Assembly: GCA_024699005.1 (NCBI GenBank)
Contig: JAILQN010000075.1
Location: 1 to 43,323, forward strand
From: Clostridia bacterium
Lineage (GTDB): Bacteria; Bacillota_A; Clostridia; Oscillospirales; Acutalibacteraceae
Reading direction: 5' to 3'
DNA length: 43,323 nucleotides
The translations under genes and the position numbers were made by a program. Below are positions 1 through 43,323 of this stretch, piece after piece. How positions within the stretch are numbered: the first letter of the stretch is position 1; each line of letters opens with the position of its first letter. The notes beneath the pieces were generated by a model, which worked only from the letters and a program-made list of their open reading frames with translations, searched no databases and had not been told where the DNA came from.

Positions 1-1029
1 GTCTATCTGCTCTCTGCCGCTCTTGAAGCTGAAGGTGGTGCCTCTGGGCGAGGACTCCATGACCGTCGCAGTGATAAGCTCCATGCGCTTTGTGTTGATG
101 TCCTTGATAACGTCGTTGCGCACGATGTCCTGCAGGCTCTGACGGAGCAGATGGCGGACCTGGTTGGCCTTGATCCTGCCGAGGTTGTTGAGAGGCAGCT
201 CGTGCTCTATGACGTCGCCGATCTCGATCTCCCTGCCGAAGACCTTCTCGCCGTATTCCTTGTACTCCGCCCTTGCGTAATCCACGCTTATTTTTGCCGG
301 ATCATAGGGTATCTTGAGATTGTATTTCGTTTTGGAGCGCCTCTCCGCAGGCATATCCGCGTCAAAATGCGAATCCGCCACAACGGTGAGCAGCTCGTAC
401 ATATTGATGGTGCCGTTTTCGGGGCTGAACTCGCAGTGTATCGTCTTGGGCGAAGCGGTTTTGGCAGCTTCCGCCTCCAGGGTCTCGCGCAGGGCGCCGT
501 AGACCTCGCCGGTGGTCAGGCCGTCGCGCTCGGCGATGCCCTTGGCGATCTCAAAGAACTCGGGCGAACTCAGGTTCTCGGGGAACTGCTCGCCGAACTT
601 TTCGGAAAGGACGGCGGAGAAGCCGGTCATATCAATAGGGATATGCACGGTGTCGCCGGGCTTTGCCTGCACTCCTGCGGCGCGGCAGGAAGACATGGTG
701 ATAAGCGTATCATAGTCGTCCGAGCCTATTTCGTCCAGCTGCATGGCCTCCTTGTAAGCCGCCTCGGCGACCTCGTCAAAATACGAGTCGGGCACGACGG
801 TGAGCCGCTCGAAAAGCCTCGGTTTGCCGTCCTGACCGATCTCGCAGCGCAGAGCCTTCTTGTATTCCTTGTTTTCACGGCTCACGTACGCTGTGACGAT
901 AGCGTCGCCCAGGATCCTGCGCATTTCCTCAGGATCCATATTGCGTTCCTTCGCAAGGTCAGAAAGCGAAGGGTTAAGATCAAGTCCGTAATCCTCTTCT
1001 GTGGATTTTCTTCTCTTTTTAGGTGCCAT
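1..1029 (-). CDS. nusA: Transcription termination/antitermination factor NusA, 3' end cut by window edge; duplicated N-terminal region
   Basis: The minus strand encodes 343 residues before the window edge. NusA binds RNA polymerase and modulates pausing, termination and antitermination. Residues about 159-303 match the NusA N-terminal domain, ending in the typical GRIKANQVRHLLRQ segment, and an S1 domain starts near 310 (KRMELITATVMESS). KH domains would lie beyond the window. The oddity is that residues 24-87 also look like a NusA N-terminal module. ERLTVVPDSYFD (74-85) and ELLTVVADSHFD (212-223) sit at equivalent positions after LAKERNMDPEEM and IAERDGLTTGEV. The S1 domain therefore begins about 170 residues later than usual. 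The start ATG is 41 bp downstream of rimP, the standard Firmicute partner. The N-terminus is lysine/arginine rich (PKKRRK). Identity is sure from context and the second repeat; the duplication is seen directly. Confidence 0.9.
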   Translation of the reverse strand, partial: MAPKKRRKSTEEDYGLDLNPSLSDLAKERNMDPEEMRRILGDAIVTAYVSRENKEYKKALRCEIGQDGKPRLFERLTVVPDSYFDEVAEAAYKEAMQLDEIGSDDYDTLITMSSCRAAGVQAKPGDTVHIPIDMTGFSAVLSEKFGEQFPENLSSPEFFEIAKGIAERDGLTTGEVYGALRETLEAEAAKTASPKTIHCEFSPENGTINMYELLTVVADSHFDADMPAERRSKTKYNLKIPYDPAKISVDYARAEYKEYGEKVFGREIEIGDVIEHELPLNNLGRIKANQVRHLLRQSLQDIVRNDVIKDINTKRMELITATVMESSPRGTTFSFKSGREQID

Positions 1030-1070
1030 AACTGCGCCTTCCTTTCCGTAAACGGTTTAAATATATAATA

Positions 1071-1544
1071 TCAATAAATATCGTCGTCCGCTCTGACGTA
1101 TGCTATCTCGTTCGGCTCACAGGTCATGCCCGTGCCGTCGGACAGTTCGATCGTAACGCTGCCGGAGTCCGGATCGTAGCCGGACAGCTCGCCGCAGAAG
1201 ACCTTCTGTCCCTCATAGGCGGCGTGAAGCTTCAGTTTGACGCTCTGCCCCAGATACCGGGCAAAATGCTCCGGCCGCGATATGTCGCGCTCCAATCCGG
1301 GCGACTGCACCTGCAGATTGTAGCTGTCGGGGATCGGGTCGGTCTCATCCAGGATCGCCTCCGCGGCGCGGCTCATGCTGACGCAGTCCTCCATACCGAC
1401 TCCGCCGTCCTTGTCTATGATGATCCGAAGATAACGGCCCTGCCCTTCCTTGACGTAACGCACGTCCCAGAGTATCAGTCCGAGATCCTCCGCCGTCGGG
1501 CGGAGAAGGTCGAAACACTTTGATGCGATCGATTGGTTAGCCAT
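1071..1544 (-). CDS. rimP: Ribosome maturation factor RimP
   Basis: This 157-residue protein has the expected RimP length and layout. It assists 30S subunit maturation in the cytoplasm. The family signature region is visible as LQVQSPGLERDISRPEHFARY, preceded by LRIIIDKDGGVGMEDC (the conserved D-x-x-GGV-x-x-xDC strand) and followed by a C-terminal SH3-like beta domain. The start has a GGAAGG ribosome binding site 8-9 bases upstream. It lies directly upstream of nusA in the same direction, the conserved rimP-nusA-infB order, which supports both calls. A terminator-like hairpin precedes it, so the operon may be attenuated. Confidence 0.93.
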   Translation of the reverse strand: MANQSIASKCFDLLRPTAEDLGLILWDVRYVKEGQGRYLRIIIDKDGGVGMEDCVSMSRAAEAILDETDPIPDSYNLQVQSPGLERDISRPEHFARYLGQSVKLKLHAAYEGQKVFCGELSGYDPDSGSVTIELSDGTGMTCEPNEIAYVRADDDIY

Positions 1545-1556
1545 AATCGTTTACCT

Positions 1557-1590
1557 TCCAAAAAGACCCCCGGGCTTTCAAACCCGGAAG
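1557..1590 (-). terminator. Terminator/attenuator-like hairpin in the rimP leader
   Basis: On the minus strand a G/C stem (TTCCGGG paired with CCCGGGG, eight-base loop) is followed by GGTCTTTTT, just upstream of the rimP ribosome binding site. Because it lies between any rimP promoter and the gene, it would attenuate the rimP-nusA operon rather than end an upstream gene. Terminator-like hairpins ahead of this operon are common in Firmicutes. The stem is seen; regulation is inferred. Confidence 0.5.
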
Positions 1591-1802
1591 TCATGACAAG
1601 TTGCGTATGTACTATAACACCGTCAAAGCAAAAATGCAAGTGTTTTTTCATTATAATAAATATAAAATTTTTCCGAAAAAATGTGATATTCCTCTTGCAT
1701 TTGCTTTTGATATATGGTAATCTTAGCTTAACTTAAAATATTGTATATAAGTTGTTCACAATTTTTTCAAAAAGTGCGACTTGAATAACCGGAGGTTTTG
1801 TT

Positions 1803-4800
1803 ATGTCATCATTCAAACACACTTTCAGGCGCGTGATGTCCGTGGTACTCTCCTGCGCGATGCTGTGCGGGTTCATCGGGATGTTCTCGCTTGTGTCATT
1901 CGCGGCGGACGTACGCACTGTCGCGCAGTCCAATTCGGCTGATCTGACGTTCGTCGTGCCGGACTCAATATATCTGACTCCGGACGGTTTGTCATGGAAG
2001 AGCAGTTCGTCCACACCGTTCCAGTATTACCTGAATAATACAAGCGCCGGTGTAAAGTCGGGCACGTATTCCAAAACCGGTTATATTTATTACAAATTCA
2101 CCGGTCAGTCGGGCAACGCGACCCTGAGTTATTCTTTCCTCAACTCAAGCTTCAGCTCGTTATCAGGCGGAAGCGTAACTCTGTCTAACGATACTTTCAC
2201 GTCCGGTTCATCTCTTCAGACAGTGACTATCAACGGCGGTTCCTCGCCTTCACTGAGCAACACCACTACCGGCTGTTATATTCAGTGGGTGCTGAACTAT
2301 ACCGACAGCGCTGACGGCGTCGCGAAAAAAGCTTATGCCTATACCTATGTTTATAAGCCCTATACCGTACCTTTCGGCGGATACTGCAAGGGTCAGGACA
2401 CGGACGGCACCGATCATTACGGCGCGCAGGTCTCATGGGTATCCGGCGCTCACTCACTCGACACTTCAGGCACATACCACGACGGCAATGGCTTTTACAG
2501 TTATTATGCCAACGGCAAGGGACTTGCAGGATATGCCAGCGCGGATGCAGAGGCTTATTACGGCAGCACCTCAGCCACCGGTGTTATAAAAGGCGTTTCC
2601 GTCAATGCGAGCGGCGACAACAACCAGCAGTGGTATAGCGGCGCGGCAAGATGGTACAGTCTGTTTGCCGATACGGCCTCGAATGATACGATCCCGCATC
2701 TCGACACAAATGTAGACAATGTTGATTATAACAGCATAAGCGACAACAGTTTCGGCTCAACAAGCTCCGGCAACAGGACTTACAACGTCAAGAATTTCGA
2801 TTTCTGGTACCACGAACATGATCCGAGCAGCTGTTTCCTATCAAACAACCTTGTCTGCGCACCGGTCGGTAATATCACTATAGATTCATCGAGGTTCAGC
2901 AACCTCAACCAGATCCCCGGGTTATCCGTAACGCTTCTTATCACCAGCGATAAAGCATCAAAGTATTCCTCATGGTTTGTAGCCGATGCCAGCGGCATAA
3001 CCAGCTGGAGGAGCACCGACTACTGGCAGGGGAATAAAGACGATTCGCAGAATCTGTGGAATTCCCGCAATTACGTCATTGCCGGTCAGGGCGCAAATGA
3101 TATGTCCGGCGGCACAAAAGAAGCATTCATTGACGAAGGCGTAGCGTATGCCGGTCCGTGGGTAAGATCTCTTCTGGGCGACTCGGATACGCAGGGCGCG
3201 ACATACACATATTCCGTCAGGACCTGCCACAATTCCGAAGAGGACTCATCAGGAACGAATGAGCGCGTTATCAGCCATGTCGTTATGGATCTGAAAGCGA
3301 CATATTATAACAAAACCAATCTCCGTACCGCAGTGTTCAACGCTATCAAAAAGTTCCCGGCACTGGGAGTAACCGGTATTTCAAGCGGCAATATCACGTC
3401 CAAGTATTTCGACGCAAACGACAATTACAAGTGGACGACATTCCGCAACGCTTTCAAGGCTGCCGTGCTTGCTTTAGGCAAGGTCGACGGCACTATAACC
3501 AACCCGGACACCCTCGCCACAAACCTGAACGATGCTCTTACCGGTCTTCACACAAAGGTCACGCTTAACGCCAACGGCGGTGATCTTAACGACGCGAAGG
3601 TAGCGGGCTCAAGCGGAGCGGGCTATGTGCAGATCGGAGCAAACCAGACTGTTTCCGTTCAGCCGACAGGCACACCCACAAGGAACGGCTACACCTTCAA
3701 CAATTGGAGCCTGACGGCAAACCCGGCTACCGGTACTCAGGGTTCGACCACTGTGACTGTAGGCTACAACAACACCCTTTACGCCTGCTGGACGGCGGAT
3801 CAATACACGATCACCTGCAATGCGGCGGGCGGCACCAATGCGGAGGATAACCCCACAAGCTATGACATAGAGCATTCCGCAACGCTTAAGGCCCCCACCC
3901 GCGAAGGTTACACCTTCAAGGGCTGGACTGGCGACAACGGCAGTACTCCGCAGACGTCCGTTACCATCCCCGAAGGATCGACCGGCAACAAGTCCTATAC
4001 CGCGAACTGGGAAGCTAACAAATATACCGTCGTTTACGCGAAAGGTCCGGACTCGGCAACAGGCACGATGAATTCGTTCGAAGCAACATATGACAGCTCC
4101 TTTACCGTTGCTGCCAACGGCTTTGCGAACGAAGGACATACCTTCACAGGCTGGAAGGGTTCCAACAATCAGACCTATCAGCCGGGCGATACGCCGAAGA
4201 ACCTGACCTCCGAATCAGGCGGCACCTTCACCATGACCGCTCAGTGGAGTGCAAACAGCTACAACGTCGTATACGACAACATGCTGGATATGCAGGCATG
4301 GCAGCAGAGTGTCGGAAACGGGAACCAGATCTCGATCACAAACAAGACCGACACGGGCTTCACGGCGACTTCCACCGGCGGGACAGACGGCTATACAAAC
4401 TGGTCGCCCGCAATGGAGGTCGAAGCCGGCAAGCAGTACGTTGTCGAAACCAATATGACCGGCAGCGGTTATCAGGTATTTGCCGACTGGCTTAATTCCG
4501 CCGGGAACCACTTCGAGTACAGCAGCACCAGCGACACCGCCACATCCACCTTCACCGCCCCCGCAAACGCAAAGTATATGCGTATAAGGTTTGACGCGAA
4601 CAACAGCGGCAACAGTATCACCTGTTCCAACGTGCGAGTGGCGAAGGTCGACGATAACGCGCTGCTCAACCGATCGAACGTAAGCGTCAGTCCGTCCAAC
4701 AAGATCTACACCTACGGCACGGATTACCAGGCCGAGCTGCCCACACCCACCCGCTCAGGCTACACCTTCGCGGGCTGGTACACCGACTACTCAGCGGAGA

Positions 4801-7800
4801 CTGCCGTCGCCTCCGGCGCGACCGTTCCGGCGCATACTCTGCATCTGTGGTCAAAATGGAATCAGGAGACATACAACATATCCTACTCGATGGACGGCGG
4901 CACGAACCACGAGGACAACCCCGCAACCTACACAGTGGAGGATGAAATAGCTCTCAAGGCTCCGTCAAAACAGGGGCATACCTTCACCGGCTGGACAGGC
5001 TCCAACGGCACGACCCCGGAGACGTCCGTCACCATTTCCAAGGGTTCGACAGGCAACAAAAACTTCACCGCCCACTGGGACATCAACAGCTATACGATCA
5101 GATTCGACTGCGACAACGGCTCCGATATCATCGAAAATACCGTTGTTTATAACAATCCGGTCAACAAACCGGCGAATCCCACCAAAGACTCCACCGCTCA
5201 GTACAGCTATACCTTCACAGGCTGGAAATCGAGCGTTACCGGACGCGTATTCGGACCGAACGACACTCTTCCCGCGGCAAACGCGGACGTGACCTACACC
5301 GCGCAGTATGACGCAACGACGCGCACATACAATGTTTATTGGCAGAACTCCGACGGCACACCGCTCGAAACCGACAGCAACGTACCCTACGGAACCACTC
5401 CGGTTTATAACGGCGCTGATCCGTCCAAGGCTCCCGACGAACAGTATCAGTACACCTGGACCGGCTGGGAATCCGGCGGACAAACCTACCTCAAGACCGA
5501 TACACTGCCGGCGATACAGGGCGAAACAACGTTCAAAGCGACGTACTCCACCACTACAAGACAGTACACTATAACATGGTACGATTGGGACAGAACAACA
5601 GTCCTCGACACTCAGACCAGGGATCACGGCACGGGAGTCACCTACGCCGGAATCAATCCCCCGGTCAGGGAGGGCAACGCGGAGTATTCATACGCTTTCG
5701 ACACGTTCAAAGACAGTAACGGAAACACCTATCCGAAGGATAACGCTATTACGCTCAACGGCGATATGACGCTCTATGCTTCTTATACTCAGAGTATCAA
5801 TACATACACAGTAATATGGGTCGGCGCGACAGGCAATCTCGAAGTCGATAACGACGTACCTTACGGCACCGCCCCGTCTTTCGACCTGAACGGCGGCGCA
5901 AATCCGACTAAAGAGGAAACTGAAGCTGCGACTTATGAATTCATCGGCTGGAAATCGAGCAAAACCGAAGAAACCTACGCGACCGTCAACCTGCTTCCGA
6001 CAGTCACCGGCGACGTCACCTTCACAGCACAGTTCGAGGCACACATCAGACAGTACAATATCTCATGGAAGAACTGGAACGGTGACGCCCTGGGTGCCAA
6101 CCTGCTCAATTACGGCTCCGTTCCCGCATTCTCCGGTGAAACGCCAACCAAGACCCCAACAACCACAAAGGAATACGTCTTCGCAGGATGGCGTTCATCC
6201 GGCGGCACGGAATACCCCGCGGGCACCGCTCTGCCGGCGGTCACAGGCACTGAAACCTACACCGCATATTATACCGAGCAGGCCCGCCTGTACTCCGTAA
6301 CCTGGATAGATGAAGAGGGCAACGTCCTCGAGTTCGATGAAAAAGCCTACGCGTATAACGCTCATCCGACGTACGATCGACCCGATTCATCCATCCCCGG
6401 GAAGACTGCGAATACCGAATACACCTACACCTGGGGCGGCTGGCGTGATACCGTCAGCGGAAGCTCCTATACCCCGTCGTCACTTGTCGCGGCAAGGGTC
6501 ACCAAAGACACTACCTATCAGGTATGGTACCGGGCGATCAAGAACCAATATGAGGTCACATGGATCTTTAAAGATTCAACCGGTGCAGATATAAGCGACG
6601 CAACTCAGGTCGATTACGGCGCGAATCCCACACATGCCGACCCGGACAGATACATTGAATACGAGGGAGAGACACCTTACTATTACACCTTCAACGGCTG
6701 GAATACCTTCAGTCCCACAGATACCCTGCCCCCCGTTACAGGTCCGATAACCTATACCGCCACATACGTAAGGGCCGACCATGTCCACCAGTATGACGCG
6801 GGGACTATCGAGACCGAGCCCACATGCGAAGGCACTGGCACAAAGATTTACCGCTGCACACATGAAGGCTGTGAAATGTCCTACACGGAAACTGTCCAGG
6901 CCGCCGGTCACATCTGGGACAACGGTACCGTTGACAATGCTCCGACATGCATAGCAACAGGTACAATGCTCTACAGATGCACAAGAAACGGCTGCACAGC
7001 GACCAAAGAGGAAGTCATAGCAAAAGACATGGTCAACGGACACGACTGGGAAAAAGACGAAGAGCTTTCGACAGAACCCAGCTGCGAGTATACCGGTACA
7101 TACTACTACAAGTGCAATAACAACGAGAATCACACAAAACGCGAGATCATTCCGGCTCTGGGACACAATTATACCGAGAACACAGTTCTTCCGACGTGTG
7201 TGGCGCAGGGCTATACGGAGCACGTCTGCTCTCTCTGCGGTTACAGCTACAGGGATGCTTATACCGACGCGCCCGGTCACAACTACGACGCTAACGAAGA
7301 TGGTATCGTGAACGAAGACGACGCCGTAAAAGTAAGGGAGCCCGACTGCATCAACACCGGTATTCTGCGCTATGAATGTCAGGTCTGTCACACTACCCGG
7401 GATGAATTCATACCCGTTCTTGAGACACATAACTATATCGGCACGGTCACCCGAGAAGCAACATGCACGCTCGGCGAAAAAACCACATATGAATGCTCCG
7501 TCTGCCATAAGAGCTACTCCGAGGACTCCGCGGATGCTTTGGGACATAACTATGACACCAACGAAGACGGTGTTGAGACCGAAGCCGACTATGACACAAT
7601 ACCGGCCACCTGCACAGAACGCGGCTCCGTCAGCAAGACCTGCACCCGCTGCGGCAAAACGGTGAGAGTCGAGAATCTTCCTGCTCTGCGCCACGACTGG
7701 GGCGAGGGCGAGGTAACTCAGCCCGCAACCTGCGCAGCAGACGGCGTAATAACCTATACCTGCTCAAGGTGCCACATCACCAGGACCGAAGCCATCCCCA

Positions 7801-8135
7801 TGACTCCTGACGCGCATACTTACGACGGCGGCGTAGTCACCACCCCGCCCACCTACTCCAGAACGGGTCTTATGACCTATACCTGCACGACATGCGGTCA
7901 CAGTTATACCGAGGAGATCGGCAGACTTGAGAGAGACGAAGACGATCCGTCTCACGGCGATACTGGTGACACCGGAAGCTCCGGCGGAGACTCCACGCAC
8001 CACAGCAGCGAGGGAAGATGCAGCATGTGCGACAAGTACGAAGCGATCCAGTCGAGCAACTCACCCGGCATTACGAAGCTGTTCTATTCGATAGTTCACT
8101 TCATCGTTCACCTGTTCGCGACATTCTCGTTCTGA
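1803..8135 (+). CDS. Giant secreted InlB-repeat protein with CxxC repeats and embedded calcium-type loops
   Basis: This 2110-residue protein has a signal peptide (about residues 1-35, basic start, hydrophobic core, SFAAD). Residues 36-500 form a beta-rich region I cannot name. About 500-590 is a helical FIVAR-like segment. About 590-1657 holds about a dozen InlB/Listeria-Bacteroides-type repeats, recognised by YTFxGW motifs and TYTAxY-type strand ends. A carbohydrate-binding-like beta module (about 818-953) interrupts them. From 1659 to about 2050 come nine repeats built as Cys, six to eight residues, Tyr-x-CxxC, then Gly-His. Two carry DANEDGIVNEDD and DTNEDGVETEAD, calcium-loop-like inserts. 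The end is CSMCDKYE followed by a hydrophobic tail without charge. No LPxTG is present. A GGAGG site lies 7 bases before ATG, and a terminator follows. I infer a cell-surface adhesin-like protein; the ligand is unknown. Confidence 0.85.
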   Translation: MSSFKHTFRRVMSVVLSCAMLCGFIGMFSLVSFAADVRTVAQSNSADLTFVVPDSIYLTPDGLSWKSSSSTPFQYYLNNTSAGVKSGTYSKTGYIYYKFTGQSGNATLSYSFLNSSFSSLSGGSVTLSNDTFTSGSSLQTVTINGGSSPSLSNTTTGCYIQWVLNYTDSADGVAKKAYAYTYVYKPYTVPFGGYCKGQDTDGTDHYGAQVSWVSGAHSLDTSGTYHDGNGFYSYYANGKGLAGYASADAEAYYGSTSATGVIKGVSVNASGDNNQQWYSGAARWYSLFADTASNDTIPHLDTNVDNVDYNSISDNSFGSTSSGNRTYNVKNFDFWYHEHDPSSCFLSNNLVCAPVGNITIDSSRFSNLNQIPGLSVTLLITSDKASKYSSWFVADASGITSWRSTDYWQGNKDDSQNLWNSRNYVIAGQGANDMSGGTKEAFIDEGVAYAGPWVRSLLGDSDTQGATYTYSVRTCHNSEEDSSGTNERVISHVVMDLKATYYNKTNLRTAVFNAIKKFPALGVTGISSGNITSKYFDANDNYKWTTFRNAFKAAVLALGKVDGTITNPDTLATNLNDALTGLHTKVTLNANGGDLNDAKVAGSSGAGYVQIGANQTVSVQPTGTPTRNGYTFNNWSLTANPATGTQGSTTVTVGYNNTLYACWTADQYTITCNAAGGTNAEDNPTSYDIEHSATLKAPTREGYTFKGWTGDNGSTPQTSVTIPEGSTGNKSYTANWEANKYTVVYAKGPDSATGTMNSFEATYDSSFTVAANGFANEGHTFTGWKGSNNQTYQPGDTPKNLTSESGGTFTMTAQWSANSYNVVYDNMLDMQAWQQSVGNGNQISITNKTDTGFTATSTGGTDGYTNWSPAMEVEAGKQYVVETNMTGSGYQVFADWLNSAGNHFEYSSTSDTATSTFTAPANAKYMRIRFDANNSGNSITCSNVRVAKVDDNALLNRSNVSVSPSNKIYTYGTDYQAELPTPTRSGYTFAGWYTDYSAETAVASGATVPAHTLHLWSKWNQETYNISYSMDGGTNHEDNPATYTVEDEIALKAPSKQGHTFTGWTGSNGTTPETSVTISKGSTGNKNFTAHWDINSYTIRFDCDNGSDIIENTVVYNNPVNKPANPTKDSTAQYSYTFTGWKSSVTGRVFGPNDTLPAANADVTYTAQYDATTRTYNVYWQNSDGTPLETDSNVPYGTTPVYNGADPSKAPDEQYQYTWTGWESGGQTYLKTDTLPAIQGETTFKATYSTTTRQYTITWYDWDRTTVLDTQTRDHGTGVTYAGINPPVREGNAEYSYAFDTFKDSNGNTYPKDNAITLNGDMTLYASYTQSINTYTVIWVGATGNLEVDNDVPYGTAPSFDLNGGANPTKEETEAATYEFIGWKSSKTEETYATVNLLPTVTGDVTFTAQFEAHIRQYNISWKNWNGDALGANLLNYGSVPAFSGETPTKTPTTTKEYVFAGWRSSGGTEYPAGTALPAVTGTETYTAYYTEQARLYSVTWIDEEGNVLEFDEKAYAYNAHPTYDRPDSSIPGKTANTEYTYTWGGWRDTVSGSSYTPSSLVAARVTKDTTYQVWYRAIKNQYEVTWIFKDSTGADISDATQVDYGANPTHADPDRYIEYEGETPYYYTFNGWNTFSPTDTLPPVTGPITYTATYVRADHVHQYDAGTIETEPTCEGTGTKIYRCTHEGCEMSYTETVQAAGHIWDNGTVDNAPTCIATGTMLYRCTRNGCTATKEEVIAKDMVNGHDWEKDEELSTEPSCEYTGTYYYKCNNNENHTKREIIPALGHNYTENTVLPTCVAQGYTEHVCSLCGYSYRDAYTDAPGHNYDANEDGIVNEDDAVKVREPDCINTGILRYECQVCHTTRDEFIPVLETHNYIGTVTREATCTLGEKTTYECSVCHKSYSEDSADALGHNYDTNEDGVETEADYDTIPATCTERGSVSKTCTRCGKTVRVENLPALRHDWGEGEVTQPATCAADGVITYTCSRCHITRTEAIPMTPDAHTYDGGVVTTPPTYSRTGLMTYTCTTCGHSYTEEIGRLERDEDDPSHGDTGDTGSSGGDSTHHSSEGRCSMCDKYEAIQSSNSPGITKLFYSIVHFIVHLFATFSF

Positions 8136-8142
8136 TTCAGTC

Positions 8143-8179
8143 AAAAAAAATGCGTCCCCGACAGGACGCATTTTTTTTT
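8143..8179. terminator. Bidirectional intrinsic terminator after the giant surface gene
   Basis: An A8 run, the stem TGCGTCC/GGACGCA (8151-8157 with 8164-8170, six-base loop), then nine T. It ends the surface-protein transcript and isolates it from zapA. Confidence 0.92.
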
Positions 8180-8185
8180 GCGTGT

Positions 8186-8240
8186 TGTGTGCTGCATAAC
8201 GAATGAAGCGCAATACGCAGCACACAAAGCGCAATACGCA
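8186..8240. repeat. Small nested repeats: 10-bp inverted repeat and 14-bp tandem-like direct repeat
   Basis: TGTGTGCTGC (8186-8195) is the exact reverse complement of GCAGCACACA (8217-8226). AAGCGCAATACGCA occurs twice (8206-8219 and 8227-8240), 21 bases apart. The cluster sits between the terminator and the zapA promoter. No function can be assigned; it may be low-complexity intergenic repeat. Confidence 0.7.
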
Positions 8241-8251
8241 ATATGTAGTGC

Positions 8252-8280
8252 TTGAAATAAACCGCCCGGAATGCTATGAT
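8252..8280 (+). promoter_or_regulatory. Sigma-A promoter for the zapA-dut-dnaD-dnaC-rsmA operon
   Basis: TTGAAA (8252-8257), 17-bp spacer and TATGAT (8275-8280), with TGC directly before the -10 giving an extended -10. It starts a transcript about 27 bases before zapA. Confidence 0.75.
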
Positions 8281-8312
8281 ATTATTTCAAATAATAAAGG
8301 ACGTGATCAAAA

Positions 8313-8636
8313 ATGACACTTGATAAAAAGGTCAGTTTCAGGATCGGCGGAATGACTTACGCCGTTAAAACAGACGACTCCCCCGAATATTTAAAGTCTC
8401 TCGCGGCGAGGCTGGACGCGCGCATCTCGGCGATCCAGGAGCGCTCAGGCGCCACTCTGGTCCAGGCGACCACCATGGCGGCGCTCGAAGCGCTCGACTC
8501 CGCGCAGAAGCAGAAACAGAATTCGGATGATCTCAAGGCGCAGCTTAAAACCTGTCTGGAGGATGCCGCGATGGCAAAATCGGAGCGGGACAGGCTGATG
8601 AGGGAAATGAAGAAAGGCCAGCTGCGATTCGATTAA
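8313..8636 (+). CDS. zapA: Cell division protein ZapA
   Basis: A 107-residue protein of typical ZapA size. ZapA bundles FtsZ filaments at the division septum. The N-terminal beta-hairpin domain shows VSFRIGGMTYAVKTDDSPEY, the conserved I-x-G-x-x-Y-x-(L/V) and SPEYL features, then the helix LAARLDARISAIQ. A long C-terminal coiled coil (about 55-100, many K/E/Q) follows, including MAALEALDSAQKQKQ. AAAGGA lies about 11 bases before the ATG. It heads a compact run with dut and the DnaD/DnaC-like genes, linking division to replication functions, and has its own promoter. Confidence 0.85.
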   Translation: MTLDKKVSFRIGGMTYAVKTDDSPEYLKSLAARLDARISAIQERSGATLVQATTMAALEALDSAQKQKQNSDDLKAQLKTCLEDAAMAKSERDRLMREMKKGQLRFD

Positions 8637-8663
8637 CAACGCACACTGCACACCAATACTGCC

Positions 8664-9101
8664 ATGAAGATAAAATACAAATGTCTGAGAGATTCTGCCG
8701 CTCCCCCATTCCGCGCAACCTCAGGTTCCGCGGGTGCCGATCTGTGCGCTGCGACAGATGCACCTGTAACTATACGCCCCCACACGGCTGAGCATATACC
8801 CACGGGGCTTGCGATTGAACTGCCGTCAGATGACTGCGCCGCGTTCGTTTTCGCAAGGAGCGGACTGTCCCGGAAACACGGTATTGCCCCCGTAAACTGT
8901 GTCGGAGTGATCGACAGCGATTACAGAGGGGAGATAATAGTTGCCCTTGTAAATCAGTTTGACGAACCCTATACAGTCATGCCCGGCGAGCGCGTCGCTC
9001 AGCTTGTAGTGATGCCGGTCATCAACGCAGAATTTGAGAAAGCGGACGAGCTTTCCGACACCGAACGCGGCGCCGGCGGCTTCGGCTCCACAGGTAAATA
9101 A
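8664..9101 (+). CDS. dut: Deoxyuridine 5'-triphosphate nucleotidohydrolase (dUTPase)
   Basis: This 145-residue trimeric-type dUTPase hydrolyses dUTP to dUMP and pyrophosphate, keeping uracil out of DNA and feeding dTMP synthesis. All five family motifs are visible: motif 1 SAGADLCA (22-29), motif 2 FARSGLSRKHGI (63-74), motif 3 NCVGVIDSDYRGE (78-90) with the catalytic Asp84 and base-reading Tyr87, motif 4 GERVAQLVV (98-106), and motif 5 RGAGGFGSTG (135-144), the flexible lid. Length and completeness indicate an active enzyme. It lies 27 bp after zapA and 11 bp before the DnaD-like gene. Confidence 0.95.
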   Translation: MKIKYKCLRDSAAPPFRATSGSAGADLCAATDAPVTIRPHTAEHIPTGLAIELPSDDCAAFVFARSGLSRKHGIAPVNCVGVIDSDYRGEIIVALVNQFDEPYTVMPGERVAQLVVMPVINAEFEKADELSDTERGAGGFGSTGK

Positions 9102-9112
9102 AGAAATACAAC

Positions 9113-10135
9113 ATGTACAACATCAACCCCAACGCATACAGATCGGTCTTTGTCCTGCCGAAAGCGATCGCGGACGATCATCTGCGCGCGGCGGGCAAGT
9201 CGCAGCTTAAGCTGCTGCTCTGTCTGTTCAGTCATCCGGGAGAAGACCTGACTGTCACGGAGATCTCCAGATTGACGGGTGTGCCCAAAGACGAGATTGA
9301 CGACGATATGCTCTACTGGATAGACGCGGGATTCATAACCGCGGAAGATTCAGCAAAACCGCATCTGAACGAGCAGACTGCAAAATCCATGCCCGTCATT
9401 GAAGCCACGCAGCAAAAGCCGGAGCCGGCTGCCAAAGAACCGGACATCAGTTACGCAAAGCCAACTCTCAGTGAGATAGCAAAACGCACTTCAGAATCAC
9501 CCGAGATCACCGCGCTTTTCGAACAGCTGCAGAAGACCCTCGGCAAGACCCTCGGATACAGCATACAGTCAAACGTGCTGATGCTCATCGATTTTTACGG
9601 TCTTCCGCCGGAGGTAGTGTCGATCCTGTTCAGCCACGCGAAAGTCGCGGGAAGAGCAGACGGAATAAGTTACATTATGTCGCTCGGAAAACGCTGGGCG
9701 CGGGATGGTATAACCACATTCGAACTTGCCGAAGAAGAAGTCAAAAAGTTGGAAAGTTCCGACAGACTCTGGGATGAAATCAAAATTCGCACCGGAATAA
9801 AGAACCCTCGTCCGACAACAAAACAGTCCGAATTCCTTTACAGATGGACACAACAGATGGGCTTCGACACCGATATGATCCTGCTCGCATATGAAATCAT
9901 GGCAGAGGAAACAGGCAAAATCAGCTTCAGCTATATGAACACCGTCTTAACAAGATGGCACGACGCGAATATAAGCACCCCGGACATGGTAAAAGCGGAG
10001 AACGAAAACAAAACGAATACGCGCAAAAAGGCAAAAAGAGACACAGACGCTCCGCCGCCGTCTTACGATCTGGACAGCATAATACAGGCTGCGATGGATT
10101 TTGATCCGACAAAGACAAAACGGGGAGAAGTATAA
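9113..10135 (+). CDS. DnaD-domain replication initiation/primosome protein
   Basis: A 340-residue protein with an N-terminal winged-helix-like region (about 25-80, LTVTEISRLTGVPKDEID), a charged linker, and two tandem DnaD/DnaB_2-type modules. The first (about 120-215) ends in YIMSLGKRWARDGITT and the second (about 220-290) ends in YMNTVLTRWHDANIST, both matching the family signature Y-[IM]-x-x-[IV]-x-x-x-W-x-x-x-[GN]-I. A basic tail follows. Such proteins act with DnaA and the helicase loader in primosome assembly in Firmicutes. The next gene is a DnaC/DnaI-like loader, fitting this role. The symbol is left blank because DnaD and DnaB of Bacillus share these modules and I cannot tell which function applies. 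Confidence 0.85.
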   Translation: MYNINPNAYRSVFVLPKAIADDHLRAAGKSQLKLLLCLFSHPGEDLTVTEISRLTGVPKDEIDDDMLYWIDAGFITAEDSAKPHLNEQTAKSMPVIEATQQKPEPAAKEPDISYAKPTLSEIAKRTSESPEITALFEQLQKTLGKTLGYSIQSNVLMLIDFYGLPPEVVSILFSHAKVAGRADGISYIMSLGKRWARDGITTFELAEEEVKKLESSDRLWDEIKIRTGIKNPRPTTKQSEFLYRWTQQMGFDTDMILLAYEIMAEETGKISFSYMNTVLTRWHDANISTPDMVKAENENKTNTRKKAKRDTDAPPPSYDLDSIIQAAMDFDPTKTKRGEV

Positions 10136-10195
10136 TAAATTGTGATGAGTGAAGAGTTGAAAGCGGAGTTGACAGTAAAAGAGGTGTGAAAAAAT

Positions 10196-11170
10196 ATGGC
10201 TTACAGTGAACGGGTATTTGCGCAGGCGGAAGAGATACTGCAGAAACGCCGCGACGCCGCCGAAGCGCAGGCTGAAAGACGACGCGAAGAATTCTTCCGG
10301 GAATGTCCGGAAGCCCGCGAAGTCGACACCAGAATGAGATCAAGCGTTCTGGGGCTTGTCAAAGTGATCGGTTACGGAGGGAACGCGCAGGAATATATAG
10401 AGAAACTCAGGAACGTCAATCTGTCCGCGCAGGCGCAGATGCGTGAGCTTCTGTCGCGCGCGGGCAAGCCCGCGGACCTGCTCGAGGTGCACTATACCTG
10501 CCCGCTCTGCGAAGACAGGGGTATATACAACGGCAAACTCTGTCAATGCCGGAAACAGCTTTTAAAGCAGCTTTCATACAGGGAACTGAGCGGGAAATCG
10601 TCTTTGGCGCAAAAGAGCTTTGAGGATTTTTCTCTGTCCTATTACAGCGGCAAAGCGCTCGAGCTTATGGAAAAGAACCTCGAATTCTGCAAAAACTATG
10701 CTGCGAATTTCGGTCCGTCTTCAAGTTCGATCCTTATGACAGGCGAAACAGGTCTGGGCAAGACTCATCTGTCGCTCGCCATAGCCGGAGCAGTTATTGA
10801 AAAGGGTTACGGCGTGGTATACGGCTCTGTCCAGAAGCTCTTCGGTGAAGTTGAGCGGGAGCATTTCGGCAGGTCGAACAACCCCGACGGAAGCACGGAG
10901 GACGCGCTCATATCCTGCGATCTGCTTATCCTGGATGATCTCGGCGCTGAATTTACCACCCAGTTTGTCATAGCGGAACTGAATTACTTAATAGAAGAGA
11001 GGCTGAATGCCGAACGTCCTACCATAATCAACACAAATCTGACCCTGAACGCTTTGCAGGAAAAATACTCCCGCCGCATCGTATCCCGCCTTACCGGTGA
11101 GGAATATGCAGTCAGAGTGTTTGCCGGAAACGACATACGGTCCATAAAAAAGAGACGCAATGGAATATGA
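10196..11170 (+). CDS. DnaC/DnaI-like helicase loader ATPase
   Basis: A 324-residue AAA+ protein. The N-terminal half has a helical, charged region and a probable zinc site (Cys102, Cys105, Cys116, Cys118: CPLCEDRGIYNGKLCQC), as in DnaI-type loaders. The ATPase half shows Walker A GETGLGKT (183-190), Walker B LLILDDLG (243-250), sensor-like TIINTNL and a C-terminal arginine-rich RIVSRLTG box. Such proteins deliver the replicative helicase to origin or restart sites. It follows the DnaD-domain gene and overlaps rsmA by 11 bases, so it is co-translated. GAGGTG lies upstream of the ATG. A transposon IstB origin is unlikely because of the N-terminal domain and context. Confidence 0.88.
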   Translation: MAYSERVFAQAEEILQKRRDAAEAQAERRREEFFRECPEAREVDTRMRSSVLGLVKVIGYGGNAQEYIEKLRNVNLSAQAQMRELLSRAGKPADLLEVHYTCPLCEDRGIYNGKLCQCRKQLLKQLSYRELSGKSSLAQKSFEDFSLSYYSGKALELMEKNLEFCKNYAANFGPSSSSILMTGETGLGKTHLSLAIAGAVIEKGYGVVYGSVQKLFGEVEREHFGRSNNPDGSTEDALISCDLLILDDLGAEFTTQFVIAELNYLIEERLNAERPTIINTNLTLNALQEKYSRRIVSRLTGEEYAVRVFAGNDIRSIKKRRNGI

Positions 11171-12020
11171 TCTGACTGACATCAACACGGTAAGATCGCT
11201 GCTCCGGCGGCACGGTTTCACCTTTAAACACTCGCTGGGACAGAACTTTATAGTTGACCCGGAGATTTGTCCGAGGATAGCCGAAGCATCCGGCGTGACG
11301 AAGAACTCCGGCGTTATAGAGATCGGCGCGGGTGTCGGCGTTCTGACTGCGGAATTATGCAAACGCGCCGGAAAAGTCGTCACCTTCGAGGTGGATGCCG
11401 GATTGCTCCCTGTACTCGCGGACACGCTGTCGGAATTCAAAAACGTCGCCGTCATAAACAGCGACATAATGAAAACCGACCTTAAAAAGGTCATTGCTGA
11501 GGAACTCGCAGGGTACGACGATATCCGCGTATGCGCCAATCTGCCGTATTATATCACCTCGCCGGTCATTATGCTGCTTCTGGAAGGAGATTTCGGTTTC
11601 TCATCCATGACCTTCATGGTACAGAAGGAAGCCGCCCAGAGGCTCGCCGCCCCGGTGGGCTCGCGGGAGGCAGGCGCAGTGACCGTTGCCGTCGATTACC
11701 GGGCAAAAGCGGAAAAGCTTTTCGACGTGGGCAAAAATTCTTTTATGCCCTCTCCGAAGGTGGACAGCGCAGTGGTCAGAATGGACATAAGGACCGCTCC
11801 GGAATTCGCTCCGAATAATGAAAAACTGTTTTTCAGGATGGTACGCGCCGCCTTCTCTCAACGCAGGAAAACAGCTGCAAACGGCATCTCCGCAGGGCTT
11901 GGCATGGATAAGGGCAAAGTCATCTCGGCTCTTAACGCCGCAGACTTAAACGAAAACGTCCGCGCGGAAAAGCTGACGATGGAAGAACTTGTCAGGCTTG
12001 CGGACGAATTGACGAAATAA
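11160..12020 (+). CDS. rsmA: 16S rRNA (adenine(1518)-N6/adenine(1519)-N6)-dimethyltransferase
   Basis: A 286-residue KsgA/RsmA protein that dimethylates two adjacent adenines near the 3' end of 16S rRNA using SAM, a late check on 30S assembly. The N-terminus has the typical HSLGQNFIVDP. SAM motif I is VIEIGAGVGVLT (52-63), an acidic ribose-binding residue follows in VVTFEVD, and the catalytic NLPYY is at 127-131. The C-terminal helical domain contains FMPSPKVDSAVVRM, AFSQRRKT and a final NENVRAEKLTMEELVRLADEL. It is the last gene of the zapA operon; the start codon lies inside the helicase-loader gene. Confidence 0.96.
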   Translation: MEYDLTDINTVRSLLRRHGFTFKHSLGQNFIVDPEICPRIAEASGVTKNSGVIEIGAGVGVLTAELCKRAGKVVTFEVDAGLLPVLADTLSEFKNVAVINSDIMKTDLKKVIAEELAGYDDIRVCANLPYYITSPVIMLLLEGDFGFSSMTFMVQKEAAQRLAAPVGSREAGAVTVAVDYRAKAEKLFDVGKNSFMPSPKVDSAVVRMDIRTAPEFAPNNEKLFFRMVRAAFSQRRKTAANGISAGLGMDKGKVISALNAADLNENVRAEKLTMEELVRLADELTK

Positions 12021-12027
12021 TCTGTTT

Positions 12028-12072
12028 TATACCGGAAAAAAGCCGACAGCGTGTCGGCTTTTTTCCGGTATA
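12028..12072. terminator. Long bidirectional terminator between rsmA and the serpin gene
   Basis: A perfect 21-bp stem (12028-12048 with 12052-12072) with loop GCG, containing A6 and T6 tracts in its arms, so it can stop both converging transcripts. Confidence 0.92.
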
Positions 12073-12089
12073 TATCTTCAGAACACAGT

Positions 12090-13553
12090 TTAAAGCTTCT
12101 CGACCGCACCGATAAAAAGCGGGATGTTCGCCTCGTTATCCCAGATCATATAGATGAACGGTCTGTCAAAAACGAGCTTCCGGACAGGCTCCGGAGGCAT
12201 GGATGCGGCCTTTGCGATTATAGCGGTCACAGCCGCCGCCCTGGTACCGTCCTTGGTCACGGAAATGTAAGTTTTATGCAGCACTTCGTCCACGAAAAGA
12301 TTGCCGTAATCGCTTGTGCCCATACGTGTAAGATCGGCGCTGCCGGCGCTGAAGACATCTGTCACGCCCATTGCGATGAGCTCGTCGACAAGAGAATTCG
12401 TGTAATCGAACTCGAATACCGGGAATGATACATCCAGTTCCTCCCTGACCGGCTCCCCGACAGCGGCCGAGATCGCACCGGCGTCAAGTCCTGCGACAAA
12501 CGCGGCAAAATCAGCGTTCGGATCCTCCGGCATTGCGGCGATAAAGGAAAATCGGGAGTCCGCGTAATTCTTTTTGAAGCCTGCTGCCTTTATATCCCCC
12601 GAATCGAAACCGACGAACATATATTCCCTGTCTCGCAGGAACTCGGCGTTCTGCACTGCGCCGTCACAGCCGGTGAAAGGCTGATTCTTTACCGTGTCGT
12701 CATACTTGACCGCCCACTCATTGTCAAATGCAAGCGCATTTATAAGAACAGCCATAATGTCCGGTGTGAGCCTGTCGATGATCGATGGGATCATACCGTC
12801 GGTCTTTTCTTTCACCCATCCGTTTATATCCCCGACCGTCCCGTTATCAAAGGGCTCGGTGCGAACATCCGAGAAGAAATACTCCCTGTTTTCCGCGATG
12901 AAATCCGGCTCGATCCTGACGCCTGTATTTCGCAGCCAGATCGAATCGGCAGCTTTAAGAGCGTCGATCCCCTCAAGGGATTTGAAATAATCGCGCATAT
13001 AGACCTTCAGGTCACCGTATTTTTTACCGAGCGCGCTCTCAAGCTGAGAAAGGGTGTTCCCGTCCGCGCCGGCAGTGAGCATACCGAGGGCGGCGTAAAC
13101 GGAAAGCGGTGAAACAAGGGTATTGTCACCTTTTTTGTACGCATTCCTGAACAGTTCCGCGCCGAAACCAACTATGCCCTGCGTATTGGTCGACGTTTCC
13201 GGCTCAAATTTGCTCTCCGGTTCCGGAACAGGCTCCGACGTCGTCTCCGAATCAGATTCGATCCGGTCCTCATAAATCTGTGTCGGTTCCAGCCTTGCTG
13301 ACATACGAAGCGCGATGCGCGCGTCGTCGGCAAGGATCATTTTATCTCCGTTGAGGTCCGCCGCGGCCGGATCGAACTTCCCGGAAACCGACAGTTTTGC
13401 AGAATAACGCAGTATCTCTCTCGCATCGCCCGCAAATACGTTCCCGTCGCCGTCCACGTCGCCCTGAAGCAGAGCCGATGAAGGCAGAAGCACACACGCC
13501 GTTGCGGCAAGCACAACAGCCGTTACCACGATAACAGCGATCAGTTTTTTCAT
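12090..13553 (-). CDS. Secreted serpin with an N-terminal dockerin module
   Basis: From the ATG at 13553 the protein has 487 residues. An N-terminal hydrophobic export segment (1-28) precedes a two-repeat dockerin-type module (31-88) with calcium loops DVDGDGNVFAGD and DLNGDKMILADD, each followed by an ARxxLR helix. An E/P/S/T-rich linker (89-124) leads to a full serpin domain (about 125-487). The reactive loop hinge GTRAAAVTAIIAKA (436-449) is alanine-rich, as in inhibitory serpins. Aligned to antitrypsin, P1-P1' would be Ala450-Ser451, suggesting an elastase- or subtilisin-like target. GGAGGT and a TTGACT/TATAAT promoter lie just upstream of this ATG. A longer reading frame to 13604 would begin upstream of that promoter, so I reject it. 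It is a likely extracellular protease inhibitor. Confidence 0.9.
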   Translation of the reverse strand: MKKLIAVIVVTAVVLAATACVLLPSSALLQGDVDGDGNVFAGDAREILRYSAKLSVSGKFDPAAADLNGDKMILADDARIALRMSARLEPTQIYEDRIESDSETTSEPVPEPESKFEPETSTNTQGIVGFGAELFRNAYKKGDNTLVSPLSVYAALGMLTAGADGNTLSQLESALGKKYGDLKVYMRDYFKSLEGIDALKAADSIWLRNTGVRIEPDFIAENREYFFSDVRTEPFDNGTVGDINGWVKEKTDGMIPSIIDRLTPDIMAVLINALAFDNEWAVKYDDTVKNQPFTGCDGAVQNAEFLRDREYMFVGFDSGDIKAAGFKKNYADSRFSFIAAMPEDPNADFAAFVAGLDAGAISAAVGEPVREELDVSFPVFEFDYTNSLVDELIAMGVTDVFSAGSADLTRMGTSDYGNLFVDEVLHKTYISVTKDGTRAAAVTAIIAKAASMPPEPVRKLVFDRPFIYMIWDNEANIPLFIGAVEKL

Positions 13554-13572
13554 TTTACTCACCTCCGAGGAT

Positions 13573-13601
13573 ATTATACGCCGTTTCAGAAACAAAGTCA
13601 A
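13573..13601 (-). promoter_or_regulatory. Sigma-A promoter of the serpin gene
   Basis: On the minus strand TTGACT (13601-13596), 17-bp spacer, TATAAT (13578-13573). Transcription should begin near 13566, right at the ribosome binding site, giving a very short leader. Confidence 0.8.
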
Positions 13602-13635
13602 CATTCTCGGCGGTATATGATGCGTTTTGTCACAT

Positions 13636-13654
13636 CATTCCGACGTCATTCCGA
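13636..13654. promoter_or_regulatory. Direct repeat in the divergent serpin/gtrA promoter region, possible operator
   Basis: CATTCCGA occurs at 13636-13643 and 13647-13654, 11 bases apart (one helical turn), between the two divergent promoters. A regulator site is an inference. Confidence 0.35.
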
Positions 13655-13667
13655 TGAAAAATAAAGG

Positions 13668-13697
13668 TTGCAAAACGGCATCAGAATATAGTATAAT
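13668..13697 (+). promoter_or_regulatory. Sigma-A promoter of the gtrA-like/alcohol dehydrogenase pair
   Basis: TTGCAA (13668-13673), 18-bp spacer, perfect TATAAT (13692-13697), 33 bases before the TTG start of the GtrA-like gene. Confidence 0.7.
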
Positions 13698-13729
13698 AAA
13701 ATATCAAAAAATGACAGGAGTGATACCGT

Positions 13730-14302
13730 TTGGCGAAAAATACATCTTCGCAGGACAAAAAGAAGCTGTCCCTCGGCAGCATAGACAGCGCGGCGGAACA
13801 GAAGGGCTCCGGAATAACGACTCTCTGGCAGTTCGTGAAGTTCATTTTTGTCAGCCTGCTTGCCATGATCGTACAGTTTGCACTGCTCAACATCCTGAAA
13901 CACATCCCCGCCATTGCCGCTCTTGAGATGCAAGACTTCAAATGGTTCGTGTTCGATTACCCCGCGACCGACGGCGGTCTGGGGTACTTCATCTATTTCA
14001 ACATCGCGAACATAGCGGCTCAGATAGTCGCATTCTTTGTCAACCGCGAAAAGACCTTCAACTCCGGAGCGAATATAGCAATCACACTTCCCATTTACAT
14101 TGTTTTCACGATAGCGCTCATATGTTTCTCCGCGTGGCTCTCGCCCACTCTCAACGGCGTGTTCCTTAACAAACTCGGCTGGGGCTCCGACCTTGCCGCA
14201 AACGCCGCCACGATGTGCTGCTCCGCGCTGCAGTTCTTCCTGTATTTCCCGGTGGACAAAATATTATTCAGAAAAAAGAAAGATCAGAAAACGGAGGAAT
14301 AA
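13730..14302 (+). CDS. GtrA-like four-helix membrane protein
   Basis: A 190-residue protein with four predicted membrane segments (about 33-52, 83-103, 111-133 and 155-173). The first helix is FVKFIFVSLLAMIVQFALLN, and the second ends in IAAQIVAFFVNREKTF, the typical GtrA signature in which a helix ends in N-R-x-x-T-F. GtrA-family proteins are thought to help flip polyprenol-linked sugars or modify surface polysaccharide. The start is TTG: AGGAG lies nine bases upstream, and an ATG at 13711 is out of frame. It is followed after 3 bases by the alcohol dehydrogenase gene, with which it shares a promoter, although no functional link is evident. Confidence 0.75.
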   Translation: MAKNTSSQDKKKLSLGSIDSAAEQKGSGITTLWQFVKFIFVSLLAMIVQFALLNILKHIPAIAALEMQDFKWFVFDYPATDGGLGYFIYFNIANIAAQIVAFFVNREKTFNSGANIAITLPIYIVFTIALICFSAWLSPTLNGVFLNKLGWGSDLAANAATMCCSALQFFLYFPVDKILFRKKKDQKTEE

Positions 14303-14305
14303 ATA

Positions 14306-15523
14306 ATGTCAGTCAGCAAATCCTATGAGCTCTACTGCAGAGCTTATCAGAAGGCCTATAAAGCCGCCATGGGCGTCATGCCCTGGCGTCAGCCAAAGGT
14401 AATTGACAAGCCCGGCGCAATACGCGATCTGCCCCAACTCATCAAGGAACAGGGCTTCACCAATATCCTTATCGTGACCGACGCCACGCTCAATCAGAAG
14501 CTCCGCCTTCTCGATCCGCTCTATGATGGTCTCAAAGAACGCGGCATCGCTTACATCGTTTACGACGGCGTGCAGCCCAATCCCACCATAGACAATATTG
14601 AAGAAGCAAGAGCTCTGTATAAAGGTAACGGCTGTCAGGCTATCGTGGCATTCGGCGGCGGTTCGCCCATGGACTGCGCCAAAGCGACCGGCGCAAGGAT
14701 AGCAAGGCCCGACCTGCAGATCCCGAAGATGCGCGGTCAGTTGAAGATCATCAAGAAAATACCGACCCTGTTCGCCGTTCCCACCACCGCGGGCACCGGC
14801 TCCGAGACCACCCTCGCGGCAGTGGTATCCAACCCCGTCACCCACGAAAAGAACGCGATAAACGACTTTGTGCTTATCCCGTCCTACGCGATCCTTGATG
14901 CGGAGCTTACCCTCGGTCTGCCCCCGTTCATCACGGCGACGACCGGTATGGATGCTCTTACTCACGCGGTCGAGGCCTATATCGGCGGCTCGAACGTTCC
15001 GTCGACAGAAGCGGCTGCAAGAAAAGCCGTCAAGCTTATCTTCGACAATCTCGGGACCGCTTACAAAGACGGCAAGAACATAGACGCAAGGCAGAATATG
15101 CTCGTCGCGTCATTCTACGCCGGTGTTGCCTTCACAAGGGCTTACGTCGGTTACGTACACGCTATAGCCCATAACCTGGGCGGCATGTACGGCACGGCTC
15201 ACGGTCTTGCGAATGCCGTTATCCTGCCCTACGTTCTGGATTTCTTCGGAGAGACGGCGTATAAACGCCTGGCGGAACTCGCCGAAGTCGCAGGCCTGCC
15301 CTGTGACGGAAAGACCGATAAAGAGAAAGCCGAGATGTTCATTGCAGAGATCAGGCGAATGAACAAGGATATGGGCATTCCCGAGAAGTTTGACTTCATA
15401 AAAGAGGAAGATCTGTCTCTGCTTGCAGACCGCGCGCTGCTTGAGGGCAACCCGCTCTATCCGGTCCCGAAGATCATGGACAAGGATGAGTGCATCGGTA
15501 TAATCAGGCGCTTTATGGCGTAA
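14306..15523 (+). CDS. Iron-containing alcohol dehydrogenase
   Basis: A 405-residue group III (iron-activated) alcohol dehydrogenase, reducing aldehydes with NAD(P)H or the reverse, cytoplasmic. The N-terminal Rossmann-like domain has FGGGSPMDCAKA (116-127) and VPTTAGTGSETT (158-169), the cofactor-phosphate and nucleotide-binding signatures. Metal ligands are Asp216 and His220 in GMDALTHAVEAY, His285 and His299 in the HAIAHNLGG...AHG segment, with the 14-residue spacing expected for the family. In a fermentative anaerobe it could regenerate NAD+. Substrate cannot be predicted. The gene is complete; a large inverted repeat lies just downstream. Confidence 0.92.
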   Translation: MSVSKSYELYCRAYQKAYKAAMGVMPWRQPKVIDKPGAIRDLPQLIKEQGFTNILIVTDATLNQKLRLLDPLYDGLKERGIAYIVYDGVQPNPTIDNIEEARALYKGNGCQAIVAFGGGSPMDCAKATGARIARPDLQIPKMRGQLKIIKKIPTLFAVPTTAGTGSETTLAAVVSNPVTHEKNAINDFVLIPSYAILDAELTLGLPPFITATTGMDALTHAVEAYIGGSNVPSTEAAARKAVKLIFDNLGTAYKDGKNIDARQNMLVASFYAGVAFTRAYVGYVHAIAHNLGGMYGTAHGLANAVILPYVLDFFGETAYKRLAELAEVAGLPCDGKTDKEKAEMFIAEIRRMNKDMGIPEKFDFIKEEDLSLLADRALLEGNPLYPVPKIMDKDECIGIIRRFMA

Positions 15524-15535
15524 TTTCCACAAAAC

Positions 15536-15599
15536 ATCACAGAACGGCCGCCTTCGTCATAGTCAAAATATCACTTGACAGGGGCGGTCGTTCTGTGAT
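15536..15599. repeat. 17-bp inverted repeat enclosing the -35 of the rpmH promoter
   Basis: Positions 15536-15552 pair with 15583-15599 over 17 bp with a single G-T wobble, leaving a 30-base loop that contains TTGACA. No T-run follows. It could be a weak terminator for the dehydrogenase transcript or an operator/cruciform acting on the rpmH promoter. Confidence 0.8.
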
Positions 15600-15604
15600 A
15601 TAGT
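15575..15604 (+). promoter_or_regulatory. Sigma-A promoter of the rpmH-rnpA-yidD-yidC-jag operon
   Basis: Consensus TTGACA (15575-15580), 18-bp spacer, TATAGT (15599-15604); the spacer is almost entirely the right arm of the inverted repeat. Leader about 60 bases. Confidence 0.8.
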
Positions 15605-15672
15605 AGTCAAGTATGCTGTATGAGCAGCAGTCTTTTGTATTTATATAACAAGAACAAACGGAGGATTTATCA

Positions 15673-15807
15673 ATGAAAAGAACATTCCAGCCCAAGAAGA
15701 GGCACGGTCAGAAAGTCCACGGCTTCCGCAAGAGGATGTCCACCGCCAACGGTCGCAAAGTACTTGCCCGCCGCAGAGCTAAAGGCAGAAAGATTCTCTC
15801 TTACTGA
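15673..15807 (+). CDS. rpmH: 50S ribosomal protein L34
   Basis: A 44-residue, very basic protein beginning [18 protein letters not shown] and ending [14 protein letters not shown], the canonical L34 sequence pattern. It is a structural protein of the large ribosomal subunit. An AACGGAGGA ribosome binding site precedes the ATG. It opens the conserved rpmH-rnpA-yidD-yidC-jag operon. The usual neighbour dnaA is absent upstream (an alcohol dehydrogenase gene is there instead), so this is probably not next to the replication origin. Confidence 0.97.
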
Positions 15808-15818
15808 GAGGCAAAGCA

Positions 15819-16202
15819 ATGAGCAGCGAGGCGGGATCAGGCGGCAAAGCATACCGTATGCCGCGTGAGGCTTCAAGCCTCACTTTCAATACCGACTTCC
15901 GCCGCGCCTATAAACGGGGGAAATGCATAAGATTTCCCGAGGTTGTCATATACGTCAACAGAAACAGGACGGGTGAAGTCCGCTACGGCATCACTTCGAG
16001 TAAAAAAATCGGCAACGCGGTGACACGCAACCGCGCCCGAAGAGTGATCAGAGCCGCATTTTTCAGCTCTGATATTCCGGTTAAGCGAGGCTTTGATCTG
16101 GTATTCGTTGCAAGGAGCAGGACCGCACTGTGCAAAAGCACAGAGCTTATCCCGCGCCTGCAAAAGGCTCTTGTACCTTATTCTGCCGAAACCATACAAT
16201 GA
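15819..16202 (+). CDS. rnpA: Ribonuclease P protein component
   Basis: A 127-residue protein that binds the RNase P RNA and helps it cut the 5' leader of precursor tRNAs. The core shows [13 protein letters not shown], the [21 protein letters not shown] region containing the family RNR motif (44 residues after the usual start), and [10 protein letters not shown]. The N-terminus is about 15 residues longer than many homologues ([17 protein letters not shown]); a later start is possible but GAGAGG sits right before this ATG. It lies 11 bp after rpmH and overlaps yidD by four bases. Confidence 0.93.
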
Positions 16203-16441
16203 AACGGTTTTTTATCCGGCTCATACGCTTTTATCAAAGGAAGATATCACCGCTTTTTCCCCCTATGTGCAGGTACTACCCCACCTGTTCGTCTTATATG
16301 CTGACAGCCGTGGAACGTTTCGGTTTCAAAGGCTTTCTTATGGGACTCAGGCGGCTCATGCGATGCAATATCCTGTTCCCGGGCGGAATCGACCCCGTGC
16401 CCGAAATCAAACATTATTTCATAAACAAAAATACCAAATGA
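16199..16441 (+). CDS. yidD: Membrane protein insertion efficiency factor YidD
   Basis: An 80-residue protein with the family signature [20 protein letters not shown] and [17 protein letters not shown]. YidD is a small, basic, inner-face membrane-associated protein that assists YidC-mediated insertion. The start overlaps the rnpA stop (ATGA), which decides between this ATG and an upstream in-frame one at 16130 that lies deep inside rnpA. The last four bases overlap the yidC start. Translational coupling through rnpA-yidD-yidC is visible from both overlaps. Confidence 0.95.
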
Positions 16442-17424
16442 GTCAGATCTACGAATGGCTCGCCGTTCCCTTCGGCTGGGTCCTGCATTTATTTTATGAA
16501 TGGACAGGCAACTACTGGATAGCGCTTGTCCTGTTGGTTATTATCGTAAGGATCATACTGCTGCCCCCCGCGATCAAACAGCAGAAAAGCAGCGCCAAAC
16601 AGCTGCGCCTGCAGCCGAAAGTCAACCGCATCAGGGCAAAGTATTCCACCGGCGGTCAGCCCACAAGAGAGCAGCAGATGGCGATCCAGAACGAAACACA
16701 GGAGCTTTATCGCCGCGAGGGATTCAGCCCCATGAACGCGGGTTGCCTGCCGCTGTTGATTCAGTTCCCTATTATGATAGGGCTTTACGGCTGTATTTAC
16801 ACCCCCCTTACAAAGGTTCTAAATATAGCGTCCAACCTCGTCAATGATGCGGCGCAGGCTCTCGGCGTGTCCGCCGCTGCAGAGACAGGAAAAAACGCTG
16901 CGCGCGCCGCACGCTCTGTGGAGATCCAGCTTCTGAATAAATTCACCGAAAACAACATCCCGGGGCAATTGCAGGAATATACGAAGGAGATACTCAAGCT
17001 CAAGGGGCAATTCCACCTGGGCAGCGCCGATCTTACCCAGATACCGAATATCAAAGAACCGAGCCTGTTGTGGCTTATCCCGGTACTTGCGTTCGTTACC
17101 GCCATGCTGTCCAGCGTGATAATGTACGCGCGCCAGAGAAAGACCAATCCCGAGATCGCAAAAAACCCGAGCATGGGCTGCATGACCTTTATGTCGCCCG
17201 TGATGTCGCTCGTTTTCACGTTTATGTTCCCCGCGGGCGTAGGCGTCTACTGGATATTATCGAGCCTGTTCACGTTCATTCAGACAGTAGTACTCAACAA
17301 AACCCATTCTCCCGCCAAGGTCATCGCCGCGGATATGATAGACGATACCGTACAGCGCCGCGCAAGGGAGGCCCATATCAAAAAGCTCATGCAGTTTTCG
17401 GGCGAAGCGGATTCCGACAAATAA
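16438..17424 (+). CDS. yidC: Membrane protein insertase YidC/Oxa1
   Basis: A 328-residue YidC/Oxa1/Alb3 insertase placing proteins into the membrane alone or with SecYEG. The start at the ATGA overlap with yidD gives [14 protein letters not shown]. The first core helix [18 protein letters not shown] carries the groove arginine (Arg38). A cytoplasmic hairpin rich in K/Q/R (about 45-95) follows, then helices at about 105-125, 205-225, 240-260 and 265-285. No lipobox is present, unlike Bacillus SpoIIIJ. A 60-residue A/N/E-rich loop (about 125-185) sits between the second and third core helices. An open frame extends upstream to 16093 but lies inside rnpA and yidD. Confidence 0.93.
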
Positions 17425-17447
17425 CAATTCAATAACAAGGTGACATT

Positions 17448-18554
17448 ATGATAATTGAAAAAACAGCGACTGCCGCCACTATAGAGGAGGCGATCGCGGC
17501 TGCAAAGACGGCGCTCAACGCACCGTTTGACGCGGAGATCAAATACGATATAATCCAGATGCCGCAGAAAAAGACTCTCGGCCTCTTCGGCGGCAAGGAT
17601 GCCGAGGTCAGAGTATATTACGAGCTGCCCGGCCCCGAAGACAAGAAGGAAACTCCGGAAAAGAACGAAACGAAGGCCAAACCAGCGGAAACGCCGGCGA
17701 AAGAGACAAAAACAGAGAAAAAGGATAATCCCGCCCCTGCGGCCAATGAACCCGAAGTCAAAGCGGCAGCGCAGCCGAAGGCGGTTCCTGCAAAGAGCGA
17801 GAAGAGCGCTCAGGCAAAACAGAAGCCCGCAAAAAAGCAGGAAGCCCCCGCACCGGAGATCCCGGCTCCCGAACCGGTCGAAGACGAATCCTTTGCTCCG
17901 GTAATAAAATATCTTTCCGATATTCTTGCCAATATGGATCTGGGCGATTTTGAGATCAAGACTCTCAAATACGCCGCGAACGACGAGATCATACTCTCCG
18001 TTACATCAAGCGAGGAGACAAATTCTTTCCTTATCGGAAGGCACGGCGATACGCTTGATAATCTGCAGTATCTTGTCAGGCTGTTCGCGAACAAACATTG
18101 CTCCGAAGATACGCATTTCTCCATCGACGTGGGCGGATACCGCGTCAACAGAGAAGCGAAACTCCGCGCTATCGCTGCGCGTCAGGCGGCGATAGTCCGC
18201 AAGACCGGCAGGCAGATAAAACTGGACCCGATGAACCCGTATGAGAGAAGGATCATCCATACCACCATACAGGGTATCGAAGGCGTGACTTCTTTCTCGG
18301 TAGGACACGATAAGGGCAGGCGCGTCATTATCAGCCTGGAAGAGGGCGTGGAGCCCGAACGTCCGCGCAGAGGCGGAGGCAACAGCCGTCAGAACTTTAA
18401 CCGCGGCAACAGAGGCAGCTACAACCGCAATTCAGCCGGTTATAACAAGAACTACTCCGATTCCACCCGTAATCAGAACCGTCCCCCGCGTTATGATAAC
18501 GCAGGCACCAGATACGGAAAGATAACTCCGAAAACGAACAACGAAAAAAACTAA
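17448..18554 (+). CDS. jag: RNA-binding protein Jag/KhpB with a disordered RG-rich tail
   Basis: A 368-residue protein with a Jag N-terminal domain (1-58, KKTLGLFGGKDAEV), a long K/E/P/A-rich linker (60-145), a KH domain (about 150-222, with LIGRHGDTLDNLQYL as the GxxG loop) and an R3H domain (about 225-290, NPYERRIIHTTIQG). It binds RNA and, with KhpA, influences cell elongation and division in Gram-positive bacteria. An unusual tail of about 60 residues (308-368) is rich in Arg, Gly, Asn and Tyr, resembling RGG-type low-complexity RNA-binding tails. It sits 23 bp after yidC, its standard partner. mnmE/mnmG, often next, are missing. Confidence 0.92.
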   Translation: MIIEKTATAATIEEAIAAAKTALNAPFDAEIKYDIIQMPQKKTLGLFGGKDAEVRVYYELPGPEDKKETPEKNETKAKPAETPAKETKTEKKDNPAPAANEPEVKAAAQPKAVPAKSEKSAQAKQKPAKKQEAPAPEIPAPEPVEDESFAPVIKYLSDILANMDLGDFEIKTLKYAANDEIILSVTSSEETNSFLIGRHGDTLDNLQYLVRLFANKHCSEDTHFSIDVGGYRVNREAKLRAIAARQAAIVRKTGRQIKLDPMNPYERRIIHTTIQGIEGVTSFSVGHDKGRRVIISLEEGVEPERPRRGGGNSRQNFNRGNRGSYNRNSAGYNKNYSDSTRNQNRPPRYDNAGTRYGKITPKTNNEKN

Positions 18555-18565
18555 ACCAATTTAAC

Positions 18566-18605
18566 AGGGGCTGAAAAAACACAGTTTTTTACAGCCCCCT
18601 TTTCA
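18566..18605 (+). terminator. Intrinsic terminator of the rpmH operon (GGGGCTG family)
   Basis: GGGGCTG and AAAAAAC (18567-18580) pair with GTTTTTT and CAGCCCC (18584-18598; one bulged A), followed by CTTTTC. Nearly the same sequence recurs at 40768-40799. Confidence 0.88.
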
Positions 18606-18616
18606 TAGGAGGCAAT

Positions 18617-19324
18617 ATGTCAACTTGTTTTATCGCCCATAAAGGTTATTCGTCAGTATACGAAGGAAACACCGAGGAGGCGTTCCTCGGTGCGGTAGCG
18701 CACGGCTCCGGCGGGATCGAGACCGACATCCGCGCCACAAAGGACGGCGTGCTGGTCTGCAACCATAACGATGAAGTCGCTTTCAAAGACGGTTCGGAAC
18801 TGATCTGCGCGGAGCACACCTTTGAGGAGCTGCGCAGAAAGCCCATCAGGAATACAAAGACAGACACAGATCTCTACCTGTGCCCGTTCTCCCGCTATCT
18901 TGAGATCTGCGCCGAAGGCGATATGATCTGCTTTATAGAGTTCAAGGGGCCGTTCACCGACAAGATGATCACCGACTCCATGGAACTTGTCAGAAAGATA
19001 TACGATATCAGAAAGGTCGCGCTGCAGTCTTTCAGTCTTGAAAACCTGATCCGCGCGCATGAATTATATCCGGAACTCAACATCATGCTCACCGGCACGG
19101 GATATAACGAGACGGCTGCGAAAGCTCTTGAGCTGGGCTTCGATATGGATAACGACTACACAAGGACAGAACTTCGACAGGTGCGTGAGTTCCACGACGC
19201 CGGCAGAAAATACGGCATCTGGACCTGCAACGATAAACAGTCAGTTGAATTCGGAAGAGTTATCGGCGCCGATTATATAGAGTCTGACGTGTACGCCTCA
19301 TTTGACGAACTGCCGGAGGACTGA
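18617..19324 (+). CDS. Glycerophosphodiester phosphodiesterase family protein
   Basis: A 235-residue GDPD TIM-barrel protein, predicted to cut glycerophosphodiesters to glycerol-3-phosphate and an alcohol; no signal peptide, so cytoplasmic. Visible are IAHKGYSSVYEGNTEEAF (start of the barrel, catalytic His at residue 8), GIETDIRATKDGVLVCNHND (metal-binding E-x-D and the second catalytic His) and FIEFKG. Two deviations from the usual pattern are seen: HKG instead of HRG, and NHND where most enzymes have HD directly after the hydrophobic strand. Both still keep His residues. GGAGG precedes the ATG. trmB follows after 5 bp. Confidence 0.88.
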   Translation: MSTCFIAHKGYSSVYEGNTEEAFLGAVAHGSGGIETDIRATKDGVLVCNHNDEVAFKDGSELICAEHTFEELRRKPIRNTKTDTDLYLCPFSRYLEICAEGDMICFIEFKGPFTDKMITDSMELVRKIYDIRKVALQSFSLENLIRAHELYPELNIMLTGTGYNETAAKALELGFDMDNDYTRTELRQVREFHDAGRKYGIWTCNDKQSVEFGRVIGADYIESDVYASFDELPED

Positions 19325-19329
19325 CGTCT

Positions 19330-19998
19330 ATGCGAATGCGCCATAAAAAACACCTGGATGAGAAGGTCGCCTCGGTGGGCGATTATATGCTTGCTCTTCG
19401 TTCCGACGATCTCAACTTCAGAACCGCAGTCCTCAATAAAGAGTATATCGATCTCAAAAAGATATTCGGCAGGACTGCTCCCCTGCATCTGGAAGTCGGC
19501 TGCGGCAAAGGACAGTTCGCCGTGGAGCTTGCCCGCAGACGCCCGGATATAAACATATTAGGTATAGAGCTGGACAGGAACATCGCCTGGATGGCAGCAA
19601 AAAAATCGAAGGACGCCGGACTCACCAATTTCAAAGTGCTGTATATGAAGGCGGAATACCTGACGAAATACCTGCCCGAAAACAGCGTTGACATGATCTA
19701 CCTGAACTTCTCATGTCCGTTTCCGAAAAGCGATTACGAGTCTCACAGACTGACCTGCGGCAGGTTTCTGAGCATCTACCGCGAGCTGCTCAAAGACAGC
19801 GGTGAGATCTGGCAGAAAACAGACGACCCCCGGTTTTTTGAGTATTCCATAGAAAGCTTTTCAGAAAACGGCTGGAAACTGAAGAACGTCTCACTTGATC
19901 TTCATTCCTCAAAATTCAAGGATAACATCGTAACAGAGTACGAACAGCGCTTTACAGAACAGGGAAAACCGATCTACAGGCTGGAGGCATATTTATGA
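19330..19998 (+). CDS. trmB: tRNA (guanine-N7-)-methyltransferase, divergent active-site motif
   Basis: A 222-residue TrmB-family enzyme that methylates G46 in the tRNA variable loop with SAM. SAM-binding motif HLEVGCGKGQFAVELA (53-68), LGIELDRNIAWMAAKK, and the C-terminal TDDPRFFEYS and TEYEQRF segments (with the family E/F region) are present. The canonical S-D-P-W-x-K-x-R-H segment is replaced by NFSCPFPKSDYESHRLT (about 126-142): Asp to Cys, and the Arg-His pair to Asp-Tyr. Related Clostridia may share this variant. The stop overlaps the fucosidase ATG (ATGA). Confidence 0.9.
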   Translation: MRMRHKKHLDEKVASVGDYMLALRSDDLNFRTAVLNKEYIDLKKIFGRTAPLHLEVGCGKGQFAVELARRRPDINILGIELDRNIAWMAAKKSKDAGLTNFKVLYMKAEYLTKYLPENSVDMIYLNFSCPFPKSDYESHRLTCGRFLSIYRELLKDSGEIWQKTDDPRFFEYSIESFSENGWKLKNVSLDLHSSKFKDNIVTEYEQRFTEQGKPIYRLEAYL

Positions 19999-21296
19999 AA
20001 TACGAGAGCAGCTGGGAATCTTTAGATACCCGCCCCGTACCCGGATGGTTCGCGGATGCCAAGTTCGGAATATTCATCCACTGGGGCATCTATTCTGTGC
20101 CCGCTTACGCACCCAAGGGCAAATACGCGGAGTGGTACGGCAGATGGTGCGACGAGAGGACAGACAACGAACCGGAGTATTACGATCATCACGTAAAGAC
20201 CTACGGCAAAGACTTCAGATATAACGACTTCGCAGGAATGTTCAAAGCGGAGAATTTTGACGCCGGGGAATGGATAAGGCTTTTTGAAGACGCCGGCGCG
20301 AAGTATATGAATCTCGTCTCCAAGCACCACGACGGCTTCTGCATGTATAAATCAGCCCACGCACCCAACTGGAACAGCGTGGATATAGGGCCGCACAGGG
20401 ATTTCTGCCGGGAACTTGCCGACGCGGCAAGCGGCAGCGCGGTGAGATTCGGCGTTTATCACTCTGTCTATGAATGGTTCCACCCGCTCTATCTCAAAGA
20501 TCCGGAGGAATACGCGCTGAAGCATCTTCTGCCTATGCTGAAGGAACTTATCGAAAAATACGAGCCGGCGACCCTGTTCACGGACGGAGAATGGGAACAT
20601 CCGTCGAACGTCTGGCACAGCACGGAATTCCTGCAGTGGCTGTATAACGACTCCCCCGTCAGGGATTTCATAGTCCCCAACGACCGCTGGGGTTCCGAGA
20701 CCCGCGGAAGGCACGGCGGCAACCTGACCACCGAATACGGCTTTGTCGGCTCCGGCGACGGCGGCAACGAGCTGCTTGCAGACAAGCCCTCCGAGGAGTG
20801 CCGCGGCATAGGCAAAAGTTTCGGTTGGAACAAGTTTGAGCAGGTCGGGGACTATCTCTCCGCACAGGAACTCATATCCCTCTTCGTCGATCTTATTTCC
20901 GCCGGCAGCAACCTGCTTCTTAACGTAGGTCCAACCCCCGACGGCAGGATACCGGTCATCATGGAGGAGCGCCTGAGACAGATGGGCTCCTGGCTCAGAG
21001 TGAACGGCGAAGCGGTCTACGGCACGCGCAAATACACAAACGACCGTTCCGGGGAGTTCCGTTACACGAAAAAAGACAATGAGATTTTCGCCTTTATCAA
21101 AAGCTATCCCGCAGGGAAGATCATACTTAACGCAATTTCTTACGATCCCGGTCTCAAAGCGGAGATACTGGGCTGCGATCAGAGTATAAGCATCTTCAAC
21201 GCCGACGGCAGACTCGGTATAGACTGCGGGTTCATCGATCCCGGGAAGATGAAAAGCGAATATATTTATACAGTCAAACTGAGCAAATACAGTTGA
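19995..21296 (+). CDS. GH29 alpha-L-fucosidase, intracellular
   Basis: A 433-residue glycoside hydrolase family 29 enzyme removing terminal alpha-linked L-fucose. The barrel signatures are visible: WFADAKFGIFIHWGIYSVPAY (18-38), KYMNLVSKHHDGFCMY (103-118), and the nucleophile segment PATLFTDGEW with Asp197. LLLNVGPTPDGRIP and a C-terminal beta domain follow. No signal peptide is seen, so it probably acts on imported fucosides. The acid/base residue cannot be assigned by eye. It is translationally coupled to trmB, an unrelated function, so shared expression rather than shared pathway is likely. Fucose release fits a mucin- or milk-glycan-using gut bacterium. Confidence 0.93.
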   Translation: MKYESSWESLDTRPVPGWFADAKFGIFIHWGIYSVPAYAPKGKYAEWYGRWCDERTDNEPEYYDHHVKTYGKDFRYNDFAGMFKAENFDAGEWIRLFEDAGAKYMNLVSKHHDGFCMYKSAHAPNWNSVDIGPHRDFCRELADAASGSAVRFGVYHSVYEWFHPLYLKDPEEYALKHLLPMLKELIEKYEPATLFTDGEWEHPSNVWHSTEFLQWLYNDSPVRDFIVPNDRWGSETRGRHGGNLTTEYGFVGSGDGGNELLADKPSEECRGIGKSFGWNKFEQVGDYLSAQELISLFVDLISAGSNLLLNVGPTPDGRIPVIMEERLRQMGSWLRVNGEAVYGTRKYTNDRSGEFRYTKKDNEIFAFIKSYPAGKIILNAISYDPGLKAEILGCDQSISIFNADGRLGIDCGFIDPGKMKSEYIYTVKLSKYS

Positions 21297-21321
21297 AATT
21301 TTGTTCCTGATAATATATAAT
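21293..21321 (+). promoter_or_regulatory. Sigma-A promoter of the foldase-like gene
   Basis: TTGAAA (21293-21298, overlapping the fucosidase stop), 17-bp spacer, perfect TATAAT (21316-21321), 36 bases before the next ATG. Confidence 0.8.
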
Positions 21322-21357
21322 TAAGGTTGATATTCATTTAATGAAGGGAATACGAAG

Positions 21358-22839
21358 ATGGACGATACGAACAAAAACCCCATGGAAAAAGATAATACTC
21401 CGGCTGACGCTCCGGAGAGTCATGAGGATTTAATAAAAAGACTGACGCAGGCCGATCCGGCATGGGCTGAAATCCTGACAGGACCGGAAGAAGAAAAAAC
21501 TGCGAAGGAAAACGCCCCGGAGAGTTTTGACGAGTTCATGAGCCGTCAGGAAGGCGGCAACGAACCCGCAGCCTATGCGCTTCCGGCAGAAGGCGAAATA
21601 CCAGTTCTGAAGGGCGTTCCCGAGAACTTCGACGAGTTCATGAGTCGTCAGGAAGGCGGCAAAGACCCCTCAGCCTATGAAGAAGCGCAGACTGACGAAG
21701 CATATATTGCAGAGGCGAAGGCCCGGACTGAAGCGGCCGAACAGGAAGCGACTGCCAAAGCGAAAAAGAAAGGCAATATAACGATCATCCTTACCGTGGT
21801 GCTCGTTGTGCTTATCGCAGCTGCGGCGGCTCTTATGTGGATGCTGTTCGGCAAACAGGCAAGCGGCGACTACTCATCCCCGGTCGTCACGGTCAACGGC
21901 GAAACTTCGGACGGTTACGAGTTTGCACTGTCATTCGGTCAGATATGGCAGTATTATTCATATTACGGCATTTCTGACACTGCCACGATAAAGCAGAACG
22001 TAGTGGATCAGCTCGCCTATATCAATATGACCGCAAAGGCGGCAAAGGATGAGGGACTCGAGCTTGACGAAGACGATCTCGCCCAGGCGGAAGAGCAGAT
22101 AAAAACCATCGTCGAGGCGGCGGAGGAGAGTTCCGTCTCCGCAGAAGAATTTATCCGTCAGCAATACGGCTTTGAGATCCCGCTTGAGAAGCTGCGCGCG
22201 ATCATGGAAAAACAGTCTCTCGCGCAGAAATACATCAACAAGGTCATTGACGAAAAAAACGCGGCTTACGCCGATAACAACGACGCCATAGAGGCCGAAT
22301 ACGAAACGAACCGTAAAGACTACGACGTATGCCACGTATCGTATATCTTCCTTGAATCCACCGAAGACGCGGTGCATATCACCGACGCCGTGGCGGAAGG
22401 CAAGTCGCTGGGCGACGCCGCGTCGGAGATAGCCGGCGACGCCGAAATAAAGCAGCTCGACGGCTACACCTATAACGTGCTGTCCCAGTCGTTTTCCCAG
22501 GATGCCGCCGACTGGATATTCAAAACCGATGACGACGGCAATTATATCACGGAATCCGGCGCAACCAAAGTCGTGACCATACAGGGCGGCACCTACGTAC
22601 TTTATCAGAACAACGTCCCCGGAAAAGACGAAACGACAGGCGAGAACGGCACCCCCGCGTGGATCGGCACCGTAGCCAACACGCTTTCCGAAAAAGACAT
22701 GCAGACATGGTACGATGAATTCACCGCAGCGTACGCGAACAAGGTCACAACGGACGACGCAGCCATCGACACGATCATTGCCGCGATAACCGGTCAGGAC
22801 GCGGATAAAACCACTGCAGCGGTTAATGTTATAAGCTGA
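21358..22839 (+). CDS. Membrane-anchored SurA/PrsA-like foldase with duplicated cytoplasmic motif
   Basis: A 493-residue type II membrane protein. The cytoplasmic part (1-140) is acidic and holds an approximately 21-residue motif twice: PESFDEFMSRQEGG (54-67) and PENFDEFMSRQEGG (88-101), with a faint third form (PESHEDLIKRL, 19-29). One membrane segment (141-164) follows KAKKKGN. The outer part has a SurA_N/trigger-factor-like helical region (about 190-330), then a degenerate parvulin-like region (about 325-415, DVCHVSYIFLEST and TYVLYQNN). I infer an extracytoplasmic chaperone or peptidyl-prolyl isomerase relative; catalytic activity is uncertain. The repeated motif may bind a cytoplasmic partner. 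Confidence 0.6.
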   Translation: MDDTNKNPMEKDNTPADAPESHEDLIKRLTQADPAWAEILTGPEEEKTAKENAPESFDEFMSRQEGGNEPAAYALPAEGEIPVLKGVPENFDEFMSRQEGGKDPSAYEEAQTDEAYIAEAKARTEAAEQEATAKAKKKGNITIILTVVLVVLIAAAAALMWMLFGKQASGDYSSPVVTVNGETSDGYEFALSFGQIWQYYSYYGISDTATIKQNVVDQLAYINMTAKAAKDEGLELDEDDLAQAEEQIKTIVEAAEESSVSAEEFIRQQYGFEIPLEKLRAIMEKQSLAQKYINKVIDEKNAAYADNNDAIEAEYETNRKDYDVCHVSYIFLESTEDAVHITDAVAEGKSLGDAASEIAGDAEIKQLDGYTYNVLSQSFSQDAADWIFKTDDDGNYITESGATKVVTIQGGTYVLYQNNVPGKDETTGENGTPAWIGTVANTLSEKDMQTWYDEFTAAYANKVTTDDAAIDTIIAAITGQDADKTTAAVNVIS

Positions 22840-22851
22840 CACAGACATACA

Positions 22852-23760
22852 ATGGCAGAGAAATTCAAAAACGGAAACCGCGACTTTTCGCGCGGCAAAA
22901 GAACCCACAAAGATGACAGACGCACCTCCGGCACGCCGGACCGGAATGCGCCGCGTGCCAGGGACGACAGGTACGGACGCAATGAAAGACCGCGTCCCGA
23001 GAAAGCGGCAAGCGAAGCCCGGGAGGACATAGTCATCGGCAGGAACGCTGTACGCGAAGCTTTGCGCGCAGGCACGCCGGCGGAAGCCCTGTTCGTCAAA
23101 CGCGGAGAACGCGGCGGTCCCGTGTCTCCACTGGTGGCGGAATGTCTCGACAAAAAGATCCCCGTCAAGGAAGTCGCACCGGAGAAGCTCGATTTCATGT
23201 GTGCCCACGGCAATCATCAGGGGGTCATCCTTGTGATCGCCGCGAGAGAGTATTCCACTGTTGACGATATCCTGTCCAACGCTCAGGAAAAGGGCGAGGA
23301 TCCGTTCATAATAATCTGCGACGAGATAGAAGATCCGCACAATTTAGGCGCGATCATCCGCTCTGCCGAAGCTGCCGGAGCTCACGGCGTCATCATCCCC
23401 GCAAGAAACAGCGCCGGGCTCAGCTATATCGTCGGCAAAGCATCGGCAGGCGCCCTTGAATATATGCCCGTCGCGAGAGTCACCAACCTTTCCGCCTGCA
23501 TCAGAGATCTGCAGTCGCGGGGGGTGTGGGTATGGGCGGCCGATATGTCCGGCACACCGTACTACGAAGCTGATCTGACGGGCAGCATCGCGCTGATAAT
23601 CGGCAACGAGGGCAAAGGCGTTGGCAGGCTTGTGGGCGAAACCGCCGACGGCAGCGTCTCGATCCCCATGTCGGGAAAGATCAATTCTCTCAACGCCTCC
23701 GTCGCCGCAGGCATACTTATGTTCGAAATAGAAAAGCTGCGCAGACAAAGCGATGCATGA
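22852..23760 (+). CDS. rlmB: 23S rRNA (guanosine-2'-O-)-methyltransferase RlmB / TrmH family
   Basis: A 302-residue SpoU-type (trefoil-knot) methyltransferase, likely modifying 23S rRNA G2251. After a basic disordered N-terminus (1-58, rich in R, K, D) comes the substrate-binding domain starting IVIGRNAVREALRAG, and FMCAHGNHQGVI. The SPOUT domain has motif 1 DEIEDPHNLGAIIRSAEAAG (catalytic Arg in IIRS), motif 2 ALIIGNEGKGVG and motif 3 IPMSGKINSLNASVAAGI. All residues of an active enzyme are present. The start is 12 bp after the foldase-like gene and the end overlaps the next gene by 8 bases. Confidence 0.92.
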   Translation: MAEKFKNGNRDFSRGKRTHKDDRRTSGTPDRNAPRARDDRYGRNERPRPEKAASEAREDIVIGRNAVREALRAGTPAEALFVKRGERGGPVSPLVAECLDKKIPVKEVAPEKLDFMCAHGNHQGVILVIAAREYSTVDDILSNAQEKGEDPFIIICDEIEDPHNLGAIIRSAEAAGAHGVIIPARNSAGLSYIVGKASAGALEYMPVARVTNLSACIRDLQSRGVWVWAADMSGTPYYEADLTGSIALIIGNEGKGVGRLVGETADGSVSIPMSGKINSLNASVAAGILMFEIEKLRRQSDA

Positions 23761-26020
23761 AGATGACTTTACCGCCGAAAACATCGAAACGATAGAGGCG
23801 GGGCTTATCGAAAACCCGTATGTCCACTGGCATATAACCACAGAACGCTCCCCCGGCGGGGGGCGCGCTGCCGCGGCAGCGGCCGGAGATTATCTGCGGA
23901 GGTTTTCACACGTTCCTGCGGAACGACGGGCATCGCCGAGAAAAAACTACAACGGGCCGGACGGCGATCTGGCCGGTCAGGCTCAGATTCCGGGCATAGA
24001 AGCAAAAACAGGCAAAACCGAACGCAGACAGAGACCGGAAGCCGCGGCAAGATACGCCGAGCGCTCCGAAAAACTCAAACGGATCGCCGATACGGCATTT
24101 TATGACGCCAGGGCGGAGATGGAAAATCAGATAACCTTTCCGCAGGCGGGCGACACCGGGAACTCCGGGCGGACCGGCAAAGTCGTGATCACCCCCGGCG
24201 AGCTCACGGAGGAGATTGTGGGCAATGAGAAAAACGACGGTTTTCGGGTAAAACTCTCAGGTTTCTTACAAAGGCTCCGCCGCGCCGGAAAGGCGGTTTC
24301 GATATCAGACCGGCCGGCTGATGTAGTCTGCGACTCTCCCGACGATCTGCCTTCCGCTATCCGTTTTTACGCCGACCGCAAACACCGCATAGTTATTAAA
24401 ATTGCAGTTCTGGCCGGACTTCTCGCTCTTTCAGTCATCATTACCGTCCTTCATATTATATCGCAAAAGAGCTCGGGGTTTATTTCCACCGAGCTGTACG
24501 CCGTGATAAACCTCGTTCTTCTGGCGCTGACGGCTGCATTCTGCGTGTTTGATCTGAAAAACGGTGTGGTCGCGATAAGATCGGGCGGGATCACCTATGA
24601 AGCAGGTCTGCCGCTTATATTCGTCTCTGCGCTTATCGGCACAGCCGCTATGTTCTTTTCCCCGTCAAACGCGGACGGAGCCGGACTGCTGCCGATAACA
24701 ACCAGCTTCTCCATGCTGCTGTATTCCTTCGGGGAATCCATGTGGAACGAGCACGCGGTCCGTTCGCTGAAGCATGCGCAAAAAGGTGAATCCACCCTTC
24801 TGAAACAGGCCTTACGTCCCGGAATAGAGGCAACGATGTCCTCCCAATACGCAAAGGACGGCTATGTTGCTTTCGCTTCAAAGACACGGTTCATCACAAA
24901 TATCGCGACCGACATTTCAAACGCCGTACCCGACAGTCCCAGACTCAGAACGATAAACATCATCTTCGCTCTCATTGCCGCTTTAGGCGGTATAATATCC
25001 GGGCTTTATGCCTCCTCGTTCGCCGCAGGCGCGACCGTTGCCGGCGCTCTTTTCGCAGCGGGTATGCCGGTGTTTTCAAGGCTTGTTCCCGTTTCCGCTC
25101 TTATCAGCGAAAATGCGTCTCTCAGAAAAAAAGGCGGTTATATCTACTCTTATTCCGACGCGCAGAGCAACGGCACTACCGGCGCATACGCTCTTAATCA
25201 GAGTTTTTTCATCGATCCGAAATCGTCCATCATCCATGACGTCAGGGCAGTCGTACCGGAAAGCGAGAGTTCCTGTCTTGCGCTCTGCGCCGTTGCCATG
25301 CGCGAATGCGGCTCACCCTTCGCTTCATCTGCCGCCGCTCTAGCTCACAGGGATCTTGACAGTCTGAAACCGGCGCATGGCGCGGAATACTATGACGACG
25401 GATGCATCGTCAATTTTAACGGTCACAGACTGTTTCTGGGGTCCGAGAAGCTTCTGTCGGACAACGCTGTCAATATCCCTTCGGACGTCGATTATTTCGA
25501 CATTATCGCCGGTGACAGACGCCTTTTGTTCTTCGCGATAGACAAACAATTGGCGCTGATTCTGTCTGTCAGCTATCACTTCAGACAAAACGCCCGCAAG
25601 TGCGTAAGCGAGCTGGTCAACTCCGGCAGAAGAATCGTCTCCGCGTCGTTCGATCCGAACGTGGACACGGAAACGATCTCGGGAAGATGCCGCGTAGGTT
25701 CAGATAAGGTATCCCGTATGCGGATCGAGGAGTCCATCTATATTTATAACGAAGCGCAGAGGATCCATTCCAAAGGCAGCAGCGCCCCTGTATGGGACGG
25801 GACTGCCGCGGGGCTGGCAGCGATCGTCCGGTCCTGCAGGCGATTGCTGAAAGTCAATTCCGTCTCGCTTATTTCCGGAGCAGTCATCAGCCTGCTGTTA
25901 TGTGCAGGGATTTTTGTCCTTTCGCTGCTGTCCGGAACGACGGCCGCCTCTTTAGCAGTACCCGCCGCTCTGATTGCGGGCAGACTGCTGCAGGCCGCAG
26001 CAGTAAAAGTATTCTCATAA
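23753..26020 (+). CDS. Degenerate P-type-ATPase-like multipass membrane protein
   Basis: A 755-residue protein not clearly named by motif. Residues 1-205 are polar and disordered. Hydrophobic segments at about 213-236, 246-266, 283-302, 309-328, 402-422, 424-450 and a pair at 703-726 and 729-750 give a layout like P1B-type cation pumps. Further parallels: GMPVFSRLVPVSALISENASL then RKKGGYI (437-463, like the TM4-to-phosphorylation-domain junction), FFIDPKSSII (485-494) where pumps have VVFDKTGTLT, FNGHRLFLGSEKLL (555-568, nucleotide-domain strand), ALILSVSYHFRQNARKCVSELVNSGRRIV (split here as 601-629), and a final RRLLKVNSVSLISG. The DKTGT, TGES and GDGxND motifs are all lost. I infer a pump relative that no longer hydrolyses ATP. 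It overlaps rlmB by 8 bases. Confidence 0.5.
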   Translation: MHEDDFTAENIETIEAGLIENPYVHWHITTERSPGGGRAAAAAAGDYLRRFSHVPAERRASPRKNYNGPDGDLAGQAQIPGIEAKTGKTERRQRPEAAARYAERSEKLKRIADTAFYDARAEMENQITFPQAGDTGNSGRTGKVVITPGELTEEIVGNEKNDGFRVKLSGFLQRLRRAGKAVSISDRPADVVCDSPDDLPSAIRFYADRKHRIVIKIAVLAGLLALSVIITVLHIISQKSSGFISTELYAVINLVLLALTAAFCVFDLKNGVVAIRSGGITYEAGLPLIFVSALIGTAAMFFSPSNADGAGLLPITTSFSMLLYSFGESMWNEHAVRSLKHAQKGESTLLKQALRPGIEATMSSQYAKDGYVAFASKTRFITNIATDISNAVPDSPRLRTINIIFALIAALGGIISGLYASSFAAGATVAGALFAAGMPVFSRLVPVSALISENASLRKKGGYIYSYSDAQSNGTTGAYALNQSFFIDPKSSIIHDVRAVVPESESSCLALCAVAMRECGSPFASSAAALAHRDLDSLKPAHGAEYYDDGCIVNFNGHRLFLGSEKLLSDNAVNIPSDVDYFDIIAGDRRLLFFAIDKQLALILSVSYHFRQNARKCVSELVNSGRRIVSASFDPNVDTETISGRCRVGSDKVSRMRIEESIYIYNEAQRIHSKGSSAPVWDGTAAGLAAIVRSCRRLLKVNSVSLISGAVISLLLCAGIFVLSLLSGTTAASLAVPAALIAGRLLQAAAVKVFS

Positions 26021-26044
26021 ACCCATTTCAGGAGAACAATCACC

Positions 26045-26827
26045 ATGCCTAACATTGCCATTTATTTCAGCGGACATCTGACCTGGGGCGACATCCTTAT
26101 CAGGGTCGCTGTCGCAACGCTTGTCGGAATACTTGTCGGTATAGAGCGGGAAATCGCGAACCACCCGGCAGGAATGAAAACACACGCGCTCGTATGTCTC
26201 GGTGCCGCGGTAACCACCATGCTGTCCGTGGAAATGTCCTACAGCGTCATGAACACGACGCTTGACGCCGCATCGAAGATCGATATTTCCCGTATAGCTT
26301 CAGGCGTTGTGTCCGGTATCGGTTTCATCGGCGCGGGTTCAATAATCCGCTCCAAGGACGGATCGGTAGTGACCGGAATAACGACCGCAGCGACGGTCTG
26401 GGTAACAGGCTGCATGGGGCTCGCTATCGGCATGGGTTACTTCAAGATCATCACGATCGCTCTTCTTGCAGTGGTCTTCGCGACATTCCTTCTGCGGCAC
26501 ATAGAATCCCGGTTCATAAAGATACGCCGCATACGTTTTATCGAGGTAATAATGACCGACAAAAAGGATACACTGCCCGTCATAGACGACTACCTTGACC
26601 GCAAACAGATCATAGTCACGTCTTTCGACATAACAATCGCGCCTGAAGAAAAGAAAGAACACGGCGAAGACACGAAATATTGCGCAAGATATTTCCTGCG
26701 TGTCCCGAGGGGCGTCAAATTCAACATAGTCATGCGCGATCTGGCGAAAATGGAAAACGTTGTCGAAGCGTACGAATCCTCATCCACCAGCTTCTCGTCC
26801 AAAAAACGCACTAATCCGCAGACCTGA
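26045..26827 (+). CDS. MgtC/SapB family membrane protein
   Basis: A 260-residue protein with an MgtC-type membrane domain (1-155) and a soluble C-terminal ACT-like domain (165-245). Signature segments are VGILVGIEREIANHPAGMKTHALV split across 30-53, SGIGFIGAGSII (90-101) and VTGITTAATVWVTGCMGLAIG (109-129). MgtC proteins influence magnesium homeostasis and, in pathogens, F1Fo ATP synthase; the role in commensal Clostridia is unclear. It stands 24 bp after the P-type-like gene, and an MgtE magnesium channel lies 2.7 kb downstream, so a link to magnesium or membrane energetics is possible but inferred. Confidence 0.88.
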   Translation: MPNIAIYFSGHLTWGDILIRVAVATLVGILVGIEREIANHPAGMKTHALVCLGAAVTTMLSVEMSYSVMNTTLDAASKIDISRIASGVVSGIGFIGAGSIIRSKDGSVVTGITTAATVWVTGCMGLAIGMGYFKIITIALLAVVFATFLLRHIESRFIKIRRIRFIEVIMTDKKDTLPVIDDYLDRKQIIVTSFDITIAPEEKKEHGEDTKYCARYFLRVPRGVKFNIVMRDLAKMENVVEAYESSSTSFSSKKRTNPQT

Positions 26828-26847
26828 TACGACACAAGGGTGAAATT

Positions 26848-28740
26848 ATGAATCAGACAGAAAGAGCCGCGCAGGAACGCGCGAAAGTTTATCCCAACGC
26901 AAAAAACGGCAAGCTGAGTATAGGAAAAACGATCCTTACCGGCTTCGGCTTCATGGCGACTTCCATCGCGTGGGCGATATATGACCCGTATATCACAAAG
27001 ATCCTTAACAGATTGCTGAGCGCAAGTCCCGCGGTAACTTCGTGGAGCAAATATCTTGTTGAACACGTACCGATGCTCGTAAAACTCGCCGAGGCCCAGG
27101 GCGAAAACGTCGCTCTCGCGGGCGGAGGATTTACGCTGGTACCGCTGTTCATCGGAATCATCATGACGTTCGACAATATTTTCGGCGTTATATTCCAACC
27201 GACGTTCGGCAAATTATCCGACAACTGTCATTCGCGGCTGGGCAAGCGCCGTCCGTTTGTGGTGACCTGCGCTCCGATCTGCGCCATCCTGTTTTTCCTG
27301 ATACCCGTAATGGCGCTTAAGACCCAGAGCCTGCCGGTCACGATGATCTTCATCATATTGTTCGTGTTTATGATGTCGCTCTGGCGCAGCCCCGTCGTGG
27401 CGCTTATGCCCGACCTCACTCCCCCGGCACTGCAGTCAGAGGGCAACGCGATAATCAACCTCATGGGCGGTTTAGGCTCAGGCATAGGAATGGTCGCCGG
27501 AACGCTCGCGATATTCCTCTGCATGGGGCTGTCCGGCGTTTCGAGAGCGCAGATTCAGGCGGACGAAGCGATAACCTTCCCCTATGTGTTCGCCATCGGC
27601 GCCGCCGTGATGATCATCGGTATGCTGGTGCTCCTGTTCTTTGTCAAGGAACAGCCGACCAATATCACGGTCACCGCCGAGAACAACGCATATCAGGACG
27701 CAAAAGCCCGCCGCAAAGCGGAAAAGGAAGCAGCAAAAGCGGAGAAAGCAGCCCTGAAGGCAGAAAAACTCTCCGGCGCGGAGCGCCGTTCCCTGATCTT
27801 CATGCTCCTTTGCCTGTTCTTCCTGTTCTGCGCGTCAAATGCGATCACCACGTTCTTCTCGCTTTTCGCGCAGGAGATCCTGCATATGATAACAAGCCGC
27901 GCCACGATCATCATGCTGATCTTTGCGGTCGTGGCGGCGATATCCGCCATTCCCGCCGGCAAGATGGGCAAGAAATTCGGCAGGAAAAAGACCATCATGG
28001 TGGGCCTCGCGGTATTTATGGCGGCGTTCATCGTGTTTTTCGGTACCTTTGTCGGCATGCTGGGCAAACAGCGCATGTCCATAGGCAAATACATAAACGT
28101 CAATAATGCTTACATCGCCGTCAACGACAGGATCAACGCCTATAACTCCGATCTCTCCGACGCTGCGAAAGCTCAGGGGCGTGAGCTTGAGGACAGCGAG
28201 CTGCTCACAATGGACGGCTATATCGGCTATTTGACCGCGGATGATGCAGGCGCTGGACAGTACGCGGATTTTGACGCTTATCTAAACGAGACCGCCGCCG
28301 GCATAGACAGCGGCGTCATCAGAGTAGCGGCGGACAATCTGGGCTACGAAGGCGCGGACTTCGGCGAGGCTTTGGCCGCCGTCGGCAGTACCGTAAAAAC
28401 CGTGACCGGCATTCTCACTGTTCTTATCTACCCGGTGCTGATATTGGGCGGCGCAGCGAATATGTTCATCACTGTAAACACTCTGCCTCTCGTTCTGGAG
28501 ATAGGCGGCGTAAACAAGGTGGGAACGTTCACCGGGTATTACTACACAGCCACATTCTCGGCACAGATAGTCTCACCCATCCTTTACGGATTCATCAGGA
28601 TGTTCGCCGGCACCTATATGTCGCTGTTCTACTACAGTCCGGTAATGTTCTGCATAGCGATAATAATGATCTTCTTCGTACACCACGGAGAGCCCCTGCC
28701 GGATGACGTGATCAAAGCCGCACAGGAGGCGGCTGACTGA
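26848..28740 (+). CDS. MFS transporter with a large loop insert (GPH/SLC45-like)
   Basis: A 630-residue transporter of the major facilitator superfamily, larger than the usual 400-500. The N-terminal half shows FGKLSDNCHSRLGKRRPFV, the MFS motif A loop typical of sugar/cation (GPH, SUC/SLC45-like) carriers, then five more helices. A K/A/E-rich cytoplasmic linker (about 275-312) joins the halves. The C-terminal half repeats motif A as AGKMGKKFGRKKTIM. Between its helices at about 405-515 is a 110-residue soluble insert (N/D/A/Y-rich) on the outer face, not normal for the family. It follows MgtC after 20 bp; the stop is fused with the next start (TGATG). Substrate is unknown. Confidence 0.8.
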   Translation: MNQTERAAQERAKVYPNAKNGKLSIGKTILTGFGFMATSIAWAIYDPYITKILNRLLSASPAVTSWSKYLVEHVPMLVKLAEAQGENVALAGGGFTLVPLFIGIIMTFDNIFGVIFQPTFGKLSDNCHSRLGKRRPFVVTCAPICAILFFLIPVMALKTQSLPVTMIFIILFVFMMSLWRSPVVALMPDLTPPALQSEGNAIINLMGGLGSGIGMVAGTLAIFLCMGLSGVSRAQIQADEAITFPYVFAIGAAVMIIGMLVLLFFVKEQPTNITVTAENNAYQDAKARRKAEKEAAKAEKAALKAEKLSGAERRSLIFMLLCLFFLFCASNAITTFFSLFAQEILHMITSRATIIMLIFAVVAAISAIPAGKMGKKFGRKKTIMVGLAVFMAAFIVFFGTFVGMLGKQRMSIGKYINVNNAYIAVNDRINAYNSDLSDAAKAQGRELEDSELLTMDGYIGYLTADDAGAGQYADFDAYLNETAAGIDSGVIRVAADNLGYEGADFGEALAAVGSTVKTVTGILTVLIYPVLILGGAANMFITVNTLPLVLEIGGVNKVGTFTGYYYTATFSAQIVSPILYGFIRMFAGTYMSLFYYSPVMFCIAIIMIFFVHHGEPLPDDVIKAAQEAAD

Positions 28741-29159
28741 TGGAAGATGAAATTTTTTCGGATGAGAACGCAGAGCATGCAGCGGAGATCGCAGATGATA
28801 CCGGGGCTGATGTAATTACAGAAACAGCCCCCATCCCCGAATGGGGAGGCAGCGAAGCTGACGAAGGGAGCAGTGAGCGTCCGATAACATCAATGCCCGG
28901 ACCCACCGGCACCGGCCCCTGTCCCGCTCCTGCAGAAAAGCCCAAATGGAGCAAAAAGAAAAAGATAATCGTTATCATTCTTATCGTTCTTGCGGCTTTG
29001 ATAATCATTGCAGGGATATTGGCTCTTATAGTTTATGTGATCGCGCTGGCGATCATACAAACGAGCACGATAATTATACAGAGAGTAACGGAGGAGATCG
29101 TAACCGACCTTGCCGAGGAGTTCGTCCGCGGCCTGTCGGATATCAGGATATTCTCCTGA
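28740..29159 (+). CDS. Small single-pass membrane protein, unknown function
   Basis: A 139-residue protein not recognised. The first 68 residues are acidic with a G/P-rich stretch (SMPGPTGTGPCPAPAEKP), followed by a basic WSKKKK and one long hydrophobic helix (about 76-107), then an amphipathic acidic tail VTEEIVTDLAEEFVRG. It shares its first base with the MFS stop, so it is translationally coupled to the transporter and may be an accessory subunit. An 11-bp perfect inverted repeat (29138-29148 with 29154-29164) spans its stop codon but has no T-run. Confidence 0.6.
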   Translation: MEDEIFSDENAEHAAEIADDTGADVITETAPIPEWGGSEADEGSSERPITSMPGPTGTGPCPAPAEKPKWSKKKKIIVIILIVLAALIIIAGILALIVYVIALAIIQTSTIIIQRVTEEIVTDLAEEFVRGLSDIRIFS

Positions 29160-29202
29160 TATCCTGCAACGGAAAATCTTTCGGAAAAGACATCGTTTTT
29201 GC

Positions 29203-29231
29203 TTGACATACGGATTATTTAACAATATAAT
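29203..29231 (+). promoter_or_regulatory. Near-perfect sigma-A promoter of mgtE
   Basis: TTGACA (29203-29208), 17-bp spacer, TATAAT (29226-29231): full consensus. The start site would be near 29238, giving a 250-base leader. Confidence 0.92.
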
Positions 29232-29239
29232 AGCTATAA

Positions 29240-29440
29240 GAAACGAATAAAGTTGAGGTGATTTTTTGTGAGCAGCGGTGACAGTACCGGGCCGAAACGA
29301 TGTTCATACCATTTTTATAATTACACGCTGACCGTGCGACTGCGCCTCTGTGAGCAAATCACCGCGTAGCCGATCTGTCGGCGGGAAATCAACATGGTTA
29401 TGAAAACCGTTCGGTCCTGTGCCCGAGCGGTTTTTTGTTT
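29240..29440 (+). promoter_or_regulatory. Structured mgtE leader with terminal terminator, riboswitch-like, class unassigned
   Basis: The 5' leader folds by eye into a three-way junction: P1 GTTGA/TCAAC (29252-29256 with 29389-29393), P2 GGTGATTT/AAATCACC (29257-29264 with 29356-29363) and P3 GCCGA-TCTG-TCGGC (29369-29382). It ends in an intrinsic terminator (29403-29414 with 29423-29434, then T6). This is the layout of transcriptional riboswitch control. I expected an M-box ahead of mgtE, but its conserved segments are not recognisable. Ligand unknown; magnesium or another metal is the first guess. Confidence 0.65.
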
Positions 29441-29490
29441 CAGCCCTCTTTTGAATAAGAATTACAAATCAGTCAAAGGAGGAGCGGATC

Positions 29491-30918
29491 ATGCCGGATA
29501 TAATCAAAGACACGGATACAGATCTTGATATCACAATGCCCGACCGCGCAGCGGAAATAAGGGCGATAATCGGCGGCAATTATTCGCCGACGGTTATGAA
29601 AGCAAAACTGGAGGACTACCACGGCAGCGATATCGCCGAAGCCCTCGAAACTCTTGACGCCGGAAACAGAAAGAAGCTTTACCGCGTCTGTTCATCGGCA
29701 ATGCTCGCGGAGATCTTTGAATTCTCGGACGAAGCGACCGCGGGTGCGTATCTTGACGAAATGGATATCCGCAAAGCGGCGCGGGTCGTGTCCGAGCTGG
29801 AAACGGATACCGCCGTCAGTGTTCTTCGCGAGATAGAAAAAACCAAGCGCGGGCTTATCATAGACCTGATAAGTCCGGATATACAAAAAGAGATACGCCT
29901 GACGGCGTCGTTCGACGACGATGAGATCGGCAGTCGCATGACCGCGAATTACATATCCGTCACTCACGGCATAAGCGTCAAGGAAGCCATGAACGAGCTT
30001 ATCAGTCAGGCGGAACAGAACGACAATATCTCCACGATCTTCGTCGTGGAAGACAGCGGAGAGTTCTACGGCGCGATCGATCTGAAAGACCTTATCACCG
30101 CGCGCAGCACTGATTCCCTGGAAGATCTGTGCATGACCTCCTTCCCCTACGTTTACGCGCATGAAGAGATAGAGGACTGCATCGAGGACCTGAAGGATTA
30201 CTCCGAAAATATCATACCGGTACTCGACAACACGAACTCGCTGCTCGGCGTCATAACCTCCCAGAGCATCATAGAAGTCGCGGAAGACGAAATGGGCGAA
30301 GACTACGTCCGTTTCGCAGGACTTATCGCGGAGGAGGATCTGAAAGAGCCGCTCCGCGACAGTATGAGAAAACGCCTTCCGTGGCTGGTTACTCTGCTGG
30401 GACTGGGCATGCTCGTTTCCACGGTCGTCGGCGCGTTCGAGAAAGTCGTGCAGTCGCTGACCCTTATAATGGCGTTCCAGTCCCTGATTCTCGATATGGC
30501 CGGAAACGTCGGCACCCAGTCCCTCGCGGTCACCATACGTGTGCTGACGGATGAGAATCTGACCTTCAGTCAGAAACTTCGGCTCGTCGGCAAGGAAGCA
30601 CGCGTCGGTTTTGTCAACGGCGCTCTGCTGGGAGTCATATCCTTCATACTTGTCGGTCTGTATATCATGTTCGCAAAAAGCCGCGAAGCCGGATTCGCTT
30701 TCGCAGTTTCGGGCTGCATCGGAGCGGCCATGGTCATTGCGATGCTCGTTTCAAGTCTTGTGGGCACGCTGATCCCGCTGTTCTTCAAAAAGATAAAAGT
30801 CGATCCGGCTGTAGCCTCCGGACCGCTGATCACCACCATCAACGACCTTGTGGCGGTAGTAACCTATTACGGTCTGAGCTGGATACTGCTTCTGAACGTG
30901 ATGCACCTTACTACATGA
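29491..30918 (+). CDS. mgtE: Magnesium transporter MgtE
   Basis: A 475-residue Mg2+ channel of the MgtE family. The cytoplasmic N domain (about 30-145, superhelical, DIAEALETLD) and two CBS domains (about 150-280, YISVTHGISVKEAMNEL and IIPVLDNTNSLLGVITSQSI) sense internal Mg2+ and gate the pore. Five membrane helices follow (about 300-470), with FQSLILDMAGNVGTQSLAV and the pore segment SGPLITTINDLVAVVTYY holding the ion-coordinating Asp452. Length is normal. An AAAGGAGG site precedes the ATG. Expression is probably set by the structured leader, whose terminator must be read through. MgtC-like protein upstream may act in the same ion balance. Confidence 0.95.
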   Translation: MPDIIKDTDTDLDITMPDRAAEIRAIIGGNYSPTVMKAKLEDYHGSDIAEALETLDAGNRKKLYRVCSSAMLAEIFEFSDEATAGAYLDEMDIRKAARVVSELETDTAVSVLREIEKTKRGLIIDLISPDIQKEIRLTASFDDDEIGSRMTANYISVTHGISVKEAMNELISQAEQNDNISTIFVVEDSGEFYGAIDLKDLITARSTDSLEDLCMTSFPYVYAHEEIEDCIEDLKDYSENIIPVLDNTNSLLGVITSQSIIEVAEDEMGEDYVRFAGLIAEEDLKEPLRDSMRKRLPWLVTLLGLGMLVSTVVGAFEKVVQSLTLIMAFQSLILDMAGNVGTQSLAVTIRVLTDENLTFSQKLRLVGKEARVGFVNGALLGVISFILVGLYIMFAKSREAGFAFAVSGCIGAAMVIAMLVSSLVGTLIPLFFKKIKVDPAVASGPLITTINDLVAVVTYYGLSWILLLNVMHLTT

Positions 30919-30977
30919 TATCAGCGGTCAACGGGTCCATATCGATCACGATTACAGAATCATTTCAGGATAAAAGC

Positions 30978-31067
30978 TATAATACAATAAAAGTCATCGG
31001 AGGACAGTACGCCGTAGCGTAGGGGATCGTGGGCATAACGCCCGCAGGCCGCCTGTCGGAGAAGATG
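30978..31067 (+). promoter_or_regulatory. -10 element and structured leader of the acetyltransferase gene, riboswitch-like, class unassigned
   Basis: A TATAAT (30978-30983, no good -35) starts a leader with nested pairing: CATC/GATG (30995-30998 with 31064-31067), GACAG/CTGTC (31003-31007 with 31053-31057), GCC/GGC (31011-31013 with 31047-31049) and an apical hairpin GTGGGC/GCCCGC (31029-31045). Purine-rich internal loops GGAG and GGAGAA flank the second helix. It resembles a compact aptamer, but I cannot match it to a known riboswitch. Confidence 0.55.
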
Positions 31068-31068
31068 T

Positions 31069-31124
31069 CGGGTGAGCCCGGTTATATCGTTGTGTTTTCA
31101 CAATGATATAGCCGGGCTTTTTTT
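31069..31124 (+). terminator. Strong terminator with overlapping alternative hairpin (attenuator) before the acetyltransferase gene
   Basis: A 20-bp stem (31075-31094 with 31099-31118, loop TTTT) is followed by seven T. A small hairpin CGGG-TGAG-CCCG (31069-31080) uses the first bases of the terminator arm, so the two are mutually exclusive. This would let the upstream fold control readthrough; it may also end mgtE transcription. Confidence 0.88.
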
Positions 31125-31155
31125 ATTATCACAATTCATAAACGGAGGATATAAA

Positions 31156-31704
31156 ATGGAAAAAGAAAAAAAGCAGATCCGTCTGGAACCGCTGACGAAT
31201 GAGGATCGGGAACAGTTCATCCTGGACAATCAGGAAGCTTTTCTTTTCGGCGCCACACAGGAATTCGGATGCCGGGACGAACATTTTGAAGAAGACGGCG
31301 AAATAATCTCCCGAAAAACGATCGAACAATCGATAGACGGGGGCGAAGCTTACCGTATCATGCGGGGAGATGAAAAAATCGGCGGCGCAGTCATCCGCAC
31401 AACCGCTGACCGCGGCGAACTTGAACTGATTTTCGTTTCTCCGACCGCTCACAGCAAAGGCATCGGTCAGACAGCATGGCAGCTGATAGAGAAACTACAT
31501 CCGGAAGTGATCGTATGGGAGACATACACCCCGTATTTTGAAAAGCGCAATATTCATTTCTACGTCAACCGCTGCGGATTCCATATCGTGGAATTTTTCA
31601 ACAGATTCCATCCGGATCCGAACGAAAAGGACTCCCATGATAATGATCCTGCGGATGATACAGACGGTATGTTCCGTTTTGAAAAAAGAATGAGAGATAT
31701 TTAA
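31156..31704 (+). CDS. GNAT family N-acetyltransferase
   Basis: A 182-residue GNAT-fold protein transferring an acyl group from acyl-CoA to an unknown amine. The fold is visible as IRLEPLTNEDREQF (N-terminal strand and helix), GGAVIRTTADRGELELIFVSP (strands 4 and 4-5), and the acetyl-CoA pyrophosphate loop VSPTAHSKGIGQTAWQLI (Q/R-x-x-G-x-G/A type, here SKGIGQ). YFEKRNIHFYVNRCGFHIV is the typical C-terminal strand pair. The tail is His/Asp rich (HPDPNEKDSHDNDPADD). The start at 31156 has GGAGG 7 bases upstream; a longer frame to 31072 would place the start inside the terminator. Leader-controlled expression suggests a metabolite or drug cue. Confidence 0.8.
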   Translation: MEKEKKQIRLEPLTNEDREQFILDNQEAFLFGATQEFGCRDEHFEEDGEIISRKTIEQSIDGGEAYRIMRGDEKIGGAVIRTTADRGELELIFVSPTAHSKGIGQTAWQLIEKLHPEVIVWETYTPYFEKRNIHFYVNRCGFHIVEFFNRFHPDPNEKDSHDNDPADDTDGMFRFEKRMRDI

Positions 31705-31755
31705 GAATTGTTAAGGTTTCAGCATGATGTTTTTTAAGAATTACTCTGGTAAAAT
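31700..31755 (+). promoter_or_regulatory. Putative autoregulated promoter with response-regulator boxes
   Basis: TTTAAGAATT occurs at 31700-31709 and 31734-31743, and TTAAG repeats at 31701 and 31711, one helical turn apart. A TAAAAT -10 lies at 31750-31755 with no -35 match, as expected for an activator-dependent promoter. Location just before the response regulator suggests self-control. Confidence 0.45.
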
Positions 31756-31795
31756 GACGTGTATAGAGAGTCCGGAAAGCGAGGTCACAAAAGCT

Positions 31796-32497
31796 ATGCA
31801 GCCGATCGGTATACTGTTGATCGAGGATGACGCGGATATCCGCGACAGTGTCCGTATTCTTCTTGAAAGCGAAGGTTATTCCGTAAAGGAAACGGCAAAC
31901 GGAGCGGACGGGCTGCGATATCTGGATGATACGGTCTCGCTTGTGATCCTTGATGTGATGCTGCCCGGGATCTCCGGTATCAAGACCTGCGAGGAGATAC
32001 GAAAACGCTCGTACATTCCTGTTCTGTTTCTGACGGCAAAGTCCTCCGAATCAGACAAGCTGATAGGTCTGACGGTAGGCGGAGATGATTATCTTATAAA
32101 ACCTTTTTCCTATTCGGAGCTGTTGGGCAGAGTAAGGGCGCTGCTGCGCCGATATCATGTCTACAGCGGGAACACCGTACAGCCTGAACCAACGGATCCG
32201 GTGATACGGATAGGCGGGATAGAGTTGAGACAGGATCGCAACGAGGTCTCGGCAAACGGGAAAGAGATCATGCTGACAGATCTGGAATACCGGATAATTC
32301 TGCTGTTGATGCAGCACCCGCGTGAAACGTTTTCCGCTCAGGTCATTTACGAGACCGTATGGCAGGAACCGTATTATTATGCATCCAACGGAACCGTCAT
32401 GGTGCATATCCGCAAGCTTCGTATAAAACTTGAAAAAAATCCCGACACGCCGGAACACATAAAAACCATTTGGGGGAAGGGGTATCGTTTTGAATAA
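31796..32497 (+). CDS. OmpR/PhoB-family response regulator controlling the dlt-like operon
   Basis: A 233-residue DNA-binding response regulator from the ATG at 31796. The receiver domain has acidic residues 10-12 (EDD), phospho-acceptor Asp53 in LVILDVMLPG, Thr80 and Lys102 (LIKPFSYSELL). A winged-helix effector (about 135-233) ends in VHIRKLRIKLEKN and IKTIWGKGYRFE, the OmpR type. An in-frame ATG at 31724 adds 24 residues with no receiver homology and lies upstream of the likely -10, so I prefer 31796 (GAGG at 31781-31784). It overlaps the kinase gene by 8 bases and heads the surface-modification operon. Confidence 0.92.
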   Translation: MQPIGILLIEDDADIRDSVRILLESEGYSVKETANGADGLRYLDDTVSLVILDVMLPGISGIKTCEEIRKRSYIPVLFLTAKSSESDKLIGLTVGGDDYLIKPFSYSELLGRVRALLRRYHVYSGNTVQPEPTDPVIRIGGIELRQDRNEVSANGKEIMLTDLEYRIILLLMQHPRETFSAQVIYETVWQEPYYYASNGTVMVHIRKLRIKLEKNPDTPEHIKTIWGKGYRFE

Positions 32498-33866
32498 AAG
32501 GAGATGGGGCCTAAAGGCGCAGGCGCTGACGGCGCTCGCAATTTCATTCGCCGCCGCGATTCTGTGCTTTCTCGCAACATGGTCATGCTCCTCAGTCATT
32601 CTGGACCGGGTATTCGAGAAGACGGAGTATAACGAAGTAAGATCGGAGGCATATCTTGACTCCTTCGCGTCATTTGTTTCGGAGAACAGGATTTCTGCTG
32701 CAGACGTTTCCAAGATCAGGGCATGGCGAAAAAGCAACAAACCCGCCGTAACTCTTCTTTATATCACAAGAGACGGAACCGTGCTGTACGATTCCATGCG
32801 TTCCGAGCTGCGCACGGGGCTCTCCGATCCGGAGGGAACGCGTGCCGGGGAGGAATACGCCGGGGAGGATTACGGTAATAACGACTGGTTCATAAAAAAG
32901 GAAATTACATTTGCGGACGGAAACGCCTCAGTTTCCGTATACGGTTATTTCGATCAGCGGATCTCAGATGCCGTCCTGATCGCGAATATCGTTCTGTCAG
33001 CGGTACTGCTGTGTCTTACCTTTGTCGGATTCGTCCGCAGAAAGATCGTTTACATCATAAAACTGGAAGAAGAGATCAAAATACTGGAAACCGGCGGACT
33101 AGACTATCCGATCACTGTCCGCGGACATGACGAACTGACGTCGCTGGCGGAAGATCTGAACGGAATGCGTCTGGCGCTGCTGGAAAACATGCAGGTGGAA
33201 GCGGCTGCAGTCAAAGCCAATTATGATCTTGTGGCGGCAGTGTCCCATGATCTTCGTACCCCGCTGACATCTCTCTCGCTGTATCTTGATCTGATCCTCA
33301 CGGAAAAGTACCGGGATAAAGAGAAAATCACTGAAACGCTTGAAAAAGCCCGTGGCAAGGTCTCACAAATTAAAATGATGACGGATCAGCTGTTTGAGCG
33401 TTTCATTTTCGATAAAGATACCGAAAGTCCGCCACCTCCTCCCCTGCCTGCAAAAGCACTTTTTGAAGATGCCCTATCAGGCGCGGTCTGTTATCTGAGA
33501 GAAAACGGTTTTGAGGTCGAGTCAAGTCTGTTTTGGCCGGATAGGGAAACGGTTGTCGACGGCGAATCCGTAAACCGTATTATAGATAACCTTTGCTCCA
33601 ACGTACTGAAATATGCGGATCCGTCACAACCCGTACTGCTAAGCGTATATGAAAACAAAAACAGCTTTCAGATCCGCTTGACCAACAGAATGCGCATCCT
33701 GACAGAAAAAACCGAAAGCACAGGTATCGGACTCAGGAACGTCCGGTTTCTGATGAACAGGCTGGGCGGAGACTGTGAAATAAAGCAATCCGACGACGCG
33801 TACACGATCTGTCTGACGTTCCCGCTGACAGATGATCCCGCACCGGAAGGAGAAAACGACGCATAA
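32490..33866 (+). CDS. Sensor histidine kinase of the dlt-like operon
   Basis: A 458-residue membrane kinase beginning at TTG, with AAGGGG 8 bases upstream and the response regulator overlapping. Two membrane helices (about 12-33 and 160-182) bracket an extracytoplasmic sensor of about 125 residues that is rich in D/E (DPEGTRAGEEYAGEDYG), which could bind cations or cationic peptides. A HAMP linker (about 185-235) leads to the phospho-acceptor VSHDLRTPLTSLSLYLD (His253). The ATPase domain has an N-box RIIDNLCSNVLKY and G2-like STGIGLRNV; a classical DxGxG G1 box is not obvious, as in several Firmicute kinases. The stop TAA shares a base with the ligase ATG, tying sensing to the modification enzymes. 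Confidence 0.9.
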   Translation: MNKRRWGLKAQALTALAISFAAAILCFLATWSCSSVILDRVFEKTEYNEVRSEAYLDSFASFVSENRISAADVSKIRAWRKSNKPAVTLLYITRDGTVLYDSMRSELRTGLSDPEGTRAGEEYAGEDYGNNDWFIKKEITFADGNASVSVYGYFDQRISDAVLIANIVLSAVLLCLTFVGFVRRKIVYIIKLEEEIKILETGGLDYPITVRGHDELTSLAEDLNGMRLALLENMQVEAAAVKANYDLVAAVSHDLRTPLTSLSLYLDLILTEKYRDKEKITETLEKARGKVSQIKMMTDQLFERFIFDKDTESPPPPPLPAKALFEDALSGAVCYLRENGFEVESSLFWPDRETVVDGESVNRIIDNLCSNVLKYADPSQPVLLSVYENKNSFQIRLTNRMRILTEKTESTGIGLRNVRFLMNRLGGDCEIKQSDDAYTICLTFPLTDDPAPEGENDA

Positions 33867-35383
33867 TGATCAACGTAATGGAATATGCGGAGAATACCGC
33901 GGCGCGTTTCCCTGAAAAACACGCCGCTATCGAAGGAGACCGCAGGATCACATACGCGGAACTGTTGCTTTCATCAAAGGCGGTCGGTACTGCTCTTGCC
34001 GACATGGTTTTCCGCTGCGCACCGACGGTTGTTTTCATGGAAAAAGGAATCGACGCGCTTATCGCTTTTTTCGGGATCGTTTATGCCGGAGGATGTTATT
34101 CCCTGTTGACACCGGAGCTGCCGGAACAGCGGCTGAAACTCATCCGATCCGCTCTGCAGGCTGAAATTGTGATCACCGTCGAATCATTGGAACAAAAAGC
34201 GCGGAAGCTGTTCCCGGATGCAGAAATACGAACCGTCGGGTCTCTGCGCGCAGGGCGAATAGACGAGAGTCGCCTGAGAAACATACGGAAAAGAATGATC
34301 GATACAGATCCGCTGTACATAAACTTCACTTCCGGCACAAGCGGCACGCCCAAAGGGATAACAGTGTCCCACCGCAGCGTGATCGATTTTATTTCGTGCT
34401 TTACAGATCTGTTTCATATCACGAAAGATGACCGGATCGCAAATCAGGCGCCGTTTGACTTTGACGTTTCCGTCAAGGATATCTATTCCTCGGTCGCCGT
34501 GGGAGCGACGCTCGTTATAATTCCGGGAGAATACTTTTCCGCCCCGGTCAGACTGCTGGATTATCTGTGCGATAACAACGTGACGACGATGATCTGGGCG
34601 GTATCCGCCCTGTGCCTGATTACAGCTTTCCACGGGCTGGACTACCGTACGCCCGAGACCGTTAATAAGGTACTGTTCAGCGGCGAGGTAATGCCCGGAA
34701 AAACCCTGCGCGACTGGCGGAGCCACCTGCCGGACGCCACCTTCGTCAATCTGTACGGCCCCACCGAGATAACCTGCAACTGCACTTTCCACATTCTGGA
34801 CAAAAACTGCGATTACCCGGATGGTATACCCATCGGAACACCGTTTCCGAATGAAGACGTTTTTCTTCTGGACGATGAAGATCGTCTCATCAACGTACCG
34901 GACCGGGTCGGCAGGATCATCGTGCGTGGAACCGCGTTAGCGCTCGGATATTACGGAGCCCCGGAAAGGACGGCAGAATCATTTATTCAAAATCCGCTGC
35001 ATCGGATGTATCCTGAAACGGTTTACGATACAGGCGATCTCGGAGCGTATAATGATAACGGAGAATTGATGTACCGCGGCAGAAGAGACAATCAGATAAA
35101 ATACATGGGACATCGGGTCGAACTGCAGGAGATAGAACACGCGATGGAAAAAATAGACGGCGTGGACCGCTGCATATGTATTTTCGATGCGGGGAAAAAA
35201 CGACTGAAGGGCCTTTACACAGGTTCAATCGAGAAGGAAGATCTGTACAAACTTCTTCATCAGACGCTGCCGCTGTTTATGGTGCCCGGGGATTTGAGAA
35301 AACTGGAATGCATCCCCCTGACAAAAAACGGAAAGGCGGACCGCAGGAAGGCGGCAGAATTGGCGGAAAGGAGCGTTTTATGA
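33866..35383 (+). CDS. DltA-like amino acid adenylating enzyme (carrier-protein ligase)
   Basis: A 505-residue stand-alone adenylation enzyme of DltA/NRPS A-domain type: ATP activates an amino acid, which is then moved to a carrier protein. Motifs in order are FTSGTSGTPKG (A3, 154-164), QAPFDFDVSVKDIY (A4), NLYGPTE (A5, 295-301), YDTGDLG (A7), GRRDNQIKYMGHRVEL (A8) and LTKNGKADRR (A10, catalytic Lys490). Asp200 is the alpha-amino-binding residue of A domains. By hand alignment the specificity residues read D-V-K-W-L-S-L-C-N-K. DltA typically has D-L-M at the first three, so D-alanine is doubtful; the Lys at code position 3 could bind an acidic side chain. Neighbours are the decarboxylase and carrier protein. 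Confidence 0.85.
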   Translation: MINVMEYAENTAARFPEKHAAIEGDRRITYAELLLSSKAVGTALADMVFRCAPTVVFMEKGIDALIAFFGIVYAGGCYSLLTPELPEQRLKLIRSALQAEIVITVESLEQKARKLFPDAEIRTVGSLRAGRIDESRLRNIRKRMIDTDPLYINFTSGTSGTPKGITVSHRSVIDFISCFTDLFHITKDDRIANQAPFDFDVSVKDIYSSVAVGATLVIIPGEYFSAPVRLLDYLCDNNVTTMIWAVSALCLITAFHGLDYRTPETVNKVLFSGEVMPGKTLRDWRSHLPDATFVNLYGPTEITCNCTFHILDKNCDYPDGIPIGTPFPNEDVFLLDDEDRLINVPDRVGRIIVRGTALALGYYGAPERTAESFIQNPLHRMYPETVYDTGDLGAYNDNGELMYRGRRDNQIKYMGHRVELQEIEHAMEKIDGVDRCICIFDAGKKRLKGLYTGSIEKEDLYKLLHQTLPLFMVPGDLRKLECIPLTKNGKADRRKAAELAERSVL

Positions 35384-36564
35384 CGCTTTATGAAAAAAGA
35401 CTGATCAACGAAAACCATACGGCGTTTTACGTTTTCGACGCATCGGAACTGAAACAACGTATCGAATGGCTTCAGACACATCTGCCGGAAGAAACGTCGT
35501 TGTGTTTTGCAATGAAAGCAAATCCATTCCTTGTGAAAGAACTTTCGGTACAAGTGGAACGCTTTGAGCTCTGTTCCCCCGGTGAAGCCCGCATTTGCAA
35601 CAGCCTCGGCATCCCGGCAAAGAAAATGGTGATCTCCGGCGTTTACAAAACTCCTTCCGTAATCGACAATATGACGGCGGATTCAGCTTTTGACGCAATA
35701 TTCACAGTGGAATCCGCGCTGCAGTATCAGATTCTGCGGGATTCGGCAAAGAAATACGGACGTCGTTTAAAGGTTTTGCTGCGGCTGACCAATCAAAGTC
35801 AGTTCGGTATGGACACGCCGGAGATCGAACGGATCATCGCGAACCGAAAAGACTGTCCGGAATTGCGCATCACAGGACTTCAGTACTTTTCAGGCACACA
35901 GAAGACGTCTGTCAAAAAACTTCGCCGGGAATTGGAAAACCTGGACCGGTTCATGACGGAGCTGAGCAGGAAATACGGTTATGAAGCAGATGAGCTGGAA
36001 TACGGCCCCGGGTTTCCGGTTGCTTATTTTGAAGACGACAAACACGACGAAGATGTGTATTTTCGTGAATTCTGCGATATTATCGCGACCATGAAGAACA
36101 AGCCGCGCCTGACCCTGGAACTGGGCAGAAGCATTGCGGCGTCATGCGGCCGATACTATACGCATATCGTAGATATCAAACGAAACGCCGGGCAGAATTA
36201 CCTGATCACAGACGGAGGCATGCATCAGATCGTTTATTACGGGCAGCATATGGCCATGAAGCAGCCGATACTGCATATCGTCGGCAAACACGATGTCAAC
36301 CGGGATATCAGATGGAATATCTGCGGTGCGCTGTGCACGATGAACGACATACTGGCGAAGCAGGTCTGTCTGCCGGACGTCGCCGTGGGCGATACGGTTT
36401 GTTTTGAAAATGCCGGCGCTTACTGTATGGCGGAGGGAATCTCTCTGTTCCTGAGCCGCGAGCTGCCCGCGGTCTGGCTCGCGCCGGAGGATGACGAGCC
36501 CTTTATGATGAGGGAACCGCACCCCACCGATGTTTTAAACACACCGCACTATGAAAGGCTGTGA
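35380..36564 (+). CDS. LysA-fold (type III) PLP-dependent decarboxylase in the dlt-like operon
   Basis: A 394-residue enzyme of the ornithine/lysine/diaminopimelate decarboxylase fold. Starting at the ATGA overlap with the ligase, it shows the PLP lysine in FAMKANPF (Lys46), GYGP-like YGPGFPVAYF (208-217), the phosphate-binding ELGRSIAASCGRYY (247-260), GALCTMNDILAKQVCLP (316-332, with the active-site Cys319) and VCFENAGAYCM (340-350). The GLQYFSGTQ stretch lacks the His normally stacking on PLP in LysA (usual GxHxHIGS). The GALCTxxDxLAxxVxLP and ENAGAY style recalls decarboxylases working with carrier proteins (butirosin BtrK) and those of exosortase A loci. I infer decarboxylation of a free or carrier-bound amino acid. 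Confidence 0.85.
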   Translation: MTLYEKRLINENHTAFYVFDASELKQRIEWLQTHLPEETSLCFAMKANPFLVKELSVQVERFELCSPGEARICNSLGIPAKKMVISGVYKTPSVIDNMTADSAFDAIFTVESALQYQILRDSAKKYGRRLKVLLRLTNQSQFGMDTPEIERIIANRKDCPELRITGLQYFSGTQKTSVKKLRRELENLDRFMTELSRKYGYEADELEYGPGFPVAYFEDDKHDEDVYFREFCDIIATMKNKPRLTLELGRSIAASCGRYYTHIVDIKRNAGQNYLITDGGMHQIVYYGQHMAMKQPILHIVGKHDVNRDIRWNICGALCTMNDILAKQVCLPDVAVGDTVCFENAGAYCMAEGISLFLSRELPAVWLAPEDDEPFMMREPHPTDVLNTPHYERL

Positions 36565-36569
36565 TACGA

Positions 36570-36800
36570 ATGAAAGAATTACTTGAGATCCTGAATGATA
36601 TCCGTCCCGATATCGACTATGATACCTGTGAAACGTTGATCGACGAGCATCTGCTTGACTCTCTCTCCATCATCGCACTTATTGCGGAACTGGAAGACAC
36701 TTTTGACATAACGATCCCCGCCGTCGAAATCATCCCGGATAATTTTAATTCCGAAAAAAAAATTAACGCATTGATCACACGGCTGCAGGAGGACGAATAA
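36570..36800 (+). CDS. Acyl/aminoacyl carrier protein (DltC-like)
   Basis: A 76-residue helical carrier protein. The phosphopantetheine attachment site is Ser31 in EHLLDSLSIIALIAELED, the DSL motif opening helix 2. The N-terminal helix is MKELLEILNDIRPDI and helix 3 contains ITIPAVEIIPDNFNS. AAGG lies 11 bases before the ATG at 36570; a GTG at 36561 is an alternative start. It sits right after the decarboxylase and 1 bp before the MBOAT gene, the position DltC takes next to DltB. It probably receives the activated amino acid from the ligase and presents it at the membrane to the MBOAT protein. Confidence 0.92.
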   Translation: MKELLEILNDIRPDIDYDTCETLIDEHLLDSLSIIALIAELEDTFDITIPAVEIIPDNFNSEKKINALITRLQEDE

Positions 36801-36801
36801 C

Positions 36802-38436
36802 GTGAACTTTGCTTTGCTGTCAGCGTTCGGAACAAAGCTCACCTCCTGTTTCTCTGCGGAATACCTTTTCGTCTTTCTGCCTGTTTTTCTGATCGTTTAC
36901 GGAATCGTGCCCGGTAAATGCAGAAGAGGCGTTCTGATTGCCGCAAGTTGCATATTTTACTGTCTCGTCAGCGGTAAGCTGATCGTTTACCTGCTGCTGA
37001 CTGTGTTCTCCGTGCACTGGTTCGGGATCTGGCTCGACCGGCTGCAGACGCAGATGAAGGAACACACGGCGTCACTTCCGAAGGAAGATCGGAAAACTGT
37101 CAGAAAAAGCTATGCGGCAAAACGGCGCGCTGTTGTCACGCTTGCAGTTGTGCTGCAGTTGGGCCTTCTGCTGACGTTAAAATATACCGGTTTCTTTTTA
37201 GGCAATCTGAACACCTTTCTGACGGCGCTTCAAATCCCGATACAGTGTAATATCCCGACTTTTCTTGTCCCCCTGGGAATTTCATTCTTCTCACTGCAGG
37301 CCGTCTCTTACCTGTCTGATGTCTATCACTGCTCGATACCGGCGGACGACAATCTTGCAAGGCTGCTTCTTTTCATCGGCTTTTTCCCTCAGATTACGGA
37401 AGGTCCGATCTGTCGTTACCGGGAGACTGCGGACGCTCTGTGGAATGCCGGACCGATCCGGTACGGGAACCTGACGCTCGGGCTGACCCGCATCGCATGG
37501 GGCATGATGAAAAAGATTGTGGCGGCAGACCGGCTGGATCCGCTTATAAGAAATGTCTTTACCGATTTTACGGAATATGACGGCGGCGTGATCGCTCTGG
37601 CAGCGGTACTTTATACGGTTCAGCTGTATATGGATTTCTCCGGAGCAATGGACGCTTGTCTGGGCACTGCGCAGATCATAGGAGTCGTATTGCCGGAGAA
37701 TTTCAGGCGTCCGTTTTTCTCTAAGACGATCTCTGAATTCTGGACGCGCTGGCACATCACCCTCGGCGCATTTTTCCGGGATTACGTGTTTTACCCCGTG
37801 TCAGTTGCCGGCCCTATGAAAAAGCTGACCATCCTTGCCCGCAAAAAGCTCGGCAACCGCTACGGACCGCTGATCACCGGAGGCACAGCACTATTCTGCG
37901 TATGGCTTTGCAACGGCTTGTGGCACGGCGTCGGCTGGAGCTTTATATTTTTCGGGCTGTATCATTTTGCGCTGATATACGGCGGGAACCTGCTTTCTCC
38001 GCTGACCGCCCGGATCGGCGGATGGCTGCGTATAGATCCGGAACGCTTCATTTTCCGCTGGCTTCGCATAATACGAACATCGCTTCTGGTGGTCACGGGA
38101 GAGCTGTTTTTCCGCGCGCACGGACTTCGGGCGGGGATGCAGATGTTCCGGCAGATGGTCACCCGGTTTTCATTCGGGTCCCTTATCCCCGAAGCTGAAC
38201 TGCTTTCAAAACTCGGTGTGGACGTACAGGACCTGCTGATCGTCGGGGTTACGGTCCTTCTCGTTTTTGTAATCGGCTTACTGCGTGAAAAAGGCGTTGA
38301 TATACGCGGCGAACTGTTCCGGAAGCCGACGGCAATCCGCTGGACCGTTTTCTATGCGCTGATCATGTATATTGTGATCTTCGGAGCGTACGGCGAGGGA
38401 TACGCGCCGGTCGATCCGTTATATGCACAGTATTAA
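36802..38436 (+). CDS. MBOAT family O-acyltransferase (DltB/AlgI-like)
   Basis: A 544-residue membrane protein with about 12 hydrophobic segments. MBOAT motifs are FFPQITEGPICRYRE (194-208), the conserved YMDFSGAMDACLGTAQIIG (276-294), FWTRWHITLGAFFRDYVFYP (313-332, His318) and LWHGVGWSFIFFGLYH (373-388) with the catalytic His375. Such proteins move an acyl or aminoacyl group from a carrier or lipid across the membrane to an outside hydroxyl. At 544 residues it is longer than DltB (about 400) and nearer AlgI/PatA-type lengths. It starts at GTG with GGAGGACG upstream. With ligase, carrier and SGNH protein it forms a Dlt-like transfer machine. Confidence 0.93.
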   Translation: MNFALLSAFGTKLTSCFSAEYLFVFLPVFLIVYGIVPGKCRRGVLIAASCIFYCLVSGKLIVYLLLTVFSVHWFGIWLDRLQTQMKEHTASLPKEDRKTVRKSYAAKRRAVVTLAVVLQLGLLLTLKYTGFFLGNLNTFLTALQIPIQCNIPTFLVPLGISFFSLQAVSYLSDVYHCSIPADDNLARLLLFIGFFPQITEGPICRYRETADALWNAGPIRYGNLTLGLTRIAWGMMKKIVAADRLDPLIRNVFTDFTEYDGGVIALAAVLYTVQLYMDFSGAMDACLGTAQIIGVVLPENFRRPFFSKTISEFWTRWHITLGAFFRDYVFYPVSVAGPMKKLTILARKKLGNRYGPLITGGTALFCVWLCNGLWHGVGWSFIFFGLYHFALIYGGNLLSPLTARIGGWLRIDPERFIFRWLRIIRTSLLVVTGELFFRAHGLRAGMQMFRQMVTRFSFGSLIPEAELLSKLGVDVQDLLIVGVTVLLVFVIGLLREKGVDIRGELFRKPTAIRWTVFYALIMYIVIFGAYGEGYAPVDPLYAQY

Positions 38437-38445
38437 GGGGGCATC

Positions 38446-39327
38446 ATGAAAAAAACAAAACGGCGCTGCGCACTTCCCGCTGCTTTTTTGTCAGGGTTGC
38501 TCATTATACTGCTTCTGACCTCTGCGTTATTCGTACCGAAAAACAACGCGAAGGAAAACGGGATGATCGATTACAAGGCAAACGGCATCCTCGGCGAACC
38601 GGAACAGTCCGTAGACGTATTGTTTCTCGGAGACAGCGAGTGTTACTGCGCTTTTATTCCGACGTATCTTCTGGAGCGATACGGGATCACCTCTTATAAC
38701 TGCGGAACTGCAGCCCAGAATTTGTATTATACGAGAGAGTTTCTGAAAAAAGCATTTGAGAAACAAACGCCGAAAGTCGTCGTGCTGGAGACCAACGCGA
38801 TCTTCCGGGAGTTTTCCTTCGTCGCGACTATCGTCAACAAATTCGATCAGTGGCTGCCTGTTTTTCGATATCACGACCGATGGAAACAGTTCGGCGCAAA
38901 AGACCTGATTTTCTCCGGCGCTGTCTACACCCACAGGGAAGACGCAAAAGGCTATCGCCGACACAACAAATCTTCACCTGCTTCTCCCGGCGATTATATG
39001 GCGGACACAGATGAGACAAAATACGTATCATTTCAGAACCGCACTTTTGTTAAGGACTTTCGGGATTACTGCGAAAATCGAGGAGCAAAACTGATCCTCG
39101 TCAGTACTCCCAGCACTGTAAACTGGAATATGAAACGACATAACGGCATTGCGATTCTGGCAGAGAATCTGCAGCTTGATTATTTTGACCTGAACCTGAA
39201 GACTTCTCCGGTACAGATCGACTGGTCAAAAGACACATGGGACAAGGGCGATCATATGAACTGGTCCGGCGCGTGCAAGGTGACGGATTGGCTCGGATCG
39301 TATCTTAAATCATCCGGACTCGCATGA
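38446..39327 (+). CDS. SGNH-fold membrane-anchored protein (DltD/AlgX-like)
   Basis: A 293-residue protein with an N-terminal membrane anchor (about 10-30) and an outward SGNH-type domain. The nucleophile segment is VLFLGDSECYCAF with Ser64 after GDS; the block II-like NCGTAAQNLYYT follows, and the C-terminal DKGDHMNWSGACKVTDWL holds the probable catalytic Asp/His (Asp266 or Asp269, His270). Spacing of the final Asp-His pair differs slightly from the common DxxH. In dlt, DltD is the partner of DltB that completes transfer to teichoic acid; AlgX does so for alginate. I infer the final transfer or hydrolysis step here. It overlaps the next gene by four bases. Confidence 0.85.
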   Translation: MKKTKRRCALPAAFLSGLLIILLLTSALFVPKNNAKENGMIDYKANGILGEPEQSVDVLFLGDSECYCAFIPTYLLERYGITSYNCGTAAQNLYYTREFLKKAFEKQTPKVVVLETNAIFREFSFVATIVNKFDQWLPVFRYHDRWKQFGAKDLIFSGAVYTHREDAKGYRRHNKSSPASPGDYMADTDETKYVSFQNRTFVKDFRDYCENRGAKLILVSTPSTVNWNMKRHNGIAILAENLQLDYFDLNLKTSPVQIDWSKDTWDKGDHMNWSGACKVTDWLGSYLKSSGLA

Positions 39328-39860
39328 AGCCGTGCGAACGGTTCGCCCCGAAATCATTCCCGGGACCAAAACAACACAATATGAAATTATTTCCTCACTT
39401 TTATTATTCCGTGAGAACCTCAAAACCTGCGGGACAAGTCCTGATGACCGTGCGCGACGCAGCTATCTCCGTTCTGGACCGCGATTACAATTGTACGGAG
39501 CTTGACAGAAAAAGCAAAAGTGTCCTGCTTTATCCTGAAAGCAAACGAGCGTTTCTGCACAACCCGTTTTTGCCGATCATTCTTGTCTCAGTACACGAAA
39601 ACAAAAATGGAACGACTCTCAGTATAGAGACAAGACTGCGATCAAGAGTCCGGAACTTCCTTATCGCTTTTATCGTAATCGAACTGCTTGCGGAAACAGC
39701 TCTTCTGACCCGCTGCGCAGTTCTGCACTCTTTTTCGTGGCTGTATGTTTGTGTTCCTCCTGCGGTATCCGTCGTGGCATACCTTGTATTGCTTACAGGA
39801 CTTACCATTCTTTCAAAAAGCGTTTTCCGTCAATTCGAAGACGAGTTCAATGACTCTTGA
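39324..39860 (+). CDS. Small two-helix membrane protein of the dlt-like operon, unknown
   Basis: A 178-residue protein not recognised. The ATG overlaps the SGNH stop (ATGA); a second candidate ATG at 39381 gives 159 residues (MKLFPHFYYSVRT). The N-terminal 100 residues look like a small beta-rich cytoplasmic domain (VRDAAISVLDRDYN, TLSIETRLRSR), then two hydrophobic helices (about 111-131 and 138-163) and a short acidic tail. It could be an accessory subunit of the acyltransferase complex, by position alone. It is the last gene of the overlapped series. Confidence 0.6.
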   Translation: MKPCERFAPKSFPGPKQHNMKLFPHFYYSVRTSKPAGQVLMTVRDAAISVLDRDYNCTELDRKSKSVLLYPESKRAFLHNPFLPIILVSVHENKNGTTLSIETRLRSRVRNFLIAFIVIELLAETALLTRCAVLHSFSWLYVCVPPAVSVVAYLVLLTGLTILSKSVFRQFEDEFNDS

Positions 39861-39934
39861 TTAAAAATCATTTAACATCATATCAGAGTATTATACTGAA
39901 TCACTGTCATAAAATCCAAAGGAGGTTTGTTCCT

Positions 39935-40456
39935 ATGCCGGATGACAAAAAACACGTATCATTGTCCGATCAGATATCCGGACAGTCCATGCCGCCTGAC
40001 GTCATATCGACGCCCGAGCTGCACAGGAGTCCGGGAAAGAAATTTCTGATAAAGGCGGCGGCGTTAACAGTTCTCGTCTTCTGTATGGTTTTCGTCCTGA
40101 TCCACCTGGATGCACACAAAGGGGGAAACGTTTCGCAGGTGGAAACGTCCGACGTCGATTCGCAGCTCTTTTCTTCCGAAGACATAGACAGTGCGATGAA
40201 AACGATAATAAAGGAATTTGAGGAAAACTGGAAAGGCTGCAAGCTGACACGTTTGTGGTATGCCGGTGATGAAACGTCGATACAGGAAAGCGAAGAAAGA
40301 GACGTGCAGACTATCGTTCTGCTCTCCGATTTTGAAACTTCAAAGCCGCCGGCTGAAAGCGCGCTGAATGAAAACCACACTTATACAAACTGGAACTGGA
40401 TCCTGATCCGTTCGTCGGACGGGAAATGGGTCCATATCGACCACGGTTACGGCTGA
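39935..40456 (+). CDS. Small anchored extracytoplasmic protein, conserved-looking, unknown function
   Basis: A 173-residue protein from the ATG at 39935, which has AAAGGAGG 10 bases upstream; a longer frame to 39857 lacks such a site. One membrane helix (about 37-57) is followed by an outer domain: SSEDIDSAMKTIIKEFEENW, GCKLTRLWYAGDE, TIVLLSDFETS, and a final TNWNWILIRSSDGKWVHIDHGYG. This pattern (amphipathic helix, LWYxxD, VLLSDF, W-x-W-I-L-x-R, DxGY) recalls small exported proteins common in gut Clostridia, but I cannot name a function. It lies 74 bp after the dlt-like operon and may be co-transcribed. Confidence 0.65.
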   Translation: MPDDKKHVSLSDQISGQSMPPDVISTPELHRSPGKKFLIKAAALTVLVFCMVFVLIHLDAHKGGNVSQVETSDVDSQLFSSEDIDSAMKTIIKEFEENWKGCKLTRLWYAGDETSIQESEERDVQTIVLLSDFETSKPPAESALNENHTYTNWNWILIRSSDGKWVHIDHGYG

Positions 40457-40512
40457 TCAAACAAGAAAGCACCGCACATCTTACTGCGCCCTTTTATCGA
40501 TTAAACAAACGA

Positions 40513-40799
40513 GGGGCTGTAAAAGAAGTCAACAAGCAAGTCACCCGATTCTGTTGATGTTTGGGTGACTTCATATTTTGATTTCTTGTATTAAGGTGAA
40601 GTTTTTTTATAAAAAAGTGAAGTTGTTCACAGGTTCACAGTGAAGTTTTTCACCGTGGGGTGAAAAGTGAAGTAAAGTTTGCCTTACTTCACCGTCAGGT
40701 GAAACTTCACTCATGCAATGAACTTCACTTTCAAAGAAAACTTCACTTGCCACCGGCAAACTTAACCGGGGCTGTAAAAAACGCGTTTTTTACAGCCCC
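40513..40799. repeat. 287-bp nested palindromic element: four GTGAAGT then four ACTTCAC inside GGGGCTGTAAAA ends
   Basis: This fills most of the 378-bp gap between convergent genes. The ends are inverted (GGGGCTGTAAAA 40513-40524; TTTTACAGCCCC 40788-40799). Inside are AAGTCACCC/GGGTGACTT (40538-40546 with 40563-40571); GTGAAGT at 40596, 40617, 40640 and 40667; ACTTCAC at 40686, 40704, 40722 and 40740; the central perfect hairpin GTGAAGTAA/TTACTTCAC (40667-40692); and AAGTTTGCC/GGCAAACTT. No ORF is present. Possibilities are a small non-autonomous repeat, a structured RNA or a compound terminator. Confidence 0.85.
40768..40799. terminator. GGGGCTG-family hairpin at the right end of the palindromic element
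   Basis: GGGGCTGTAAAAAA (40768-40781) pairs perfectly with TTTTTTACAGCCCC (40786-40799). It lies 3' to both converging genes. It matches the terminator after jag, but no long T-run follows it here. Confidence 0.6.
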
Positions 40800-40834
40800 T
40801 TATGTCTGGTTTTGAATCAGGAGAATGATACAGT

Positions 40835-41659
40835 TCATAAACTGCGCCTGAAACCGGATGAGAACCGTTCTATCCGGCTGCCGAGTCTGTCTTTCAGAAA
40901 AGCGAAACCATGATCGCCGGTACAATGTCCGGTAATGATACGTTCTACCGGCGTGCGCCGGATATCTTCGCAGAGCGCATCCAGCTCTTCGTTCGTCAGC
41001 TTATAGAGGTGCAGACCGCCCACATAAGTCACGACGTCATCGCGCCCGAGCATCTGCCGGATATCGACAAGGATATTGATCATTCCGGAGTGAGAGCAGC
41101 TGTTGAAAACGGTCAGTCCGCGCCGGGTTTCGATAACCAGGCTTTGTTCGTGGGCGAAATCATCCGGAGAGAGTTTTCCGTTATCTGCGGTATAAAGGTC
41201 GTTGCGCAGCGCTATGGCGGAATAATCCGCCCTGCGGTGCGGGATCAGCCATACTCCGTCCGCTATTTCACAGACGCCGCTGACATATCGGATACGCGCC
41301 TCATACTTTTTCAGAACGCCGCTTTTTATGCCTATATAGCGCAGCTCGCCCTCTTTTATTCCGAAGCAGTTTTCTCCCGTCCCATCCCTAACCAGGAAAG
41401 GCGCGGTCCGGTTAAGGGCGAAGAACGTATCCAGTCCGTCCGCGTGATCGTAGTGAGCGTGGGACAGCACGCCGACGTCGATATCGCCGGGATCTATCCC
41501 CAGGATTTCTGCATTCCGCGCGAACATACCTCCGGCTCCGGTATCCAGAAGGATCCTCGTGCCGTCAGCCGAGATCATAATGCTCAGACCCCATTCAGCG
41601 GCAAACGGTTCTTCCGCGGAATTATCCGTCAGAACCGTCATTTCAAGATCACGTATCAT
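40835..41659 (-). CDS. Metallo-beta-lactamase-fold hydrolase
   Basis: A 274-residue MBL-fold protein of the group close to archaeal-type dihydropterin-related MBL proteins. It has the dinuclear metal motif SHAHYDHADG (66-75), an N-terminal strand pair RDLEMTVLTDNSAEEPF, ILLDTGAGG, NSCSHSGMIN (His ligand), VGGLHLYKLTNEEL and VERIITGHCTGDHGF (final His ligand). It is cytoplasmic and its substrate cannot be read from sequence. The next upstream gene, 18 bp away, is a NifX-like protein; such pairs are common in anaerobes and suggest a metal- or iron-sulfur-related role. Confidence 0.88.
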   Translation of the reverse strand: MIRDLEMTVLTDNSAEEPFAAEWGLSIMISADGTRILLDTGAGGMFARNAEILGIDPGDIDVGVLSHAHYDHADGLDTFFALNRTAPFLVRDGTGENCFGIKEGELRYIGIKSGVLKKYEARIRYVSGVCEIADGVWLIPHRRADYSAIALRNDLYTADNGKLSPDDFAHEQSLVIETRRGLTVFNSCSHSGMINILVDIRQMLGRDDVVTYVGGLHLYKLTNEELDALCEDIRRTPVERIITGHCTGDHGFAFLKDRLGSRIERFSSGFRRSL

Positions 41660-41677
41660 AGCGTCCTGTACCGGTGA

Positions 41678-42073
41678 TCAGTTTCCGCCGCAGTCATGCT
41701 TCGCGCAATCATTATGCCCGCAGTCGCCGTCATGATGTTCGTGATGATCGCAGCGCGCGTCCGGATCATATTCCAGCGTCCCCTGCGCCAGGGCTTTCGC
41801 GGCTGCGTCGGCAGATCCGCATACGCCGGGATATACCCTGACGCCCGCTTCAGCCAAAGCCATCCGGGCTCCCATTCCGATGCCGCCGCAGATCAGCATA
41901 TCCGCTCCCGCCGAACGAAGGAACCCGGCAAGGGCTCCGTGGCCGCTTCCGTTCGTTCCGACGATCCGTTCATTCACGATCTTTCCGTCTTCGACGTCGT
42001 ACAGCTTAAACTGTTCCGTTCTGCCGAAATGCTGAAAGATTTCTCCGTTTTCATAAGTTGCCGCTATCCTCAT
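41678..42073 (-). CDS. NifX/NifB-type iron-molybdenum cofactor-binding domain protein with His/Cys tail
   Basis: A 131-residue protein. Residues 1-105 form a dinitrogenase iron-molybdenum cofactor-binding fold: MRIAATYENGEIFQHFGRTEQF (start with the conserved HFG), DMLICGGIGMGARMALAEAGV and PGVCGSADAAAKALAQG. In non-nitrogen-fixers these small proteins probably carry metal or iron-sulfur clusters. The last 25 residues are a metal-binding-like tail with seven His and four Cys (CDHHEHHDGDCGH then CAKHDC). AAAGGA lies before the start. It is co-directional with the MBL gene. Confidence 0.88.
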   Translation of the reverse strand: MRIAATYENGEIFQHFGRTEQFKLYDVEDGKIVNERIVGTNGSGHGALAGFLRSAGADMLICGGIGMGARMALAEAGVRVYPGVCGSADAAAKALAQGTLEYDPDARCDHHEHHDGDCGHNDCAKHDCGGN

Positions 42074-42218
42074 TGATATATATCCTTTCTTGTCTGCCTG
42101 ACAATGATCGTGTTGCGTGTTGAGCTTATATGGTTTTTGCTTGTTTTAAAAAGATCATATACAGCTGACTGCCGTGTCGGGGAAAAACTTTACGCCGTAT
42201 TCAGGAATCCCCGTAATA
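42074..42218. other. 145-bp intergenic gap between two minus-strand genes
   Basis: It carries the NifX ribosome binding site and AT-rich sequence that may hold a minus-strand promoter (TATAAG-like), but no convincing -35/-10 pair or terminator is visible. Confidence 0.4.
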
Positions 42219-43323
42219 TTACGACGCCTCGAACTCCAGACTCAGAGTATCCGAATACAGATGATAAGCGCTCTCCGCGCGGACTTCGAGCATGTATTTT
42301 TTGCCCGGTTCAAGAGTGTCCGCGCCTATGCGGAAGTCGGCGGTGTCGTCGTCGTCGAACACGTAGTAATCGTCCACAAAATTCTTTCCGAAGATCTTTT
42401 TGCCGTTCCCGTCTTTTATCGTGACCTTGTACTCATGGACGATATATCCCTCCGGAGCTTCCGCCTCGGTGAAGGAGATCACCCACTCGCCGTTCTCATT
42501 CTTAAACGCAGCCGCGGAAACGTCCTGAGGGAAAACCGGAGCCGCATCGTGCGCCTTCACGTTTTTATAGGTATAGGCGTAGGTGTCGCGGTCGTTCACG
42601 TCCGGAATGAACCAGTCGCAGAAATAAGTGCCGGACAGCAGATCGAAGCCCCTTATACGCACGCTGCCGGAGGAGGTCGCCTCCACGACGCAGATCTCGG
42701 CGGCGTCCTCGTAGCCGTCCGGATGCTGACCCACGATATAATTGTTGTCGAGCTCAAACCGTGCCAGACCTCCGCAGCCGACTGCGGTATAGGTCGCCTG
42801 GTTGATGCTGCGGGGATCGCTCATCGGGAAGTGGGAGTGACCGGAGAAATCCACGACCGCCGAATGACCGTTCAGGACCACGTTTATCTGCGGATCGCCC
42901 CAAACGGTGCTTCCGTATACGGTACCCCACGGGTGCGGATGCTGGAACACGAATATCGGTCTGTTTTCCGCTTTCGTCTCCGCCTCTTTGATCGCCTTGT
43001 CGAGCCACTTAAGGCTTCCCGCGGTAAAGGTCCACTCGGTCAGCCCCCTCTCACCTGAGAAGCCGATGAGCGAAAAGCCGTTTATCTCGGCAACCGTATT
43101 CAGTTCCTGGTTGAAGGTACTCGTGAACAGTTCCTTATATTGGTCCACGTTCTTGAACTCGTGGTTGCCCTGAATGTTTATCATCGGAGTTTCCGCCCTT
43201 ATATGTTCCTTTACGGCGTTATTGTAATTCGTATAATCCGGCTCCGTGCCGATGCTGCTGATATCTCCCAGGCAGACGAAAGCGTCGACTCCCGGATATA
43301 CCGGGTCGGCGTCGAACATTTCG
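42219..43323 (-). CDS. Calcineurin-like metallophosphoesterase, 5' end beyond the window
   Basis: The frame is open to the window edge, so the N-terminus and any signal peptide are missing; the first Met (at 43319) is preceded by an in-frame Glu codon and need not be the start. Visible are metallophosphoesterase motifs VCLGDISSIG (GD), NIQGNHEF (GNHE), FVFQHPHPWG and SGHSHFP (GHSH), coordinating two metals. A C-terminal region of about 150 residues (from FDLLSGTYFCDWFIPDV) is beta-rich and may be fibronectin-like, ending EFEAS. Similar large enzymes in Clostridia are exported phosphodiesterases. Substrate unknown. Confidence 0.85.
   Translation of the reverse strand, partial: EMFDADPVYPGVDAFVCLGDISSIGTEPDYTNYNNAVKEHIRAETPMINIQGNHEFKNVDQYKELFTSTFNQELNTVAEINGFSLIGFSGERGLTEWTFTAGSLKWLDKAIKEAETKAENRPIFVFQHPHPWGTVYGSTVWGDPQINVVLNGHSAVVDFSGHSHFPMSDPRSINQATYTAVGCGGLARFELDNNYIVGQHPDGYEDAAEICVVEATSSGSVRIRGFDLLSGTYFCDWFIPDVNDRDTYAYTYKNVKAHDAAPVFPQDVSAAAFKNENGEWVISFTEAEAPEGYIVHEYKVTIKDGNGKKIFGKNFVDDYYVFDDDDTADFRIGADTLEPGKKYMLEVRAESAYHLYSDTLSLEFEAS

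Follow-up and report, generated by a model that had tools for sequence, protein, structure and literature searches.

Results

The window, by which we mean the whole stretch of 43,323 nucleotides that was analysed, carries nine genes on one strand between positions 31796 and 40456, which by their open reading frames follow one another with overlaps of 1-8 bases or gaps of 1-9 bp:

31796..32497, + strand: OmpR/PhoB-type response regulator, VanR-like (PF00072, PF00486)
32490..33866, + strand: membrane sensor histidine kinase, TTG start (HisKA, HAMP, HATPase)
33866..35383, + strand: stand-alone amino-acid adenylation ligase, 505 aa, pocket code DVKSLSLCNK (AMP-binding; motif alignment)
34463..34477, + strand: ligase D200 (amine-binding position 235) to K204 (position 239), from the sequence
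35380..36564, + strand: fold-type III PLP decarboxylase, BtrK-like, 394 aa (Orn_DAP_Arg_deC)
36561..36800, + strand: acyl carrier protein, 79 aa, phosphopantetheine Ser34 with codon 36660-36662 (PF00550, PP-binding)
36802..38436, + strand: MBOAT acyltransferase, 544 aa, DltB-like core with two extra C-terminal hydrophobic helices
38416..38433, + strand: C-terminal hexapeptide PLYAQY with Tyr541, acyl-shuttle type (alignment to the MBOATs of relatives)
38446..39327, + strand: membrane-anchored SGNH acyltransferase/esterase, Ser64 and His270 (SGNH fold)
39324..39860, + strand: orphan small membrane protein in the predicted transcription unit (no family)
39857..40456, + strand: orphan 199-aa protein, last ORF, one hydrophobic segment by eye (no family)
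40768..40799, no strand: bidirectional terminator-like hairpin at the end of the unit, 14-pair stem, consensus match only

The response regulator and the kinase overlap by 8 bases, the kinase and the ligase by 1, and the ligase and decarboxylase, the decarboxylase and carrier, and the SGNH and small membrane protein genes by 4 each, with gaps of 1 bp between carrier and MBOAT and of 9 bp between MBOAT and SGNH. All the joins in the co-oriented run of overlapping genes described by an earlier, sequence-only reading of this DNA are thus confirmed, and the ninth ORF, which overlaps the small membrane protein gene by 4 bases, takes the unit beyond position 39860, where that reading had ended it. 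The best NCBIfam model for the response regulator is VanR (218 bits, under the cut-off of 350); its frame is open further 5', with an earlier ATG possible at 31724. Promoter-like sites were uninformative (11 observed against 9.7 expected).

The five core genes, in the order ligase-decarboxylase-carrier-MBOAT-SGNH, were sought in the best 80 of 241 relatives from a genome scan, the other 161 ranking lower. All five occur in this order in 71 of the 80 loci, and in the remaining nine the last gene found lies at most 465 bases from a contig end; because of this recurrence the arrangement is not due to chance, with counts that are not phylogenetically independent. The ligase stands beside the decarboxylase in every locus and a carrier match is present in 75, the five others (L030, L040, L044, L068 and L080) all ending near a contig end, while an MBOAT comes next in 73. 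In the order samples described below, the order around the ligase-decarboxylase pair varies (decarboxylase-carrier-ligase-MBOAT-SGNH and MBOAT-SGNH-ligase-decarboxylase-carrier also occur) and the pairing stays. The presence of the set in many gut Clostridia bears out the wide conservation expected by the earlier reading, which had named a lack of it as evidence against itself. The two-component system that it had made part of the operon is there in the window, but of the 57 loci whose flank reaches at least 2.6 kb only 21 have a response regulator upstream on the same strand, which makes the system an optional neighbour and not a fixed part. The small membrane protein, also taken as a member, did not hold up: neither it nor the 199-aa product of the ninth ORF belongs to a Pfam or NCBIfam family, and their best matches in loci L001-L240 (E 1.5 and 1.2, respectively) are not convincing relatives; we rejected both as parts of the system.

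The ligase scores 307 bits against TIGR01733 (cut-off 317.4) and 256.2 bits against the DltA model TIGR01734 (cut-off 559.85), missing the DltA threshold, and a DltA over the curated cut-off is found in none of the genomes of 15 relatives. Its pocket code, whose positions we take to follow GrsA numbering, is identical in 76 of 81 ligase rows (two have V at one position and three are incomplete), and D235 and K239 are each present in all 78 of these rows with letters there. The tie between code and decarboxylase was assessed in 295 genomes from two order samples, not selected for the decarboxylase, in which a code was read for each of the 118 ligase places found at E 1e-75, the ligases of loci L111 and L124 being counted through L093 and L106; two rows of fewer than 400 residues were left out of the ligase tree. 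The DVKSxSxCNK type comprises 29 rows (15 identical to the window, 13 variants and one partial): the decarboxylase lies next to the ligase in 25 and away from it in the same genome in two, and was not found in two. A second code, which we call IAR, has it adjacent in 5/5 cases, and ligases with other codes in 0/84; 36 of these 84 rows come from 4.5-kb loci with about 1.5 kb of flank, where absence of the decarboxylase is based on searches of whole genomes at E 1e-60. That a DVKS-type ligase always comes with a decarboxylase gene is not borne out, two of 28 genomes being without one: in G274 and G116, which carry a DVKS-type ligase-carrier-MBOAT set, a search for a BtrK-like gene gave only weak matches (48 and 43 bits), and therefore the decarboxylase may be dispensable there, or the assemblies incomplete.

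To judge from the code, the basic side chain at position 239 of the ligase, K here and R in the IAR type, would suit a free carboxylate. The codes of microcystin and glutamate A-domains, considered as parallels for Lys or Arg at this position, were dropped after a literature search for those code strings gave no match. Since Lys239 is shared by 62 of the 84 other-code ligases, none of them beside a decarboxylase, it is by itself no sign of decarboxylation, and we rejected it as a marker. Asn305 occupies the position taken as that of Arg331 in VinN, the residue which orients the alpha-carboxylate of the VinN substrate, by a mapping that is indirect and uncertain. Another group of ligases, with codes SMxxLxLDxK, is without the amine-binding Asp and, by its code, should load a non-amino acid, and in a further group of cassettes a GNAT-like gene separates the ligase from the carrier.

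The decarboxylase has both Orn_DAP_Arg_deC domains and misses the cut-offs of TIGR03099 (178 bits, cut-off 478.45) and of the LysA model TIGR01048 (145 bits, cut-off 297.9). Among solved structures a diaminopimelate decarboxylase entry, 2p3e, comes first and BtrK (2j66, E 5.8e-25) second, and in the tree the enzyme groups with BtrK against LysA with support of 100/99, to be read with long-branch caution for BtrK. By alignment of 20 chosen operon-type rows with 11 LysA rows, two of the distal-substrate residues of LysA, whose roles are described in PMC8277567, are replaced: the Arg285 site is Y in 20/20 (R in 11/11 LysA) and the Glu315 site is T or S in 20/20 (E in 11/11 LysA), while the third, Arg249, is kept. 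Cys319 is common to LysA in the alignment, and such a cysteine is described as conserved in the decarboxylases of this fold (PMC7857480). A separate LysA homologue exists in the genomes of 13 of 15 relatives (270-503 bits, seven over the cut-off), G012 and G014 being those without. The proposal that the enzyme is closer to BtrK than to LysA is thus supported by the tree and by the two replaced residues, and lack of any other lysA, which was to count against it, is not the case in most relatives. Together with the near-invariant ligase code and the absence of DltA over cut-off, these homologues also support a substrate class other than that of canonical D-alanylation.

Ser34 of the carrier is present in 76/76 aligned rows. 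The MBOAT scores 143.8 bits against DltB (TIGR04091, cut-off 375). Its core is like that of DltB, but an acyl-shuttle tyrosine of the PatA/DltX type is fused to its C-terminus, so that it is a counterpart of DltB, as had been proposed, in its core but not a plain DltB. Tyr541 is found in all 73 rows with letters there, out of 74. The shuttle motif has been published as FXYXXF (PMC12148441); PLYAQY, with Pro first and Tyr last, is not a strict match, and when the pattern is relaxed to Y, any two residues and then F or Y close to the end of the protein, 56 of the 57 MBOATs from loci L111-L130 and L161-L230 match it. The operon, with its inter-gene gaps of 1-9 bp, has no separate DltX microprotein, and those small ORFs at 31700-31800, 36400-38500 and 40400-40840 that were translated show no FXYXXF-like C-terminus by eye. 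The SGNH protein has no Pfam or NCBIfam match at E 1e-3, but has an SGNH fold, with DltD not among the fold matches listed. These downstream proteins retain their catalytic residues and the tyrosine motif. Among the acceptor pathways of the relatives, PF04464 is present in 8/15 and PF00884 in 12/15, none being common to all; teichoic acid is at most a candidate acceptor.

Discussion

We consider it probable that the operon is a Dlt/Pat-type, carrier-fed envelope-acylation cassette in which an amino acid is decarboxylated on the carrier and a beta-alanyl or GABA group is esterified to an envelope polymer. The ligase would adenylate an acidic amino acid, at best guess L-aspartate and next glutamate, through its side-chain carboxyl and load it on the carrier, where the BtrK-like PLP enzyme would strip the alpha-carboxylate to leave beta-alanyl-S-carrier (or GABA-S-carrier). 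The MBOAT could then pass the group across the membrane to its own Tyr541, in the C-terminal motif, from which the SGNH protein would accept it on Ser64 and esterify the polymer. Instead of D-alanine the polymer would thereby bear an achiral group with a positive charge. The presence of the carrier gene argues for a carrier donor to the MBOAT and not acyl-CoA. Which amino acid is loaded, in what order the reactions run, which polymer accepts the group and what the two-component system does are inferences. Against this mechanism stand the two DVKS sets with no BtrK-like gene, the non-specificity of Lys239, the want of an obvious counterpart to Arg331 of VinN by the uncertain mapping, the off-consensus PLYAQY and the lack of a shared acceptor pathway.

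The Dlt system (DltA, DltC, DltB, DltX and DltD) D-alanylates teichoic acids. The Dlt-like logic first proposed for the window is supported by its ligase, carrier, MBOAT and SGNH protein being likewise encoded together, to which a decarboxylase is added; ligase code and scores lie outside DltA, the SGNH protein is not recognised as DltD by profiles, and where Dlt has the DltX microprotein the shuttle-type tyrosine here sits on two additional helices of the MBOAT itself. D-alanine would not be expected in such a system. PatA-PatB and related pairs have, like the window, a separate SGNH protein and an MBOAT to whose C-terminus a motif of the FXYXXF type is fused, but PatA uses acetyl-CoA whereas the window has a ligase and a carrier. 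Exosortase A loci pair a ligase with a decarboxylase (TIGR03098 and TIGR03099) of the same two families as ours, which miss both models with 184 and 178 bits (cut-offs 592 and 478). In butirosin biosynthesis BtrJ is an ATP-grasp ligase, and BtrK, among the nearest solved relatives of our decarboxylase, acts within the trio BtrI-BtrJ-BtrK by decarboxylating a carrier-bound glutamyl group to GABA; unlike in the window, the product goes to an aminoglycoside, and no membrane transferases are known in that system. VinN-VinL-VinO (vicenistatin), FlvN (fluvirucin) and AfcQ-AfcK-AfcP (AFC-BC11) are described, like the window, as a free-standing ligase, a carrier and a PLP decarboxylase, with carrier-bound decarboxylation to a beta-amino acyl group: it is reported that decarboxylation needs the thioester in the first (PMC11284099) and that L-Asp is loaded via its side chain and becomes beta-Ala on the carrier in the last (PMC12186527). 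Those trios feed polyketide or lipopeptide assembly, whereas ours precedes an MBOAT-SGNH pair. AlmE-AlmF-AlmG of Vibrio cholerae also combines an adenylating enzyme, a carrier and a transferase for surface aminoacylation under two-component control, with glycine placed on lipid A and no decarboxylase mentioned in the account drawn on here (PMC12930378). MBOAT/SGNH pathways other than Dlt are, by the account in PMC12148441, without a similar carrier protein.

The same surface product would arise if the decarboxylase acted first on the free amino acid and the ligase then loaded the resulting omega-amino acid, such as beta-alanine or GABA. Gene content cannot settle the sequence of steps, and in incednine biosynthesis the PLP decarboxylase IdnL3 is described as converting beta-glutamate to 3-aminobutyrate, which the ligase IdnL1 takes (PMC11284099). 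We nevertheless think this order unlikely, as a basic residue at position 239 would be odd for a substrate with no second carboxylate, BtrK, second only to 2p3e among solved structures, is described as acting on a carrier-bound group (PMC7857480), and VinN (PMC11284099) and AfcQ (PMC12186527) are reported to reject the decarboxylated amino acid.

A secreted small molecule or peptide, with no wall substituent, is distinctly improbable as the product. The best-studied trios of this kind do belong to antibiotic pathways, some IAR sets have no adjoining MBOAT (L163, L164 and L166), and in two of 33 decarboxylase genomes (L169 and L170) the neighbouring ligase-like genes are only distantly related (136 and 99 bits); yet in loci of the window's type the MBOAT and SGNH genes follow except at contig ends, and no condensation or polyketide gene was recognised by eye among the 25 most recurrent neighbour clusters. 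Homology to LysA could mean that the enzyme supplies lysine, either for biosynthesis or as a lysyl-carrier made from carrier-bound diaminopimelate, with lysine ending on the polymer. We hold this to be highly improbable, and reject LysA function, given the replaced distal contacts, of which Thr at the Glu315 site is reported to cost the Thermotoga maritima enzyme most of its diaminopimelate activity (PMC8277567). The separate LysA homologues of the relatives speak against it as well. That the enzyme is an alanine racemase feeding ordinary D-alanylation is scarcely credible in spite of the public names of three relatives (P0064, P0066 and P0087), a weak PF01168 match (39.8 bits) and a DltA-like ligase, since that ligase falls far below the DltA cut-off and has a code unlike the one we take to be DltA's. 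Both decarboxylase domains and Cys319, of the decarboxylase type (PMC7857480), lead to the same rejection.

On-carrier decarboxylation followed by envelope acylation thus remains our preferred reading. Tentatively, as a real possibility, we suggest that MBOAT cassettes which are fed by a carrier and have the acyl shuttle fused form a family in Clostridia, with an exchangeable donor module (decarboxylase, non-amino acid or GNAT-like), and that its member in the window may put beta-alanine or GABA on an envelope polymer. In the literature searched we found no description of either as a cationic wall substituent. If this is true, D-alanine would be one of several charged or uncharged groups on the surface polymers of gut Clostridia, and ten residues of the ligase together with the accessory gene would tell which one is attached. 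Labels such as 'alanine racemase' and 'DltA-like' would then need correcting, and the surface chemistry of Ruminococcus bromii and of many uncultured species of the gut could be predicted. It would also tie the carrier chemistry of antibiotic pathways (VinNLO, BtrIJK) to modification of the envelope and, possibly, to resistance against cationic peptides of the host.

Organization and conservation of the operon

The cassette lies within a single compact unit of nine ORFs, in which six joins are overlaps (8, 1, 4, 4, 4 and 4 bases) and two are gaps (1 and 9 bp):

31796-40456 (+): response regulator, histidine kinase, ligase, decarboxylase, carrier, MBOAT, SGNH protein and two orphan proteins, in this order
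40768-40799: terminator-like hairpin with a 14-pair stem, ahead of a convergent gene

Profile searches bore out the families that a sequence-only reading had assigned to these genes when it proposed a Dlt-like operon with an inserted decarboxylase. The MBOAT protein ends in a fused shuttle-type motif, an acyl-shuttle tyrosine hexapeptide (Tyr541), and the last two ORFs have no convincing relatives among loci L001-L240. A GNAT-family gene (31072-31704, +) sits directly upstream of the response regulator; 4 of 81 loci, window included, have such a gene close to the cassette. Elsewhere in the window, a serpin with a dockerin domain (12090-13604, -; PF00079, PF00404) suggests a cellulosome-type protease inhibitor, and a 2110-aa protein with Listeria-Bacteroides and InlB-type repeats (1803-8135, +; PF09479, PF18998) is likely, from its domains, to be a surface protein.

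A scan with a decarboxylase alignment of one genome per species, covering 84,980 species, returned 263 stretches and 241 relatives. The best 80 of these 241 (L001-L080) belong, by record titles, mostly to Clostridia MAGs, the named ones including Ruminococcus bromii, Agathobaculum and an Acetobacterium wieringae MAG. In these best 80, the ligase is immediately upstream of the decarboxylase in every locus, and the order ligase-decarboxylase-carrier-MBOAT-SGNH, which the earlier reading had proposed to look for in other Clostridia genomes, recurs on a single strand in 71; in the remaining nine the last gene detected is at most 465 bases from a contig end. The operon may be under two-component control; of the 57 loci whose flank extends to 2.6 kb or more, 21 have a response regulator upstream in the same orientation.

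The ligase and decarboxylase differ from DltA and LysA

Against the DltA profile the window ligase reaches 256 bits (cut-off 559.85) and, by this score, is not DltA. Genome-level counts of DltA, LysA and acceptor genes refer to relatives rather than to the window's own genome: DltA exceeded the cut-off in none of the 15 relatives tested, in each of which the best DltA-type match was the cassette's own ligase, and did so in 2 of 14 control genomes.

The decarboxylase scores 178 bits against TIGR03099 and 145 against LysA, both under cut-off, and its nearest solved structures are diaminopimelate decarboxylase 2p3e (E 4.7e-27) and BtrK 2j66 (E 5.8e-25). The sequence-only reading had named the lack of any other lysA in the genome as grounds against itself; separate LysA homologues of 270-503 bits are present in 13 of the 15 relatives, seven of them over cut-off. 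A 32-row tree (BtrK, 20 selected operon-type enzymes and 11 LysA, ten from relatives plus 2p3e) separates BtrK and all 20 operon-type enzymes from all 11 LysA with support of 100/99, subject to a long-branch caution for BtrK. The substrate of BtrK is given in PMC7857480 as carrier-bound glutamyl. PMC8277567 assigns binding of the distal carboxylate of diaminopimelate in Thermotoga maritima LysA to Arg249 and Arg285, and that of its distal amine to Glu315. In our alignment the 20 selected operon-type enzymes keep the Arg249 site, whereas the Arg285 site is Tyr in 20/20 (Arg in 11/11 LysA) and the Glu315 site is Thr or Ser in 20/20 (Glu in 11/11 LysA). Since both of these sites are replaced, diaminopimelate is unlikely to be the substrate.

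The ligase code is paired with the decarboxylase

The ten-residue pocket code of the window ligase, placed by motif alignment in GrsA numbering, is DVKSLSLCNK; it is exact in 76 of 81 rows (80 loci plus the window), two having V at position 322 and three being incomplete. Pairing was examined in genomes not selected for the decarboxylase, in two order samples of 295 genomes each. In the order of R. bromii (G002), 13 genomes have the decarboxylase (E 1e-60) and 45 a ligase relative (E 1e-75); in that of G010, a Lachnospiraceae MAG (L046), the corresponding numbers are 20 and 68 (73 ligase places). Code and neighbours were read for all 118 ligase places; the rows are related to each other, and the counts that follow are not independent. 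The DVKSxSxCNK type (29 rows in 28 genomes; 15 with the window's exact code, 13 differing from it at position 299 or 322, one partial) has the decarboxylase adjacent in 25 rows and elsewhere in the genome in two (G473, G458); in G274 and G116 no decarboxylase was found, only matches of 48 and 43 bits. The IAR[SA][CL]SQASK type, which has Arg at 239 and lacks the amine-binding Asp, has it adjacent in 5/5. With other codes it is adjacent in 0/84, 81 of these being in genomes without the decarboxylase and three in genomes with it elsewhere. In G386 and G487, the other two among the 33 genomes with the decarboxylase, its ligase-like neighbours are all distant (136 and 99 bits). Because gene order varies between groups, the pairing is not merely one block inherited. 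In a ligase tree of 74 rows (every DVKS and IAR row with 400 or more residues, the window and ten per other class), the DSKS, SM and IAR types each form one group and DVKS requires two changes; DVKS and IAR, together with two rows of other codes, share one side of the tree, weakly supported (77/62).

Proposed chemistry and acceptor

Free-standing ligase-carrier-decarboxylase trios provide precedents for that of the operon. In VinN-VinL-VinO, as PMC11284099 describes, decarboxylation occurs only once the thioester has formed, and in AfcQ-AfcK-AfcP, according to PMC12186527, L-Asp is loaded via its side-chain carboxyl to yield a beta-alanyl carrier. The operon ligase would likewise activate aspartate at the beta (side-chain) carboxyl, with glutamate as second choice, and decarboxylation would follow on the carrier. 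Activation of the alpha-carboxyl would leave no free alpha-carboxylate for the PLP enzyme, unless the side chain has an amino acid group, and beta-activated aspartate fits the retained Asp at 235 and Lys at 239. Among the 84 ligases of other code types, 62 share Lys at 239, which cautions against overreading it. Arg occupies position 239 in the microcystin A-domains that activate side-chain carboxyls, as does Lys in one surfactin glutamate domain; we take both only as leads, and a literature search for these codes found no paper with the strings.

The acyl group would then be esterified to an envelope polymer, where it could act as a cationic decoration. Acceptor genes do not fix the identity of the polymer: among the 15 relatives, PF04464 is present in 8 and PF00884 in 12, with neither in G007 and G011. 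Among the papers listed by searches of open-licence PubMed Central, we saw no account of a Dlt-like operon that includes a decarboxylase, nor of wall polymers bearing beta-alanine or GABA esters.

Related cassettes

In ten related ligases (SM codes: L097, L098, L100, L102, L105, L186, L189, L209, L223, L224) the amine-binding position is Ser, and their probable substrate is a hydroxy acid or another non-amino acid; seven are in ligase-carrier-MBOAT sets and none is beside a decarboxylase. At L144:2990-3778, a gene between ligase and carrier resembles a GNAT acetyltransferase (by eye, one sequence); such a gene, of 260-268 aa, occupies this position, that of the decarboxylase in the window's class, in the 16 of 17 DSKS-code rows that were examined (all but L195). 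DAKS- or DGKS-code cassettes repeatedly lie near a gene (L113:11022-12746) for a secreted protein that, judged by eye from one sequence, has Ig-like repeats and ends in a transglutaminase-like region; its neighbour cluster is found in 8 of 20 loci. In L163 (1834-6243, -), an IAR-code ligase, carrier and decarboxylase precede genes that, by eye, resemble two membrane acyltransferases of the AT3 type and a UDP-GlcNAc 2-epimerase, and these AT3-like neighbours suggest that the donor module of ligase, carrier and decarboxylase may also pair with other transferases. Decarboxylase relatives P0064, P0066, P0087 and P0013 bear the public names 'alanine racemase' or 'diaminopimelate decarboxylase family', names which conceal this type of operon.
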